From assembly GCA_903833055.1 (NCBI GenBank), contig CAILDU010000021.1, positions 1-46,923 on the forward strand: 46,923 bases of DNA, written 5' to 3'. Position 1 is the first letter of the stretch. Each line of letters opens with the position of its first letter. Made by a program: the position numbers and the translations under genes. Below are positions 1 through 46,923 of this stretch, in pieces. The DNA is from an uncultured Verrucomicrobia subdivision 3 bacterium (lineage in GTDB: Bacteria; Verrucomicrobiota; Verrucomicrobiia; Limisphaerales; UBA11358). The notes under the pieces were generated by a model, which saw only the letters and a list, made by a program, of their open reading frames with translations, had not been told where the DNA came from and searched no databases.

Positions 1-74
1 ACGTTTTTTTCACCACGGTCCGCCTCCCGCAGGATGCGAATCTTGTCTTCCGTCGTATACCGTTTGCCTTTCAT
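1..74 (-). CDS. IS3-family transposase orfA, N-terminal fragment (partial at window edge)
   Basis: The first 24 codons of an IS3-type orfA start at ATG 74 and leave the window at base 1. The visible peptide begins MKGKRYTTEDKIRILREA, close to the start of the complete orfA at 366-635. OrfA proteins carry a helix-turn-helix that recognises the element ends and are joined to orfB by a -1 ribosomal frameshift to form the full transposase. Only the start of the helix-turn-helix is visible, so activity cannot be judged. Confidence 0.7.
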   Translation of the reverse strand, partial: MKGKRYTTEDKIRILREADRGEKN

Positions 75-139
75 CGTCTGGTCCTTTCTTGTGGCCCAGA
101 CTAACACATCAACTGGCCTGAAAAAGCCGAGTCACATCA
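1..139 (-). mobile_element. IS3-family element, copy A, left end only (runs off the window)
   Basis: This is the left-end segment of an IS3-family insertion sequence read on the minus strand. It begins at about 139 with TGATGTGACT and continues through a leader into the first gene, which runs off the left edge. The same leader and gene start recur in copy B, starting at 701 with TGACGTGACT, and the two align base for base for over 100 nt with scattered differences. Copy A lies inside the transposase gene of copy B, because the orfB reading frame of B is lost exactly where the end of A begins. The boundary is inferred from the alignment and could shift by a few bases. Confidence 0.75.
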
Positions 140-141
140 CA

Positions 142-384
142 ACCTTCCCGCCGCAGCAACGCCGCGATCCGCCGATATCCGTATCGAGAATGCTTCGCGG
201 ACAGTTCCAACAGCCGTTTCCTTAACTGCTCTTCTTTGGCTGTAGGTGGTCGCCCTTGATAGCGGAACGTCGAACGTGCCAGCTTCAATATCCGGCACGC
301 CACCCGTTGGGAACACGTCCCGTCCTTCACCAACTCCTGCGCCAACGCCCGGCGATGCGCCGGGCTCACAGCTTTTTTTCGCAT
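142..384 (-). pseudogene. IS3 transposase orfB, N-terminal fragment (interrupted)
   Basis: This holds the first 81 codons of an IS3-family orfB (MRKKAVSPAHRRALAQ...), ending in the conserved stretch SRYGYRRIAALLRREG that precedes the integrase core. After that Gly the frame enters the end of copy A and stops after ten foreign codons at 109. The DDE catalytic domain is missing, so this piece cannot transpose alone. It overlaps the end of orfA by 19 nt in the -1 frame, the usual IS3 layout. A full orfB would be roughly 280 residues. Confidence 0.8.
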
Positions 385-635
385 ACGGCCTCCAAGACCC
401 GGTTCTTCAGCAGCGACTCTGCCAGCATCTTCTTTAACTCGCTGTTCTCACGTTCCAACTCCTTGAGCCGGCGGGCCTCGTTGATCTCCATGTGCCCAAA
501 CTGCTTCTTCCACCGGTGGAAGCTCACCACCGAGAGGTTTTCATCCCGGCAGATGTCCTGGATGCTTTTTTCGCCACAATCCGCCGCCCGTAAGATGCGA
601 ATCTTGTCTTCCGTCGTGTATCGTTTGCCTTTCAT
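366..635 (-). CDS. IS3-family transposase orfA (complete)
   Basis: This complete orfA of 89 codons starts at ATG 635. It encodes an N-terminal helix-turn-helix (about residues 8-50, including the stretch SFHRWKKQFG) followed by a leucine-zipper-like coiled coil (about 54-85, ELERENSELKKML). Length and layout are typical for IS3-family OrfA, which binds the element ends and is fused to OrfB by programmed -1 frameshifting. A run of seven A residues followed by G (minus strand, 379-372) lies just before its stop and is the likely slippery site. OrfB of this copy is broken, so OrfA may now act only as a regulator. Confidence 0.85.
   Translation of the reverse strand: MKGKRYTTEDKIRILRAADCGEKSIQDICRDENLSVVSFHRWKKQFGHMEINEARRLKELERENSELKKMLAESLLKNRVLEAVCEKKL
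372..379 (-). other. Probable programmed -1 frameshift site of the IS3 element
   Basis: On the minus strand the sequence reads AAAAAAAG a few bases before the orfA stop and inside the orfA/orfB overlap. An A6G or A7G slippery run at this place is the classical frameshift signal of IS3 elements. The orfB frame is indeed -1 relative to orfA. No downstream stimulatory structure was verified. Confidence 0.6.
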
Positions 636-693
636 TCGTCTGGTCCTTTCTTGCGTCCCAGACTAACACATCAACTGGCCCGAAAAAGTGAAG

Positions 694-1035
694 TCACGTC
701 ACCATGTTTGCTGTGATTGGCTTCTCGCTTTTAACTTCCACGCCCTCAAACGGCGTGTTGGCCACGTCCACTTGAATGTCACCGATGGATGCCGACCTTA
801 AATCAGCAGTCGTGTGTCGCTCCAAATCCAACAGTGCTGCGCCATCGTAACGATTCACTTCCACAACCAGTCGCTGATAGATCGCATACAATGCGAGGAC
901 TGGCAGACGTGATTTGCCTTGCCCGGAACTTTCTGAAAAGTGTCGTTCAAAAAACAAACTGACAGTCGAGGGATGGTTTGTTGATAGATTTGTTCTCTTT
1001 ATTTCACGCGTCACTTGCCTTTTTGTCGTCGTCAT
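694..1035 (-). pseudogene. SacI-like type II restriction endonuclease, truncated by an insertion sequence
   Basis: About 111 native codons from ATG 1035, then two codons and the stop that come from the insertion-sequence end (native sequence ends near 702). The visible part contains SRLPVLALYAIYQ, then SIGDIQV followed about 15 residues later by EGVEVKSEKPI. The Asp...Glu-Val-Lys spacing fits a PD-(D/E)XK nuclease core. The pattern resembles the SacI restriction-endonuclease family, assigned from memory and not searched. Family members I know of are roughly 350 residues, so most of the C-terminal part is gone. The gene follows a nuclease-like gene and a methyltransferase remnant on the same strand, which fits a dead restriction-modification operon. 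Confidence 0.55.
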
Positions 1036-1081
1036 GTCGTGAAATTGGTTCGCTTTGGTTGTTTGTGACAGCTTTGTGGCT

Positions 1082-1606
1082 CTAATATCCGATCAGAACT
1101 ATTCCTTTCAATGGCAGTGCAAGACGGTTGCTGATGTAAAGGGTTTCCAAAAAAGTATGGACCCTTTGGAAATCATCGCTTTCGAGGTAGCTATTCCGAA
1201 CGGCTAAAACAAGAAACTCAACACCGTGCATCATGCAAGCTTGAAAAATATCCTTTAGAAATTGGTAGTTCATCACAGCTCTGCCAGCTTCAACTTCGAT
1301 AACAATTTTTCCATCTTTACTCAACGCATCTGCGCCGAATGATTTGTCAATGTGGTTATTTAGACCGAAGAGAACAGGGACGGGAATTTTTTCGGCTTTT
1401 GATTTGCCAGTTTCCACTTTGCAACCGACTGCTTCAAAGTGTGGTCGTAAAATTTTAAGAACACCGTCACTGTTAAGTTTATTCCCGGACGATTTAATGT
1501 CTTCGTGGACGGTCTCGAAGCATTTAACAATAGATAAAAGCTCATCGGTTATGCCGACTGACCTCGGAAATAATTGGTAGCGAAGTGTTGTTGTTTTTTC
1601 CTTCAT
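1082..1606 (-). CDS. Nuclease-like hypothetical protein of a restriction-modification locus
   Basis: A 174-codon gene. I chose ATG 1606 because it overlaps the stop of the upstream methyltransferase remnant as ATGA, a common sign of coupled translation. An upstream start at 1633 is possible. The middle of the protein reads SFGADALSKDGKIVIEVEAG, where Asp and Glu-x-Glu could form a degenerate PD-(D/E)XK metal site. The C-terminal half (NYQFLKDIFQACM, ending LPLKGIVLIGY) looks well conserved but I cannot name the family with certainty. It lies between a cytosine methyltransferase remnant and a truncated SacI-like endonuclease, so it probably belonged to that restriction system. It appears intact although both neighbours are broken. 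Confidence 0.6.
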   Translation of the reverse strand: MKEKTTTLRYQLFPRSVGITDELLSIVKCFETVHEDIKSSGNKLNSDGVLKILRPHFEAVGCKVETGKSKAEKIPVPVLFGLNNHIDKSFGADALSKDGKIVIEVEAGRAVMNYQFLKDIFQACMMHGVEFLVLAVRNSYLESDDFQRVHTFLETLYISNRLALPLKGIVLIGY

Positions 1607-1728
1607 GTTAAAGCTGGAGTAATTTCGACACAAGCCACCGCCTCGAAACCCGCCTGATGAAAACCAATATCCAGTCCACCACCGCCTGTGAATAGACTCA
1701 AAACTTTGATTGTCTTTTGACGCGCCAT
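1603..1728 (-). pseudogene. DNA (cytosine-5) methyltransferase remnant with large internal deletion
   Basis: Only 41 codons from ATG 1728. It encodes the N-terminus of a C5-cytosine methyltransferase, KVLSLFTGGGGLDIGFHQAG, which is motif I (the S-adenosylmethionine-binding loop) and the start of the Rossmann fold. Immediately after ACVEI the sequence ends TPALT and stop. The catalytic Pro-Cys motif and all later motifs are missing. The stop still overlaps the next start as ATGA, so the last few codons may be the original C-terminus. That would mean an in-frame internal deletion of roughly 300 codons, which is an inference. The product cannot methylate DNA. Confidence 0.7.
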
Positions 1729-1949
1729 GACGAACGAAGTGTGCGTCGTAAATTTATCAGCGTCAATCCGCGTTCGCCACCAGTAAAAATGAGCGCCCAT
1801 CGTTTGATTTGTTGGTTTTCAAGCAAGTCAAACCATAGTTATTCACAATTAGTAGCGGCACAACGCGGCTTGCGCACAACATATTGTGGTTTTCTCTTTA
1901 CACGAACCGTCAGCTTTGGTTGGCTAGTCCCAACAATTTTACACGAACC

Positions 1950-4900
1950 ATGTATCTTAAAAATCTCACGGTTTTCGGCTTCAAATCCTTTGCGGACAAG
2001 ACGGCGCTGAACTTTCAACCCGGCGTCACCGCCATCGTCGGCCCGAACGGCTGCGGCAAGTCCAACGTCTCGGACGCGATCCGCTGGGTGCTCGGCGAGC
2101 AGTCGGCGAAAGCTCTGCGCGGCGGCGAAATGGCCGATGTGATTTTCAACGGCACGGACGGACGCAAACCGATGGGCATGGGCGAAGTCTCGCTCACGCT
2201 CGGCGGCGTGGACGGCGAAAATCTTCGCGCGGCCGGCGTGGAAGTTGCCTACGACGAAGTGACGCTGACGCGCCGGATTTTCCGCGACGGCGGCAGCGAA
2301 TATTTTTTGAATCGCACGCCGTGCCGGTTGAAGGACATCCAGCAGTTGTTCATGGGCACGGGGGTCGGGCGCACGAGTTACAGCATCTTGGCGCAGGGTC
2401 ACATCACGCAGATTCTTTCCAGCAAGCCGGAAGACCGCCGGATGATTTTCGAGGAAGCCGCCGGCATCACGAAATTCAAGTCGCAGAAAAAAGAATCGCT
2501 GCGCAAACTGGAATACACCGAGCAAAATTTGTTACGCATCGCCGACACCATCAAGGAAGTGAAACGGCAAATCGGTTCGCTTCAGCGCCAGGCTGGCAAG
2601 GCGCGCCGCTACAAACAGATTTCGCAGGAGTTGCAGCATCTTGAAACGCAGTTGGCACGGCATCAGTTTGATATTTTGCAGGGTGAGATTTCCGAACGCC
2701 AGAATCTGGTCGAAAATTTGCGGAACGAAGTTGAGGCTGGCTCGAACGATGTGCTGCGTTTCGAAAATGAAATTTCTAAACTGCGCGAGTTGCTCTCCGA
2801 ACTGGAGCATGAAGTCGCGGCGCAGCAGCAGCGCGGATTAGAATTGAAGGCTGAAATTGATCGCAACGAAAGCCGCATTCAATTCAATGGCGAACGGCTT
2901 GCGGAAATCGAATCACAAAACGCCAAAGCGCTCGCGGAAATCGCGCAAGCGGAGGAGCGCTGCCACGCGGCCTCGGGTGAATTGATTTCCATCACGGAGC
3001 GGCTCGCGGTTGCCGAAGCTGCGTTGGAGCAACATCGTGAGAGTTTGCAGGCCAAGCGCGAAGGCTTGCAGCAAATCGAAAACAGTCAGCGTGAAAATCA
3101 GGAGCGTTTTCGGCAGGCACAGGCCACGGCGTTTGCGGCGGCGCAGGATTTATCGCGTCTCCGCAACGAAATCACCGCGCTCGATCTGCAAAAGCAGGGC
3201 AACTTGGTGCGCCTTGAAAAATTATCAGCGGAAAAAATCCAGTTAGAGGTGGAACGCACCGGATTGGATGTGCGCTTGCAGGAATTCACGGCCAGCGTCG
3301 AAGTGGAAAAGCTGAACGTTGCCACGACACGCGGTTCCGTTGAGCAACGTCAGAATCGTTTGCGCGAATTACAGGTGGAATTGCAGACGGCCTCAACCGA
3401 GCAGGATAAATTTTTGCACCAGCAATCAGACAAACGTTCGCGCCTCACGGTTTTGGAGCAGTTGGAAGGTTCGCACGAAGGCTTCGATGCGGGCGCGGTG
3501 GCCGCGTTGCGCCAATCACGTTCGGTCATCGGCTCGCTCGCGGATCGAATTCGCGTGCCGGATCAGTTTGTCACCGCCGTGGAGAATGCCCTCGGCCATA
3601 ATCTTCAGTTAATTCTCACCGAACAGCCGGCAAGCGCGCAGGAAATTCTGGCCGAACTCACGACCAACAAGTCCGGGCGCGCGAGCATCGCGGCGCTCGC
3701 CATTCAACAGTATCAGGACGAAAAGCAACTGGCCTTCGCCGGTGAAATGTCGCCCGCGGATAAAAATGCGGCGCCGGAAATGTTGCCGACGGGGAAGATT
3801 GTCCACGCGATGAGCGTGATTCACGCGGAACCGCAGGTGGAAGCACTTTTGAAATCGCTGCTTGGTCGCACGTTCATCGCGGCGGATTTGCCGACGGCGA
3901 CGGCGCAAATTCAGAACGGCCACGCGGGTTGCGATTTCGTGACGATGAGCGGCGAATTGCTGAACCGTCACGGTATTTACACGGGCGGTTATTTGAACAA
4001 GGGCAGCAATGGCAAAGCGCCGTCGTCCATTCTTGGTCGTAAGAATCAAATCACGGAACTGCAAGCGGAGTTAAACGAACTTCAACAGCTCGTCGAAGGC
4101 GCGAGCCAGAAGCGCGGCGAATTGTTGAGCGAGCAAACGGAATTGCAAGCGTCGTTGCAACAAGCGCAGACGGAGTTGCGCGTGCAGGAAGTGGCCATCG
4201 CCACGCGCGAAGGCGAGTTCAAGGCGTTGCAAAATTCGAATCGTCTGCTGCACCAGAAGATTGAGACGGTGGTCTTCGAGGTGCAAAGTTTGGCGGCGCA
4301 GGAGGCCGAAGGTTTGCAGAAGCGCGAGGCGCTCACCGCTCGGTTGAACGAACTTGAAGTGCGGGAACGCAGCGCGCAAGAACAAGTGCTCACGCTGACT
4401 ACGGAGTTGGAAAATTTACGCCAGCAACGCGACGCGGCGAATGCGGCGTTAACGGAAAGCAAAGTTGCGCTCGCCTCGGACGAACAGCTCGCGTCGTCGT
4501 TCAAACTGCAACTTACCTCGCTGGAACAGCGCATCCGCGAGTTATCCCAGATTGTGGAATTGCGTAAGAACGAGTGCTCCTCGTTTATTGTCCGGCAGGA
4601 GCAGGCGCAGACGGAGATTCAGGAATCGCGCAGTCAGATTGAGCGTTTGCAGCATGAGCGCACGCAGGTCAATGAGCAGGCGGCGGAACTGATCGGTCGC
4701 AAAAACGCGCAGGATGGCGAGATTGGGACGCGCGAAGAGAACTTGCGTTCGCAACGTAGTCGGTTGACGGAGTTGCAAAATTTGCGCGGCGGAATTGAAA
4801 TTGAGTTGGCGCAGAAAAATATGTCGGTGCAAAACCTGCGCGAAAAAGTTCAGCAGAAATATCATTTGAACCTCGACGACATTCGCAGCGAGTGCATCAC

Positions 4901-5678
4901 GATTACGCACGCCGATGAAGGGCCGGCGAAGATTGAGACGCTCACGCCGGAGCAAATGGCCGAGAGTGGCGCGGGCACGGATTGGAATTTGGTGTCGCAA
5001 CAAGTGGCCGAGCTGCAACAAAAAATTGATGAGATGGGGCCGGTCAATCTCGTGGCCATCGAGGAATACGAAGAGACCGAGCAGCGCCATCAATTCCTCA
5101 CCACGCAGCATGACGATTTGGTGAACGCGAAAACGCAATTGCTTGAAGTCATCAATCGCATCAATACGCAAACGCGTCAGATGTTCTTGGAAACCTTCGA
5201 GAAGATTCGCGACAATTTCCGCGCGATGTTTGTGGATGTGTTTGGCGGCGGTAAGGCGGACCTGATTCTTTCCGACGAAAATGATGTGTTGGAATCCGGC
5301 ATCGAGATTGTCGCGCGTCCGCCGGGGAAACAGTTGCAAAGTATTTCGCTGTTGTCCGGCGGCGAACAGACCATGGTCGCCGTTTCACTGCTGTTCTCAA
5401 TTTATCAGGTGAAGCCGAGTCCGTTCTGCGTGCTGGACGAATTGGACGCGCCGCTGGACGAGTCCAACGTCATTCGCTTCGTCAAAATTTTGCAGCGGTT
5501 CATCGCGCATTCGCAGTTCATCATCATCACGCACAACAAGCGCACCATCGGCATGGCGGATGTGCTTTACGGCGTGACGATGCAGGAACACGGCATCAGC
5601 AAAATCGTCAGCGTGAAATTCCACAAGGCGGACGAAACCCCGCAGTTGACGAAAAGTCTAGAGACGGCGGTGGCGTAA
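1950..5678 (+). CDS. smc: Chromosome segregation protein SMC
   Basis: A 1242-residue structural-maintenance-of-chromosomes ATPase that compacts and segregates the chromosome with ScpA/ScpB. ATG 1950 gives the canonical start MYLKNLTVFGFKSFADK; the frame is open further upstream but that is not family-like. Walker A (GPNGCGKS) is at residues 31-38. Two long Gln/Glu-rich coiled coils (about 170-500 and 700-1000) flank a hinge (about 505-690, GFDAGAVAALRQ, GYLNKG). The C-terminal head has the ABC signature LSGGEQ (about 1135-1140) and Walker B with D-loop CVLDELDAPLDE (about 1160-1171). Length is normal. It is divergent from the restriction remnant and is followed directly by the 21-bp repeat array. 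No scpA or scpB is nearby; parB, which loads SMC in many bacteria, is about 35 kb away. Confidence 0.97.
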   Translation: MYLKNLTVFGFKSFADKTALNFQPGVTAIVGPNGCGKSNVSDAIRWVLGEQSAKALRGGEMADVIFNGTDGRKPMGMGEVSLTLGGVDGENLRAAGVEVAYDEVTLTRRIFRDGGSEYFLNRTPCRLKDIQQLFMGTGVGRTSYSILAQGHITQILSSKPEDRRMIFEEAAGITKFKSQKKESLRKLEYTEQNLLRIADTIKEVKRQIGSLQRQAGKARRYKQISQELQHLETQLARHQFDILQGEISERQNLVENLRNEVEAGSNDVLRFENEISKLRELLSELEHEVAAQQQRGLELKAEIDRNESRIQFNGERLAEIESQNAKALAEIAQAEERCHAASGELISITERLAVAEAALEQHRESLQAKREGLQQIENSQRENQERFRQAQATAFAAAQDLSRLRNEITALDLQKQGNLVRLEKLSAEKIQLEVERTGLDVRLQEFTASVEVEKLNVATTRGSVEQRQNRLRELQVELQTASTEQDKFLHQQSDKRSRLTVLEQLEGSHEGFDAGAVAALRQSRSVIGSLADRIRVPDQFVTAVENALGHNLQLILTEQPASAQEILAELTTNKSGRASIAALAIQQYQDEKQLAFAGEMSPADKNAAPEMLPTGKIVHAMSVIHAEPQVEALLKSLLGRTFIAADLPTATAQIQNGHAGCDFVTMSGELLNRHGIYTGGYLNKGSNGKAPSSILGRKNQITELQAELNELQQLVEGASQKRGELLSEQTELQASLQQAQTELRVQEVAIATREGEFKALQNSNRLLHQKIETVVFEVQSLAAQEAEGLQKREALTARLNELEVRERSAQEQVLTLTTELENLRQQRDAANAALTESKVALASDEQLASSFKLQLTSLEQRIRELSQIVELRKNECSSFIVRQEQAQTEIQESRSQIERLQHERTQVNEQAAELIGRKNAQDGEIGTREENLRSQRSRLTELQNLRGGIEIELAQKNMSVQNLREKVQQKYHLNLDDIRSECITITHADEGPAKIETLTPEQMAESGAGTDWNLVSQQVAELQQKIDEMGPVNLVAIEEYEETEQRHQFLTTQHDDLVNAKTQLLEVINRINTQTRQMFLETFEKIRDNFRAMFVDVFGGGKADLILSDENDVLESGIEIVARPPGKQLQSISLLSGGEQTMVAVSLLFSIYQVKPSPFCVLDELDAPLDESNVIRFVKILQRFIAHSQFIIITHNKRTIGMADVLYGVTMQEHGISKIVSVKFHKADETPQLTKSLETAVA

Positions 5679-5680
5679 GT

Positions 5681-5995
5681 TTTCCAGATTGGATAAGATA
5701 ATTTCCTGACTTAAAAAATTGTTTTCTTAACCTAGAAAAGCATTTTTTACGTCTGAAAATTGATTTTCTACGTCTACAAGAAGAAGTTTTACGTCTAAAA
5801 ATTCAATTTTTACGTCTGTAAGCAGAAGTTTTACGTCTGAAAATTATTCTTTTACGCCTACGAGAAGAAGTTTTACGTCTGCAAAAAGGTTTTTCACGTC
5901 TAAAACATGATTTCCTAGACCTATAAAACGAATTTCTACGTCTAAAAAATCATTTTCTACGTCAAGATTGCGGCTTTCCAGACTGCAAAAATGTT
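5681..5995. repeat. Array of about 15 degenerate units with an exact 21-bp period
   Basis: Starting two bases after the smc stop, the sequence can be cut into consecutive 21-bp units with no insertion or deletion (starts at 5681, 5702, 5723 and so on to 5975). The core TTTTACGTCT or a close variant recurs at 5749, 5770, 5791, 5812, 5833, 5854, 5875, 5896, 5938 and 5959, always 21 apart, with degenerate forms at 5917 and 5980 and at the left end. Each unit begins with a T-tract and carries an A-rich stretch about 10 bp later. Between 5765 and 5890 a 42-bp higher-order repeat occurs three times, marked by an AGAAGAA-like stretch before GTTTTACGTCT. There are no spacers of the kind seen in a CRISPR. 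Function is unknown. Confidence 0.93.
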
Positions 5996-6247
5996 TTCAA
6001 GCGCCTTGAAAACAGTGATTTAGTCCCAAAGCCGGGCTTTTCAGTGGCCTTTACCGCTGCCCTACGAGCAGAGTAATGCACGGTGGTATTCATAATTTTT
6101 TCCAAGCCCGTCAGGGCTGGCAGCTTGGTCGGATCATGCGCGCAAAAAATGGTCAGCGGCGTTGGAGTTGATGCTGCCGGGGAATGTGATGGCTCTCCGA
6201 CTTTTGCCCCAGCCGAGGGGCGGATGGCTGGTGACAAGCTGGTGGAT
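5996..6247. other. Gene-poor tail of the smc-lipoprotein intergenic region
   Basis: This follows the 21-bp array and ends at the stop of the lipoprotein gene. A minus-strand frame of 91 codons (6237-5962) crosses it and enters the array. Its composition (Ser, Pro, Thr and Arg rich, no recognisable domain) makes it a doubtful gene. Short hairpin-prone stretches such as AAGCCGGGCTT (6030-6040) and AGCCCGTCAGGGCT (6105-6118) are present; the second could help terminate transcription. I see no other structure. Confidence 0.4.
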
Positions 6248-6874
6248 CTAGTTTATTGCCGGCCCGTTTGTGGTCAGCGTGCCCGCCTTGTCAGACACGC
6301 CATCAGTGGGCGGCACGATGGGTTGAACCGCGGTTGAAGCGGTGCGACTTTCCATTTCGGGAATCACATAGGCATGGAACAAATGCCGCTGACCGTAGTT
6401 GGCGGTGTGCGCGTCGTTTTCCGCCGGCCGACTGGCGAAGGTGAAATTATCACCGCGCAACAAAGAGAAATGTTTCAGTTCAACCGTGCCGGGCTGCGCG
6501 TTGGTATAAACGTAGCCCTCAATCCGCACGAACTGATACGCGCCGTTTTTTTCCACGTTCTTCGGAATGTCGCGCGGGAGCAGCCAGTAATCGTGCCGCG
6601 TCTCGCTCCAATACTGTTTGAGCGCGGTCATGCCGGGCAGTTGACTGGTAAAGACGTAACCCTCCACGCGCACCAACTTATAGCCCTTGGCCACCGCGTC
6701 GGCTTCCCCTTGCGGCGTGGCGACGGTGTAGTTATCGCGGCCATCCCAGAATAGTTTCAGCGGCGCCAGCCGGTTCGTTGAGGTGATGGCCTGATTTTTT
6801 TTCGAGGCACAGCCAATCAATGAAAACAAAGCGATGCCCAGCAGCGCGGTGTGAAGGAATTGATGGTTTTTCAT
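6248..6874 (-). CDS. Lipoprotein with repeated DUF5648-like (lectin-like) motifs
   Basis: A 208-residue predicted lipoprotein. The N-terminus has a hydrophobic signal ending in the lipobox LIGC with Cys22, so it should be lipid-anchored. The body contains two clear repeats and a weaker third of about 45 residues. They share an aromatic start (LKLFWDGRDNYTVA; LKQYWSETRHDYWLL; LKHFSLLRGDNFTFA) and the first two have a later GY..VRVEGYVFT or QFVRIEGYVYT segment. This resembles the DUF5648 repeat found in cell-surface and sugar-binding proteins, assigned by eye. The Pro/Thr-rich C-terminus looks unstructured. It begins 3 bp after the DUF4139 gene on the same strand, so the two are probably co-transcribed. 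Precise role unknown. Confidence 0.75.
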   Translation of the reverse strand: MKNHQFLHTALLGIALFSLIGCASKKNQAITSTNRLAPLKLFWDGRDNYTVATPQGEADAVAKGYKLVRVEGYVFTSQLPGMTALKQYWSETRHDYWLLPRDIPKNVEKNGAYQFVRIEGYVYTNAQPGTVELKHFSLLRGDNFTFASRPAENDAHTANYGQRHLFHAYVIPEMESRTASTAVQPIVPPTDGVSDKAGTLTTNGPAIN

Positions 6875-6877
6875 AAG

Positions 6878-8317
6878 TCACCACGAATAATGCACCGTGT
6901 AGGTCACGGTTTTTTCTTCGTCCGGTTTTACCGGAATGCGGAACTCGATGGTCTGCGAATCTTTTTTCACGAAGTCATCCGACTTGGCGGTGATGCTCCA
7001 ATTGCTCCAGCGGTAAAGATGCTCGACGACGCGGATTTCCACGGCATCGGTTTTCTTGCGGTTGCGTAATTTGATTTCAAACGTCTCATCAATCCACTTT
7101 TCGCTCGTGTCCACGCGGAAATTCGTCTGCTTGCGTTCGCCGACCAGATCAAAAGAATTGCCGGTGGTCACGCGCACAGTCTCATTGCGCGGCGTGTGGT
7201 CAATGGTGTTCTCGCCGACGAATTGCAACTGCCCATCGCTATCGCGACGATAAAAGCGCAGCTTGCCGGCGGGCAGGGCGATGCCGAGTTGGTTCGTCTC
7301 GGCGTTCTTGAACTCGCGTTGGACGATGATTTTCTTGTTGTCGTTCTGCCCGTAGTTCCGGTCATAGTTCAGACCATAGAATTGGTAGCCGGTCGCGCCG
7401 TCATAAACATAAATAGTGGGCGCATACATTTTTTCGGCGTGAACAAATTCCACCTGCTTGGTCTCGTGATCGTGCAACGTGGTCGGGCGCGCGATGGAAT
7501 ACAGATGAAATTCGTCAAAGGCTTTCTCGGAAACCGCGGGACCATCTTCCATGGCGGCCATCGCCATGGGCATTGCACGCGATTTTGCCATGCCAAAAGC
7601 GAATTGCGGCGGCTGAATTTTATTCACATCGCCCGCCATCAATTTAATTTTCGCATTATCAAATGTCTTGCCGCTGTTGTTATTCATCGTGATCCAGCCG
7701 ACGAGGTCGCAGTAATCACCTTTTTCCGGCGACACGAGATTGTAGCTGGCGCTCCAATCAAATCCGCCGGTGACATAACCGACTTCCGCATCGAACGTGC
7801 CGGGCTTGTCGGATTGCAGCAACCAATTGAAGGCGGGCTTGAGGATGGTGTCGCTGCCCAGATCCGGAAACAGCGGTTGGCCCGGCAAAGTGAATTGCAA
7901 CTTGCCATTCACTTCGATGATGGGCTGGGTGTTGCCGCCGCCGGGCACAAAACCGCTGCGGACAATCTTGCCGGGAATGAGTTCGGTGATTTGCGTGCTG
8001 TCCTTCGTGCGGACATTTTGAAAATCAATGGTCTTGCCCTCGAACAACGAGAGGAGCAGTTCCTGCGACACCGGGTCGTTGCGATAATTCTGCTCCAGAA
8101 TTTGCAAAGAGTGTTTGCCCGCCGGATCGCGCAGAATCACGGAATCCGGTTCCACCTGTGCGGTTGCGCCGGAATAATCCACGGCGTTCGCGCCCGACTT
8201 CAAATCGAGCGGCACGGTGTCGCGCACGACGGCGAAGTTCTGGTTGTAAATGGTCAACGCGGGTTCGGCACCAGCGACCAGTGTGGATAAGGCGGTAAGC
8301 AGCAGGATGGTTTTCAT
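6878..8317 (-). CDS. Secreted DUF4139 domain-containing protein
   Basis: A 479-residue protein. ATG 8317 is preferred over an earlier in-frame start at 8350 because it gives a clean signal peptide (MKTILLLTALSTLVAGAEP). The mature protein opens with LTIYNQNFAVVRDTVPLDLK and closes with IEFRIPVKPDEEKTVTYTVH, both typical of the DUF4139 family, whose members are predicted to be beta-rich and exported. A middle segment of about 230-265 is rich in Met and Ala. It is the first gene of a two-gene minus-strand unit with the lipoprotein at 6248-6874 and is divergent from the CBM9/PKD gene across 168 bp. Molecular function is not established for the family. Confidence 0.82.
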   Translation of the reverse strand: MKTILLLTALSTLVAGAEPALTIYNQNFAVVRDTVPLDLKSGANAVDYSGATAQVEPDSVILRDPAGKHSLQILEQNYRNDPVSQELLLSLFEGKTIDFQNVRTKDSTQITELIPGKIVRSGFVPGGGNTQPIIEVNGKLQFTLPGQPLFPDLGSDTILKPAFNWLLQSDKPGTFDAEVGYVTGGFDWSASYNLVSPEKGDYCDLVGWITMNNNSGKTFDNAKIKLMAGDVNKIQPPQFAFGMAKSRAMPMAMAAMEDGPAVSEKAFDEFHLYSIARPTTLHDHETKQVEFVHAEKMYAPTIYVYDGATGYQFYGLNYDRNYGQNDNKKIIVQREFKNAETNQLGIALPAGKLRFYRRDSDGQLQFVGENTIDHTPRNETVRVTTGNSFDLVGERKQTNFRVDTSEKWIDETFEIKLRNRKKTDAVEIRVVEHLYRWSNWSITAKSDDFVKKDSQTIEFRIPVKPDEEKTVTYTVHYSW

Positions 8318-8470
8318 GAGGTTGGCAATCGCATTTAAGATAAGACGCACGAGTGGGAATTTTATTAGAAAAAATCCGAAAGTATTTTGGCGTGCGTCGT
8401 CGCAGGGAACAATTCAACCTTTGCCGTGAGGGCGCAAGCAAATTCCAGAATTGACTCCGCCCGCTAAACA

Positions 8471-8476
8471 TGGAGG
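8471..8476 (+). promoter_or_regulatory. Shine-Dalgarno sequence deciding a GTG start
   Basis: TGGAGG lies nine bases upstream of the GTG at 8486. It supports that GTG as the start of the following secreted protein, whose signal peptide begins directly there. Few genes in this window have such a clear ribosome binding site. Confidence 0.6.
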
Positions 8477-8485
8477 AATCTGCGC

Positions 8486-9589
8486 GTGAACCGAATTTTT
8501 CACCGCGTCGGGCTGTTGGCGATCGTCGGCATTGGGATTTTTTTTAATTGCCCGAGTGCCCGCGCGCTCGACCGCACGAACGAAACGTTTAAGGTTTTTC
8601 AATTTCCCGCCGACCAGATTCCGCGCATTGATGGCGACACGAATGACTGGAAAATCGTGCCGGAAAGTTATGTCATCGGCACGGATCAGTTGGTCGAAGA
8701 TTTTGGTAAACACAAAGTCACGGACGCCTCCACGCCGAAAATCCGCGTAAAAGTCGGCTGGGTGAAAGGATTGAACCGCCTGTATTTTCTTTACGAAGCG
8801 GATGATGACTATTGGGATTTTTCCCAGCCCGATTTGCACAACGACACGTTTGAATTGGTCGTGGATGGCGATTTGTCCGGCGGTCCGCTCATTGAGAAAT
8901 TTTCTCCGTTACGCGATAAACTCGGCCAGTGGGAAACGTATTTCAAAGTTCAGAGCGTTCACGCACAAAACTATCACATCTTCACGCCAGCACGCGATAA
9001 GGACTGGTGTATGTTTTGGGGTTCGGCGCAATATGCGAAGCGTCTGCCGTATGCCAACGCGGCGCAAAAATATAACTTCGACCCCGGCCAGAGCGGTCAT
9101 TACGTTCTCGAATTTTGGATAACGCCGTTCGATTCCGCACCGGCGGAAGCAGCGCGCGCGATCGAGACCAAATTGACCGAGCACAAGACTATCGGACTTT
9201 CGTTCGCGTTGATTGATTATGACAACGTAAATTCCGGCGGCACGAATAATGGCTTTTGGAATCTCTCGCGCCATCACACGATGTATGGCAATGCGGATTA
9301 TCTTTGCGCGTTCAAGCTGATGCCGCTTGAACCGAAGTTGGTGAAGCTGATTGCCGCCAACTGGTCCTGGCAATTGCTGGACGAAAAAACGCGCCAGATC
9401 GCGTTCAAGGATTTGTCCATCGGCGAAATCAAAGCGTGGCACTGGGATTTTGGCGACGGCGAAACTTCGACGGAACAAAATCCAATTCACGTCTATAAAA
9501 ATCCCGATCATTACGTCGTCGTGCTAGATGTCGCAGGCGCAGCGGGAAAATCGCGCCGCAGCAAAGTCTGGGATGTGGCGGTGAAATAA
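8486..9589 (+). CDS. Secreted protein with N-terminal CBM9-like domain and C-terminal PKD domain
   Basis: A 367-residue exported protein starting at GTG 8486 behind a good ribosome binding site. The signal peptide covers about residues 1-27 (VGLLAIVGIGIFFNC...ARA). The next ~230 residues resemble carbohydrate-binding family 9/DOMON-type beta-sandwiches (PRIDGDTNDWKIVPESY; LYFLYEADDDYWDF; NDTFELVVDGD). The last ~50 residues form a PKD domain with WHWDFGDGETSTEQNPIHVY. Such proteins bind sugars or mediate contacts at the cell surface. It ends 6 bp before the GH28-like gene, so the pair is likely an operon acting on plant or algal polysaccharide. Substrate is not deducible. Confidence 0.8.
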   Translation: MNRIFHRVGLLAIVGIGIFFNCPSARALDRTNETFKVFQFPADQIPRIDGDTNDWKIVPESYVIGTDQLVEDFGKHKVTDASTPKIRVKVGWVKGLNRLYFLYEADDDYWDFSQPDLHNDTFELVVDGDLSGGPLIEKFSPLRDKLGQWETYFKVQSVHAQNYHIFTPARDKDWCMFWGSAQYAKRLPYANAAQKYNFDPGQSGHYVLEFWITPFDSAPAEAARAIETKLTEHKTIGLSFALIDYDNVNSGGTNNGFWNLSRHHTMYGNADYLCAFKLMPLEPKLVKLIAANWSWQLLDEKTRQIAFKDLSIGEIKAWHWDFGDGETSTEQNPIHVYKNPDHYVVVLDVAGAAGKSRRSKVWDVAVK

Positions 9590-9595
9590 AATTAC

Positions 9596-10897
9596 ATGAA
9601 CAATAAACTTTTCCTGCTAACTGCGCTGCTCGCGTTGAGTTTTTCGGTCGCGGCCAAAACTTTCAATGTCCTCGACTTTGGCGCGAAGGGCGACGGCGCG
9701 ACGCTCGACACTGTGGCAATTCAACGCACGATTGACGCGGCGAGCAAGGGCGGAACCGTTTTGATTCCGCACAAATACACGTTTCTTATCGCCACGTTGG
9801 ATTTGAAAGGCGGCATTAATTTTCAACTTGAAGGCACTTTACTCATCAGCACCAACCACAATGATTACGCGGGTGATGGCGTCATCACGGCCAGCAATTC
9901 GCCGGATTTGAAAATCACCGGCGGCGGCGAAATCATCGGCCAGTCGCTTTCCTACATGACCAGTTATGAAGCAACAAACGAGTGGTGGTTGTTCAAAGAG
10001 TGGCGGCCAAAAATGTTTGTCCTCACCGGCTGCACCAATCTCGTCGTGCGCGACATCACTTTTTCCGACGCGCCGTATTGGGGTTTGCACATGCTCGGTT
10101 GCGAAAATGTTTTGGTGGATAATGTCACGGTGAACAATCGTCTCGATGTGCCGAACGATGACGGCATCGATCCCGATCATTGCCGCAATGTGGAAATTAA
10201 AAATTGTCGCGTCACCTGCGGCGACGACGCCATCGTGGTAAAATCCACGCGGCAGACGAATAATTTTGGCGACTGCGCGAACATCCACGTTCACGATTGC
10301 ATCATCCGCACGCAGGACGCCGGTCTGAAAATCGGCACGGAAACGGTCGGCAACATCCACGACATTTTGTTCGAGCATTGCAAAATTCTTTCCAGCAGTC
10401 GCGGCCTCTGCATTCAACTGCGCGACGAAGGCGAAATTTCCAACGTGATTTTTCGCAACATTGAATTCACGTCGCGCTATCACAGCGATCCGTGGTGGGG
10501 CAGGGGCGAGGCGATTTCGTTCACCGCCATTCCGCGCAACGCCGCGACGAAACTTGGAAAACTTCACGATGTCACGGTCGAAAATATTTCCGGTCGCGCA
10601 GAAAATAGCGTGCGCGTGGAAGGCACGGCAGCGAGCCGCATCGCCAATGTTCACTTCAAAAATGTTTCGCTGGCATTTTCCCGCTGGACGAAATATGCCG
10701 GCGGCGTTTATGACAATCGCCCGACAAAAGTTCTCCCGCCCTTGGAACCGCACGCCTTTGAAGGTTTTAGTTTGCGATATGCTGATAATTTATTTTTGCA
10801 AAACTGCTCGCTCCATTGGCCGCCGCATAAGGTTAGCAATGGCATTCATGCCGAGGAAGTGAATGGCCTGAAGGCGCTCAAATTTTCCAATGAATGA
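9596..10897 (+). CDS. Secreted glycoside hydrolase family 28-like (polygalacturonase-type) protein
   Basis: A 433-residue exported beta-helix protein. A signal peptide (about residues 1-20) is followed by FNVLDFGAKGDGATLDTVAIQ, the hallmark N-terminus of GH28 and related pectin-degrading beta-helices. The central acidic motifs are present: PNDDGIDPDHC and CGDDAIVVKS supply the Asp residues of the hydrolytic site. The usual Gly-His-Gly segment is replaced by DAGLKIGTE and the usual Arg-Ile-Lys by GLCIQLRDE, so substrate or mechanism may differ from classical polygalacturonase. The gene follows the CBM9/PKD gene by 6 bp and is probably co-transcribed. It may act on uronic-acid or rhamnose-containing polysaccharides; this is inference. 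Confidence 0.85.
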   Translation: MNNKLFLLTALLALSFSVAAKTFNVLDFGAKGDGATLDTVAIQRTIDAASKGGTVLIPHKYTFLIATLDLKGGINFQLEGTLLISTNHNDYAGDGVITASNSPDLKITGGGEIIGQSLSYMTSYEATNEWWLFKEWRPKMFVLTGCTNLVVRDITFSDAPYWGLHMLGCENVLVDNVTVNNRLDVPNDDGIDPDHCRNVEIKNCRVTCGDDAIVVKSTRQTNNFGDCANIHVHDCIIRTQDAGLKIGTETVGNIHDILFEHCKILSSSRGLCIQLRDEGEISNVIFRNIEFTSRYHSDPWWGRGEAISFTAIPRNAATKLGKLHDVTVENISGRAENSVRVEGTAASRIANVHFKNVSLAFSRWTKYAGGVYDNRPTKVLPPLEPHAFEGFSLRYADNLFLQNCSLHWPPHKVSNGIHAEEVNGLKALKFSNE

Positions 10898-10953
10898 TGG
10901 CGCAGCAAAAAGACTTCATTCCGGCGCGCGTTTACTGTTAAACTTTTCGCCAC

Positions 10954-12669
10954 ATGAAGTGGACACAAACTTTGATTCCGACCCTCCGCGAAGCCCCGGC
11001 TGATGCGGAAATCGTCTCGCACAAATTACTGCTCCGCGCCGGACTGATCCGCAAACTCGCGGGTGGCGTTTATACTTTTTTGCCGCTCGGTTTGCGCGCG
11101 CTTCGCAAAGTGGAACAAATTATCCGCGAAGAAATGGATCGCGCGGGCGGCATCGAAGTGCTCATGCCCGCGTTGCAGCCTCCGGAAATCTGGGAGGCCA
11201 GCGGTCGCGCCGAGACAGCGAGCAATGTTTTGTTCAAGGTCAAAGACAGCAGCGGTCGCCAATGGTTTTTGAGTCCGACTGCCGAAGAAGTCATCACGAC
11301 ACTCGCGGCGAACGAAATCAATTCCTATCGCCAGTTGCCGAAGAATTTCTATCAAATCAGTTTGAAATTTCGCGACGAAATCCGTCCGCGCTTTGGTTTG
11401 ATGCGCGCGAAGGAATTCATCATGAAAGATGCGTATTCATTTGATACGACTGATGAAAATGCGATGGCCGCTTACAAAAAAATGTATGACGCCTACACGC
11501 GTATCTTCGCGCGCTGCGGACTGAAAGCATTTCCTGTCGAGGCCGATACCGGCGTCATCGGTGGAAATTATTCGCACGAATTTATGGTTCCCGCCGAGAC
11601 CGGCGAAAACGAAGTGGCGTTTTGCGAGGCGTGTGGCTACGCGGCGAACATCGAAAAGGCGACGAGCGGAATTCCGAAAACTGCCGCGCGCGAAATCGGT
11701 GCGGCGATTGAAAAATTTGCCACACCCGGTGTCGTGACGATTGAGGCGTTGAGCAAGGAACCTTACAAAGTTCCGGCGAACCGCCAGATTAAAACTTTGG
11801 TTTACATCGCCGACTCGAAACCAATTTTGATTTTGATTCGCGGCGACGACCAGTTGAACGAAACCAAATTGCTGGCGAAGACCGGCGCGGTCGCCGCGCG
11901 TCCGGCCACGCCGGAAGAATGTTTCGCCACGCTCGGTGCAAAGCCGGGTTCGCTTGGCGCGGTTGTGAATGTTCCGGCGGACGTAAAAGTTTTTGCCGAT
12001 GAGCGTTTGCAAGGCGCGAACGACATGACGACCGGCGCGAACGAAGATGGTTTTCATTTAAAAAATGTTTCCATCGAGCGCGATATAAAAGTTTCCGCTT
12101 GGTTTGATTTGCGAACCGTGAGCGCGGGCGAGCCTTGCGCGAAGTGCGCGAAACCATTGAAAATAAAGCGCGCGATTGAGGTCGGCCACGTTTTCAAGCT
12201 CGGCACGAAATACAGCGAGAAGCTCGGCGCGACGTTTCTCGACGCGGATGGCGCGCGCAAGCCGAGCGTGATGGGTTGCTATGGCATCGGCGTCACGCGC
12301 ACGTTGCAGGCGATCATCGAGCAGGGCAACGACAAGGACGGCGTCATCTGGCCGTTGAGCGTTGCGCCTTACACGGTTTGCATCACGCCACTCGCCATCG
12401 CGCCGGAAAGTGAAGCGATGAAGCTGGCGGAGAAATTTTATTCTGAACTGACGGCCAAAGGCGTGGATGTAATTCTCGACGACCGCGACGAGCGTCCGGG
12501 TGTGAAGTTCAAAGATTCGGAACTGGTTGGTTTTCCAATTCGTATCGGCCTCGGCGAAAAATCGTTGGCGAAGGGCGAAGTGGAAATCAAGCCGCGCAAC
12601 GGCGCGATGCAGTTCGTCAAAATTGAAGAAGCCGTCGAAGCGGTGCTGAAACTAACAGCGGTAATTTAA
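10954..12669 (+). CDS. proS: Prolyl-tRNA synthetase (bacterial type, with editing domain)
   Basis: A class II aminoacyl-tRNA synthetase of 571 residues that charges tRNA-Pro. It starts MKWTQTLIPTLREAPADAE, typical of bacterial ProS. Motif 2 is visible as FRDEIRPRFGLMRAKEFIMK. The insertion editing domain that hydrolyses mischarged Ala-tRNA lies at about residues 220-400. The C-terminal motif 3 region has GCYGIGVTR, followed by the anticodon-binding domain (ILDDRDERPGVKFKDSELVG). The length is normal. Its last four bases overlap the stop of the convergent histidine kinase gene, leaving no room for a separate terminator between them. Confidence 0.97.
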   Translation: MKWTQTLIPTLREAPADAEIVSHKLLLRAGLIRKLAGGVYTFLPLGLRALRKVEQIIREEMDRAGGIEVLMPALQPPEIWEASGRAETASNVLFKVKDSSGRQWFLSPTAEEVITTLAANEINSYRQLPKNFYQISLKFRDEIRPRFGLMRAKEFIMKDAYSFDTTDENAMAAYKKMYDAYTRIFARCGLKAFPVEADTGVIGGNYSHEFMVPAETGENEVAFCEACGYAANIEKATSGIPKTAAREIGAAIEKFATPGVVTIEALSKEPYKVPANRQIKTLVYIADSKPILILIRGDDQLNETKLLAKTGAVAARPATPEECFATLGAKPGSLGAVVNVPADVKVFADERLQGANDMTTGANEDGFHLKNVSIERDIKVSAWFDLRTVSAGEPCAKCAKPLKIKRAIEVGHVFKLGTKYSEKLGATFLDADGARKPSVMGCYGIGVTRTLQAIIEQGNDKDGVIWPLSVAPYTVCITPLAIAPESEAMKLAEKFYSELTAKGVDVILDDRDERPGVKFKDSELVGFPIRIGLGEKSLAKGEVEIKPRNGAMQFVKIEEAVEAVLKLTAVI

Positions 12670-15050
12670 TTTCCGTTTTTATCGAGACAGTCGCGGACGA
12701 CTTTGATGAGATCGGCGTGGCCGTAAGGTTTTTGAATGAAGCTGCCGTTGGTGCGTTCGAGCAGTTCGGGATTGACATCATCGGATGTGTAGCCGCTCAT
12801 GAAAATGACCTTGAGCTGCGGCGTTTCGGCCACGAGGCGCTCGGCCAGTTCGACGCCGGAAACACCTTCAGGCATTACCATGTCGGTGAGGAGCAAATCA
12901 ATTTTGCCGCCGTGCTGTCGCCAGACTTCGAGCGCCTCGCGTCCGGAAGTGGCTTCCAAAATCTGATAGCCGGCGTCCTTGAGGATTTCCCGCGCGAGTT
13001 CGCGCAACATTTCTTCGTCTTCGACAATCAAGATAGTTTCGCAGCCGCCAACCATCGGAGAAATAATTTGTTGTTCGGCAGGTTGAATTTCCGCCAGCAT
13101 TTCCGTGTTGGCTGGAAGATAAACAGTGAAGGTCGAACCGCAGCCGGGCTGGCTTTGGACTTCCACCCAACCGTTGTGCTGGCGGGCGATGTTGAAAACG
13201 GTTGCGAGTCCGAGGCCAGTGCCTTTGCCGATGTCCTTGGTCGTAAAAAACGGTTCAAAAATTCGGGCGCGCGTCGCTTCGTCCATGCCGCAGCCGGTGT
13301 CGGTCACTTCCAATTTTACAAAATGTCCGGTGGCGGCTTCGGGATGAATTTCCATTTGTTCCGCGCCGACAAACGTTTCGGAAATTTCCACAATCAGCGT
13401 GCCGCCGTTGGGCATCGCGTCGCGCGCGTTGCTTGCGAGATTCATGACGACCTGTTCGATCATGCTCTGATCGGCGTGAACAAGCGGCAGCATTTGCGGG
13501 CTTTTGAAACGCAGTTCAATGGTTTCGCCGACGAGCCGGTCGAGCATTTTGCTGGTGCTGCCAACGACTTCGCGAAGGTCAAGCAGGCGCGGCTGCATAA
13601 CATTTTTGCGACTCGTCAATAAAAGTTGCCGCGTCAATTTCGCCGCGCGATCGCCCGCAGAATAAACCTGCGTGAGCGACTCCTTCATTTCCGGCGCCAG
13701 CGAATCGTCCGTGAGCAACTTGCTGGCGTGGCCCTGAATGATCGTCAGCATATTATTAAAATCATGCGCGATGCCGGCGGCGAACTGTCCGAACGTCTTC
13801 ATCTTTTCCGATTGGAGCAACTGCGCTTCGAGATTCAAACGCGCCGTGATGTCCTCGCCGTAACAATGCACCACGCCGTTGTCCGGCAGCGGATGAAACG
13901 ACCATGCAATCGTGTGACTGCCAATTTTTTTGAGTCGTCCGGTTTGCCCGCGATTGGCAGCCAAACATTCGCCAACAATTTTAGAAAATTCTTCCGGCAA
14001 AATTTCTCGCGGATGTTCCTGACCGAGCGCGCCGGCGAGTTTTTCGGCGGCGTCATTGAAATAATTTACTTCACCGCTGGCGGAAATCTCCAATGCGGCA
14101 TTGGGGTTTTCCTTAACGAACGCCGCCAGTCTTTCAGTTTCCGTCTCGGCCTTGATGCGTTCGGCGGCCATGCCGACAACGTTGGCGACGGCGAGCATGA
14201 ATTGAATATCGTCCGGCGAAAATTCCCGTTTGTGTGTCGTGTGCACCGCGAGCACGCCGAACGGTTTGTGACGCGTGGGAATCGCCACCGCCGCGCCGCT
14301 GACCACACCGAGTTCCGTGAGCAACGCTGATTTCGGAAAATTCGTTTCCGTGTTCCAGTCGTTCACCACCGATACTTCGCCGGTCTCGGCCGTCCACGCC
14401 ATCTGCGACGGCTGGTGATTTAGCAACGTGGTCTCACTCGTGATTTTTGGCGTCAATCCGTAAACCGCGAGCGGATATAATTCTCCATTGGGCAAACGCT
14501 GAAACAACAGTGCGTATTCCACCGCAAACATTTCCGCAACGCGATAGACCGCCTGTTCATAAATCACCGTGAGGTCGCGATTCGTCAACGCGCATTGTCC
14601 GACCGCCGCCACGGAGGTTTGTTGCATCGCGCGATTGAGAAATTTTCGTTCCGCTTCGTCGCGTTCCTTTTGCCGTTGCTGCAACGCCGCCGCCATGTCA
14701 TCAAATTTTAACGCGAGCTGGCCGATTTCGCCCTCGGCTTTTTTCAAACCCGATCGCGCTTCCAAATCACCGTCCGCCAGCCGCTGCACCGCGCGAATCA
14801 ACGCCCGCACCTGCCGCAAAATAAAATGTTCCCCGCCATACCACGCCGCGATCAGCGCCAGCACGCCGACGCCGAAGCTCGCCCATGGCAGATCCGATGC
14901 GTAGGGCCGCAGCCACTCCGGTGCGTAAGCCCAGAACCATTTCTGGTTGATGATAAACGTCAATACCAGCGCGGGTGAAATCCAAAGCAGGACACTCAAC
15001 ACCAGTTGCACGCGCACGCTGGAAAACCGTTTGATGAGTTTGGCGATCAT
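12666..15050 (-). CDS. Membrane hybrid sensor histidine kinase (HAMP-GAF-PAS-HisKA-HATPase-REC)
   Basis: A 794-residue hybrid kinase. Two membrane segments lie at about 13-34 and 57-72, bracketing a very short periplasmic loop. A HAMP linker (about 73-130), a GAF domain (about 155-300) and a PAS domain (about 305-410) follow. The phospho-accepting His429 is in FAAGIAHDFNNML. The ATPase has an N-box near 537-545 (NLASNARDAMP), DTGCG (584-588) and [14 protein letters not shown]-terminal receiver domain carries Asp723 in LLLTDMVMPEG. The phosphate probably moves from His to this Asp and then on to an unidentified partner. No separate response regulator is adjacent. Architecture is similar to the C-terminal half of the giant kinase at 30078-34661. 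Confidence 0.93.
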   Translation of the reverse strand: MIAKLIKRFSSVRVQLVLSVLLWISPALVLTFIINQKWFWAYAPEWLRPYASDLPWASFGVGVLALIAAWYGGEHFILRQVRALIRAVQRLADGDLEARSGLKKAEGEIGQLALKFDDMAAALQQRQKERDEAERKFLNRAMQQTSVAAVGQCALTNRDLTVIYEQAVYRVAEMFAVEYALLFQRLPNGELYPLAVYGLTPKITSETTLLNHQPSQMAWTAETGEVSVVNDWNTETNFPKSALLTELGVVSGAAVAIPTRHKPFGVLAVHTTHKREFSPDDIQFMLAVANVVGMAAERIKAETETERLAAFVKENPNAALEISASGEVNYFNDAAEKLAGALGQEHPREILPEEFSKIVGECLAANRGQTGRLKKIGSHTIAWSFHPLPDNGVVHCYGEDITARLNLEAQLLQSEKMKTFGQFAAGIAHDFNNMLTIIQGHASKLLTDDSLAPEMKESLTQVYSAGDRAAKLTRQLLLTSRKNVMQPRLLDLREVVGSTSKMLDRLVGETIELRFKSPQMLPLVHADQSMIEQVVMNLASNARDAMPNGGTLIVEISETFVGAEQMEIHPEAATGHFVKLEVTDTGCGMDEATRARIFEPFFTTKDIGKGTGLGLATVFNIARQHNGWVEVQSQPGCGSTFTVYLPANTEMLAEIQPAEQQIISPMVGGCETILIVEDEEMLRELAREILKDAGYQILEATSGREALEVWRQHGGKIDLLLTDMVMPEGVSGVELAERLVAETPQLKVIFMSGYTSDDVNPELLERTNGSFIQKPYGHADLIKVVRDCLDKNGN

Positions 15051-15095
15051 TCTGATTGGTGCAAATATAAGCGGAAATTCCGGCTAATAAAATTA

Positions 15096-15743
15096 TTATT
15101 CATCCGTCACCGCCGCCGCCCGTCCGCGCGGCAACCGTCCGAGATGAAAAATCAAATAACCCTGCAGCCACTCGCGCAACTCGTCACCCTGCGCGCGGCT
15201 CAATTGTAGTCGCGTATTGTTTTTCCAATCCGCTTTCAAAAGCGTTGCGACAATTTTTTTTGCGCCCGGCGTCAGCCGCGTTTCCTCCAAGTCCGGCGCA
15301 AGTCCGAGTTCGTGCAGTAATTTTATTTCCAGCGCAAAAATATTTTGCGGCGACGGCTTTTGCACGCACAACGATTTCAGGAAGCCGCGCACCAGTTCAA
15401 AAATTTCCGGCAGCGGCGTTTCGGTTTCCGTCGCTTGTTCCAGAAAGTTCGCCGCGTAAGCCGCTTGCTGTAATTTCACAATATCCTCGCGAATGGCGCC
15501 GTGCGTCTCATGCAACTTCACCTCGCGAAGATTGTGCAAATCAGAACTGCGGCTGCGGCTGAACGAAAATTCCGCCGTGTAAAATATATCCAACTTGCCC
15601 GCGAACGGCGATTTCGCTCGGCGCGCGCCCTTGGCTACCGTCGCGATGCGCCCCAGTTCCGGCGTGAGCCAATGGATGATTAGACTCGTTTCCGTCAGCA
15701 GACGTGTGCGTAAAATCAGGCCGCTGGTCGTTTCAATTTTCAC
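15096..15743 (-). CDS. recO: DNA repair protein RecO
   Basis: A 215-residue RecO, which loads RecA with RecR at single-strand gaps and anneals complementary strands. I chose GTG 15743, giving VKIETTSGLILRTRLLTETS, the usual RecO start with an OB fold. It overlaps the last 11 bases of the DUF502 gene, suggesting coupled translation. The frame is open to 15812 but the extra residues are not family-like. After the OB fold (GRIATVAKGARRAKSPF), the helical C-terminal domain has no CxxC zinc pair, as in many RecO proteins. It is the last gene of the HIT-phoH-ybeY-DUF502-recO run. Confidence 0.85.
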   Translation of the reverse strand: MKIETTSGLILRTRLLTETSLIIHWLTPELGRIATVAKGARRAKSPFAGKLDIFYTAEFSFSRSRSSDLHNLREVKLHETHGAIREDIVKLQQAAYAANFLEQATETETPLPEIFELVRGFLKSLCVQKPSPQNIFALEIKLLHELGLAPDLEETRLTPGAKKIVATLLKADWKNNTRLQLSRAQGDELREWLQGYLIFHLGRLPRGRAAAVTDE

Positions 15744-16404
15744 TGATGCGCGGCAGGTTTTCCGGCGCGATGGAGCCGAGACTGACGATGTATTTGACAC
15801 CATCAGCCACACTCATATCGAGCTTGGTCACTTTTTCTTCCGGCACGAGCACCAGAAAACCGGAAGTCGGATTCGGCGTTGTTGGGATGAAAACTGCCAC
15901 GATAGTTTCCTTCGTTTTCTGTTGCACCTCCGCGTGCTGTTCGCTCGTGAGGAAGCCCACCGAATACATTCCTTCGCGCGGAAATTCCACCAGCACGACT
16001 GTCTTGAAAGAATTTTTATTACCCGAAAACGCCTCGTTGAGTTGCTTGATTGCGCCGTAAATTTTGTTCAGAAACGGCACGTTCATCATCGCCACGTCGA
16101 GCCATTCGATGATGCGTTTGCCGATGTAATAACGCGCCAACACGCCGACACTGGAAATCAAAACGACCGCCAGCACCAGCGCCAGCAGACTCCAATACCA
16201 GAACATCGAACCCGACTGGCCGTTTTCATAAATATCTTTCTTTTCGAGGTGGCAATACTTTAGGAAAAACAGCAGCGTGTCGGTGAAACTGGAAATGGTT
16301 CCGAACAGCCATTTGACCGCCGCCAGCGTCAGCAACGCGGGCAGCGACACAGCCAGTCCGGTCAGGAAGCTGCGCCGCCAGCGTGCAAAAAATGTTTTTC
16401 TCAC
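15733..16404 (-). CDS. DUF502 family membrane protein
   Basis: A 223-residue inner-membrane protein of the DUF502 family. It starts at GTG 16404, which overlaps the ybeY stop as GTGA. Two hydrophobic segments are seen at about 12-35 and 68-92. The conserved family stretches are VPFLNKIYGAIKQ and TTPNPTSGFLVLVPE. The family is widespread in Gram-negative bacteria but has no settled biochemical role. Its end overlaps the recO start by 11 bases. The tight stop-start overlaps on both sides make this a firm member of the housekeeping operon. Confidence 0.88.
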   Translation of the reverse strand: MRKTFFARWRRSFLTGLAVSLPALLTLAAVKWLFGTISSFTDTLLFFLKYCHLEKKDIYENGQSGSMFWYWSLLALVLAVVLISSVGVLARYYIGKRIIEWLDVAMMNVPFLNKIYGAIKQLNEAFSGNKNSFKTVVLVEFPREGMYSVGFLTSEQHAEVQQKTKETIVAVFIPTTPNPTSGFLVLVPEEKVTKLDMSVADGVKYIVSLGSIAPENLPRISEN

Positions 16405-16865
16405 GCGCGCAGTTTAGCTGCGCCGGAAAGTTGCGCGAGTGAAAATCGTTTTTCCAACAAGCGCACCAGACGGTTCTCCTCGCGCTTCATTTTGCGCCGC
16501 AACGCCGGTTTCAAATCATCGTAGCCGAGTAAATGCAAAACGCCGTGAACGACATAACGAACTAACTCGGATTGCCAGCTCGACTTGAATTCCTTCGCTT
16601 GCGCCATCGCCACGTCCACGCAAATGAACAATTCCCCGTGCAGCTTTGTGCGTGTGCTCTCGTGGTCAAATGTGATGACGTCTGTGGCGCCTTCGTGTTG
16701 GAGAAATTGCCAGTTCACTTGCGCCATTTCTTTGTCACTGACGAGTGCGATACCAAAATCCGCCTCAGCAATTTTTAATTCTGCCAACAACTCACCCGCG
16801 ATTTGCTTGAGCAAGCGTGTGTTAACTTTCTTTGTCCGCTGACGATTGGCAATGGTGATGTTCAT
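16401..16865 (-). CDS. ybeY: Endoribonuclease YbeY
   Basis: A 154-residue YbeY, a metal-dependent endoribonuclease involved in 16S rRNA 3' maturation and ribosome quality control. ATG 16865 gives the usual start MNITIANRQ; an upstream in-frame start at 16913 is less family-like. The metal site is HGVLHLLGYDD at residues 107-117. His107 and His111 are present, but the third ligand, normally His in GYDH, is Asp117 here. The remaining conserved stretch ATDVITFDHE is intact. It lies 78 bp after phoH and overlaps DUF502, the classical phoH-ybeY neighbourhood. Confidence 0.92.
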   Translation of the reverse strand: MNITIANRQRTKKVNTRLLKQIAGELLAELKIAEADFGIALVSDKEMAQVNWQFLQHEGATDVITFDHESTRTKLHGELFICVDVAMAQAKEFKSSWQSELVRYVVHGVLHLLGYDDLKPALRRKMKREENRLVRLLEKRFSLAQLSGAAKLRA

Positions 16866-16943
16866 TTCTCGAAATGGCAGGAAACGATGGGAAGAGGCGC
16901 TAACATTGTTCAAACCTCGTCACCTTGTCGCTGGCAAAACTGT

Positions 16944-17909
16944 TCATTCCGTTTTCGCCTTGCCGCGATGATTTTCGTAGGCCGCGATGATGCGCTGCAC
17001 CAGTGGATGCCGCACCACGTCTCGCTTGGAAAATTCCACAATCGCGATGCCTTCCGTGCCGTTCAGCGCGCGATGCGCTTCCGCCAAGCCGGAGTGTTTA
17101 TGCGACGGCAAATCCACCTGCGATTCGTCGCCCGTGATGACCGCCTTCGAGCCGTGGCCGAGCCGCGTGAGAAACATCAACATCTGTTCCGTCGTGGAAT
17201 TTTGTGCCTCATCCAAAATAATAAACGCGCCGTTCAGCGTGCGTCCGCGCATATACGCCAGCGGCGCGATTTCGATGACGCCGCGCTCGGTCAACTTCAC
17301 GATTTCCTCGGCGGGCATCATGTCTTGCAGCGAATCATGCAGCGGTCGCAGATACGGCGTGATTTTTTCCAGCAAATCACCCGGCAAAAAACCCAGCGCT
17401 TCACCCGCCTCAACCGCTGGCCGCGTCAGAATGATTCGCGACACCGTGCCTTCGCGAAGCGCCGACAACGCCATCGCCACCGCTAGATACGTTTTGCCCG
17501 TGCCCGCCGGTCCGATACCAAACGTGATGTCGTGCTTGCGGATCGCCTCCAGATATTTTTTTTGACCAACCGTCTTCGCCGTCACGCCCGGCTTGCGTTC
17601 ATGCGTCGTTATTCGGTCGCTCACCATATCTTTCAATATCGTTGCGCCTTCATGCTTCACGACTTGCAACGCGTGCGTGAACTCGCGGTTCTTCACCGGC
17701 GAACCAGCTTTCAACAAATTTTCCAGCGACGAAAAAAAGTGTTTCGCGCGCGCAATGTTCTCGGCAGTGCCGTCCAACTTGATCCAACCTTCGCGTGCCG
17801 TCGCTTTGACGCCCAGCTCCGTTTCCAGCAACGTCAAATTGCGCGGCTCGTGGTTGAACAATTGTTGCGCAAACCGCGCGTTCTCGTAATGAAGAGTTTC
17901 GGTGGCCAC
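16944..17909 (-). CDS. phoH: PhoH-like ATPase
   Basis: A PhoH/PhoL-type P-loop ATPase of about 321 residues, linked to RNA metabolism and usually encoded next to ybeY, as here. GTG 17909 gives MATETLHYENARFAQQLF, close to family N-termini. A TTG at 17927 would add six residues and overlap the HIT stop. Walker A is GPAGTGKT at residues 133-140 and Walker B is FIILDEAQN. Other conserved parts are RPAVEAGEALGFLPGD and TGDESQVDLP. The N-terminal ~70 residues form a small RNA-binding-like domain. It directly follows the HIT gene and precedes ybeY by 78 bp. Confidence 0.9.
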   Translation of the reverse strand: MATETLHYENARFAQQLFNHEPRNLTLLETELGVKATAREGWIKLDGTAENIARAKHFFSSLENLLKAGSPVKNREFTHALQVVKHEGATILKDMVSDRITTHERKPGVTAKTVGQKKYLEAIRKHDITFGIGPAGTGKTYLAVAMALSALREGTVSRIILTRPAVEAGEALGFLPGDLLEKITPYLRPLHDSLQDMMPAEEIVKLTERGVIEIAPLAYMRGRTLNGAFIILDEAQNSTTEQMLMFLTRLGHGSKAVITGDESQVDLPSHKHSGLAEAHRALNGTEGIAIVEFSKRDVVRHPLVQRIIAAYENHRGKAKTE

Positions 17910-17916
17910 GGTAAAA

Positions 17917-18402
17917 TTATTTGGCAAGTTCCGCTCGCAATTTGGCAGCGATGGCTAGCAGCGCATCGGGCACGACGCTGGTGTTGGCGAGGACGGGCAT
18001 GAAATTCGTGTCGCCATTCCAGCGCGGGACGATGTGGATATGCAGATGCTCGGCGATGCCCGCGCCGGCGACCTTGCCGATATTGATGCCCACGTTGAAG
18101 CCATTTGGTTTCATCACTTCCGTCAGCGCATTGCTGCAACGCCGAACGAGCTTCCACAGGTCAGTAATCTCCTCATCCGTCAGCCCGTTCAAATCAGGAA
18201 CTTCTTTGTAAGGCACGACCATCAAGTGACCGCCGTTGTAGGGATAACGGTTTAGCAAAGCGAAACACGTCCGCTCGCGCACCACGACGAGATTGTCCAC
18301 GTCGTCCGACGATTGCGCGATGCGGGCGAACAGACCTTCCTTGAGTTCCGGCTTTGGCGACAAAATATATTCAATGCGCCACGGCGCGTGGAGTGAGTCC
18401 AT
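17917..18402 (-). CDS. HIT domain protein (Ap4A hydrolase/phosphorylase-like)
   Basis: A 161-residue histidine-triad protein. The signature HLHIHIVPRW lies at residues 119-128 and contains the catalytic His triad that acts on nucleoside phosphates. The start MDSLHAPWRIEYI and the stretch NRYPYNGGHLMVVPY match the bacterial group often annotated as Ap4A phosphorylase-like HIT proteins, which probably cleave dinucleoside polyphosphates. It is the first gene of the minus-strand operon and ends just before phoH. Exact substrate cannot be read from sequence. Confidence 0.88.
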   Translation of the reverse strand: MDSLHAPWRIEYILSPKPELKEGLFARIAQSSDDVDNLVVVRERTCFALLNRYPYNGGHLMVVPYKEVPDLNGLTDEEITDLWKLVRRCSNALTEVMKPNGFNVGINIGKVAGAGIAEHLHIHIVPRWNGDTNFMPVLANTSVVPDALLAIAAKLRAELAK

Positions 18403-18479
18403 GCGTGGAGGTTAAACAGCGTGTGGCTGAAAGTCAAAACCGGTGGGGCGAGCGTCCTCGCGAGCCGCGAGAAATTGTT

Positions 18480-18537
18480 GGTAGGGCAAAGCTGCTGCTT
18501 TGCCTGATTGCGGCGGCACGGCAGCGCCCGCCCTACC
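18480..18537. repeat. REP-like nested palindrome
   Basis: A 58-bp imperfect palindrome with outer arms GGTAGGGC (18480-18487) and GCCCTACC (18530-18537) and an inner perfect hairpin GCAAAGC-TGCT-GCTTTGC (18486-18503). It sits between the convergent-side end of lpxB and the HIT gene. Its right arm supplies the TAG stop codon of lpxB. It could act as a transcription terminator or mRNA-stabilising hairpin, and its form suggests a dispersed REP-type element. Confidence 0.7.
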
Positions 18538-19696
18538 TGAACAAACTTAAAATCGCCTCCGCCGCACGGCTCGCCGCGCCGGGTTCACCAAGCGAAGAAA
18601 TGATTTTGGCGAGCTGCGCTTTGATTTGCGCGCGGTGCGTGGCGTTCTCCAACAACTCCAGCGCCGCGCGCGAAAGATTTTCCGGCGTCGCCTCGTTCTG
18701 GATGAACTCCGGATACACCGGCTCACCCGCGAGCAGGTTTGGCATCGTCAACGACTTCACCGTCACGATGCGTTTGGCGATTTGATACGTCAGCCACGAC
18801 GTTTTGTAGAGCGTCACCGTCGGCACGCCGAAGAACGCGCATTCCATCGTCACCGTGCCCGTCGAGGCCAGCGCGACGTCGCTTTCCGCCAGCGCCCACG
18901 GCAGTTCGCCGATTTGAATTTCTAGATTCGCGCCTAACGCTTTTGCGAGCGACACCAGCGCCGGATTCGGCAAAACCATTTTCGTTTTCGCCGTCGGCAA
19001 TTTTTCCTGAATTGTTTTCAGTGCCGCGAGCATGGTTGGCAGATGCCGTTGCAATTCACTCTTCCGACTGCCGGGCAGCAGAAGGATTTGCGATTTGCGA
19101 TTTACGATTGACGCGCCTGCTGCCAATCCGCTCGTAAATCGTAAATCGTCATTCGTAAATCTCCCAATCATCGGGTGGCCGACAAATTCCACGCGGAATT
19201 GCGGCACACGTTTGGCATACCAAGCCTTCTCAAACGGAAAGATGCTCAGCAGCAGATCATAATCGCGCGCGAGCTTGTCTGCGCGGCCCGGACGCGACGC
19301 CCAGACCTGCGGCGAGACGAACTGGACGATTTTCGGATCCCACTTGGAAAACGGATTTTCGCGGACGTATTTCTTGATGGCCGCGCCGAGGCGCAAATTG
19401 AACCCGCCAAAATCAATGCCGATGACCACGTCCGGTTTGCGCTCGATGGCGAGCGCGAGCAACTGGTTGAACAGCCGCCGGAATTTTAAAATATTTTTCA
19501 GCACGTCCGAGATGCCGATGACCGAATGTTGCGTCAGGTCGAAGGCCAGCTCCACGCCGGCGGCGGACATCTTCGCGCCGCCCGCGCCGAAGAATTGCGC
19601 GTCCGGCAACTGACCGCGCAAGGCGGACACCAATTCCGCCGCGAGCAGATCACCACTCGCCTCACCGGCGATGAGCATGAAGGTTTTCGGCTTCAC
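18533..19696 (-). CDS. lpxB: Lipid-A-disaccharide synthase
   Basis: A 387-residue GT19 glycosyltransferase that joins UDP-diacylglucosamine and lipid X to form the lipid A disaccharide at the inner membrane. The start is GTG 19696 (MKPKTFMLIAGEASGDLL). Conserved segments include GIDFGGFNLRLG, FVSPQVWASRPGR, FVGHPMIGRF, LLPGSRKSEL and the donor-site stretch ASTGTVTMECAFFGVPTV. Between FVGHP and LLPGSR, residues ~179-203 are encoded by a palindromic repeat (19088-19162) and look unlike other LpxB linkers. The stop is provided by the adjoining repeat at 18533. The natural upstream neighbour is probably the oxidoreductase at 21449-22483. The space between holds insertions and a second copy of this gene's first codons. 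Confidence 0.95.
   Translation of the reverse strand: MKPKTFMLIAGEASGDLLAAELVSALRGQLPDAQFFGAGGAKMSAAGVELAFDLTQHSVIGISDVLKNILKFRRLFNQLLALAIERKPDVVIGIDFGGFNLRLGAAIKKYVRENPFSKWDPKIVQFVSPQVWASRPGRADKLARDYDLLLSIFPFEKAWYAKRVPQFRVEFVGHPMIGRFTNDDLRFTSGLAAGASIVNRKSQILLLPGSRKSELQRHLPTMLAALKTIQEKLPTAKTKMVLPNPALVSLAKALGANLEIQIGELPWALAESDVALASTGTVTMECAFFGVPTVTLYKTSWLTYQIAKRIVTVKSLTMPNLLAGEPVYPEFIQNEATPENLSRAALELLENATHRAQIKAQLAKIISSLGEPGAASRAAEAILSLFR
19088..19162. repeat. Iterated GATTTACGA-type hairpin repeat inside lpxB, in frame
   Basis: The left part is built from GATTTGCGATTTGCGATTTA and the right part from CGTAAATCGTAAATCG. Their reverse complements match closely, so the region folds into a long imperfect hairpin. 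It encodes about 25 residues of LpxB (FTNDDLRFTS...IVNRKSQI) without breaking the frame. This iterated TTTACGAT pattern looks like an intergenic dispersed repeat that has landed in a permissive loop. Confidence 0.75.
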
Positions 19697-19706
19697 GGGT
19701 TTATTT

Positions 19707-19738
19707 TAACGCAGAGACGCGAAGACGCGGAGAAATTT
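19707..19738. repeat. Dispersed CAGAGACGC-type repeat upstream of lpxB
   Basis: A run of short units of the type GCAGAGACGCGAAGACGCGGAGA. It belongs to the same family as the pair at 20589-20614 and 21424-21449, though more diverged. It lies in the corresponding position relative to lpxB codon 1 as the 20589 copy does relative to the duplicated lpxB start. Confidence 0.65.
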
Positions 19739-19756
19739 ACGAAATGCTTTGCCTTC

Positions 19757-19852
19757 GTTTCAGCCACGGAGTGGCATGCGATAGTAGCCCACAGCGATAG
19801 CTGTGGGAAAGCGTCCAACAAAAATCCAAGCCCCGGCAGGGGCGAAAGAAAT
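19757..19852 (+). repeat. REP-like unit, 3' side of the RAYT transposase
   Basis: A 96-bp unit starting GTTTCAGCCACGGAGTGGC with three successive hairpins (GCCAC/GTGGC; CCCACAGC/GCTGTGGG; GCCCCG/CGGGGC-type). The same unit, also 96 bp and in the same orientation, lies at 20333-20428 on the other side of the transposase. The transposase stop codon follows immediately at 19854-19856. Confidence 0.8.
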
Positions 19853-19853
19853 T

Positions 19854-20306
19854 TCATTCCCACAAAAACCTTTCGTCGTATTCAATTTCATGCCGTTTGA
19901 GGAACGTTACAAATTCCTCTCGAAACGAAATCTTGCGATGATGTTCTTCCTGATTGGCGATATATTTTTCAACTTCAACTAAACTTGAATGGCTCACGCT
20001 GAATGCTCCGTAGCCAATTTGCCAGGCGAACATTTGCTGGTTTGGAAAATTCTTATGAATCCAACCCGACGAATCCGCCTTCAACTCGCGCATCAAATTG
20101 GACAGCGAATGTTTGGCCGCGAGCGATGCGAGAATGTGGACGTGATCCGTCGGGCCGTTGATGATAAGTGCCTTGCCGTCGTGTGTGCGAATGATGCTGC
20201 CAAGATATGGAAACAAACGCGATTTCAAATCCGCGTCGAGCAATGGTCGCCGGTTTTTGGTGCTGAAAATAATGTGCGTCAGCAGGTGCGTGAAAGTATG
20301 CGCCAT
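19854..20306 (-). CDS. REP-associated tyrosine (Y1, IS200/IS605-type) transposase
   Basis: A 150-residue Y1 HUH transposase. It begins MAHTFTHLLTHIIFSTKNRRP, the conserved core strand of this family. The metal-binding HUH motif is HVH at residues 55-57 (PTDHVHILA) and the catalytic tyrosine is Tyr115 in VEKYIANQEEHH. There is no accessory tnpB gene. It is flanked by direct copies of a 96-bp hairpin-rich unit plus one inverted derivative, the layout of RAYT proteins that mobilise REP-like sequences by cutting single-stranded hairpins. It sits between lpxB and a duplicated lpxB start. The frame and key residues are intact, so it may be active. Confidence 0.9.
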   Translation of the reverse strand: MAHTFTHLLTHIIFSTKNRRPLLDADLKSRLFPYLGSIIRTHDGKALIINGPTDHVHILASLAAKHSLSNLMRELKADSSGWIHKNFPNQQMFAWQIGYGAFSVSHSSLVEVEKYIANQEEHHRKISFREEFVTFLKRHEIEYDERFLWE

Positions 20307-20332
20307 AAATTAAAAGCTGCGGAGCAGGTTTT

Positions 20333-20428
20333 GTTTCAGCCACGGAGTGGCGCGAGATAGTAGCCCACGGTGACAACCGTGGGAACGAGTTGTAAAACGG
20401 TTTAAGCCCCGGATGGGGCGAAAGAAAC
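20333..20428 (+). repeat. REP-like unit, 5' side of the RAYT transposase
   Basis: A 96-bp partner of the unit at 19757-19852. It starts GTTTCAGCCACGGAGTGGC, then CCCACGG/CCGTGGG and GCCCCGGATGGGGC hairpins. The first part of the gap to the transposase start (20307-20332) contains GCTGCGGAGCAG, a remnant of the inverted derivative's terminal hairpin. Confidence 0.8.
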
Positions 20429-20433
20429 GGGTT

Positions 20434-20542
20434 GTCGAACGGTGGTTTTCGGTCGCCCCCGCCGGGGCTTTGGAGATTTGTGGGTGATTAAACCCATAGC
20501 TGGCGCTATGGGCTACTATCGTGCGCTGCTCCGCAGCTAAAG
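20434..20542 (-). repeat. Inverted REP-like derivative next to the duplicated lpxB start
   Basis: Read on the minus strand this begins with GCTGCGGAGCAGC, then a CCCATAGC/GCTATGGG hairpin and AAAGCCCCGGCGGGGGCGAC. It is the same class of element as the 96-bp units but inverted and diverged, so the pair 20333-20428 / 20434-20542 forms a REP doublet. It directly abuts the lpxB-derived duplication at 20543. Confidence 0.7.
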
Positions 20543-20580
20543 CACCGGCGATGAGCATGAAGGTTTTTGGTTTCACGGTT
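20543..20580 (-). pseudogene. Duplicated 5' end of lpxB (about 11 codons plus leader)
   Basis: Bases 20543-20580 match 19663-19700 with only three mismatches. They encode GTG AAA CCA AAA ACC..., that is MKPKTFMLIAG, the exact start of LpxB. The two mismatches inside the coding part are synonymous (AAA/AAG and CCA/CCG). After residue 11 the frame continues into the REP-like sequence and is meaningless. This looks like a displaced original start of lpxB left behind when the transposase/REP module was inserted with a small duplication. Confidence 0.8.
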
Positions 20581-20588
20581 TAAGTTTT

Positions 20589-20614
20589 GCCACAGAGGCA
20601 CAGAGACACAGAGA
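20589..20614 (+). repeat. 26-bp inverted repeat, 3' boundary of the HNH gene cassette
   Basis: This reads GCCACAGAGGCACAGAGACA and six more bases. Its reverse complement matches 21424-21449 with one mismatch in 26. It ends four bases beyond the HNH stop codon (20618-20620). It is a member of the CAGAGACRC repeat family. Confidence 0.85.
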
Positions 20615-20617
20615 AAT

Positions 20618-21424
20618 TCATGGAATCAATTTATCAAGTGGATGACATTTGCCGCCACGATGAATCATGGCGTGGCAATTTGCACAAACGACAGCCAAAT
20701 CATCAAGTTTTGTCTCGCTGGGTTTTGTTCGGTCGGCGAGCGGTTTGAGGTGATGAACTTGGGCGTAATCCCGGCCAAGCTCGCCATAAACAGTTTCAAA
20801 ATCAAAACTGCATTTGGGCACTTCACATTTCAATTTACCGTTTCCAATCTTTCTAGCTTCGGCAACTTTGGCATCTCGAAGTGACTGCTCACGTTTGCGG
20901 TGTCTGACGAGCGTCAATTTTTCTGCACCTTCCATCGCCGACAATTCCGCGTCGGTTGTTACAACGGCTAACGAAGTTTTGCCAACGTGCGCTGCCCATT
21001 TCTCTTCCAGTTCAGTCGCAACTTCATCAGGAATTTGAATGCCCGATGATTGTGGTGTCCAATTGAAATCGGCCAATCTTCCTTTTATGAGTTCCTCCAT
21101 TCCAAGCGGAGCATCAACTGGCGGGTTGAGCAATCGTTCCCATTCTCCATCCACGCCAAGACATTTTTCACCAGCCGCAGCTTTGTCGGCGTCCCAATGT
21201 AATCGTAAATGCGGAGCAGTTGTTACCCAGCCAGAACCAATAATTCCTTTTGGCTCTTCCGAAACTCGCATCAAAAAAATCCTGTCTCCGGGCTGGATTT
21301 TTTTCGTGTTGCCGCAACTCCAACTTGCAATAACTCCTTTGCCCGCCAATGTCTCGGCGCTCGTTTCAGCAAGATTATCCCAATGCCATCTTTTCGGATT
21401 CCATGTCAGCAAATAGGTTTTCAT
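20618..21424 (-). CDS. HNH endonuclease with N-terminal EVE/PUA-like domain (type IV restriction candidate)
   Basis: A 268-residue protein. The N-terminal ~140 residues (MKTYLLTWNPKRWHW; CGNTKKIQPGDRIFLMRV; GIIGSGWV) resemble EVE/PUA-like modified-base readers. The C-terminus is an HNH nuclease with Cys200/Cys205, HH at 224-225 and CANCHAMIH at 247-255. Reader-HNH fusions of this kind are known or predicted to cut DNA carrying modified cytosines, a type IV restriction role, which I infer here. The gene is bracketed by a 26-bp inverted repeat: one copy fills the gap from the gfo stop to this ATG, the other lies just past its stop. It splits gfo from lpxB and looks acquired. Confidence 0.78.
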   Translation of the reverse strand: MKTYLLTWNPKRWHWDNLAETSAETLAGKGVIASWSCGNTKKIQPGDRIFLMRVSEEPKGIIGSGWVTTAPHLRLHWDADKAAAGEKCLGVDGEWERLLNPPVDAPLGMEELIKGRLADFNWTPQSSGIQIPDEVATELEEKWAAHVGKTSLAVVTTDAELSAMEGAEKLTLVRHRKREQSLRDAKVAEARKIGNGKLKCEVPKCSFDFETVYGELGRDYAQVHHLKPLADRTKPSETKLDDLAVVCANCHAMIHRGGKCHPLDKLIP

Positions 21425-21449
21425 CTCTGCGTCTCTGTGCCTCTGTGGC
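21424..21449 (-). repeat. 26-bp inverted repeat, 5' boundary of the HNH gene cassette
   Basis: This is the partner of 20589-20614 with one mismatch. On the minus strand it runs from the stop codon of the oxidoreductase gene (TAG 21451-21449) to the A of the HNH start codon at 21424. It therefore forms the entire 24-bp intergenic space and the leader of the HNH gene. Confidence 0.85.
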
Positions 21450-22483
21450 TAACTTTTTTGATTCTGAATCTGCCGCGTGATTTCAAAGGCCAAGTCCAGC
21501 GCGCGTTTACCGGCTTCGCCGCTGACCATCGGGGTTTGCTGCGCGCGGACGCATTCGACGAAATGTTGCAGCTCCAACTTGAGAGGCTCGTCTTTGTTGA
21601 TGGGCACCGGCTCGCGCACGATTTTCCGCCCGGCAAATTCGCTGACGATGGCGGAGTCTTTGCCGATGCCGAGCTTGGCGGCGAGAATCTTTTTGATGAA
21701 CGGCGTTTCTTCCTCGCCATCGCGCGCGACGCGATAGAGAAATCCTTCCTGCACGCGGTAATCGAGCGAGATGTAGCAGGGATTCGTCGGGCCGCTGAAC
21801 ACGCGGATTTTTCTCATGCGCTCGGGGCTGATGCGGCTGGCGGTGAGATTCGCCACGCAGCCATTGGCGAAACGCAGGCGCGCGTTGGCGATGTCCTCGC
21901 TCTTGCTCAACACGGGAATGCCCACGCCTTCGACGCTGACGACGGGCGACTTCACAAAGGCGAGCACGATGTCGAGATCGTGAATCATCAAATCGAGCAC
22001 GACGCCGATGTCCATCGAGCGGGCAGGGTAGGGCGAGAGGCGGTGGCATTCGATGAACTTGGGTTCAGTCGCCGCGCTCTGGAGAAATTTGAAAACGGGA
22101 TTGAACCGCTCGACGTGGCCGACTTGCAGGACGAGATTTTTTTTCTGCGCGAGTTCGCAAAGTTCGGCGGCCTGCGCGGATTCGCTGGTCATCGGTTTCT
22201 CGACGAGAACGTGTTTGCCCAATTCCAACAATTGTTTGGCGATATCAAAATGCGTCGTGGTGGGCGTGGCGATGTTCAGCGCATCGCTCGCGGCGGCAGC
22301 TTCGGCGACGGAATTGAAAACGTGCAGCTTATGTTTCTCCGCGATTTTGCGGGCGGTTTCCGCGTGCGCGTCGTAAATGCCGGTGAGTTCGACCTCGCCA
22401 GCGGCGTGGAGTTCGGAGTAGATGCGGGCGTGATGTTGACCGAGCGAGCCGGTGCCGAGAACGGCGACTTTGACTTTTGCCAT
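21449..22483 (-). CDS. Gfo/Idh/MocA-family NAD(P)-dependent oxidoreductase (lipid A sugar pathway candidate)
   Basis: A 344-residue oxidoreductase. ATG 22483 gives MAKVKVAVLGTGSLGQHHARI with the Rossmann GxGxxG motif; the frame is open to 22537 but less family-like. The conserved EKPMT (cofactor/catalytic lysine) and a YPARSMDIGVVLDLMIHDLD segment with the active-site HD are present. Genes of this family often sit beside lpxA/lpxB, and some (GnnA) oxidise UDP-GlcNAc for amide-linked lipid A. Since lpxB lies downstream on the same strand, a lipid A role is plausible but inferred; no gnnB aminotransferase gene is in the window. Its stop abuts the HNH cassette repeat. Confidence 0.85.
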   Translation of the reverse strand: MAKVKVAVLGTGSLGQHHARIYSELHAAGEVELTGIYDAHAETARKIAEKHKLHVFNSVAEAAAASDALNIATPTTTHFDIAKQLLELGKHVLVEKPMTSESAQAAELCELAQKKNLVLQVGHVERFNPVFKFLQSAATEPKFIECHRLSPYPARSMDIGVVLDLMIHDLDIVLAFVKSPVVSVEGVGIPVLSKSEDIANARLRFANGCVANLTASRISPERMRKIRVFSGPTNPCYISLDYRVQEGFLYRVARDGEEETPFIKKILAAKLGIGKDSAIVSEFAGRKIVREPVPINKDEPLKLELQHFVECVRAQQTPMVSGEAGKRALDLAFEITRQIQNQKS

Positions 22484-22528
22484 GCGCGGAGTTTGCCAGT
22501 GAAATGGGAAAACGGAAAATGAAAATTC

Positions 22529-22617
22529 CTCACGCAAAGACGCGAAGGCGCAAAGTTAAAACCAGAAAACCGCTTTCGTTTCAAAAATTTCTTCACGGCT
22601 TGGCGCCTTTGCGTGAG
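22529..22617. repeat. Inverted CTCACGCAAAG repeat between gfo and plsY
   Basis: The left arm is CTCACGCAAAGACGCGAAGG and continues GCGCAAAG (22529-22555). The right arm is CTTGGCGCCTTTGCGTGAG (22599-22617). Together they can fold with a 43-base loop. The 177-bp region separates divergent genes and so should also hold both promoters, which I could not identify with confidence. The repeat is related to the one at 39721-39783. Confidence 0.7.
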
Positions 22618-22660
22618 ATTTCGTTTTGAACTTTGGGTGTTTGACTCATAAACTTTGCGC

Positions 22661-23293
22661 GTGCCAATTTTGGATTACATCATCGTCGCGGTGGCGGCGT
22701 ATCTGCTCGGTTCAATTCCCACGGGGTTTCTCGTCGCGAAGGTGAAGGGAATAGATATCCGCAGCGTGGGCAGCGGGAACATCGGTGCGACGAACGCGAT
22801 GCGCGTGCTGGGCAAACCGGCTGGCATCTTCGTGCTGCTGATGGATGCGGCGAAAGGTTTTGGGGCGGTGTGGATGGCGGCTTTGCTTTTGAAACAAATG
22901 AATGCGAACGCGGATGTGGAAACGGCGCGCATTATCGCGGGTATCTTTGCCGTGCTGGGGCATAACTACACCTGCTGGTTAAAGTTCAAAGGCGGCAAAG
23001 GCATCGCGACGACGGCGGGCGTTTATCTGGCGCTCGCGCCATGGGCGGTGTTGGTTGGCTTGGTCGTTTTCATTTTGGCCGTGCTGTTGACGAAATATGT
23101 TTCCGTCGGTTCCATTGCTGCGGCGATTGCGTTGCCGACAACGGTTTGGATCATGACGCCGCAAAATATATTTCTCGGCATCGTCTCGACGGCGCTGGGC
23201 GCGCTGGCGATTTACAAACACAAATCCAACATTCAACGGCTGCTGGCCGGAACAGAAAATCGGCTCGGCAAAAAATCGGAGGGCGCGAAATGA
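22661..23293 (+). CDS. plsY: Acyl-phosphate:glycerol-3-phosphate acyltransferase PlsY
   Basis: A ~210-residue integral membrane enzyme that makes 1-acylglycerol-3-phosphate, the first step of phospholipid synthesis. I use GTG 22661 (MPILDYIIVAVAAYLLGSIP); a TTG at 22655 would add two residues. The three conserved motifs are present: GSIPTGFLVAK, GSGNIGATNAMRVLGK and the glycine-rich LKFKGGKGIATTAG. About five transmembrane helices can be seen. Its stop overlaps gpsA as ATGA, and GpsA makes its substrate glycerol-3-phosphate, so the pair forms a functional operon. Confidence 0.95.
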   Translation: MPILDYIIVAVAAYLLGSIPTGFLVAKVKGIDIRSVGSGNIGATNAMRVLGKPAGIFVLLMDAAKGFGAVWMAALLLKQMNANADVETARIIAGIFAVLGHNYTCWLKFKGGKGIATTAGVYLALAPWAVLVGLVVFILAVLLTKYVSVGSIAAAIALPTTVWIMTPQNIFLGIVSTALGALAIYKHKSNIQRLLAGTENRLGKKSEGAK

Positions 23294-24267
23294 GAATCAC
23301 CGTGCTCGGCGCGGGCGCGTGGGGAACGGCGCTCGCCAAAATTCTTCAAGAAAATGGCAACGCCGTGACGTTGTGGGACAAGAACGCCGCGTCGCTGGCG
23401 GAAATCCAAAGTGGGCGGAATGAAAAGTATCTGCCCGGCGTCGCGCTGCCGTCCGATTGGAAAACGCAAACGGATTTCAAGTCGGCCATCGGCGGCGCGG
23501 AGTGCGTGGTGCTGGCAATTCCCTCGCAGGCATTCCGCGAAGTGACGGCACGACTGAAAGGTCATCCGGGAATTTTCGTGAGCGTCACGAAGGGAATTGA
23601 ATTTGAAACCGGCGACACGATGAGTCGCATTCTGCGCGAACAAGCGTCGGCGGATCGTGTCGTGGCGTTGTCGGGGCCGAGTTTTGCGCGTGAAGTCGCG
23701 CTGGGAATTCCGACCACGATTGTCTGCGCGTGTGAAAGCGATGGCACGGCGAAAACCGTGCAGGGATTATTTCATCGCCCCGAATTTCGCATCTATCGCA
23801 GCACGGACATTCTTGGCGTAGAATACGGCGGCGCATTAAAAAATGTCATCGCCATCGGCGCGGGCGTGGGCGACGGACTTGGCTACGGCGACAATACGAA
23901 AGCTGGTTTGGTTTCCCGCGCGCTCTCGGAAATGAAGCGTCTCGGCGTCGCGTGCGGCGCGAAACCGGAAACGTTTAACGGCTTGAGCGGTCTCGGCGAT
24001 TTGATGCTGACGTGTTTCTCGAAGCAAAGCCGCAATCGCGATTTGGGCGAGCGGCTTGGTCGCGGCGAAAGCATTGAAGCCATTGTCGCGTCGCATCCGA
24101 AATTGGCTGAAGGTTATCCAACGGCAAAATCAGCGCACAAATTGGCGAAAGAAAAAGGCGTCGCGACGCCCATCATTGATGAAGTTCACGCGATGCTTTA
24201 CGAGGGGAAAAATCCGAAGCTGGCGGTGCGCGATTTGATTTCACGCGCGTTCAAGGCAGAAGACTAA
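23290..24267 (+). CDS. gpsA: Glycerol-3-phosphate dehydrogenase [NAD(P)+]
   Basis: A 325-residue cytosolic enzyme reducing dihydroxyacetone phosphate to sn-glycerol-3-phosphate. ATG 23290 gives MRITVLGAGAWGTALAKIL with the dinucleotide-binding GxGxWG; it overlaps the plsY stop. Further motifs are VSVTKGIE, ALSGPSFAREVALGIPT, the catalytic-lysine region YGGALKNVIAIGAG and NTKAGLVSRALSEMKRLG. The length is normal. The next gene is convergent and starts its stop codon one base later, so there is no intergenic terminator. Confidence 0.96.
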   Translation: MRITVLGAGAWGTALAKILQENGNAVTLWDKNAASLAEIQSGRNEKYLPGVALPSDWKTQTDFKSAIGGAECVVLAIPSQAFREVTARLKGHPGIFVSVTKGIEFETGDTMSRILREQASADRVVALSGPSFAREVALGIPTTIVCACESDGTAKTVQGLFHRPEFRIYRSTDILGVEYGGALKNVIAIGAGVGDGLGYGDNTKAGLVSRALSEMKRLGVACGAKPETFNGLSGLGDLMLTCFSKQSRNRDLGERLGRGESIEAIVASHPKLAEGYPTAKSAHKLAKEKGVATPIIDEVHAMLYEGKNPKLAVRDLISRAFKAED

Positions 24268-24268
24268 A

Positions 24269-25168
24269 TTAGTTCTGCGGCGTTTTCCATTCGCTCATCG
24301 CAAACCGTTCGCCGCAGTCGAGACATTGCGTGAGATTGAATTGCGTTGCGCAATGCGGACAGATTCCCTGCGTCAGAAAAGTATCAAACGCCTGACTGCA
24401 TTTGCCGCAGCGCCAGAGTTCGCCGAGCGGTGGCGCGGTTTTGCAAGACGGACACGCGAAGCCAGCGCGGCGGGGAATCTTGGCCAGCTTCGCCAGCGCC
24501 TGCGCCTGTTTCAATCCGCCCCAGCAATTCATCGCGATGAAAACCGCGATGATTATTTTCCATGTCGAGCCAGTGTAAATTGCGAGTAAAATCAAAGCCG
24601 CGACGCCGACAAAACCGATGATGCTTGCGGCCATCAGGCTGTTCGCGCGGCCAAAGGGATACCACAAAAGCGAGCGCAAGATTTGTCCGCCATCAAGCGG
24701 ATAGACGGGCATCAGGTTGAAGATGAGCAGAACCAAATTGATTAAAGCGACATTCTCAATCAGCAGATACGCGTCAGGATAACCGGTGTCCCAGCCAAGA
24801 TTTTTCCCCATAATTGCGAGGCCAAATAGTATTGGAGCGAGCACGACATTGACGAGCGGACCAGCGACGATGCTCCAAAGTTGTGCGCCCGGACGTTGCG
24901 GCGGCGCGACATAAGCGACACCGCCAAGCGGCCAGAGAATGATGAGATTCGCGGTGCCGCCGACCGAACGGCACGCGAGGGCGTGGCCGAATTCATGCGT
25001 CAGCACGAGAAGAAATAGCGCGAGAATTTCCAACGCGCTCCAGCCGTAATTGGAATAGGCGTGCGGTCGGCTGGTGAAATACAGGAACGCGAGAAACCAT
25101 CCCCAGTGGATGTAGACATCAATGCCGAGGAATCGGAACAGTTTGATGGAACCGTTGCGCGTGGGCAT
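24269..25168 (-). CDS. Site-2-protease-type M50 membrane metalloprotease with C-terminal zinc ribbons
   Basis: A 299-residue M50 family protein. Several membrane segments are visible. The zinc-binding HEFGH is at residues 58-62 in the first conserved helix. The second motif, NLMPVYPLDGGQILR, supplies the Asp ligand. Such proteases cut transmembrane substrates in the membrane plane; this one is of the rhomboid-like compact bacterial type without a PDZ domain. The C-terminal ~75 residues contain four CxxC pairs (CPSC, CGKC, CPHC, CLDC), likely two zinc ribbons for partner binding. Its ATG overlaps the thrH stop (TGATG), so the two are probably co-translated. Substrate unknown. Confidence 0.9.
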   Translation of the reverse strand: MPTRNGSIKLFRFLGIDVYIHWGWFLAFLYFTSRPHAYSNYGWSALEILALFLLVLTHEFGHALACRSVGGTANLIILWPLGGVAYVAPPQRPGAQLWSIVAGPLVNVVLAPILFGLAIMGKNLGWDTGYPDAYLLIENVALINLVLLIFNLMPVYPLDGGQILRSLLWYPFGRANSLMAASIIGFVGVAALILLAIYTGSTWKIIIAVFIAMNCWGGLKQAQALAKLAKIPRRAGFACPSCKTAPPLGELWRCGKCSQAFDTFLTQGICPHCATQFNLTQCLDCGERFAMSEWKTPQN

Positions 25169-25770
25169 CAGAGCGCTCCTTCGATGAGTTTCAACAATTC
25201 CGCGTGCGACTCGACGGACTTGAATTGTGGGAATTCTGCCTTCACTTTTTCCGGCGCGTGGATGAGGAAGCCGGCGTTCGCTTCGCCAAGCATCGCGGTA
25301 TCGTTGTAGGAATCACCAGCGGCGATGACTTGGTAATTCAGCGATTTTAGCGCGGCGACGGATTTTTGTTTTTGATTCGGCTGGCGCAATTCGTAGCCGG
25401 TGATGTGGTCGCTCGTCACGAGCAGGCGATGGCAAAACAACGTCGGCCAGTTCAATTGCTTCATCAGCGGCTGCGCGAATTGCTCAAACGTGTCGGACAA
25501 AATAATTACCTGCACGAGCGAACGCAGTTCGTCGAGAAATTCTTTGCCGCCGGGCAACGGTTTCAGCGTGCCGATGACTTCTTGAATCTGCGAAAGTTTA
25601 ATGCCGTGTTGATCGAGAATACCGATGCGATAATTCATCAGCTTGTCGTAATCCGGTTCTTCGCGCGTGGTGCGGCGCAGTTCGGGGATTTTAGTTTTCT
25701 CGGCGACGGCAATCCAGATTTCCGGCGTCAAGACGCCTTCCATATCCAAAGTAACAATGGTTTGTTTCAC
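25168..25770 (-). CDS. thrH: ThrH-type phosphoserine phosphatase / homoserine phosphotransferase
   Basis: A 200-residue HAD-superfamily enzyme starting at GTG 25770. The N-terminal motif I is TLDMEGVLTPEIWIAVAEKT, where Asp is the phosphorylated nucleophile and the second acid is Glu, as in ThrH. The family stretch ELRRTTREEPDYDKLM, motif II VIILSDTFEQFAQPL and the metal-binding motif AAGDSYNDTAML all match ThrH. The known ThrH can dephosphorylate phosphoserine and transfer phosphate to homoserine. It overlaps the M50 gene by one base. No other serine or threonine genes are adjacent. Confidence 0.88.
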   Translation of the reverse strand: MKQTIVTLDMEGVLTPEIWIAVAEKTKIPELRRTTREEPDYDKLMNYRIGILDQHGIKLSQIQEVIGTLKPLPGGKEFLDELRSLVQVIILSDTFEQFAQPLMKQLNWPTLFCHRLLVTSDHITGYELRQPNQKQKSVAALKSLNYQVIAAGDSYNDTAMLGEANAGFLIHAPEKVKAEFPQFKSVESHAELLKLIEGAL

Positions 25771-25822
25771 GCGCGGGAGTTTTTCAAAACGCGGCGGGGC
25801 TGTCCAGCTTCACAAAAGAATT

Positions 25823-27433
25823 TTAGTGGTGCGTCGCGGCAGAAATGGCGGCTAGCGATTTTTTTGCTTCGGTGTAATCAGGCTTGAGGCGCAAGGCTTC
25901 GGTGTATTGCGCTTTGGCTTCATCCAGTTTGCCAGCGGCGGCGAGGGCTTTGCCATAATAGCAATGGATTACCGGATCCGTCGGGACGAGCTTGGCGGCC
26001 ACACCAAGATGTTCGCTGGCTTCGGCGGCGCGGCCTTGTCGCAAAAGCGCGAGACCGAGATCCCATTGGCCATTGGGAAAAGTCGGCGCGATGCGGACGG
26101 ATTCAAAAAAAAGCGTCAGCGCAGCTTCGTTCAAGCCTACGGTTTCCAATTCGCTGCCGAGATAAGCGTCGGCGGTGTAATTGTCCGTGGTGACTTCGAC
26201 GGTATGCAGAAAAAGTTTCAAGCTGTTTTGCCAGTGCGATAATTGGAATGAAGTGACAACAAGACACGCGGCCAGCGCGGTGGCACTTGCGAGTAAGGCA
26301 AATTCTTTTCCGCGCGGCTGCGCGGCCAGCAGTTCGTTTACGCCCCAGACAATCACGATGAACAGACCGATGCTCGGCAGATACGAATAGCGGTCAGCCA
26401 TCGCCTGCGGGCCGACTTGCACCAGGCCGATGGTTGGAACCAGTGTTCCCACAAAATAAAACCAGCCGAAGAACAAGAAGGGATTTTGGCGCGCCCGCAA
26501 AATTACAGTTGCCGACCAGACCAATAATAAAATCGCCGCTGCGAGCACGAACCACAGCGGCCAGTGATTTTGATACGGATAAATAATTGCGAGATCCGTC
26601 GGCCAAAAAGTTTTCGAGAGGTAACGCACATACGATACGAGCGCGTTGGCGAGGCGAACGGGCAAGGGCAGGGCGTCTGCCGACCACGTCGCGCCGCCCG
26701 CTTTTTGCGCGATGAAATTGATGCAGCTTTCCGCCAGCGTCAGCGCAAAAAATGGAATCTTCTCCACGACCAATTTTTTCAAGTCCGTCGTCCGCCCTCC
26801 GTCATCCGTCAGCCGTCGCAGCGGCCAGAAGTCCGCGAGCAACAATACAAACGGCAGTGTCACCACCATCGGTTTGGACATCAGGCCGCACGCAAATAAA
26901 AACAGTGTCAACAAATACGCGGTCGCGCCCGGCTTCTTCACATACCGCGTATAAGCCAGCAAAGTCAGTAGCCAGAAAAATGCGCTCAAGACATCTTTGC
27001 GTTCCGCCACCCACGCGACCGATTCGACGCGGAGCGGATGCCATGCGAACAAAGCCGCCACCAGCGCGCTGCGCCACAGCGCGCCGGTTGCGCGGTTCAA
27101 CCACGCAAATAACAACAGCACATTTGCGATGTGAAAAAATACATTCGTCAGGTGATGACCGGCGGGATTTACGCCATACAACTGGCAGTCTAGCATGTGC
27201 GAGAGCCATGTCAGCGGGAACCAGTTACTCGCAATGATGTTGGTGAACGCCCATTTCACGCCCGCCCACGTCAAGCCCGCCTGCACCACTGGATTGGCTG
27301 TCACATATTGATTGTCGTCCAGCGAGATGAAGTCGTGATGCGCCACTGGCAGATACAAAACCAAGGTTCCCATCGCCAAAACGAAACCGATGGCGAGCAG
27401 ACGAAAATTATTTTTCAAAATGTTCAAAGTCAT
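25823..27433 (-). CDS. Polytopic membrane protein with C-terminal TPR repeats (paralogue 2)
   Basis: A 536-residue membrane protein of the kind often annotated as a tetratricopeptide or PMT-like glycosyltransferase. I chose ATG 27433 (MTLNILKNNFRLLAIGF); a TTG at 27454 is possible. About ten hydrophobic helices are followed by two or three TPR motifs at the C-terminus (AYLGSELETVG..., CYYGKALAAAGKLDEAKAQY). The first luminal loop has DDNQYVTANP and later HPLRVESVAWVAERKDVLS, both shared with the upstream paralogue. A lipid-linked sugar transferase role is possible but unproven. A short dispersed repeat (26783-26819) is in frame just before VVEKIPFF. It starts 21 bp after the paralogue, so the pair arose by tandem duplication. 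Confidence 0.8.
   Translation of the reverse strand: MTLNILKNNFRLLAIGFVLAMGTLVLYLPVAHHDFISLDDNQYVTANPVVQAGLTWAGVKWAFTNIIASNWFPLTWLSHMLDCQLYGVNPAGHHLTNVFFHIANVLLLFAWLNRATGALWRSALVAALFAWHPLRVESVAWVAERKDVLSAFFWLLTLLAYTRYVKKPGATAYLLTLFLFACGLMSKPMVVTLPFVLLLADFWPLRRLTDDGGRTTDLKKLVVEKIPFFALTLAESCINFIAQKAGGATWSADALPLPVRLANALVSYVRYLSKTFWPTDLAIIYPYQNHWPLWFVLAAAILLLVWSATVILRARQNPFLFFGWFYFVGTLVPTIGLVQVGPQAMADRYSYLPSIGLFIVIVWGVNELLAAQPRGKEFALLASATALAACLVVTSFQLSHWQNSLKLFLHTVEVTTDNYTADAYLGSELETVGLNEAALTLFFESVRIAPTFPNGQWDLGLALLRQGRAAEASEHLGVAAKLVPTDPVIHCYYGKALAAAGKLDEAKAQYTEALRLKPDYTEAKKSLAAISAATHH
26783..26819. repeat. Iterated GTCCGTCNTCCG repeat inside TPR paralogue 2, in frame
   Basis: A run of short units (GTCCGTCGTCCGCCCTCCGT, CATCCGTCAGCCGTCGC) encoding about 12 residues (RRLTDDGGRTTD) in a loop before VVEKIPFF. 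The paralogue upstream carries a different dispersed repeat in the equivalent loop. Confidence 0.6.
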
Positions 27434-27454
27434 TTGGACATTTTTTAAATTCAA

Positions 27455-29140
27455 TTACGGATGCGCGGCCAAAGCTTCGGCCAAATGGACGCGCGCGGGA
27501 GTAAAGTCCGGGCGCAGTTTCAACGTCGCTTCAAAACAGTGCGCGGCGTCGGCCCAGCGTTTGTTTTTCAAAAAGAAAACGCCGAGGTTGAATTGCGCGT
27601 CGGGATTGTTGGGGTCGTAGTGCGCGGCGGCGGCGAGATGCTCGAACGCCTCGTCCTTGTAACCGAAGCCGATCAAGGCCAGGCCGAGATTGTATTGACT
27701 GTTGGCGAAGCGCGGCTCGATTTTTACGGCGTCGCGGTAAAGCACGAGCGCGCGGGCGTTGTCGCCATTTTTTTCAAACGTTTTGCCGAGTGCATTTTCG
27801 GCGACGTAATTATTCTGCGTCACTGCCAGCGTGTGCAAAAATAAATTTACACTGCTGCGCCAATACGAGATTTGCAGCGACGTCGCCAGCACGCAGCCAA
27901 TCAAAGCGCAGCCGCCGATAAGCGCGAGCAGCGTTTTTCCATTCGGACGTGTCGCGATAAGTTCTGCCGCGCCCCAGACGAGCACGACGAGCAGGCCGAT
28001 GCTCGGAATGTAATCATAGCGGTCGGCCATGGCTTGCGCGCCGACTTGCACGAAGCCGATGACCGGCACGAGCGTGCCGAGAAACCAAAACCAGCCGGAC
28101 GCCAGCCACGGTTCGCGCCGGAGCAACATGAGCGCGAGCGTGGAAAACATAATCAACATCAACACCGAGCAGGCGATGGCGGCGACCGGCCAGTGATAAA
28201 CGTAGGGATAAACGAGCGCGAGATCGGTCGGCCAAATGGTTTTGGCGAGGTAACGCGCGTAAGCGACAGGAACATTGCCGAGGCGGCTCGACCATTCGAC
28301 GGGGCTGACTGCGCCCGCGCTGCGCTGCGCCAGAAACGTCACCGCACACAACGCGAACATTAGCAGGAAGAAGGGAATCTTTTCGACAAGCAGCCGGTTG
28401 AAAGTTGAAAGTTGAAAGTTGCAGGTTGGCGTGACCGAACTTGCAACTTTCAACCCGCAACCTTTAACCCGTCCGAGCGGCCACACGTCCACCAACAATA
28501 GCGTGAATGGCAGCGTCACCGCCATCGGCTTAGACAACATCGCCAGCGCGGAGGAAACTAGTGCGAGAATGTAAAATAGTGATGAGTTATGAGTGATGAG
28601 CGGGGCGGCTGGCTTGTCACTCATAACTCGTAACTCATCACTACCCTTCGCATAGCTGGCGTAAGCCAGCAGCGTCAGCAGCCAGAAAAAAGTGCTCAAC
28701 ACATCTTTGCGTTCCGCGACCCACGCGACCGATTCCACATGAAATGGATGCCACGCAAAGATCGCGGCGACGAACGCGCTGCGCCATTCCAAGCCGGTGG
28801 CGGAACGCAAAAACGCAAATAACAACAAGGTGTTTGCGATGTGGAAGAGAACATTGACGAGGTGATGCCCACCGGCGTTCAGGCCGAAAAGCTGGCAGTC
28901 CAATTCATGCGAGAGCCAGCTCACCGGATGCCAGTTGCCGACATGAATACCGTTGAACGCCCAGACAAAGCCGTGCCACGTCAGCCCGGCTTGCGTGACG
29001 GGATTTTCCGAAATGTATTCCGGATCATCAAATTCAATGAAGGGGAAATGGGTGACCGGCCAGTAAAGTGCCAGTGTGCCGAGCGCGAGGGTGAGACACG
29101 CGAAGATGAAAAACTTTTTGTCCGGGCGCGCGGCGGTCAT
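27455..29140 (-). CDS. Polytopic membrane protein with C-terminal TPR repeats (paralogue 1)
   Basis: A 561-residue relative of the next gene, starting at ATG 29140 (MTAARPDKKFFIFACLTLAL). It shares the loop pattern DDPEYISENPVTQAGLTW, HPFHVESVAWVAERKDVLS and MADRYDYIPSIGLLVVLVWG, with about ten hydrophobic segments and three or more C-terminal TPR motifs (NYVAENALGKTFEKNGD; NSQYNLGLALIGFG; AQFNLGVFFLKNKRW). Such proteins are predicted to be inner-membrane glycosyltransferase-like enzymes, but activity is unproven. Two palindromic repeats are inserted in frame, encoding about residues 167-188 and 224-249, neither present in the paralogue. It begins right after the PHP phosphatase gene (3 bp gap). 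Confidence 0.8.
   Translation of the reverse strand: MTAARPDKKFFIFACLTLALGTLALYWPVTHFPFIEFDDPEYISENPVTQAGLTWHGFVWAFNGIHVGNWHPVSWLSHELDCQLFGLNAGGHHLVNVLFHIANTLLLFAFLRSATGLEWRSAFVAAIFAWHPFHVESVAWVAERKDVLSTFFWLLTLLAYASYAKGSDELRVMSDKPAAPLITHNSSLFYILALVSSALAMLSKPMAVTLPFTLLLVDVWPLGRVKGCGLKVASSVTPTCNFQLSTFNRLLVEKIPFFLLMFALCAVTFLAQRSAGAVSPVEWSSRLGNVPVAYARYLAKTIWPTDLALVYPYVYHWPVAAIACSVLMLIMFSTLALMLLRREPWLASGWFWFLGTLVPVIGFVQVGAQAMADRYDYIPSIGLLVVLVWGAAELIATRPNGKTLLALIGGCALIGCVLATSLQISYWRSSVNLFLHTLAVTQNNYVAENALGKTFEKNGDNARALVLYRDAVKIEPRFANSQYNLGLALIGFGYKDEAFEHLAAAAHYDPNNPDAQFNLGVFFLKNKRWADAAHCFEATLKLRPDFTPARVHLAEALAAHP
28396..28470. repeat. Iterated AGTTGAA hairpin repeat inside TPR paralogue 1, in frame
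   Basis: The left arm is GGTTGAAAGTTGAAAGTTGA and continues AAGTTGCAGG; the right arm is built of TTGCAACTTTCAACCCGCAA and CCTTTAACCC, the reverse complement in imperfect form. It encodes part of the loop CGLKVASSVTPTCNFQLSTF. This is an iterated repeat of the kind more usual between genes. Confidence 0.75.
28578..28642. repeat. ATGAGTK-type inverted repeat inside TPR paralogue 1, in frame (empty form)
   Basis: The left arm is AGTGATGAGTTATGAGTGA (28578-28596) and the right arm is the reverse complement with one extra 7-base unit (28617-28642); the loop is about 20 bases. The arms are made of heptamers ATGAGTG and ATGAGTT. It encodes GSDELRVMSD and PLITHNSSLF without disturbing the frame. 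The same repeat family brackets the S23 gene at 36258-36683. Confidence 0.85.
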
Positions 29141-29143
29141 AGA

Positions 29144-29944
29144 TCAGAGCCAGACGGATTCGCTTTGCCGCTGATGGAAGCGCAACGTCTCCGCGTAGCC
29201 GACGCTGCGCGCGAGTGCCACCGCCTCGGTGAAATTCATGCCGACTTCTTCCGGCGCGTGCGCGTCCGAGCCGAATGTAATTGGCACATGATTTTCAAAC
29301 GCGAGTTGGAGCAGAGGACGGCTCGGATAAATTTCTTTGCAATCTTTCCGCAGACCGGCGGTATTCAATTCAATGGCGCAACCCGACTTCGCCACGGCCT
29401 TGAGAAATTTTTCGTAGAGCGGCGTGCAATCTTGCGTGGGTCGGATACCAAACTTCTTGGGCAAATCCGCGTGGCCGATAATTTCAAACAATTTTGATTC
29501 CGCCGCCATTGTCAGCCGGTCAAAATAAAGTTGCCACACTTCAAACGCGTCGCGCTTTTTCCATTCGGACAACTTCGCGGGATTATCAATGTCCCACGAG
29601 TCGGAAACGTAATGCACGCTGCCGATGAAATAATCCCACGGATGCCGTGCGGCGAGCGAGCGAATCCAATCCTCGTGGCCGGGCAGATAATCCACTTCCA
29701 GCGCGAGGCGGATGGTGAGTTGCGGAAATTCTTTTTGCGCGAGTTGCACCTTCGCGACGTAGTTATCGAGTTGTCGGTCGGCCATCCGCCAGTTGTCAAA
29801 GTCGTCGCGCGGCATGGGCGAATGATCGGAGAAGCCAATTTCCGTCAGGCCGAGTTCGACGGCGCGGCGCGCATATTCCACCGGCTCGCCAATGGCGTGA
29901 CGGCAGAGCGGGGTGTGCATGTGATAGTCGGCGGGCGCCTGCAT
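29144..29944 (-). CDS. PHP-domain histidinol-phosphatase (HisJ/HisK-type)
   Basis: A 266-residue PHP-superfamily metal-dependent phosphatase. ATG 29944 gives MQAPADYHMHTPLCRHAIGE with the first metal-binding HxH at residues 8 and 10. Longer in-frame starts up to 30055 would add hydrophobic residues and overlap the region upstream of the divergent kinase. Later ligands are seen in EVDYLPGHEDW, FIGSVHYV, IIGHADLPKKFG and GSDAHAPEEVG. Family members hydrolyse histidinol phosphate in histidine synthesis, although no other his gene is near, so the physiological substrate is uncertain. It lies 3 bp before the TPR paralogue pair and is divergent from the giant kinase. Confidence 0.85.
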   Translation of the reverse strand: MQAPADYHMHTPLCRHAIGEPVEYARRAVELGLTEIGFSDHSPMPRDDFDNWRMADRQLDNYVAKVQLAQKEFPQLTIRLALEVDYLPGHEDWIRSLAARHPWDYFIGSVHYVSDSWDIDNPAKLSEWKKRDAFEVWQLYFDRLTMAAESKLFEIIGHADLPKKFGIRPTQDCTPLYEKFLKAVAKSGCAIELNTAGLRKDCKEIYPSRPLLQLAFENHVPITFGSDAHAPEEVGMNFTEAVALARSVGYAETLRFHQRQSESVWL

Positions 29945-30077
29945 CGGCGGAGTTTCAAGTTTTAGGCCGGCAGTTTCAAGCGGGAATGTGAGGAAGAACA
30001 AAGCTATTAGCATCGGGAATTTTTCACTGGCGTTTGTTCTTACACAGGAGCACATTGCAACTCAACCACGGGTGGCT

Positions 30078-33000
30078 ATGGACGATAAGGCAAAACATGC
30101 CGGTGTTCAAAGTTGGGGCGATGGAAGTCGCTTGGTGGTGGCAGCGTTGATTCCATTGGTCGCGTTAGCGGTGCAATGGATTTTCTGGGCGGACATTCAG
30201 CCGTATGTCTGGTTTCTCTTTTTTCCGGCAGTCTTCTTCAGTTCGTGGGTCGGCGGGTTGCGGGGCGGGTTGCTGGCCACGGCGCAATCTACTTTATTGG
30301 TCTGGTATTGCTTTATTCCCCCGCGCTTTACCTTTGCCTTGGAACGACCGATGGTGCTGGTTTCCGTCGTGGTCTTTGTGGGGATGGGAATTCTTTTCAG
30401 CGTGTTCCATGAGCGGTTGCGGAAGGCGAAACAATTGACTCTGGCCGAGGAGTCGTTGCGGGCGAGTGAACAGCGTTTGCGATTCGTGACGGAAAATGCG
30501 CACGTCGGTTTGGTAGTGGTTAATCGCGAGCATTGTTACAGCTACGCCAACGCGGCGTATTGCCAAGTGCTTGGTTTGAAGACGACCGACATCATCGGGC
30601 TGCGGGTGGCGGAAGTATTGGGTGAGTTGTATGAACAGCAGGTCAAACCGCGTTTGGACCGCGCTTTTGGCGGCGAACGGGTGACCTTTGAATTGCTCAA
30701 GCCGTTGAACGGGGTGAACCGCTTTTACGCCGTCACCTACGAACCGCACAATGTGGTGGGCGGTCAATCGGAGACGGTGGTCGTGGTCATCTTTGACATC
30801 ACCGAGCGTAAGCAGGTGGAAGCCAGTGTTGCCGAAGCCGCGCGCCTGGCGCAATCCACGATTGATGCTTTGACGGCGCACATCTGTCTGTTGGATGAAA
30901 CCGGAAAGATTTTGGCGACCAATGAAGCGTGGCGGCGGTTTGCGCGAGAAAATCGGCCCGCCAATCTGCTGGCGGCTACGCGCGACGATAATTATTTGCA
31001 GGTCTGCGATGCGGTGGTTGGCCCCGAAGCCGCCGCGGCCGCCGCCTTTGCGGTCGGCATCCGCGCGTTGATGGCCGGCACGGCGGCGGAGTTCGCAATG
31101 GAATATCCGTGTCATTCGCCCACGGAACAGCGCTGGTTTATCGGTCGCGTAACGCGTTTTGCGGGCAGTGGTCCTTTGCGCGTGGTGGTGGCGCATGAAA
31201 ACATCACCGTGCGCAAGCGGACGGAAGCCGCCGCGCTACGATTGGCGGCGATTGTGGGATTTTCCGACGACGCCATCATTGGCAAAAATCTGGCCGGCGT
31301 CGTCACGAGCTGGAACTCGGGAGCAGAAAAAGTTTTTGGTTTTACGGCGGACGAAATGGTGGGTGGTTCGATCGCGCGGCTCATCCCGCCGGACCGGCAG
31401 GGTGAAGAGGAAATGATTTTGTCGCGCATGAAGCGCGGCGAAAGCGTGCAGCATTTCGAGACGGTGCGGCTGAAAAAGAACGGCGGGTTGATTGATGTTT
31501 CTGTCACGGTGTCACCCATCAAGGATAACGCTGGCGCAATCATCGGCGCGTCCAAGGTGGCGCGCGACATCACGGCGCGCAAACAGACGGAGGCAGCGCT
31601 GCGTAAGAGTGAGGCGCAATTAAACTTTGCGCTGCAAACGAGCGGGATTGGAGCGTGGGATTTGAATCTGACGGATCACACCGCCAACCGCACGTTGATT
31701 CATGAACAGATATTTGGGTATGAGAAATTGCAGAGCCAGTGGAGTTACGAAAAGTTCCTGGAACATGTCTTGCCGGAAGATCGGGCGGAAGTTGACCGTC
31801 GTTTTCAAGTGGCGCAGAAAACTCAGTCTGACTGGAAATTCGAGTGCCGCATCCGTCGCGCCGATGGTGAAGTGCGCTGGATTTTTGCCGCCAGCGGTCA
31901 TCATAAAGATGCGCAGGGCAAATCCGTGCGGCTATCCGGTATCGTGCAGGACATCACCGAACGTCATAACGCCGAGGCAAAGTTGCGGGAAAGCGAAGAA
32001 AAATTTTCCCGCTTGTTTGATTCCAACCCGGCGGCCACCTCGGTGACCACCATTAAAGATGGCCGTTACCTCAATGTGAACGTGGCTTGGTTGAAGAAGT
32101 TTCAATGGACGCGGGATGAGGTGATTGGGCATACCGTTCACGAGTTGGGCATCTGGCCGGATCTGGCCAAGCGGGAAGCTTTGTTTGCCAAACTGAAGGA
32201 ACAGGGTTGGGTGCAAAATTATGAGATCCAACTGCGCACCAAGTCGGGTCAGCTGAAACAATTTATTTGGTCGGGTGTGCGCCTGACTTTGAACGGAGAA
32301 GAATGTCTGTTGGGAACGGCGATGGACATCACCAAGCAAAAGGCGGCCATGGCGGCCTTGCAGGAATCACAGTTGCTATATTATTCGCTGGTGACGCAGT
32401 TGCCCATCGGGATTTTCCAGAAAGACGAGGCAGGGCGCTACGTTTATGTGAATCCGGCCTTTTGCAAAATCAAGGGCATTGACTCGGAGAATTTTGTCGG
32501 GCGAACGCCGAAGGAGGTGGATGCGGACGAATCAGCTCTACCGGAAGCCGATGGGACAGCCAGCAAATATGCGGCGGATGGCGAAGATCATCACCGGCAA
32601 ATTATGCAGGCTGGCAAGGCCTTTGAGGTGGATGAAGAATACACGCTCGTGGATGGACGAAAGCAGTTTGTGCATGTCATGAAATTGCCGGTGCTTGGTG
32701 CCGGTGGCAAAGTTGTCGGCTCGCAAGGAATCATGTTGGACATCACCGAACGCATGCTGGCGGACGATCAATTGCGGCAGAGCGAAGAACGTTACAAAGG
32801 TTTGTTTGAACGTTCGCTGGATTGCGTGTTTCTCTCGGACTTCGAAGGAAGATTTTTGGACGCGAATCCGGCGGCACTGAATCTACTGGGTTACGAACCC
32901 AAGGACATTGCCTCACTGACATTTGCTTCACTTATAACACCGGATCAGTTTCCACTGGCTCTGCAGGCGACGGAGGAAATTCGCACCACCGGTTTTCAGA

Positions 33001-34661
33001 AAACTCCCACCGAGTTTCGGCTACGCCGAAAGGACGGACGGCAGGTATTGGTCGAGACCCAGTCTTCGCTGATTTATCGTGATGGTAAACCGTTCGCCAT
33101 TCAGGGCATCGCCCGCAACATCACCGCGCGGCGGCAGGCCGAGGAATCTTTGGCGCGGCTGGCAACGGCAGTGGAGCAATCCGCCGAGACCATTGTCATC
33201 ACTGATACGAAGGGGATTATTTTGTATGCTAATCCAGCCTTTGAAAAAACTTCCGGCTACACGCGGGCGGAGGCGTTGGGCCGGAGCACGCGGCTGCTGA
33301 AAAGCGGCAAACAGGACGATGAATTTTACCGCCGCATGTGGAGCGTGCTGGAGGTAGGTGAAATTTGGAGCGGACATTTCATCAACCGGCACAAGTCGGG
33401 AACTTATTACGAGGAGGAGGCCACCATTTCGCCGGTGCGGGACACGGCGGGCAAGATGGTTAATTACGTTGCGGTCAAACGCGACCTGACGCGCGAGATG
33501 CAACTCGAAGCGCAATTCCGTCAGTCGCAAAAAATGGAAGCCATCGGACAGTTGGCTGGTGGTGTGGCCCACGATTTCAATAACATTCTCGCGGTCATTC
33601 AACTGCAAGCCGGCTTGCTTAAGACGGAGCCAAACCTTACCGAAAAACATTTGGAATATGCCGCCGATATTGAAAAGGCTGCCCAGCGCGCCGCCGATCT
33701 CACGCGCCAACTGCTCCTCTTCAGTCGCAAACAAGCGATGCTGCTGCGGGATATTGACCTGAATGAAACCATTACCAGCATCGCCAAAATGTTGCAGCGG
33801 GTGCTGCGCGAAAACATCCAAATGCATTTCAAGCTGGCTTCCCAGTCATTGATGATTCATGCCGACGCCAGCATGATGGATCAGGTGCTAATGAACCTGA
33901 CGGTGAACGCGCGCGACGCGATGCCGGATGGTGGTGAACTCCACATCGAAACTTCCTTCCGGGAATTTGATGAGGCGACGGCCGCGTTGACGCCGCCCGC
34001 CCGAGCCGGTGGCTTTGCCTGCGTCACCGTGACCGACGCCGGTTGCGGCATCGCGCCGGAAAATATGCCGCGAATTTTCGAGCCGTTTTTTACCACCAAA
34101 GAGATTGGCAAAGGCACTGGCCTTGGGTTGGCGACGGTGTTTGGCATCGTTCAGCAGCATCAAGGTTGGATTGAAGTCAGCAGTGAACCGGGCAAGGGAA
34201 CGACGTTCCGGATTTATTTGCCGCTCCTGAAAAGTCCAACCCACAAACCCGCCGAATGGTCATCCCTCACGCCAACTTACGGCGGCAACGAAGCAACTAT
34301 TTTGCTGGTGGAAGATGATTCACTCCTGCGCGCGTCAACGCGCATTACATTGCAACGACTCGGCTATCGCGTATTGGAGGCGGCGGACGGCGCGGCAGCG
34401 GTAGCCATCTGGAAATCAAAACGCAATGAAATCTGGCTGCTATTAACCGATCTGGTAATGCCGGGCGGTCTGAACGGGAAAACCTTGGCGGAACAGCTCC
34501 GGCGGGACGAACCAAAATTAAAAGTTATCTACGTCAGCGGTTACAGTGCGGATATTGCCAGTAAAGATTTTCAACTGGAGGAAGGCGTCAACTTTCTCGC
34601 CAAGCCGTTCGAAATTGGCAAGCTCGCCCAGATTGTTGGAAAATGTTTGGATCAAGTTTAG
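30078..34661 (+). CDS. Giant multi-PAS membrane hybrid histidine kinase
   Basis: A 1527-residue hybrid kinase, starting at ATG 30078 ([14 protein letters not shown]). The frame is open upstream to 29988. The N-terminus has four hydrophobic helices resembling the DUF4118/KdpD membrane domain (about 18-115). Eight PAS-like modules follow in tandem; recognisable starts are [85 protein letters not shown] and [19 protein letters not shown]. The phospho-acceptor is His1165 ([11 protein letters not shown]). The ATPase has DAGCG and [13 protein letters not shown]. The receiver domain carries Asp1458 ([11 protein letters not shown]). Signals sensed are unknown; no partner regulator is adjacent. Confidence 0.93.
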
Positions 34662-34746
34662 TGCAGTTCTGTGGCTAAAAGAATTCTTCTGAATAATTTT
34701 ACAGTTCTGAAACCTCGGTCGTGATTCATCCGTCTCTTAAATCAAT

Positions 34747-36234
34747 ATGCTCAAGCCGCTTTCATCCGACCGATGGAATTTTTCCACGGCGGCGCATTTG
34801 CTGAACCGCGCCGGCTTCGGCGGTTCGCCAGCGGATATTCAAGCACTGTGCGACCTCGGCCCGGACAAGGCGGTGTCGCATTTGCTGGACTACGAATACA
34901 TCCACGACCCCACGACGGATCCTGATTGGGCGAAACCGAATCCCGAAGAAGTTCAACGGTTCCGCGATGGCATCCGCAATGCCACGACGCCGGAGGAAAA
35001 GAAAAAATTGCAGCAGGAGCAGCAGCAACTCATCCAGCGCCGGATGCAGGAACTGCGCGGCTGGTGGCTGCAGCGCATGGCGCGCGGGCCGCGACCGTTT
35101 CAGGAAAAAATGGTTTTATTCTGGCACGGCCACTTCGCCACGAGCGTCGAGAAGGTTCGCAATCCATATTATATGTGGCGGCAGAACGAATTATTCCGTC
35201 GCCTCGCCACCGGCAACTGGCAGCAATTGCTTACGGATGCCGGTCAAGACCCGGCGATGCTCGTCTGGCTGGATCAGGCGCAAAGCCGCAAGGATCATCC
35301 AAATGAAAATTTCGCGCGCGAGGTCATGGAACTGTTTGCGCTGGGCGAAGGTCACTACACGGAACATGACATCGCCGAGGCCGCGCGTGCGCTGACCGGC
35401 TGGTCGCTGGAGCCGCAGGAACAAAAATATATTTACCGGCCGCGCATCCATGACGACAGCGACAAAACAATTTTCGGTCAGACGGGAAATTTCGACGGCG
35501 AACAATTTATCGCGATGATTGTCGCGCAGCCGCAGTCGGCCAAATTTATTACGGCGAAAACTTGGAATTATTTTTCAGGCTCGGTTCCGTCGCCGGAATT
35601 GAGCAACGCGCTGGCGGTGAACTTTCGCGCGAATGGAAATATTTTTAAGCCGTTCCTGCGCGCGATGTTTCGCAGTGAGGAATTTTATGCGCCGGACATC
35701 GTTCGCAATCAGGTGAAAAGTCCGGTGCAATGGCTCATCAACAGCGTGCGCGTCCTCGAATGTGATTTGCCGCCGACGCTCGTGAGCTGGGGAATGTTGC
35801 GGCAGCTCGGCCAGGACATTTTTGCGCCGCCGAACGTCAAAGGCTGGGATGGCGGCGTCACTTGGATTACCACCAATTCTTTGCTCACGCGCTACAACGA
35901 CGCGCAGGCGTTGGTGGAAGGACAGTTGCCGCCGCTGACGGCGGGCGATTTTGCGCGCAAGGCCGGCGGCGGCGGTGGCGATAAAGCGATGAAGGCAATG
36001 CAGCGAATGCGACTAGGCGGCGTGAATGTAGAAAAAATTCTTACGCCCGAAGAGCGCGCGGACAAGGCCTCGATTGTCGCCGCGCTGGAACATCGTTTGT
36101 TTCAAACCTCGCTCAAGAGTGATCAGGAACAGACGCTGCGCGAATTTCTCGATTCCAAAACCAAAATGTCCAACGCGGACATCGTCACGACCGTGCGCCT
36201 GATGATGTCCACGCCGGATTATCAAGTGACGTAA
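34747..36234 (+). CDS. DUF1800 family protein
   Basis: A 495-residue DUF1800 protein. The start MLKPLSSDRWNFSTAAHLLN followed by RAGFGGSP is typical, as are FWHGHFATS, ENFAREVMELFALGEGHYTE and ARALTGWSL. The family is abundant in Planctomycetes and Verrucomicrobia and is nearly always paired with a DUF1501 gene, which here follows at 36706. The pair is thought to act in the cell envelope or periplasm, but activity is unknown. No clear signal peptide is seen. A four-helix-bundle gene bracketed by repeats lies between the two genes and its left repeat starts six bases after this stop. Confidence 0.92.
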   Translation: MLKPLSSDRWNFSTAAHLLNRAGFGGSPADIQALCDLGPDKAVSHLLDYEYIHDPTTDPDWAKPNPEEVQRFRDGIRNATTPEEKKKLQQEQQQLIQRRMQELRGWWLQRMARGPRPFQEKMVLFWHGHFATSVEKVRNPYYMWRQNELFRRLATGNWQQLLTDAGQDPAMLVWLDQAQSRKDHPNENFAREVMELFALGEGHYTEHDIAEAARALTGWSLEPQEQKYIYRPRIHDDSDKTIFGQTGNFDGEQFIAMIVAQPQSAKFITAKTWNYFSGSVPSPELSNALAVNFRANGNIFKPFLRAMFRSEEFYAPDIVRNQVKSPVQWLINSVRVLECDLPPTLVSWGMLRQLGQDIFAPPNVKGWDGGVTWITTNSLLTRYNDAQALVEGQLPPLTAGDFARKAGGGGGDKAMKAMQRMRLGGVNVEKILTPEERADKASIVAALEHRLFQTSLKSDQEQTLREFLDSKTKMSNADIVTTVRLMMSTPDYQVT

Positions 36235-36240
36235 AAAATC

Positions 36241-36268
36241 GTGATGAGTGATGAGTTATGAGTGATAA
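36241..36268 (+). repeat. ATGAGTK-type repeat, left boundary of the S23 gene cassette
   Basis: Heptamer units GTG-ATGAGTG-ATGAGTT-ATGAGTG-ATAAGC. The ATG of the S23 gene (36258) is one of the heptamer starts, so the repeat supplies the start codon and the first residues MSDK. Bases 36253-36268 are complementary to part of 36668-36699 with about one mismatch. Confidence 0.85.
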
Positions 36269-36683
36269 GCTTTCAAATCCGGGCGATGCGAGTCGGGATA
36301 AACCCACGCAAGGTTATCGCGATTTGCTTGTCTGGCAAAAGAGTATGGCTTTGGTAAAGGACATTTACAAAATCACGGCGGGTTTTCCATCGGAAGAAAA
36401 GTTTGGCCTGACGTCACAAATGCGACGGGCGGCGGTTTCGGTTCCGTCCAACATTGCCGAAGGGCAGGCGCGCAATACCACCGGCGAGTTTGTGCAATTC
36501 AACTCTTACGCGGAAGGCTCGCTGGCCGAACTGGACACGCAACTGACGCTCGCGGTTGAACTGGATTTTTTACCAGCGGAAAAAGCTGACTTGGGCTTGG
36601 ATTCAATCGCCGAATTACGACGGATGCTGAATGGCCTTCGCCGGTCAATCACTGGTCAAAGTCCCCCAGCTCGTAACTTATAA
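36258..36683 (+). CDS. Four-helix-bundle protein (S23 / 23S rRNA intervening-sequence family)
   Basis: A 141-residue protein of the S23/TIGR02436 group. The signature is YRDLLVWQKSMALVKDIYKI (residues 20-39) and LTSQMRRAAVSVPSNIAEG (51-69), followed by two further helices. Relatives are found inside intervening sequences of 23S rRNA genes and among Avd-like accessory proteins of diversity-generating retroelements. They form basic pentameric bundles that bind nucleic acid. Here the gene lies between DUF1800 and DUF1501. Its ATG lies in the left repeat and its TAA stop in the right repeat, so it looks like a mobile cassette rather than a functional partner of its neighbours. Confidence 0.88.
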   Translation: MSDKLSNPGDASRDKPTQGYRDLLVWQKSMALVKDIYKITAGFPSEEKFGLTSQMRRAAVSVPSNIAEGQARNTTGEFVQFNSYAEGSLAELDTQLTLAVELDFLPAEKADLGLDSIAELRRMLNGLRRSITGQSPPARNL

Positions 36684-36699
36684 CTTGTCACTCATAACT
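36668..36699 (-). repeat. ATGAGTK-type repeat, right boundary of the S23 gene cassette
   Basis: On the minus strand this reads AGTTATGAGTGACAAGTTAT and continues AAGTTACGAGCT, an inverted relative of 36241-36268. The TAA stop of the S23 gene (36681-36683) is within it. It ends seven bases before the DUF1501 start codon. Confidence 0.85.
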
Positions 36700-36705
36700 A
36701 ACTTT

Positions 36706-38058
36706 ATGAAAAACGAAATCACCTTGCAGACGCGGCGCGAATTTCTCCGCCGCACCGTTCTCGGCAGTTCGCTCGCGTGGACGATGCCGATGTTTCTTTC
36801 TAACACGTTCACCGCGTTGCAAGCCGAAGCCGCCGACTCCGCGATTCAAACGCCCACCGGCAAGGACGCGACGATTCTAGTCGTGTTACAAATGGCTGGC
36901 GGTAATGACGGACTCAATACCGTCGTGCCTTACGCCAATGATTTTTATCACAAGGCGCGTCCGAAAATTGGCTTGAAGGCAGATGACGTTTTGAAAATCA
37001 ATGGCGACATCGGGCTGCACGGTTCGATGAAAGGTTTCAAATCGCTTTACGATGCCGGTCAACTTTCCGTGATTCAAGGCGTCGGTTATCCGAACCCGAA
37101 TCGCTCGCATTTTCGCTCCACCGAAATCTGGCAGACCGCGAGCGACTCCAATCGCGTGGAGAAATACGGCTGGGTTGGCCGCTACTTCGACTCCGCCTGC
37201 GCGGGCGCCGACCCGACCGTGGGCGTGGTGATTGGCAACCAGTTGCCGCAATCGTTTTTTGCCGCGAAGCCGAAAGGAATTGTTTTTAACAATCCGCAAA
37301 ACTATCGCTTTATGGCGAACGGCGCGGCCACCGAGGAATCATATAAAAAATTAAATGAACTCGAAATGTCCAGTCCGCTGCCGGACGGTGGACCGAGCAT
37401 GTCGGCTGACGACAACGCCAATTCCGGCGGCAGCATCGCCATGCTGCCGGCGGGAATGCCGATGACCGGCGGACGCGCCATTGATTTTATTTCCCGCACC
37501 GCACTCGACGCGCAGCACAGTTCCGACGAAGTTCGCGCCATCGCTGCGAAGGTGCAGAACACCGCCGTTTATCCCGGCTCGCAACTTGGCGGCTCGCTCA
37601 AGATGGTCGCCAAACTCATCGGCGGCGGTTTGCCCACGCGGATTTATTACGTCTCGCAAGGCGGCTACGACACGCACACGAATCAGGTTAATTCCCAGCA
37701 GCGCTTGCTCGGCGACCTCGGCGATTCTGTGAAGGCGTTCACCGACGACATGAAAGCGCAGGGCAACATGGGTCGCGTGCTCGTGATGACCTTCAGCGAA
37801 TTTGGCCGGCGCGTTTCCGAAAATGCGAATGGGGGAACCGATCACGGAGCCGCCGCGCCCATGTTCATCATCGGCAACAAGGTGAAGGCCGGATTGCTCG
37901 GCCATTATCCGAGTCTCGCGCCGGCGGATTTATTTCAAGGCGACGTGAAATACAATGTGGACTTCCGCAGCGTCTATGCGGGCGTGCTGGAAAACTGGCT
38001 CAAGACCAAGAGCGCGCCCATCCTCGGCAAACAATTCGCGCCGCTGCCGGTGGTGTGA
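36706..38058 (+). CDS. DUF1501 family protein with twin-arginine signal
   Basis: A 450-residue DUF1501 protein. ATG 36706 gives a Tat-type leader with RREFLRRTVLGSS (residues 10-22), so it should be exported folded. Family stretches include VVLQMAGGNDGLNTVVPY, RSHFRSTEIWQTAS, YYVSQGGYDTHTNQ, MTFSEFGRRVSENANGGTDH. The metal-type residues (Asp, His) suggest relation to the alkaline phosphatase/sulfatase fold, but no activity is established. It normally follows a DUF1800 gene directly; here a 426-bp S23 gene with flanking repeats separates them. The in-frame extension to 36631 overlaps the S23 gene and is not used. Confidence 0.92.
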   Translation: MKNEITLQTRREFLRRTVLGSSLAWTMPMFLSNTFTALQAEAADSAIQTPTGKDATILVVLQMAGGNDGLNTVVPYANDFYHKARPKIGLKADDVLKINGDIGLHGSMKGFKSLYDAGQLSVIQGVGYPNPNRSHFRSTEIWQTASDSNRVEKYGWVGRYFDSACAGADPTVGVVIGNQLPQSFFAAKPKGIVFNNPQNYRFMANGAATEESYKKLNELEMSSPLPDGGPSMSADDNANSGGSIAMLPAGMPMTGGRAIDFISRTALDAQHSSDEVRAIAAKVQNTAVYPGSQLGGSLKMVAKLIGGGLPTRIYYVSQGGYDTHTNQVNSQQRLLGDLGDSVKAFTDDMKAQGNMGRVLVMTFSEFGRRVSENANGGTDHGAAAPMFIIGNKVKAGLLGHYPSLAPADLFQGDVKYNVDFRSVYAGVLENWLKTKSAPILGKQFAPLPVV

Positions 38059-38127
38059 GGCGGGGAAGTTTCTTTTACTACTAACTCATTTGTCGCACTA
38101 AAAATGTGAAACTAAACGGCATAATCA

Positions 38128-38592
38128 TCACTGACCTTTCTGCCAAAACCAGCGAACGAGCATAAAAGCCGAAAACCAAATCGCGACGCAAATAATCGCT
38201 AACCACCAATCGGAACGAATCAAGAAACTAGCTACAATCAACATCCTGACACCAAACGAAATCCAATAAAGCTCCCATGTCTTTTTAGACTTTAGATCAT
38301 AACCATCGCTGCTAAAACGGGATGCCTGATGCCACTCAACAAGGATGCCAAGTAATCCAAGACCAACACCGGATAAAACCGCAGAGACAGTCTGCCAAAA
38401 CGTCAATGGCTCACATAACCTCTTTTGAAAAGCTTCTGTTATCTGTCTTGATTCCTCGGCAAATTTTTTCTCTGTCTGCTCTTGTGCAGCTACCTGTGCG
38501 GGCGCGGTGATATCACCATAGAAAGCGTAACCACAATCACAGGTGACTGCTTGATTCAGACACTTTGTATTACACTGTGGACAGGATTTCAT
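38128..38592 (-). CDS. Membrane protein with N-terminal zinc ribbon, unknown function
   Basis: A 154-residue protein; ATG 38592 gives MKSCPQCNTKCLNQAVTCDC followed by GYAF, a four-Cys zinc ribbon (CPQC...CDCGYAF). A Gln/Glu-rich stretch (about 40-65) and two to four hydrophobic segments follow (WQTVSAVLSGVGLGLLGIL; MLIVASFLI; WWLAIICVAIWFSAFMLVRW). I do not recognise the family beyond the ribbon. The base composition is more AT-rich than the neighbouring genes, as is that of the next gene, suggesting both are recent acquisitions. Confidence 0.65.
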   Translation of the reverse strand: MKSCPQCNTKCLNQAVTCDCGYAFYGDITAPAQVAAQEQTEKKFAEESRQITEAFQKRLCEPLTFWQTVSAVLSGVGLGLLGILVEWHQASRFSSDGYDLKSKKTWELYWISFGVRMLIVASFLIRSDWWLAIICVAIWFSAFMLVRWFWQKGQ

Positions 38593-38614
38593 TTTGATGC
38601 GGCATGGTTCACTG

Positions 38615-39031
38615 TCATATAAAATTATCGAGTAATAACTTCTCCCACTCCAGCGGTAGCGGTAGTTGTGCGCCATGATAGCGATGCACATTTATTTCCA
38701 AAGGCTCACAGTCGCCGGGATAAAGAACAAACCTCCCACCAACATTAATGTGGAAAAGCCACCGAGGGCTGCGGCGAACGCCATCCTCACTGACTCCATG
38801 CGTCAGGTTTTTTGGCACTAGCAAATCTTTCAGCACCGTGAACGGAATGACCCAAAAATCTCCATCAGTGTCAGAATCTCCAATCGGAATAATCTTCAAC
38901 AACGCCTCTCCGGTCTTTCTCACCAACTTTGTCGTGCGCTTGGGATAGAGCTGATAATAATGCTGCCCGTGAGTCTCCACTGCATAGTGTGAACAATCCA
39001 AAATCTCTTTGGCTTTAGAAGCTATATTCAT
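38615..39031 (-). CDS. Hypothetical protein, unknown function
   Basis: A 138-residue soluble protein starting at ATG 39031 (MNIASKAKEILDCSHYAVET). No domain recognised. It has several aromatic and His residues (HGQHYYQLYPKRT, WLFHINVGGRFVLYPGD, VHRYHGAQLPLPLEWEKLL) and no signal peptide or membrane segment. It ends 22 bp before the zinc-ribbon gene on the same strand, so the two may form an accessory unit. The coding region has lower GC than the surrounding housekeeping genes. The 103 bp between it and def show no feature I can name. Confidence 0.6.
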   Translation of the reverse strand: MNIASKAKEILDCSHYAVETHGQHYYQLYPKRTTKLVRKTGEALLKIIPIGDSDTDGDFWVIPFTVLKDLLVPKNLTHGVSEDGVRRSPRWLFHINVGGRFVLYPGDCEPLEINVHRYHGAQLPLPLEWEKLLLDNFI

Positions 39032-39134
39032 TGGCAACGCGAATGACGCCTAACGTAGAAAGCTGAACCATGCCTTCCTCGTGACATCGGAATAGTTAGC
39101 TTCAACGGCAATTAGGTTATTCATAACGGCTGCT

Positions 39135-39704
39135 TTATTTCTTCGCCAGCAATTTCTTCGTGGCGGCTTGCAGGTCGTCCAGTTCCGGTTGCAATTCCGC
39201 CTTCGTCTTTTTATCCATGCGGTCAATGAACAGCAGGCCGTTCAAATGATCCGTCTCGTGCTGCACCGCGCGCGCCAGCAAGCCGCCGCAACGGAAGGCA
39301 ATCGGCTTGCCCTTCGCGTCCAGCGCTTTCACATCCACGGTTTCGGGGCGCGCAATCTCCGCGTAAATTTCCGGAAAGCTCAAGCAACCTTCGCTGCCTT
39401 TCACTGCGTCGCCCGCCGCCGTGACTTCGGGGTTGATGAGGACGAGCGGCATGATGCTCGCCACGTCCGCCGGTTTGCCCGCCAGCTCCAGCGTGGACGG
39501 TCGGTCGGTCACTTCGCGCACATCAATCACCGTGAGCAATTTCGCCACGCCCACTTGCTGCGCCGCGAGCCCGACGCCGTGATTCACCGCCATCGTCTCG
39601 AACATATCGGCGATGAGCTTTTTGATTTCCGGCGTGATGGCTTCAATCTTCGCGCCTTTTTGCCGCAGCACCGGCGAACCGTATTTTACAATGTCTAAAA
39701 TCAT
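39135..39704 (-). CDS. def: Peptide deformylase
   Basis: A 189-residue metalloenzyme that removes the N-formyl group from nascent proteins. ATG 39704 gives MILDIVKYGSPVLRQKG. All three motifs are intact: GVGLAAQQ (43-50), EGCLS (105-109, metal-binding Cys) and HETDH (149-153, two metal His and the catalytic Glu). The C-terminal tail is basic and helical (about 170-189), a little longer than in E. coli. It follows parB on the same strand across an 82-bp gap with a hairpin-forming repeat. No fmt gene is adjacent. Confidence 0.95.
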   Translation of the reverse strand: MILDIVKYGSPVLRQKGAKIEAITPEIKKLIADMFETMAVNHGVGLAAQQVGVAKLLTVIDVREVTDRPSTLELAGKPADVASIMPLVLINPEVTAAGDAVKGSEGCLSFPEIYAEIARPETVDVKALDAKGKPIAFRCGGLLARAVQHETDHLNGLLFIDRMDKKTKAELQPELDDLQAATKKLLAKK

Positions 39705-39720
39705 GTGATGAAAATAAATT

Positions 39721-39783
39721 AACCGCAAAGAACGCAAGGGTCGCAAAGAAAAAAACTCTGTGTTCTTTGCGCTCTTTGCGGTT
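39721..39783. repeat. CGCAAAGARC-type inverted repeat between parB and def
   Basis: A 63-bp palindrome. The left arm AACCGCAAAGAACGCAA pairs with TTGCGCTCTTTGCGGTT, one mismatch in 17, and the inner part is also partly complementary. It lies directly behind the parB stop and could end or attenuate transcription before def. It belongs to the same family as the repeat at 22529-22617. Confidence 0.8.
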
Positions 39784-39786
39784 CAA

Positions 39787-40698
39787 TCAATCGGCATTGA
39801 TGCCGAGGGTTTCGAGAATGCTTTGCAACTGGTCGTCGCTGAAAAAGGAAATCTCCACCGCGCCTTTGCCGCGCGCGTATTTTAAATGCACCTTCGTGCC
39901 GAACTTCTCGCGCAACTTTTCTTCCAGCCGCCCAATATTGGAATCAATCGGCACGATGGCTTTAATTTTGCCATCCGAACTCCGTGGCCCGCGCACTTGC
40001 AACTTGGCGACCAAGCCTTCTGTCTGGCGCACGTTCAATCCGTCTTTGACGATGCGCTCGGCAGCGGCTTGCTGGATTTTTTCATCCGCCAAACCGAGAA
40101 TCACTTTCGCGTGACCCACAGAAATTCTGCCCGTGCGTAAAAAACTTTGCACCGGCGCGGGCAGTTTCAGCAAGCGCGTCGCATTGGCGACGGCGGCGCG
40201 GCTCTTGCCGACTTTCACCGCGATTTCTTCCTGCGTGAGTTTGAATTGTTCCGCGAGCTGCGCGTAACCGAGCGCTTCTTCGAGCGCATTCAGATTTTCG
40301 CGCTGCAAATTTTCGATGAGCGCGAGTTCCAAAACCGTGCGGTCGTCGGCCACGCGCACGATGACGGGAACTTCCGGCAAATTCAAAAGCTGCGACGCGC
40401 GCCAGCGACGTTCACCCGCGATGAGTTCAAAAAAACCATTGTTCTCGCGCACGATGAGCGGCTGCACGATGCCTTGTTCGCGGATGGAATCAGCGAGTTC
40501 GCGCAAAGCTTCGTCGGAAAATTCCTTGCGCGGTTGCAGCGCGGACGGACGCACTTGATTCAACGGCACGCGCAGCACGCGCTCGCGATTGTCCGGCGGC
40601 GCGACGGCGGAAATGGCCGGAGCGACTGGCGTTTGCGTAGCCGGCGGATTGCCGCCCAGCAGCGCGCCCAGCCCGCGTCCCAATGCAGGTTTTGACAT
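39787..40698 (-). CDS. parB: Chromosome partitioning protein ParB
   Basis: A 303-residue ParB/Spo0J. ATG 40698 gives MSKPALGRGLGALLGGN, the usual start that would normally interact with ParA; the frame is open to 40842 through a repeat and is not used. The nuclease-like CTPase domain has RPSALQPRKEFSDEALRELA, GIVQPLIV and the GERRWRAS box. ENLQRENLNALEEALGY and the helix-turn-helix (LTQEEIAVKVGKSRAAVAN) follow. ParB binds parS sites, spreads with CTP and loads SMC. No parA gene is present upstream, where the divergent aldo/keto reductase lies, and no parS was seen. ParB and smc are both in this window but about 35 kb apart. Confidence 0.94.
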   Translation of the reverse strand: MSKPALGRGLGALLGGNPPATQTPVAPAISAVAPPDNRERVLRVPLNQVRPSALQPRKEFSDEALRELADSIREQGIVQPLIVRENNGFFELIAGERRWRASQLLNLPEVPVIVRVADDRTVLELALIENLQRENLNALEEALGYAQLAEQFKLTQEEIAVKVGKSRAAVANATRLLKLPAPVQSFLRTGRISVGHAKVILGLADEKIQQAAAERIVKDGLNVRQTEGLVAKLQVRGPRSSDGKIKAIVPIDSNIGRLEEKLREKFGTKVHLKYARGKGAVEISFFSDDQLQSILETLGINAD

Positions 40699-40760
40699 CC
40701 GCGCAGGTTGTCGCAGGACGATGAAATTGTCAACGCGCCGCGTTTTTTGGTGACGGCTTC

Positions 40761-40879
40761 CTTCGCCCCTCGAAGGGGAGAAGGATTGAGGATGAGGGGT
40801 GCTTGGAAAACTTAAGGCGATATTTTTAGGCGCGGATTTCACCCCTCACCCTGACCCTCTCCCCTCCGAGGGGCGAGGG
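40761..40879. repeat. Dispersed CACCCCTCACCCT inverted repeat
   Basis: Left arm 40761-40801 and right arm 40840-40879 are near reverse complements of each other over about 40 bases, with inner hairpins CCCCTCGAAGGGG and CCCCTCCGAGGGG. The loop is about 38 bases. It fills most of the 245-bp region between the divergent parB and aldo/keto reductase genes, so it must adjoin or contain both promoters. This type of repeat is common between genes in many environmental bacteria. Confidence 0.85.
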
Positions 40880-40943
40880 AAATACAATGTCGCCGCGTTT
40901 TTTTATCGAAGCGCAACCGTTCCTTCATTAAGCTGCGCGCATC

Positions 40944-41933
40944 ATGTATTCGCCCGCCGCTACTCGTTATGATTCGCCGCAATTTTATCGCCGTTGCGGT
41001 CGCTCCGGCCTCAAGCTGCCGCTGATTTCGCTCGGCCTCTGGCATAATTTCGGCGCAAAAGATTCTTACGAAAACGCCCGCGCCATTGTGCACCGCGCAG
41101 TTGATCTGGGAGTCACCTGTTTTGATCTGGCGAACAATTATGGTCCGCCCGAAGGTTCGGCGGAAGAAACGTTTGGCCGCATCCTGCGCGAAGACTTGGG
41201 CAAGTGGCGCGATGAAATTATTATCACGACCAAGGCCGGTTATTATATGTGGCCGGGACCGTATGGCGAATGGGGTTCGCGCAAAAATCTTTTGTCGTCG
41301 CTCGACCAATCGCTCAAACGTATGGGCGTCGAGTATGTGGATATATTTTATTCGCATCGGCCCGATCCCGACACGCCGCTGGAAGAAACGATGGGCGCGC
41401 TCGCCCACGCCGTCCGCAGCGGCAAGGCGCTTTACGTCGGCCTCTCGAATTACAAGCCGGAAGAAACCGCGCGCGCGGCGAAAATGTTGCGCGAACTGGG
41501 AACGCCGTGCCTCATCCACCAACCGCGCTATTCCATGCTGGATCGCTGGATTGAACCGCAGTTGCTCGCGACGCTGGAACAGGAAGGAATTGGCGCAACG
41601 GTTTTTTCGCCGTTGGCAAAAGGCGTTTTGACCGACCGTTATTTCAAGGGCATTCCCGCCGATTCACGCGCGGGTCACGACCAAAGATTTCTTCGCCCGG
41701 ACGACATCACCGACGCCGTGGTGGCGAAGGCGAAAAAGCTGAACGACCTCGCGCAATCGCGTGGACAGACGCTCGCGCAAATGGCGCTGGCGTGGGTGTT
41801 GCGGCACAAAGTCGTGACAAGCGCGCTCATCGGCGCGAGCCGCGTGAGTCAGGTGGACGATTGTGTGGGCGCGACAAAGAATCTGAATTTCACCGCTGAC
41901 GAATTGGCACAGATTGAAAAAGTGCTGGCGTAG
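40944..41933 (+). CDS. Aldo/keto reductase (glyceraldehyde 3-phosphate reductase / YghZ-like)
   Basis: A 329-residue NADPH-dependent aldo/keto reductase of the Kv-beta/YghZ type. The opening YRRCGRSGLKLPLISLGLW and the catalytic residues are clear: Asp and Tyr in CFDLANNYGPPEG, Lys in ITTKAGYYMWPGPYGEWGS and His in DIFYSHRPDPDTPLEET. The C-terminal cofactor part has SALIGASRVSQVDD. YghZ reduces L-glyceraldehyde 3-phosphate and detoxifies methylglyoxal; I infer a similar role. It converges on the metallopeptidase gene with only 6 bp between stops. Confidence 0.92.
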   Translation: MYSPAATRYDSPQFYRRCGRSGLKLPLISLGLWHNFGAKDSYENARAIVHRAVDLGVTCFDLANNYGPPEGSAEETFGRILREDLGKWRDEIIITTKAGYYMWPGPYGEWGSRKNLLSSLDQSLKRMGVEYVDIFYSHRPDPDTPLEETMGALAHAVRSGKALYVGLSNYKPEETARAAKMLRELGTPCLIHQPRYSMLDRWIEPQLLATLEQEGIGATVFSPLAKGVLTDRYFKGIPADSRAGHDQRFLRPDDITDAVVAKAKKLNDLAQSRGQTLAQMALAWVLRHKVVTSALIGASRVSQVDDCVGATKNLNFTADELAQIEKVLA

Positions 41934-41939
41934 TCCGCG

Positions 41940-43439
41940 TCAATTTAGTTTCCGCAACAACGCTTCTGCCTGCGTGCGGACTTTGGTTTCCACGTTTGGA
42001 AGCAATAGCGCGTTCAGCGCGCGGCGCGCCGTCTCCTTCTCGCCGTTTTGCAACTGCGCGTTGGCGAGCGCGAGTTGATAATAAAAATTCTCCGGCTCCA
42101 ACTGGACGGCGCGTTGCAAATGCAGTTCCGCCATCGCCGCATTGCCGCGCGCGAGTTCCACGATGCCAAATAGTTCGTGCGCTGGACCAAAATCGGGCAT
42201 GAGCGCGAAGGACTGCAACAAGTCGTTGTGAATTTCAAGGGCGGTCGTCTTCGGCAAACGGCCTTGCGCGTCCGGCGCTTCGGCGGCGACATGAAATTCC
42301 CCCCACGCATAAAAGTAATACGCGAGAAAGTTCACCGAGCCGCGCTGGATGGCGGTGTGAAACTGGCGGACGGCTTCGTCAGTTTGTCCGCGACGAACGG
42401 CGAGCAAGCCCAAGCCTTCGCAGGGCAGGGGACTTGCGGGCGCAAGTTGTTGCGCGGTGACAAAAAGTTTTTCCGCCTCGTCCAGCCGTCCCACGCGCAG
42501 CAGTTCGTCGCCGAGCCGGAAATAAACTTCCACGGGCGTGAGCGCGCACGTCGTCAGACTTTTGGGCGCGTTGACATTGTCTGGCAGAACAAATGAGATG
42601 CCGGTGAAAGTTTTATTTTCCAAATAGCGGCGCAATTCTTTTTCCAACGCGGGCAGGAGAACTTGCAGCGCATTCGTGAACGCCTGCAATGGCAATTGTC
42701 CTTGTTGCAGCAGCGGCGTGAATTGTCGGAAGCGCGCTTTCAAAATCGGATTGTCGCCCGCCGTAAGAAATTGCGCGAGCAGCCACGACTCCGCGTAAAA
42801 TAATCCCTGCCGGTCGCGCTCGTTGTAATCTGGCGAGTCATTGTTGACCGCGAACAATTCCGCGAGCGGCAGCAACGGCTTCGATTCGAGCAGTTGCAAA
42901 TGATGTTCGATAGGCAGCGCGATGTAAGCCGTGTTGCCGCTGGTCGTGAAGGTGGAATAAATTTCCGCCATGCCTTCTTTCAGCCAGAGCGGCCAGATGC
43001 GGTCGTTGCGGCGCAGGAGCAGATGCGTGTATTCGTGGAAGATGACGTTGAACTGCGCGTTGTCCGCGCGCGCGCCGGGCAGCGACAGGACGATTAGATT
43101 TTCATCCGTGCCGTGATTGAAAAAGCCCGCGAGATTTTCCGGCTGACCGTGATACAGCGGCAAGAACGGCTTCATGCTTTCGTGATCGGGAAAAACGAGG
43201 ACGGAAATCGGCGGCGACGCGACGGCTTGCGCGCCCGCGAGCGATGAATACGCTTCGCAAAATTGCTCGAACTGCGCGGCGACTTTGAAAACCGATTGCG
43301 GTTCGCCGCAACTGAACACATTGAAATGCGCCGTGCGCGCCGCGAACCAAGGGCGCTGCACGAGCGGCACATCCTTCGTCGGCGCGGCGGCGACGGGGAA
43401 AATTCCCAGCAGCGCGGCGAGCAGGCAAAGTCGTTTCAT
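41940..43439 (-). CDS. Secreted DUF1570-like metallopeptidase with TPR repeats
   Basis: A 499-residue exported protein. A signal peptide covers about residues 1-19 (MKRLCLLAALLGIFPVAAA). The N-terminal half is a gluzincin-like peptidase domain with the zinc motif HEYTH at 135-139 and a downstream acid in LWLKEGMAEIYST, as in peptidase MA/DUF1570 proteins. The C-terminal half (about 310-495) is a TPR solenoid (VYFRLGDELLRVGRLDEAEK; GLLAVRRGQTDEAVRQFHTA; LFGIVELARGNAAMAELHLQ). It probably works in the periplasm on unknown protein substrates. It is divergent from the next plus-strand gene. Confidence 0.82.
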   Translation of the reverse strand: MKRLCLLAALLGIFPVAAAPTKDVPLVQRPWFAARTAHFNVFSCGEPQSVFKVAAQFEQFCEAYSSLAGAQAVASPPISVLVFPDHESMKPFLPLYHGQPENLAGFFNHGTDENLIVLSLPGARADNAQFNVIFHEYTHLLLRRNDRIWPLWLKEGMAEIYSTFTTSGNTAYIALPIEHHLQLLESKPLLPLAELFAVNNDSPDYNERDRQGLFYAESWLLAQFLTAGDNPILKARFRQFTPLLQQGQLPLQAFTNALQVLLPALEKELRRYLENKTFTGISFVLPDNVNAPKSLTTCALTPVEVYFRLGDELLRVGRLDEAEKLFVTAQQLAPASPLPCEGLGLLAVRRGQTDEAVRQFHTAIQRGSVNFLAYYFYAWGEFHVAAEAPDAQGRLPKTTALEIHNDLLQSFALMPDFGPAHELFGIVELARGNAAMAELHLQRAVQLEPENFYYQLALANAQLQNGEKETARRALNALLLPNVETKVRTQAEALLRKLN

Positions 43440-43527
43440 GAACGCGAAAACTTTAAGCCACCGCCGCCGCGTGGCAATACAGTTTTGATTTACTCGGTCT
43501 GACCGGTTATGGTTTTACCATTCGCTC

Positions 43528-44085
43528 ATGAAATTATTGGCTGCATTTTATTTTACCGCGCTCAGCCTCTTCGCGCAGACGAATAACCTCGCGACCACCA
43601 ACGCGCTAGTGGTTCCCGCCGAAACCAATCAGACGCCGGCGGTCATTCAACGCGCCGAACAAATTCGCGACGAATGCCTCGCGAACCGTCGCCTCATCTG
43701 CGGCAAAATTATCAAGGTGCTGCCCGGTGGCATCGTGTTGGATAGCGGCTACACCGATCTTTTGCGTCCGGCGTTGAGCACGACGTGGTTGATCCCCGGC
43801 ACGGCCACCGCCAGTCGCCCCGCCAACGCGGTGGAGCAACACGAACCGGGCGCGGTCGCCGTCGGTCAGGTTTTTCTAACGGATTATCCAAAGTCGCGCG
43901 GCGCGGCGGCCAAACCGAAACTCTATGATTACGTTGTCCTGCTGGGCTATCCCGCCGGACAATACACTTATACTTCCGTCGGCACGGTGCAACGAACTGT
44001 CCGCCATTTCTCCGCCAGCCTGTTGAGCGCGGTAAAAATAAATTTTGAAACGGCGGAATCCGCACCGCCGCCACCAGTGAAATGA
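43528..44085 (+). CDS. Secreted protein of unknown function, paired with the cytochrome gene
   Basis: A 185-residue exported protein with a short signal peptide (MKLLAAFYFTALSLFAQ). The mature part starts with a Thr/Asn/Pro-rich stretch, then a beta-rich core (ICGKIIKVLPGGIVLDSGYT; YDYVVLLGYPAGQYTYTSVG) and ends in a proline-rich tail. I do not recognise a family. The last bases overlap the start of the cytochrome-like gene as ATGA, so the two are likely co-translated and may act together in the periplasm. Confidence 0.65.
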   Translation: MKLLAAFYFTALSLFAQTNNLATTNALVVPAETNQTPAVIQRAEQIRDECLANRRLICGKIIKVLPGGIVLDSGYTDLLRPALSTTWLIPGTATASRPANAVEQHEPGAVAVGQVFLTDYPKSRGAAAKPKLYDYVVLLGYPAGQYTYTSVGTVQRTVRHFSASLLSAVKINFETAESAPPPPVK

Positions 44086-45410
44086 CGCTGCCCCGTTTCT
44101 CAATTTTGCGGGCGACGCGGGTCACGCTGATTATTTTCTTTGCACTACAATTTTTTTCCTTCATCGCCACTGCCAGCGCCTATTTAAAAATGCCGGAACG
44201 CGCGGACGGTCCGATTCCAAAATTACTTTCCCAAACCGGCGCGTTTCAAGCTGTCCGCTCATTCGCGCCGGACGCGGCGTTGATTCCTTACGCTCTCAAT
44301 GTTCCGTTCTGGTCGGACGGCGCGGAAAAAGTCCGATGGGTTTCCGTTCCTGCCCATCAAAAAATAAAATTCGCGGCAACGGGTGAATGGGTTTTTCCGT
44401 GCGGCACGGTTTTTGTAAAAACATTTTTCATCGCCACCAATGAATTGCAGCCGCAAGCATTGCGCCGTCTCGAAACGCGTTTGCTCGTTTGCGACGCGAG
44501 CGGCGGCGTTTATGGCGTTACCTACAAATGGCGCGTAGACAATAGTGACGCAGACTTGCTTGAGACAAATTTTACGGAAACGATTCCTATTCAGACTGCG
44601 AACGGTGTGCGGCCGCAAGCGTGGTATTATCCGAGTCGCGCTGATTGTCTCACCTGCCACACGGCGAATGCCGGTTATGTTCTCGGCGTGAAGACGCGGC
44701 AGTTGAATGGCGATTTCACTTATCCCTCCGGCGTTACGGAAAATCAATTGCGCGCGTGGAATCAACTGGGTTTGTTCGATAAAAAAATTTCCGAGGTGGA
44801 TTTGAGCCATTTTCCCGCACTCGCGAAAACGACTGACGCCACCCGCAGTTTGGAGGATCGCGCGCGCTCGTATCTCGATGCGAATTGTGCCAACTGCCAT
44901 CGTCCGCACGGAACCGTCGCCTACTTTGATGCGCGCTACGACACGCCGCTCGCGCAACAAAACTTGACCGGCGGACGCGTGCTGATTGATGAACGCATTG
45001 ACGGCGCGCGCGTCATCGCGCCGAACGATTGCTGGCGTTCGATTTTATTCATGCGTGCGAATACGACCGAAGCGTTCAAGATGCCGCCGCTCGCGCGCAA
45101 CACGATTGACGATGCGGGAATGAATCTGTTGCGGCAATGGATTGAAAGTCTGCCCGGCGCACCGGTTTTGCCACCGCCGGAAATTTCGCCGCGCGGCGGA
45201 AATTTCAGTCAGCCGGTCGAAGTGATTTTGAAAAGCGAGCCGGGCGCAAAGATTTATTACACGCTGGACGGAACTGTGCCGACTACTTCCGATTTGCTTT
45301 ACGGAAAACCCATTCGCCTGACCGCGCCGACAATTGTTCGCGCGAAAGCATTTAAGCCGGGCTTCACTAAAAGCATTACGGCGAAAGAAATTTTCCTCTT
45401 CGGTCGGTAA
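44082..45410 (+). CDS. Secreted c-type cytochrome-like protein with C-terminal CHB_HEX_C-type domain
   Basis: A 442-residue exported protein. A signal sequence (about residues 14-33) is followed by LSQTGAFQAVRSF, LIPYALNVPFWSDGAEKVRW and WVFPCGTVFVKTFFI, matching the SO2930/HNE_0200 group of haem proteins as I recall it. Two haem-type motifs are present, CLTCH (189-193) and CANCH (269-273). The last ~80 residues (ISPRGGNFSQPVEVILKSE, YYTLDGTVPTTS) resemble the chitobiase/hexosaminidase C-terminal beta-sandwich seen in surface proteins. It probably carries electrons in a periplasmic oxidation. It converges on the beta-propeller gene with 2 bp between stops. Confidence 0.8.
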   Translation: MTLPRFSILRATRVTLIIFFALQFFSFIATASAYLKMPERADGPIPKLLSQTGAFQAVRSFAPDAALIPYALNVPFWSDGAEKVRWVSVPAHQKIKFAATGEWVFPCGTVFVKTFFIATNELQPQALRRLETRLLVCDASGGVYGVTYKWRVDNSDADLLETNFTETIPIQTANGVRPQAWYYPSRADCLTCHTANAGYVLGVKTRQLNGDFTYPSGVTENQLRAWNQLGLFDKKISEVDLSHFPALAKTTDATRSLEDRARSYLDANCANCHRPHGTVAYFDARYDTPLAQQNLTGGRVLIDERIDGARVIAPNDCWRSILFMRANTTEAFKMPPLARNTIDDAGMNLLRQWIESLPGAPVLPPPEISPRGGNFSQPVEVILKSEPGAKIYYTLDGTVPTTSDLLYGKPIRLTAPTIVRAKAFKPGFTKSITAKEIFLFGR

Positions 45411-45412
45411 AT

Positions 45413-46477
45413 TCATCTTGCTACCGGCACCGCAACAATTCCCCACGGGCTGCCGGGCGATTTGACGCGGGCGATTTCTTTTTCCGTCGCGAGGTCAACG
45501 ACGGAAACGTCGTCGGACGGACCGTTGGCGGTGAATAGATATTTTCCATCCGGCGAAAACGCGATGCCCCACGGACGTTTGCCCACAGGAATGGTATTCA
45601 GCACTTCGTAAGTCTGCGCGTCCACCACGATGACCGTGCCGCCGCGGCCGGTGCTGGCGTAAATCTTTTTGCCGTCGGGCGAAACTTTCACGGTCATTGG
45701 GCGCGAGCCTTTCGGGAGCGTGATGACTTTCAAAAGCGTCTGGCTGGCGGTATCAATCACGTTGAGTTCGCCGACAGATTCGGACGGAATGAACGCGCGC
45801 GAACCGTCCGGCAAAAACGCGACGCTGCGCGGACGCGGGTGCACGACGATGTGGCCGATGACTTTGTAGGTCTTCGCATCAATCGCAAAAACGTCGCCAG
45901 CAGTTTCGCAAGTGACGTAGAAAAACTTTTCGTCGGGACTGATGCCGACGCCTTCGGGTTCGCGACTGACGGGAACGAAGGTGACGACTTTGCCGGTGGC
46001 GGCTTCTAGCACGGTCGCCGCGCCGATGTCTTCATTGGCGATGTAAATCTTGGAACCGTCGGCGCTCAAACAAAATTGTTCAGGATCGGAGCCGGCGGGA
46101 ATTTTGCGGAGAAATTTATTGGCAGTCGCATCCACGAGACCGATGCCGTCGGCGGATTTGTCGGTGGAAGTTTTGTCTCCGTCGTCATTTTGATTCTTCA
46201 ACAAAATGGGATTGCCGTTGGCATCGAGCTTCGGCGGCGGCTCAATCGGCGTGCCGCTTAACGCGACATAAACAGTTTTTCCATCGGGATTGGCATGAAT
46301 GCCGCGCGGACGTTTGCCGACGGGAATGGTGGCGGTGACTTTGAAATCGCTGTTGATGACGGTGAGGTCGCCAGATTTTTCGTTGGAGACGAAGATTTGA
46401 TAATCGGCGGCATAGGTTTGCAGCGCGGCAACACAAAAAGCAGCAGTCAGCCAAGTGGAACGAAAGCGGGATTTCAT
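45413..46477 (-). CDS. Secreted YVTN-type beta-propeller protein
   Basis: A 354-residue exported protein. ATG 46477 gives a signal peptide (MKSRFRSTWLTAAFCVAALQ); starts at 46489 or 46537 are also in frame. Seven repeats of about 42-45 residues follow the YVTN pattern, for example YQIFVSNEKSGDLTVIN, IPVGKRPRGIHANPDGKTVY, FVPVSREPEGVGISPDEKFF and IPVGKRPWGIAFSPDGKYLF. An Asp/Asn/Lys-rich insert occurs near residues 85-110. Such propellers often accompany cytochromes and quinoprotein dehydrogenases, and the convergent neighbour here is a haem protein. No PQQ dehydrogenase is in the window. Confidence 0.88.
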   Translation of the reverse strand: MKSRFRSTWLTAAFCVAALQTYAADYQIFVSNEKSGDLTVINSDFKVTATIPVGKRPRGIHANPDGKTVYVALSGTPIEPPPKLDANGNPILLKNQNDDGDKTSTDKSADGIGLVDATANKFLRKIPAGSDPEQFCLSADGSKIYIANEDIGAATVLEAATGKVVTFVPVSREPEGVGISPDEKFFYVTCETAGDVFAIDAKTYKVIGHIVVHPRPRSVAFLPDGSRAFIPSESVGELNVIDTASQTLLKVITLPKGSRPMTVKVSPDGKKIYASTGRGGTVIVVDAQTYEVLNTIPVGKRPWGIAFSPDGKYLFTANGPSDDVSVVDLATEKEIARVKSPGSPWGIVAVPVAR

Positions 46478-46642
46478 GGCGTAACTCATGACACAGATTT
46501 GAAAATTTGTCAGCAGGTTTTCCTGAATTGCCGGCAACTATATTCAATTGTCGGCGGCAAATAACTGGCGTAAATTCTTTGGGTAAGTCGCATTACTATT
46601 GATGAACCCCTTTTGCCGACCTGACCGGGCGCAACTTCCCGA

Positions 46643-46822
46643 ATGAAGATTAAATCCAGTTTGTTCCTGGCGCTCGTTTGCGCGTGGGTGACCGGCTTTA
46701 ATTTGGGGGCGGCCAATGTGACTTGGAATGGCACGACCGATGCGAATTGGGCGACGCCGGGAAACTGGAGCGCGACGCCGGTGCCGGGCCTCACCGATAC
46801 TGATTGGGCCCCTCTGAACTAG
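46643..46822 (+). pseudogene. Secreted beta-strand-repeat (autotransporter-like) protein, cut by an IS3 element
   Basis: ATG 46643 opens a signal peptide (MKIKSSLFLALVCAWVTGF) followed by NVTWNGTTDANWATPGNWS, the typical first repeat of verrucomicrobial autotransporter-associated beta-strand proteins. After GLTDT (about base 46800) the frame enters the end of an insertion sequence and stops at 46822, giving only 59 codons. Relatives usually run to many hundreds of residues. The rest of the gene, if present, lies beyond the window on the other side of the element. Confidence 0.75.
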
Positions 46823-46923
46823 GCCATTGAGGATGGGATGGTTTTCGGGTAACGAAAAGAAAACCATCATGAAGAAGACACATCATACGACGGAGCAAAT
46901 CATCCGGATCCTGCGGGAGGCGG
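46801..46923 (+). mobile_element. IS3-family element, left end (runs off the window)
   Basis: From about 46801 (TGATTGGGCCCC) the sequence departs from the secreted-protein gene. It shows a leader and then an orfA start at 46869. The peptide MKKTHHTTEQIIRILREA is related to, but different from, the orfA of the elements at 1-701, so this is a second IS3-type element. The exact left terminus is uncertain by several bases. Confidence 0.65.
46869..46923 (+). CDS. IS3-family transposase orfA, first 18 codons (partial at window edge)
   Basis: An ATG at 46869 opens MKKTHHTTEQIIRILREA, the usual N-terminus of an IS3 OrfA helix-turn-helix. The window ends inside it. The last bases, CCTGCGGGAGGCGG, are also present in orfA copy A at the left edge of the window on the other strand. 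Confidence 0.65.
   Translation, partial: MKKTHHTTEQIIRILREA

What the first reader, a model, noticed from the sequence alone, without database searches (positions are those of the whole stretch)
36241..36699. S23 four-helix-bundle gene whose start and stop codons lie in an inverted repeat, inserted between DUF1800 and DUF1501
Seen: ATGAGTK heptamer repeats lie at 36241-36268 and, inverted, at 36668-36699. The ATG of the S23 gene is in the left repeat and its TAA is in the right one. Known: S23 proteins occur in 23S rRNA intervening sequences flanked by complementary ends that form a stem, and related Avd proteins serve diversity-generating retroelements. DUF1800 and DUF1501 are normally adjacent. 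Inference: this is an intervening-sequence-like mobile cassette living in an operon. The transcript could fold with the gene in the loop and might be processed out, or the repeats are the transposition ends.
Basis: partly seen in the sequence, partly recalled or inferred. Interest (0 to 1): 0.75.

Follow-up and report, generated by a model that had tools for sequence, protein, structure and literature searches.

The report
Repeat-armed mobile S23 gene cassette
The window holds a small gene (S23) lodged between two operon genes and bracketed by mirrored runs of a 7-letter DNA repeat; the same layout, with different 7-letter words, brackets most S23 genes tested in many kinds of bacteria and some archaea, which makes it look like a widespread small mobile element.

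Summary
Confirmed, and one case of a general rule. All 7 S23 (PF05635) genes found in this genome sit between inverted 7-mer arrays. In its relatives 82 of 94 S23 genes do (foreign flank pairs 4.4%; other genes 2/32, 12/265, 11/266); in named genomes of many phyla 59 of 73. ATGAGTK is only one word: the 7-mer differs between S23 lineages, while the period (7, sometimes 8), mirror arrangement and C-poor inward strand persist. Arms and gene behave as one unit: close S23 relatives at unrelated sites often share the 7-mer, and in cyanobacterial plasmids homology between sites stops at the arms. Of 22 orthologous DUF1800|DUF1501 junctions, 15 lack any array, 2 carry S23, 5 carry gene-less arrays. 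The best-resolved insertion (98% identical empty plasmid) has a clean 5-bp target duplication; one more is plausible, four comparisons show none. With two near neighbours, S23 runs with both in 110 cases, against both in 5, mixed in 31. It is under purifying selection; several S23-rich genomes have no detected reverse transcriptase. Best reading: an IVS-like mobile cassette outside rRNA. How it moves, and whether RNA is processed, is not shown.

The parts
36241..36268 (+). Left arm: tandem 7-mers (RTGAGTK); the S23 start codon lies inside it
36258..36683 (+). S23 / four-helix-bundle gene, 141 aa (PF05635, TIGR02436; weak Avd match)
36668..36699 (-). Right arm: the same 7-mer family inverted; the S23 stop codon lies inside it
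34747..36234 (+). DUF1800 gene, upstream neighbour
   Evidence: junctions without the cassette
36706..38058 (+). DUF1501 gene, downstream neighbour (start at 36706 by its orthologues)
28578..28642 (.). Gene-less hairpin of the same 7-mer family (ATGAGTK), in frame inside ORF 27455-29140(-) (TPR-type protein by eye)
28395..28471 (.). Gene-less 7-mer hairpin (GTTGAAA), in frame inside the same ORF
26784..26818 (.). Single 7-mer array (TCCGTCA), in frame in the similar ORF 25823-27454(-)
19083..19161 (.). Gene-less 7-mer hairpin (GATTTGC / TCGTAAA), in frame in a variable loop of an lpxB-like ORF 18533-19696(-)

Best explanation
This is a small mobile cassette, an S23 gene between two inverted arrays of about four to five 7-bp units, that inserts as one unit between the genes of operons. 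Shown here: arms and gene go together; relatives have the junction without it; one well-resolved insertion elsewhere carries a 5-bp target duplication; where its neighbours agree in direction the cassette nearly always runs with them; gene-less hairpins of the same build occur in the same genomes. Inferred: the S23 pentamer binds the stem formed by the arms, in single-stranded DNA or in RNA, and lets host enzymes cut and copy it to a new place. The gene-less hairpins would be non-autonomous derivatives. The arms may differ freely in sequence because only their period and mutual complementarity matter; slippage and arm-to-arm templating would keep the two sides matched.
For: Arms at 82 of 94 S23 loci vs 49 of 1115 foreign pairs and 2/32, 12/265, 11/266 other genes; 59 of 73 in named genomes of many phyla and 16 of 17 in viral contigs vs 41 of 1063. 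Period 7 in 66 of 82 and 63 of 75. Non-syntenic S23 pairs share the 7-mer in 4 of 4 at identity 0.8 or more, 35% of 48 at 0.6-0.8, and at most 1% in any bin below 0.5. DUF1800|DUF1501: 11 of 22 genomes with 4-8 nt, 4 with 19-44 nt and no array, 2 with S23 (profile check), 5 with gene-less arrays; at least 5 changes of state on a genus tree. Trichormus plasmid vs 98% identical empty plasmid: GTAAT on both sides of the cassette, once in the empty site. About 418 bp of element shared by three unrelated plasmid sites, homology ending at the arms. Both neighbours in the S23 direction 59 vs both opposite 2 (of 80), and 51 vs 3 (of 66). dN/dS 0.03-0.24 in 22 same-site pairs. As orthologues diverge (S23 identity under 0.77) the two arms of a locus resemble each other more than their orthologues in 13 of 14 pairs.
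Against: No enzyme is encoded: S23 matches no transposase, nuclease or polymerase family at E 0.001. Of six occupied/empty comparisons one has a clean 5-bp duplication, one a plausible one, four none. Arms were not found at 12 of 94, 14 of 73 and 1 of 17 loci at the threshold used. Some S23 cassettes stay at one site in several species under purifying selection, more like a kept gene than a mover. The link between S23 presence and gene-less arrays is strong within the order but weak across the phylum (18 in 302 kb vs 11 in 390 kb; 8 of 20 vs 7 of 20 genomes with an array). One genome without a detected S23 has clear 7-mer hairpins (L339). Occupancy of the DUF1800 site is not clearly clustered or scattered on the tree (46 of 500 shuffles need as few changes). 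Binding of S23 to the arms is not tested.
Confidence: 0.6

Rival explanations
1. An RNA-level intervening sequence in an mRNA: the arms pair in the transcript, RNase III cuts the stem, and S23 is a passenger or an RNA chaperone, as proposed for rRNA intervening sequences.
For: Both neighbours in the S23 direction 110, both opposite 5, mixed 31; arms pair in the folded transcript, z -3.1; size (median 469 nt) and 7-mer stem like the Coxiella IVS (428 nt, GACAGAT repeats at the RNase III site; PMC4990558 passages).
Against: Arm mismatches are not biased to G.U (65 vs 81; 75 vs 76). Excision from an mRNA would separate the cistrons of an operon. No transcript data here.
Confidence: 0.3
2. S23 is a resident host gene and the arrays are local slippage products or terminators that accumulate at gene ends.
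For: Purifying selection at fixed sites; gene-less arrays without S23.
Against: Orthologous junctions without the cassette; arms specific to S23 lineages at unrelated sites; element boundaries at the arms in plasmids; most other genes lack arms.
Confidence: 0.12
3. The arms belong to the target: 7-mer hairpins exist first and S23 inserts into their loops, as rRNA intervening sequences replace helix tips.
For: At DUF1800|DUF1501 the host end CAAGTGACGTGA resembles the 7-mer AGTGACG, and five relatives have gene-less arrays of that family there.
Against: At CysD|CysN, UbiX|UbiA and Pta|HisC the gene-less occupants mostly carry 7-mers unrelated to the S23 arms there (by eye); close S23s at unrelated sites often share the 7-mer; empty plasmid sites hold no array.
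Confidence: 0.1
4. A retroelement of the DGR kind: S23 acts like Avd with a reverse transcriptase supplied in trans.
For: Weak matches to bAvd (E 3.9e-6) and DivGenRetAVD (E 5.6e-9), both below the curated cut-offs; sense orientation.
Against: No PF00078 match in G000 (7 S23), G001 (97% complete, 14 S23), G005 (96%, 11 S23) or G013 (6 S23); 16 of 40 genomes searched, own included, have one. Draft genomes, so absence is not proof.
Confidence: 0.06

Closest known systems
23S rRNA intervening sequence (IVS) with an S23 ORF (Coxiella, Leptospira)
   Same: Same protein family, similar length, complementary ends forming a stem, 7-mer repeats in the stem of the Coxiella IVS (PMC4990558, passages read).
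   Different: Not in rRNA: sits between protein genes of operons; a different 7-mer in each S23 lineage; gene-less forms, some in coding frames.
Rickettsia palindromic elements and other MITEs
   Same: Short palindromic, gene-less forms inserted in frame in protein genes (PMC10969869, passages read).
   Different: Arms are tandem 7-mers with lineage-specific sequence, and a gene-bearing form of the same build exists.
REP/RAYT (REPtron) system
   Same: Small palindromes plus one gene thought to move them (recalled).
   Different: RAYT is a Y1 transposase (recalled); S23 has no match to an enzyme family here, and the arms are tandem arrays.
Avd of diversity-generating retroelements
   Same: Related four-helix-bundle protein (weak Avd match; homology suggested in PMC10053308, passage read).
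   Different: No reverse transcriptase detected in this genome; template and variable repeats not looked for.
Heptanucleotide STRR repeats of cyanobacteria
   Same: Dispersed 7-mer arrays (recalled; search listing only).
   Different: No link to S23 seen in that listing; in the cyanobacterial plasmids read here 7-mer-type arrays frame S23 genes.

Membership tests
23S rRNA intervening sequence (IVS) | Encodes an S23 (PF05635) protein | tested here: met
   PF05635 E 6.9e-39
23S rRNA intervening sequence (IVS) | Lies inside an rRNA gene | tested here: not met
23S rRNA intervening sequence (IVS) | Complementary ends that can form a stem | tested here: met
23S rRNA intervening sequence (IVS) | Cut out of the transcript by RNase III | not testable with these tools
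   No RNA data
Insertion sequence / transposon | Terminal inverted repeats | tested here: met
Insertion sequence / transposon | Target-site duplication | tested here: inconclusive
   Clean 5 bp in 1, plausible in 1, none clear in 4 plasmid comparisons; at the window's own site no duplication is evident and the empty relatives are diverged
Insertion sequence / transposon | Encodes a transposase | tested here: not met
   Only S23/Avd-type matches
Diversity-generating retroelement | Reverse transcriptase | tested here: not met
   No PF00078 match in G000, 86% complete
Diversity-generating retroelement | Template and variable repeats | not tested
   -
REP/RAYT | Y1 transposase next to the palindromes | tested here: not met
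   The gene between the arms is S23

The most novel reading that the evidence does not exclude
A pan-prokaryotic class of mobile element whose terminal repeats are free in sequence but fixed in period (about 7 bp), polarity and mutual complementarity, moved by host enzymes with the help of a non-enzymatic pentameric S23 protein. The 23S rRNA intervening sequences would be its rRNA branch, and in-frame 7-mer hairpins its non-autonomous offspring that also reshape proteins.
Probability: 0.45. Interest if true: 0.92.

Novelty: new variant of a known kind. Interest (0 to 1): 0.8.

Why it matters
S23 proteins are known as passengers of rRNA intervening sequences, and their function and mobility have stayed open (PMC4990558, passages). 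If S23 genes are the cargo of a common small mobile element, that explains why they turn up as odd genes in unrelated operons: PMC3936711 (passages) reports 18 in cas loci, often with cas4 or cas6, and cas6-S23-cas4 is seen here on two plasmids. It also gives a test bed with empty sites, gene-less forms and defined ends for a question debated for IVSs, whether they are transposons. Terminal repeats that keep period and complementarity while their sequence turns over would be an unusual mode of end recognition.

Tried and rejected
Considered and rejected: (1) ATGAGTK as a universal S23 signal: arms differ by lineage, and the pattern is not above its backwards control in the own genome (5 vs 4). 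(2) Arms derived from the host target: suggested by DUF1800|DUF1501, not upheld at three other junctions. (3) Selection on RNA pairing through G.U pairs: no excess. (4) A resident reverse transcriptase: not detected in several S23-rich genomes. (5) Unit length set by the S23 protein: period 7 against 8+ has a weak tree signal (15 changes vs shuffled mean 19.0; 1 of 300 shuffles as low) and no pairwise signal below 60% identity. (6) S23 in rRNA among the fetched loci: none of 196 with two probe hits.

Led nowhere: phage records, no S23 match at E 1e-6; Anabaena cas6-S23-cas4 against a 99.4% identical relative, which holds another element at the site; paper searches on repeat vocabulary and GxxExxY.

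One search listed more S23 matches than I fetched and cut its own list: the relatives set is 96 loci, taken mainly from the top. Of 23 genomes with a DUF1800 hit (31 searched), 22 were read; G041, hit in two pieces, was not. In one search's group table genomes not scored at the site count as unoccupied; the figure of 5 changes is from the 22 scored. The stretches were chosen by hand, some on contigs known from earlier hits; two of the arrays (L314 17182, L318 18591) lie in the lpxB loop already known, and three of the four S23-free genomes belong to other families than the S23-bearing ones. In one search one of the 38 arrays is the finding's own left arm. Same-site pairs share ancestry and are not independent; 7 of 29 dN/dS pairs were saturated, and 2 more with L019 were skipped for a stop. 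The window's phylum is not known to me, so the named loci may include it.

Full report
The finding. The window's S23 gene (36258-36683) starts inside a left array of 7-mers (36241-36268) and ends inside the inverted right array (36668-36699). PF05635 matches at E 6.9e-39; the neighbours are DUF1800 and DUF1501. In isolation the arm pair is only moderately unusual: score 27, where 2.9% of foreign flank pairs reach 26. Gene names below other than S23, DUF1800, DUF1501, GxxExxY (PF13366) and those taken from record annotation are by eye or recall.

Own genome and relatives. The genome (2.75 Mb, 86% complete) has seven S23 matches. All seven are framed by inverted 7-mer arrays, each with another 7-mer (read by eye). 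PF05635 occurs in 35 of 40 genomes, own included. From these I took 96 loci (including the seven own) with 98 S23 genes; 94 have 200 nt on both sides. The left flank aligned to the reverse complement of the right flank scores 24 or more in 82 of 94, against 49 of 1115 left-right pairs from different loci. A first set of other genes gave 3 of 30. A larger set with the same geometry gave 2 of 32 (window), 12 of 265 (S23-bearing genus genomes) and 11 of 266 (S23-free genomes). The best period is 7 in 66 of 82, 8 in 13, 9 in 2 and 6 in 1.

Further away. Eighty named loci from many bacterial and a few archaeal groups (best 80 of a capped scan) and twenty viral contigs gave 59 of 73 and 16 of 17 with arms, foreign pairs 41 of 1063. 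The period is 7 in 63 of 75 and 8 in 9; the strand reading inward has more G than C in 67 of 75 and in 73 of 82 in the relatives (left arm). Over both sets the cassette is 469 nt outer end to outer end (10-90%: 419-561), with matched arms of 30 nt (19-39). The published Coxiella IVS is 428 nt with a 28-bp stem and GACAGAT repeats at its RNase III site (PMC4990558, passages).

Arms travel with the gene. Among S23 pairs without shared neighbours, arm similarity is present in 4 of 4 pairs at 80% or more protein identity, 35% of 48 at 60-80%, 12% of 74 at 50-60%, and at most 1% in any bin below 50% (3127 pairs). In cyanobacterial plasmids about 418 bp (arms plus gene) are shared at 78-81% DNA identity by the Nostoc, Trichormus and Aulosira sites, whose surroundings do not match, and the similarity stops at the arms.

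Arms turn over together. In 33 same-site pairs, the two arms of a locus resemble each other more than their orthologues in 1 of 19 pairs with S23 identity 0.77 or more, but in 13 of 14 pairs below it. So the word changes on both sides. The mismatches are not enriched for G.U-compatible changes (65 vs 81; 75 vs 76), which speaks for matching at the DNA level rather than selection on an RNA stem.

Empty sites. In 22 genomes of the genus the DUF1800|DUF1501 junction has 4-8 nt in 11, 19-44 nt without an array in 4, an S23 cassette in 2 (G000, G013; profile check), and gene-less 7-mer arrays in 5, one of them single-armed. On a tree from four proteins the state changes at least five times. The CysD|CysN, UbiX|UbiA and Pta|HisC junctions show empty junctions, S23 cassettes and gene-less hairpins side by side (read by eye); at UbiX|UbiA two S23 families with different 7-mers occur, both confirmed by profile.

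Insertion boundaries. Trichormus plasmid C against a 98% identical Nostoc linckia plasmid: the empty site has GTAAT once, the occupied site has GTAAT on both sides of the cassette. In a Nostoc plasmid operon two of three occupied copies have TTCTA on both sides and the third has one change; the reading is plausible but the word resembles the repeat. The second Nostoc site, Calothrix, Nostoc edaphicum and Aulosira show no clear duplication. So a 5-bp duplication is suggested, not established.

Orientation and selection. Where both neighbours are near, both run in the S23 direction in 59 of 80 loci of the relatives, both opposite in 2, mixed in 19; in the named set 51 of 66, 3 and 12. Ordinary neighbour pairs are same-strand in 42 of 65 and 89 of 121. 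dN/dS at shared sites is 0.03-0.24 in 22 measurable pairs; the window's gene against its G013 orthologue gives 0.077.

Gene-less arrays. Within the order, strict 7-mer arrays occur at 1.0-1.1 per 100 kb in four S23-free genomes, like other periods that are not multiples of three, and at 5.0-12.8 in five S23-bearing ones (the window is one of these samples and includes the finding). Across the phylum the contrast is weaker: 18 in 302 kb of 20 S23-bearing genomes, 11 in 390 kb of 20 S23-free ones, five of the latter in one cluster of genuine hairpins in a genome with no detected S23. Arrays in S23-bearing genus genomes resemble S23 arms more than their reversed versions do in 31 of 38. A variable loop of LpxB, readable in 28 of 30 genomes, carries in many of them in-frame 7-mer arrays with different words.

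Mechanism. S23 has no enzymatic family match; its only solved relative found by sequence is 2gsc, five chains in one entry, described as a homopentamer in PMC4990558 (passage). I infer that a pentamer holds the arm stem and that host enzymes do the cutting and copying. A resident reverse transcriptase seems not to be needed for upkeep: no PF00078 match in G000, G001, G005 and G013, which carry 7, 14, 11 and 6 S23 genes. Binding, transposition and RNA processing are untested.

Prior reports. In the listings (a library without most subscription journals; searches show only the top of longer lists) I saw no paper that links S23 genes outside rRNA to flanking 7-mer arrays. The Coxiella paper notes heptamers in one rRNA IVS. 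PMC3936711 (passages) records S23 genes in cas loci; the passages do not mention repeats. PMC11270868 (passages) records S23 in rRNA insertions of CPR bacteria. PMC8700078 (passages) lists four helix bundle genes among those unique to one Arthrospira strain.

Noticed in passing
L256-L285 (30 loci, relatives): GxxExxY (PF13366) genes are also framed by inverted iterated arms: 28 of 28 loci with enough flank, foreign pairs 59 of 756. Build differs: many have an outer TTTAACC-like end and 7-mers spaced by 1-4 nt. Both neighbours run in the gene's direction in 19 of 26, both opposite in 0.
   Followed up: partly
window 20588-21450: A 268-aa HNH-like gene (20618-21424, minus; HNH by eye, no family search) sits between inverted 8-mer arrays CACAGAGG, of the build seen around GxxExxY.
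   Followed up: no
window 19662-20580: A transposase-like ORF (19854-20306, minus; IS200/RAYT type by recall) with palindromes around it; about 40 bp of the lpxB start are repeated on the far side. Its flanks score 36 in the arm test.
   Followed up: no
lpxB loops in L137, L139, L143, L149: A different, REP-like palindrome (TAGGAGCCGAGGTAACGAGGCTC ... in L149, relatives of it in the others) occupies the same loop of LpxB in four genomes.
   Followed up: no
L339 (G107) 230-3132: Three sets of GTAAATG arrays, two of them clear inverted pairs, between genes that look phage-like by eye, in a genome with no S23 found.
   Followed up: partly
L457 1113-1420 (Anabaena sp. 90 plasmid): About 300 bp of AGGTGACAGGG-type repeats before an S23 gene between cas6 and cas4; inverted copies lie inside the start of cas4.
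   Followed up: no
L455 and L458 (Nostoc plasmids): The same operon carries different S23 cassettes one gene apart in two plasmids, so each gives the other's empty site.
   Followed up: yes
window 5732-5963: 21/42-bp tandem repeats (TTTTACGTCTGAAAATTGA...), TRF score up to 221.
   Followed up: no
L314 14761-16571, L319 12331-12777: Three control genes with strongly matching inverted flanks (scores 60, 53, 53); not examined further, perhaps cassettes of another kind or insertion sequences.
   Followed up: no
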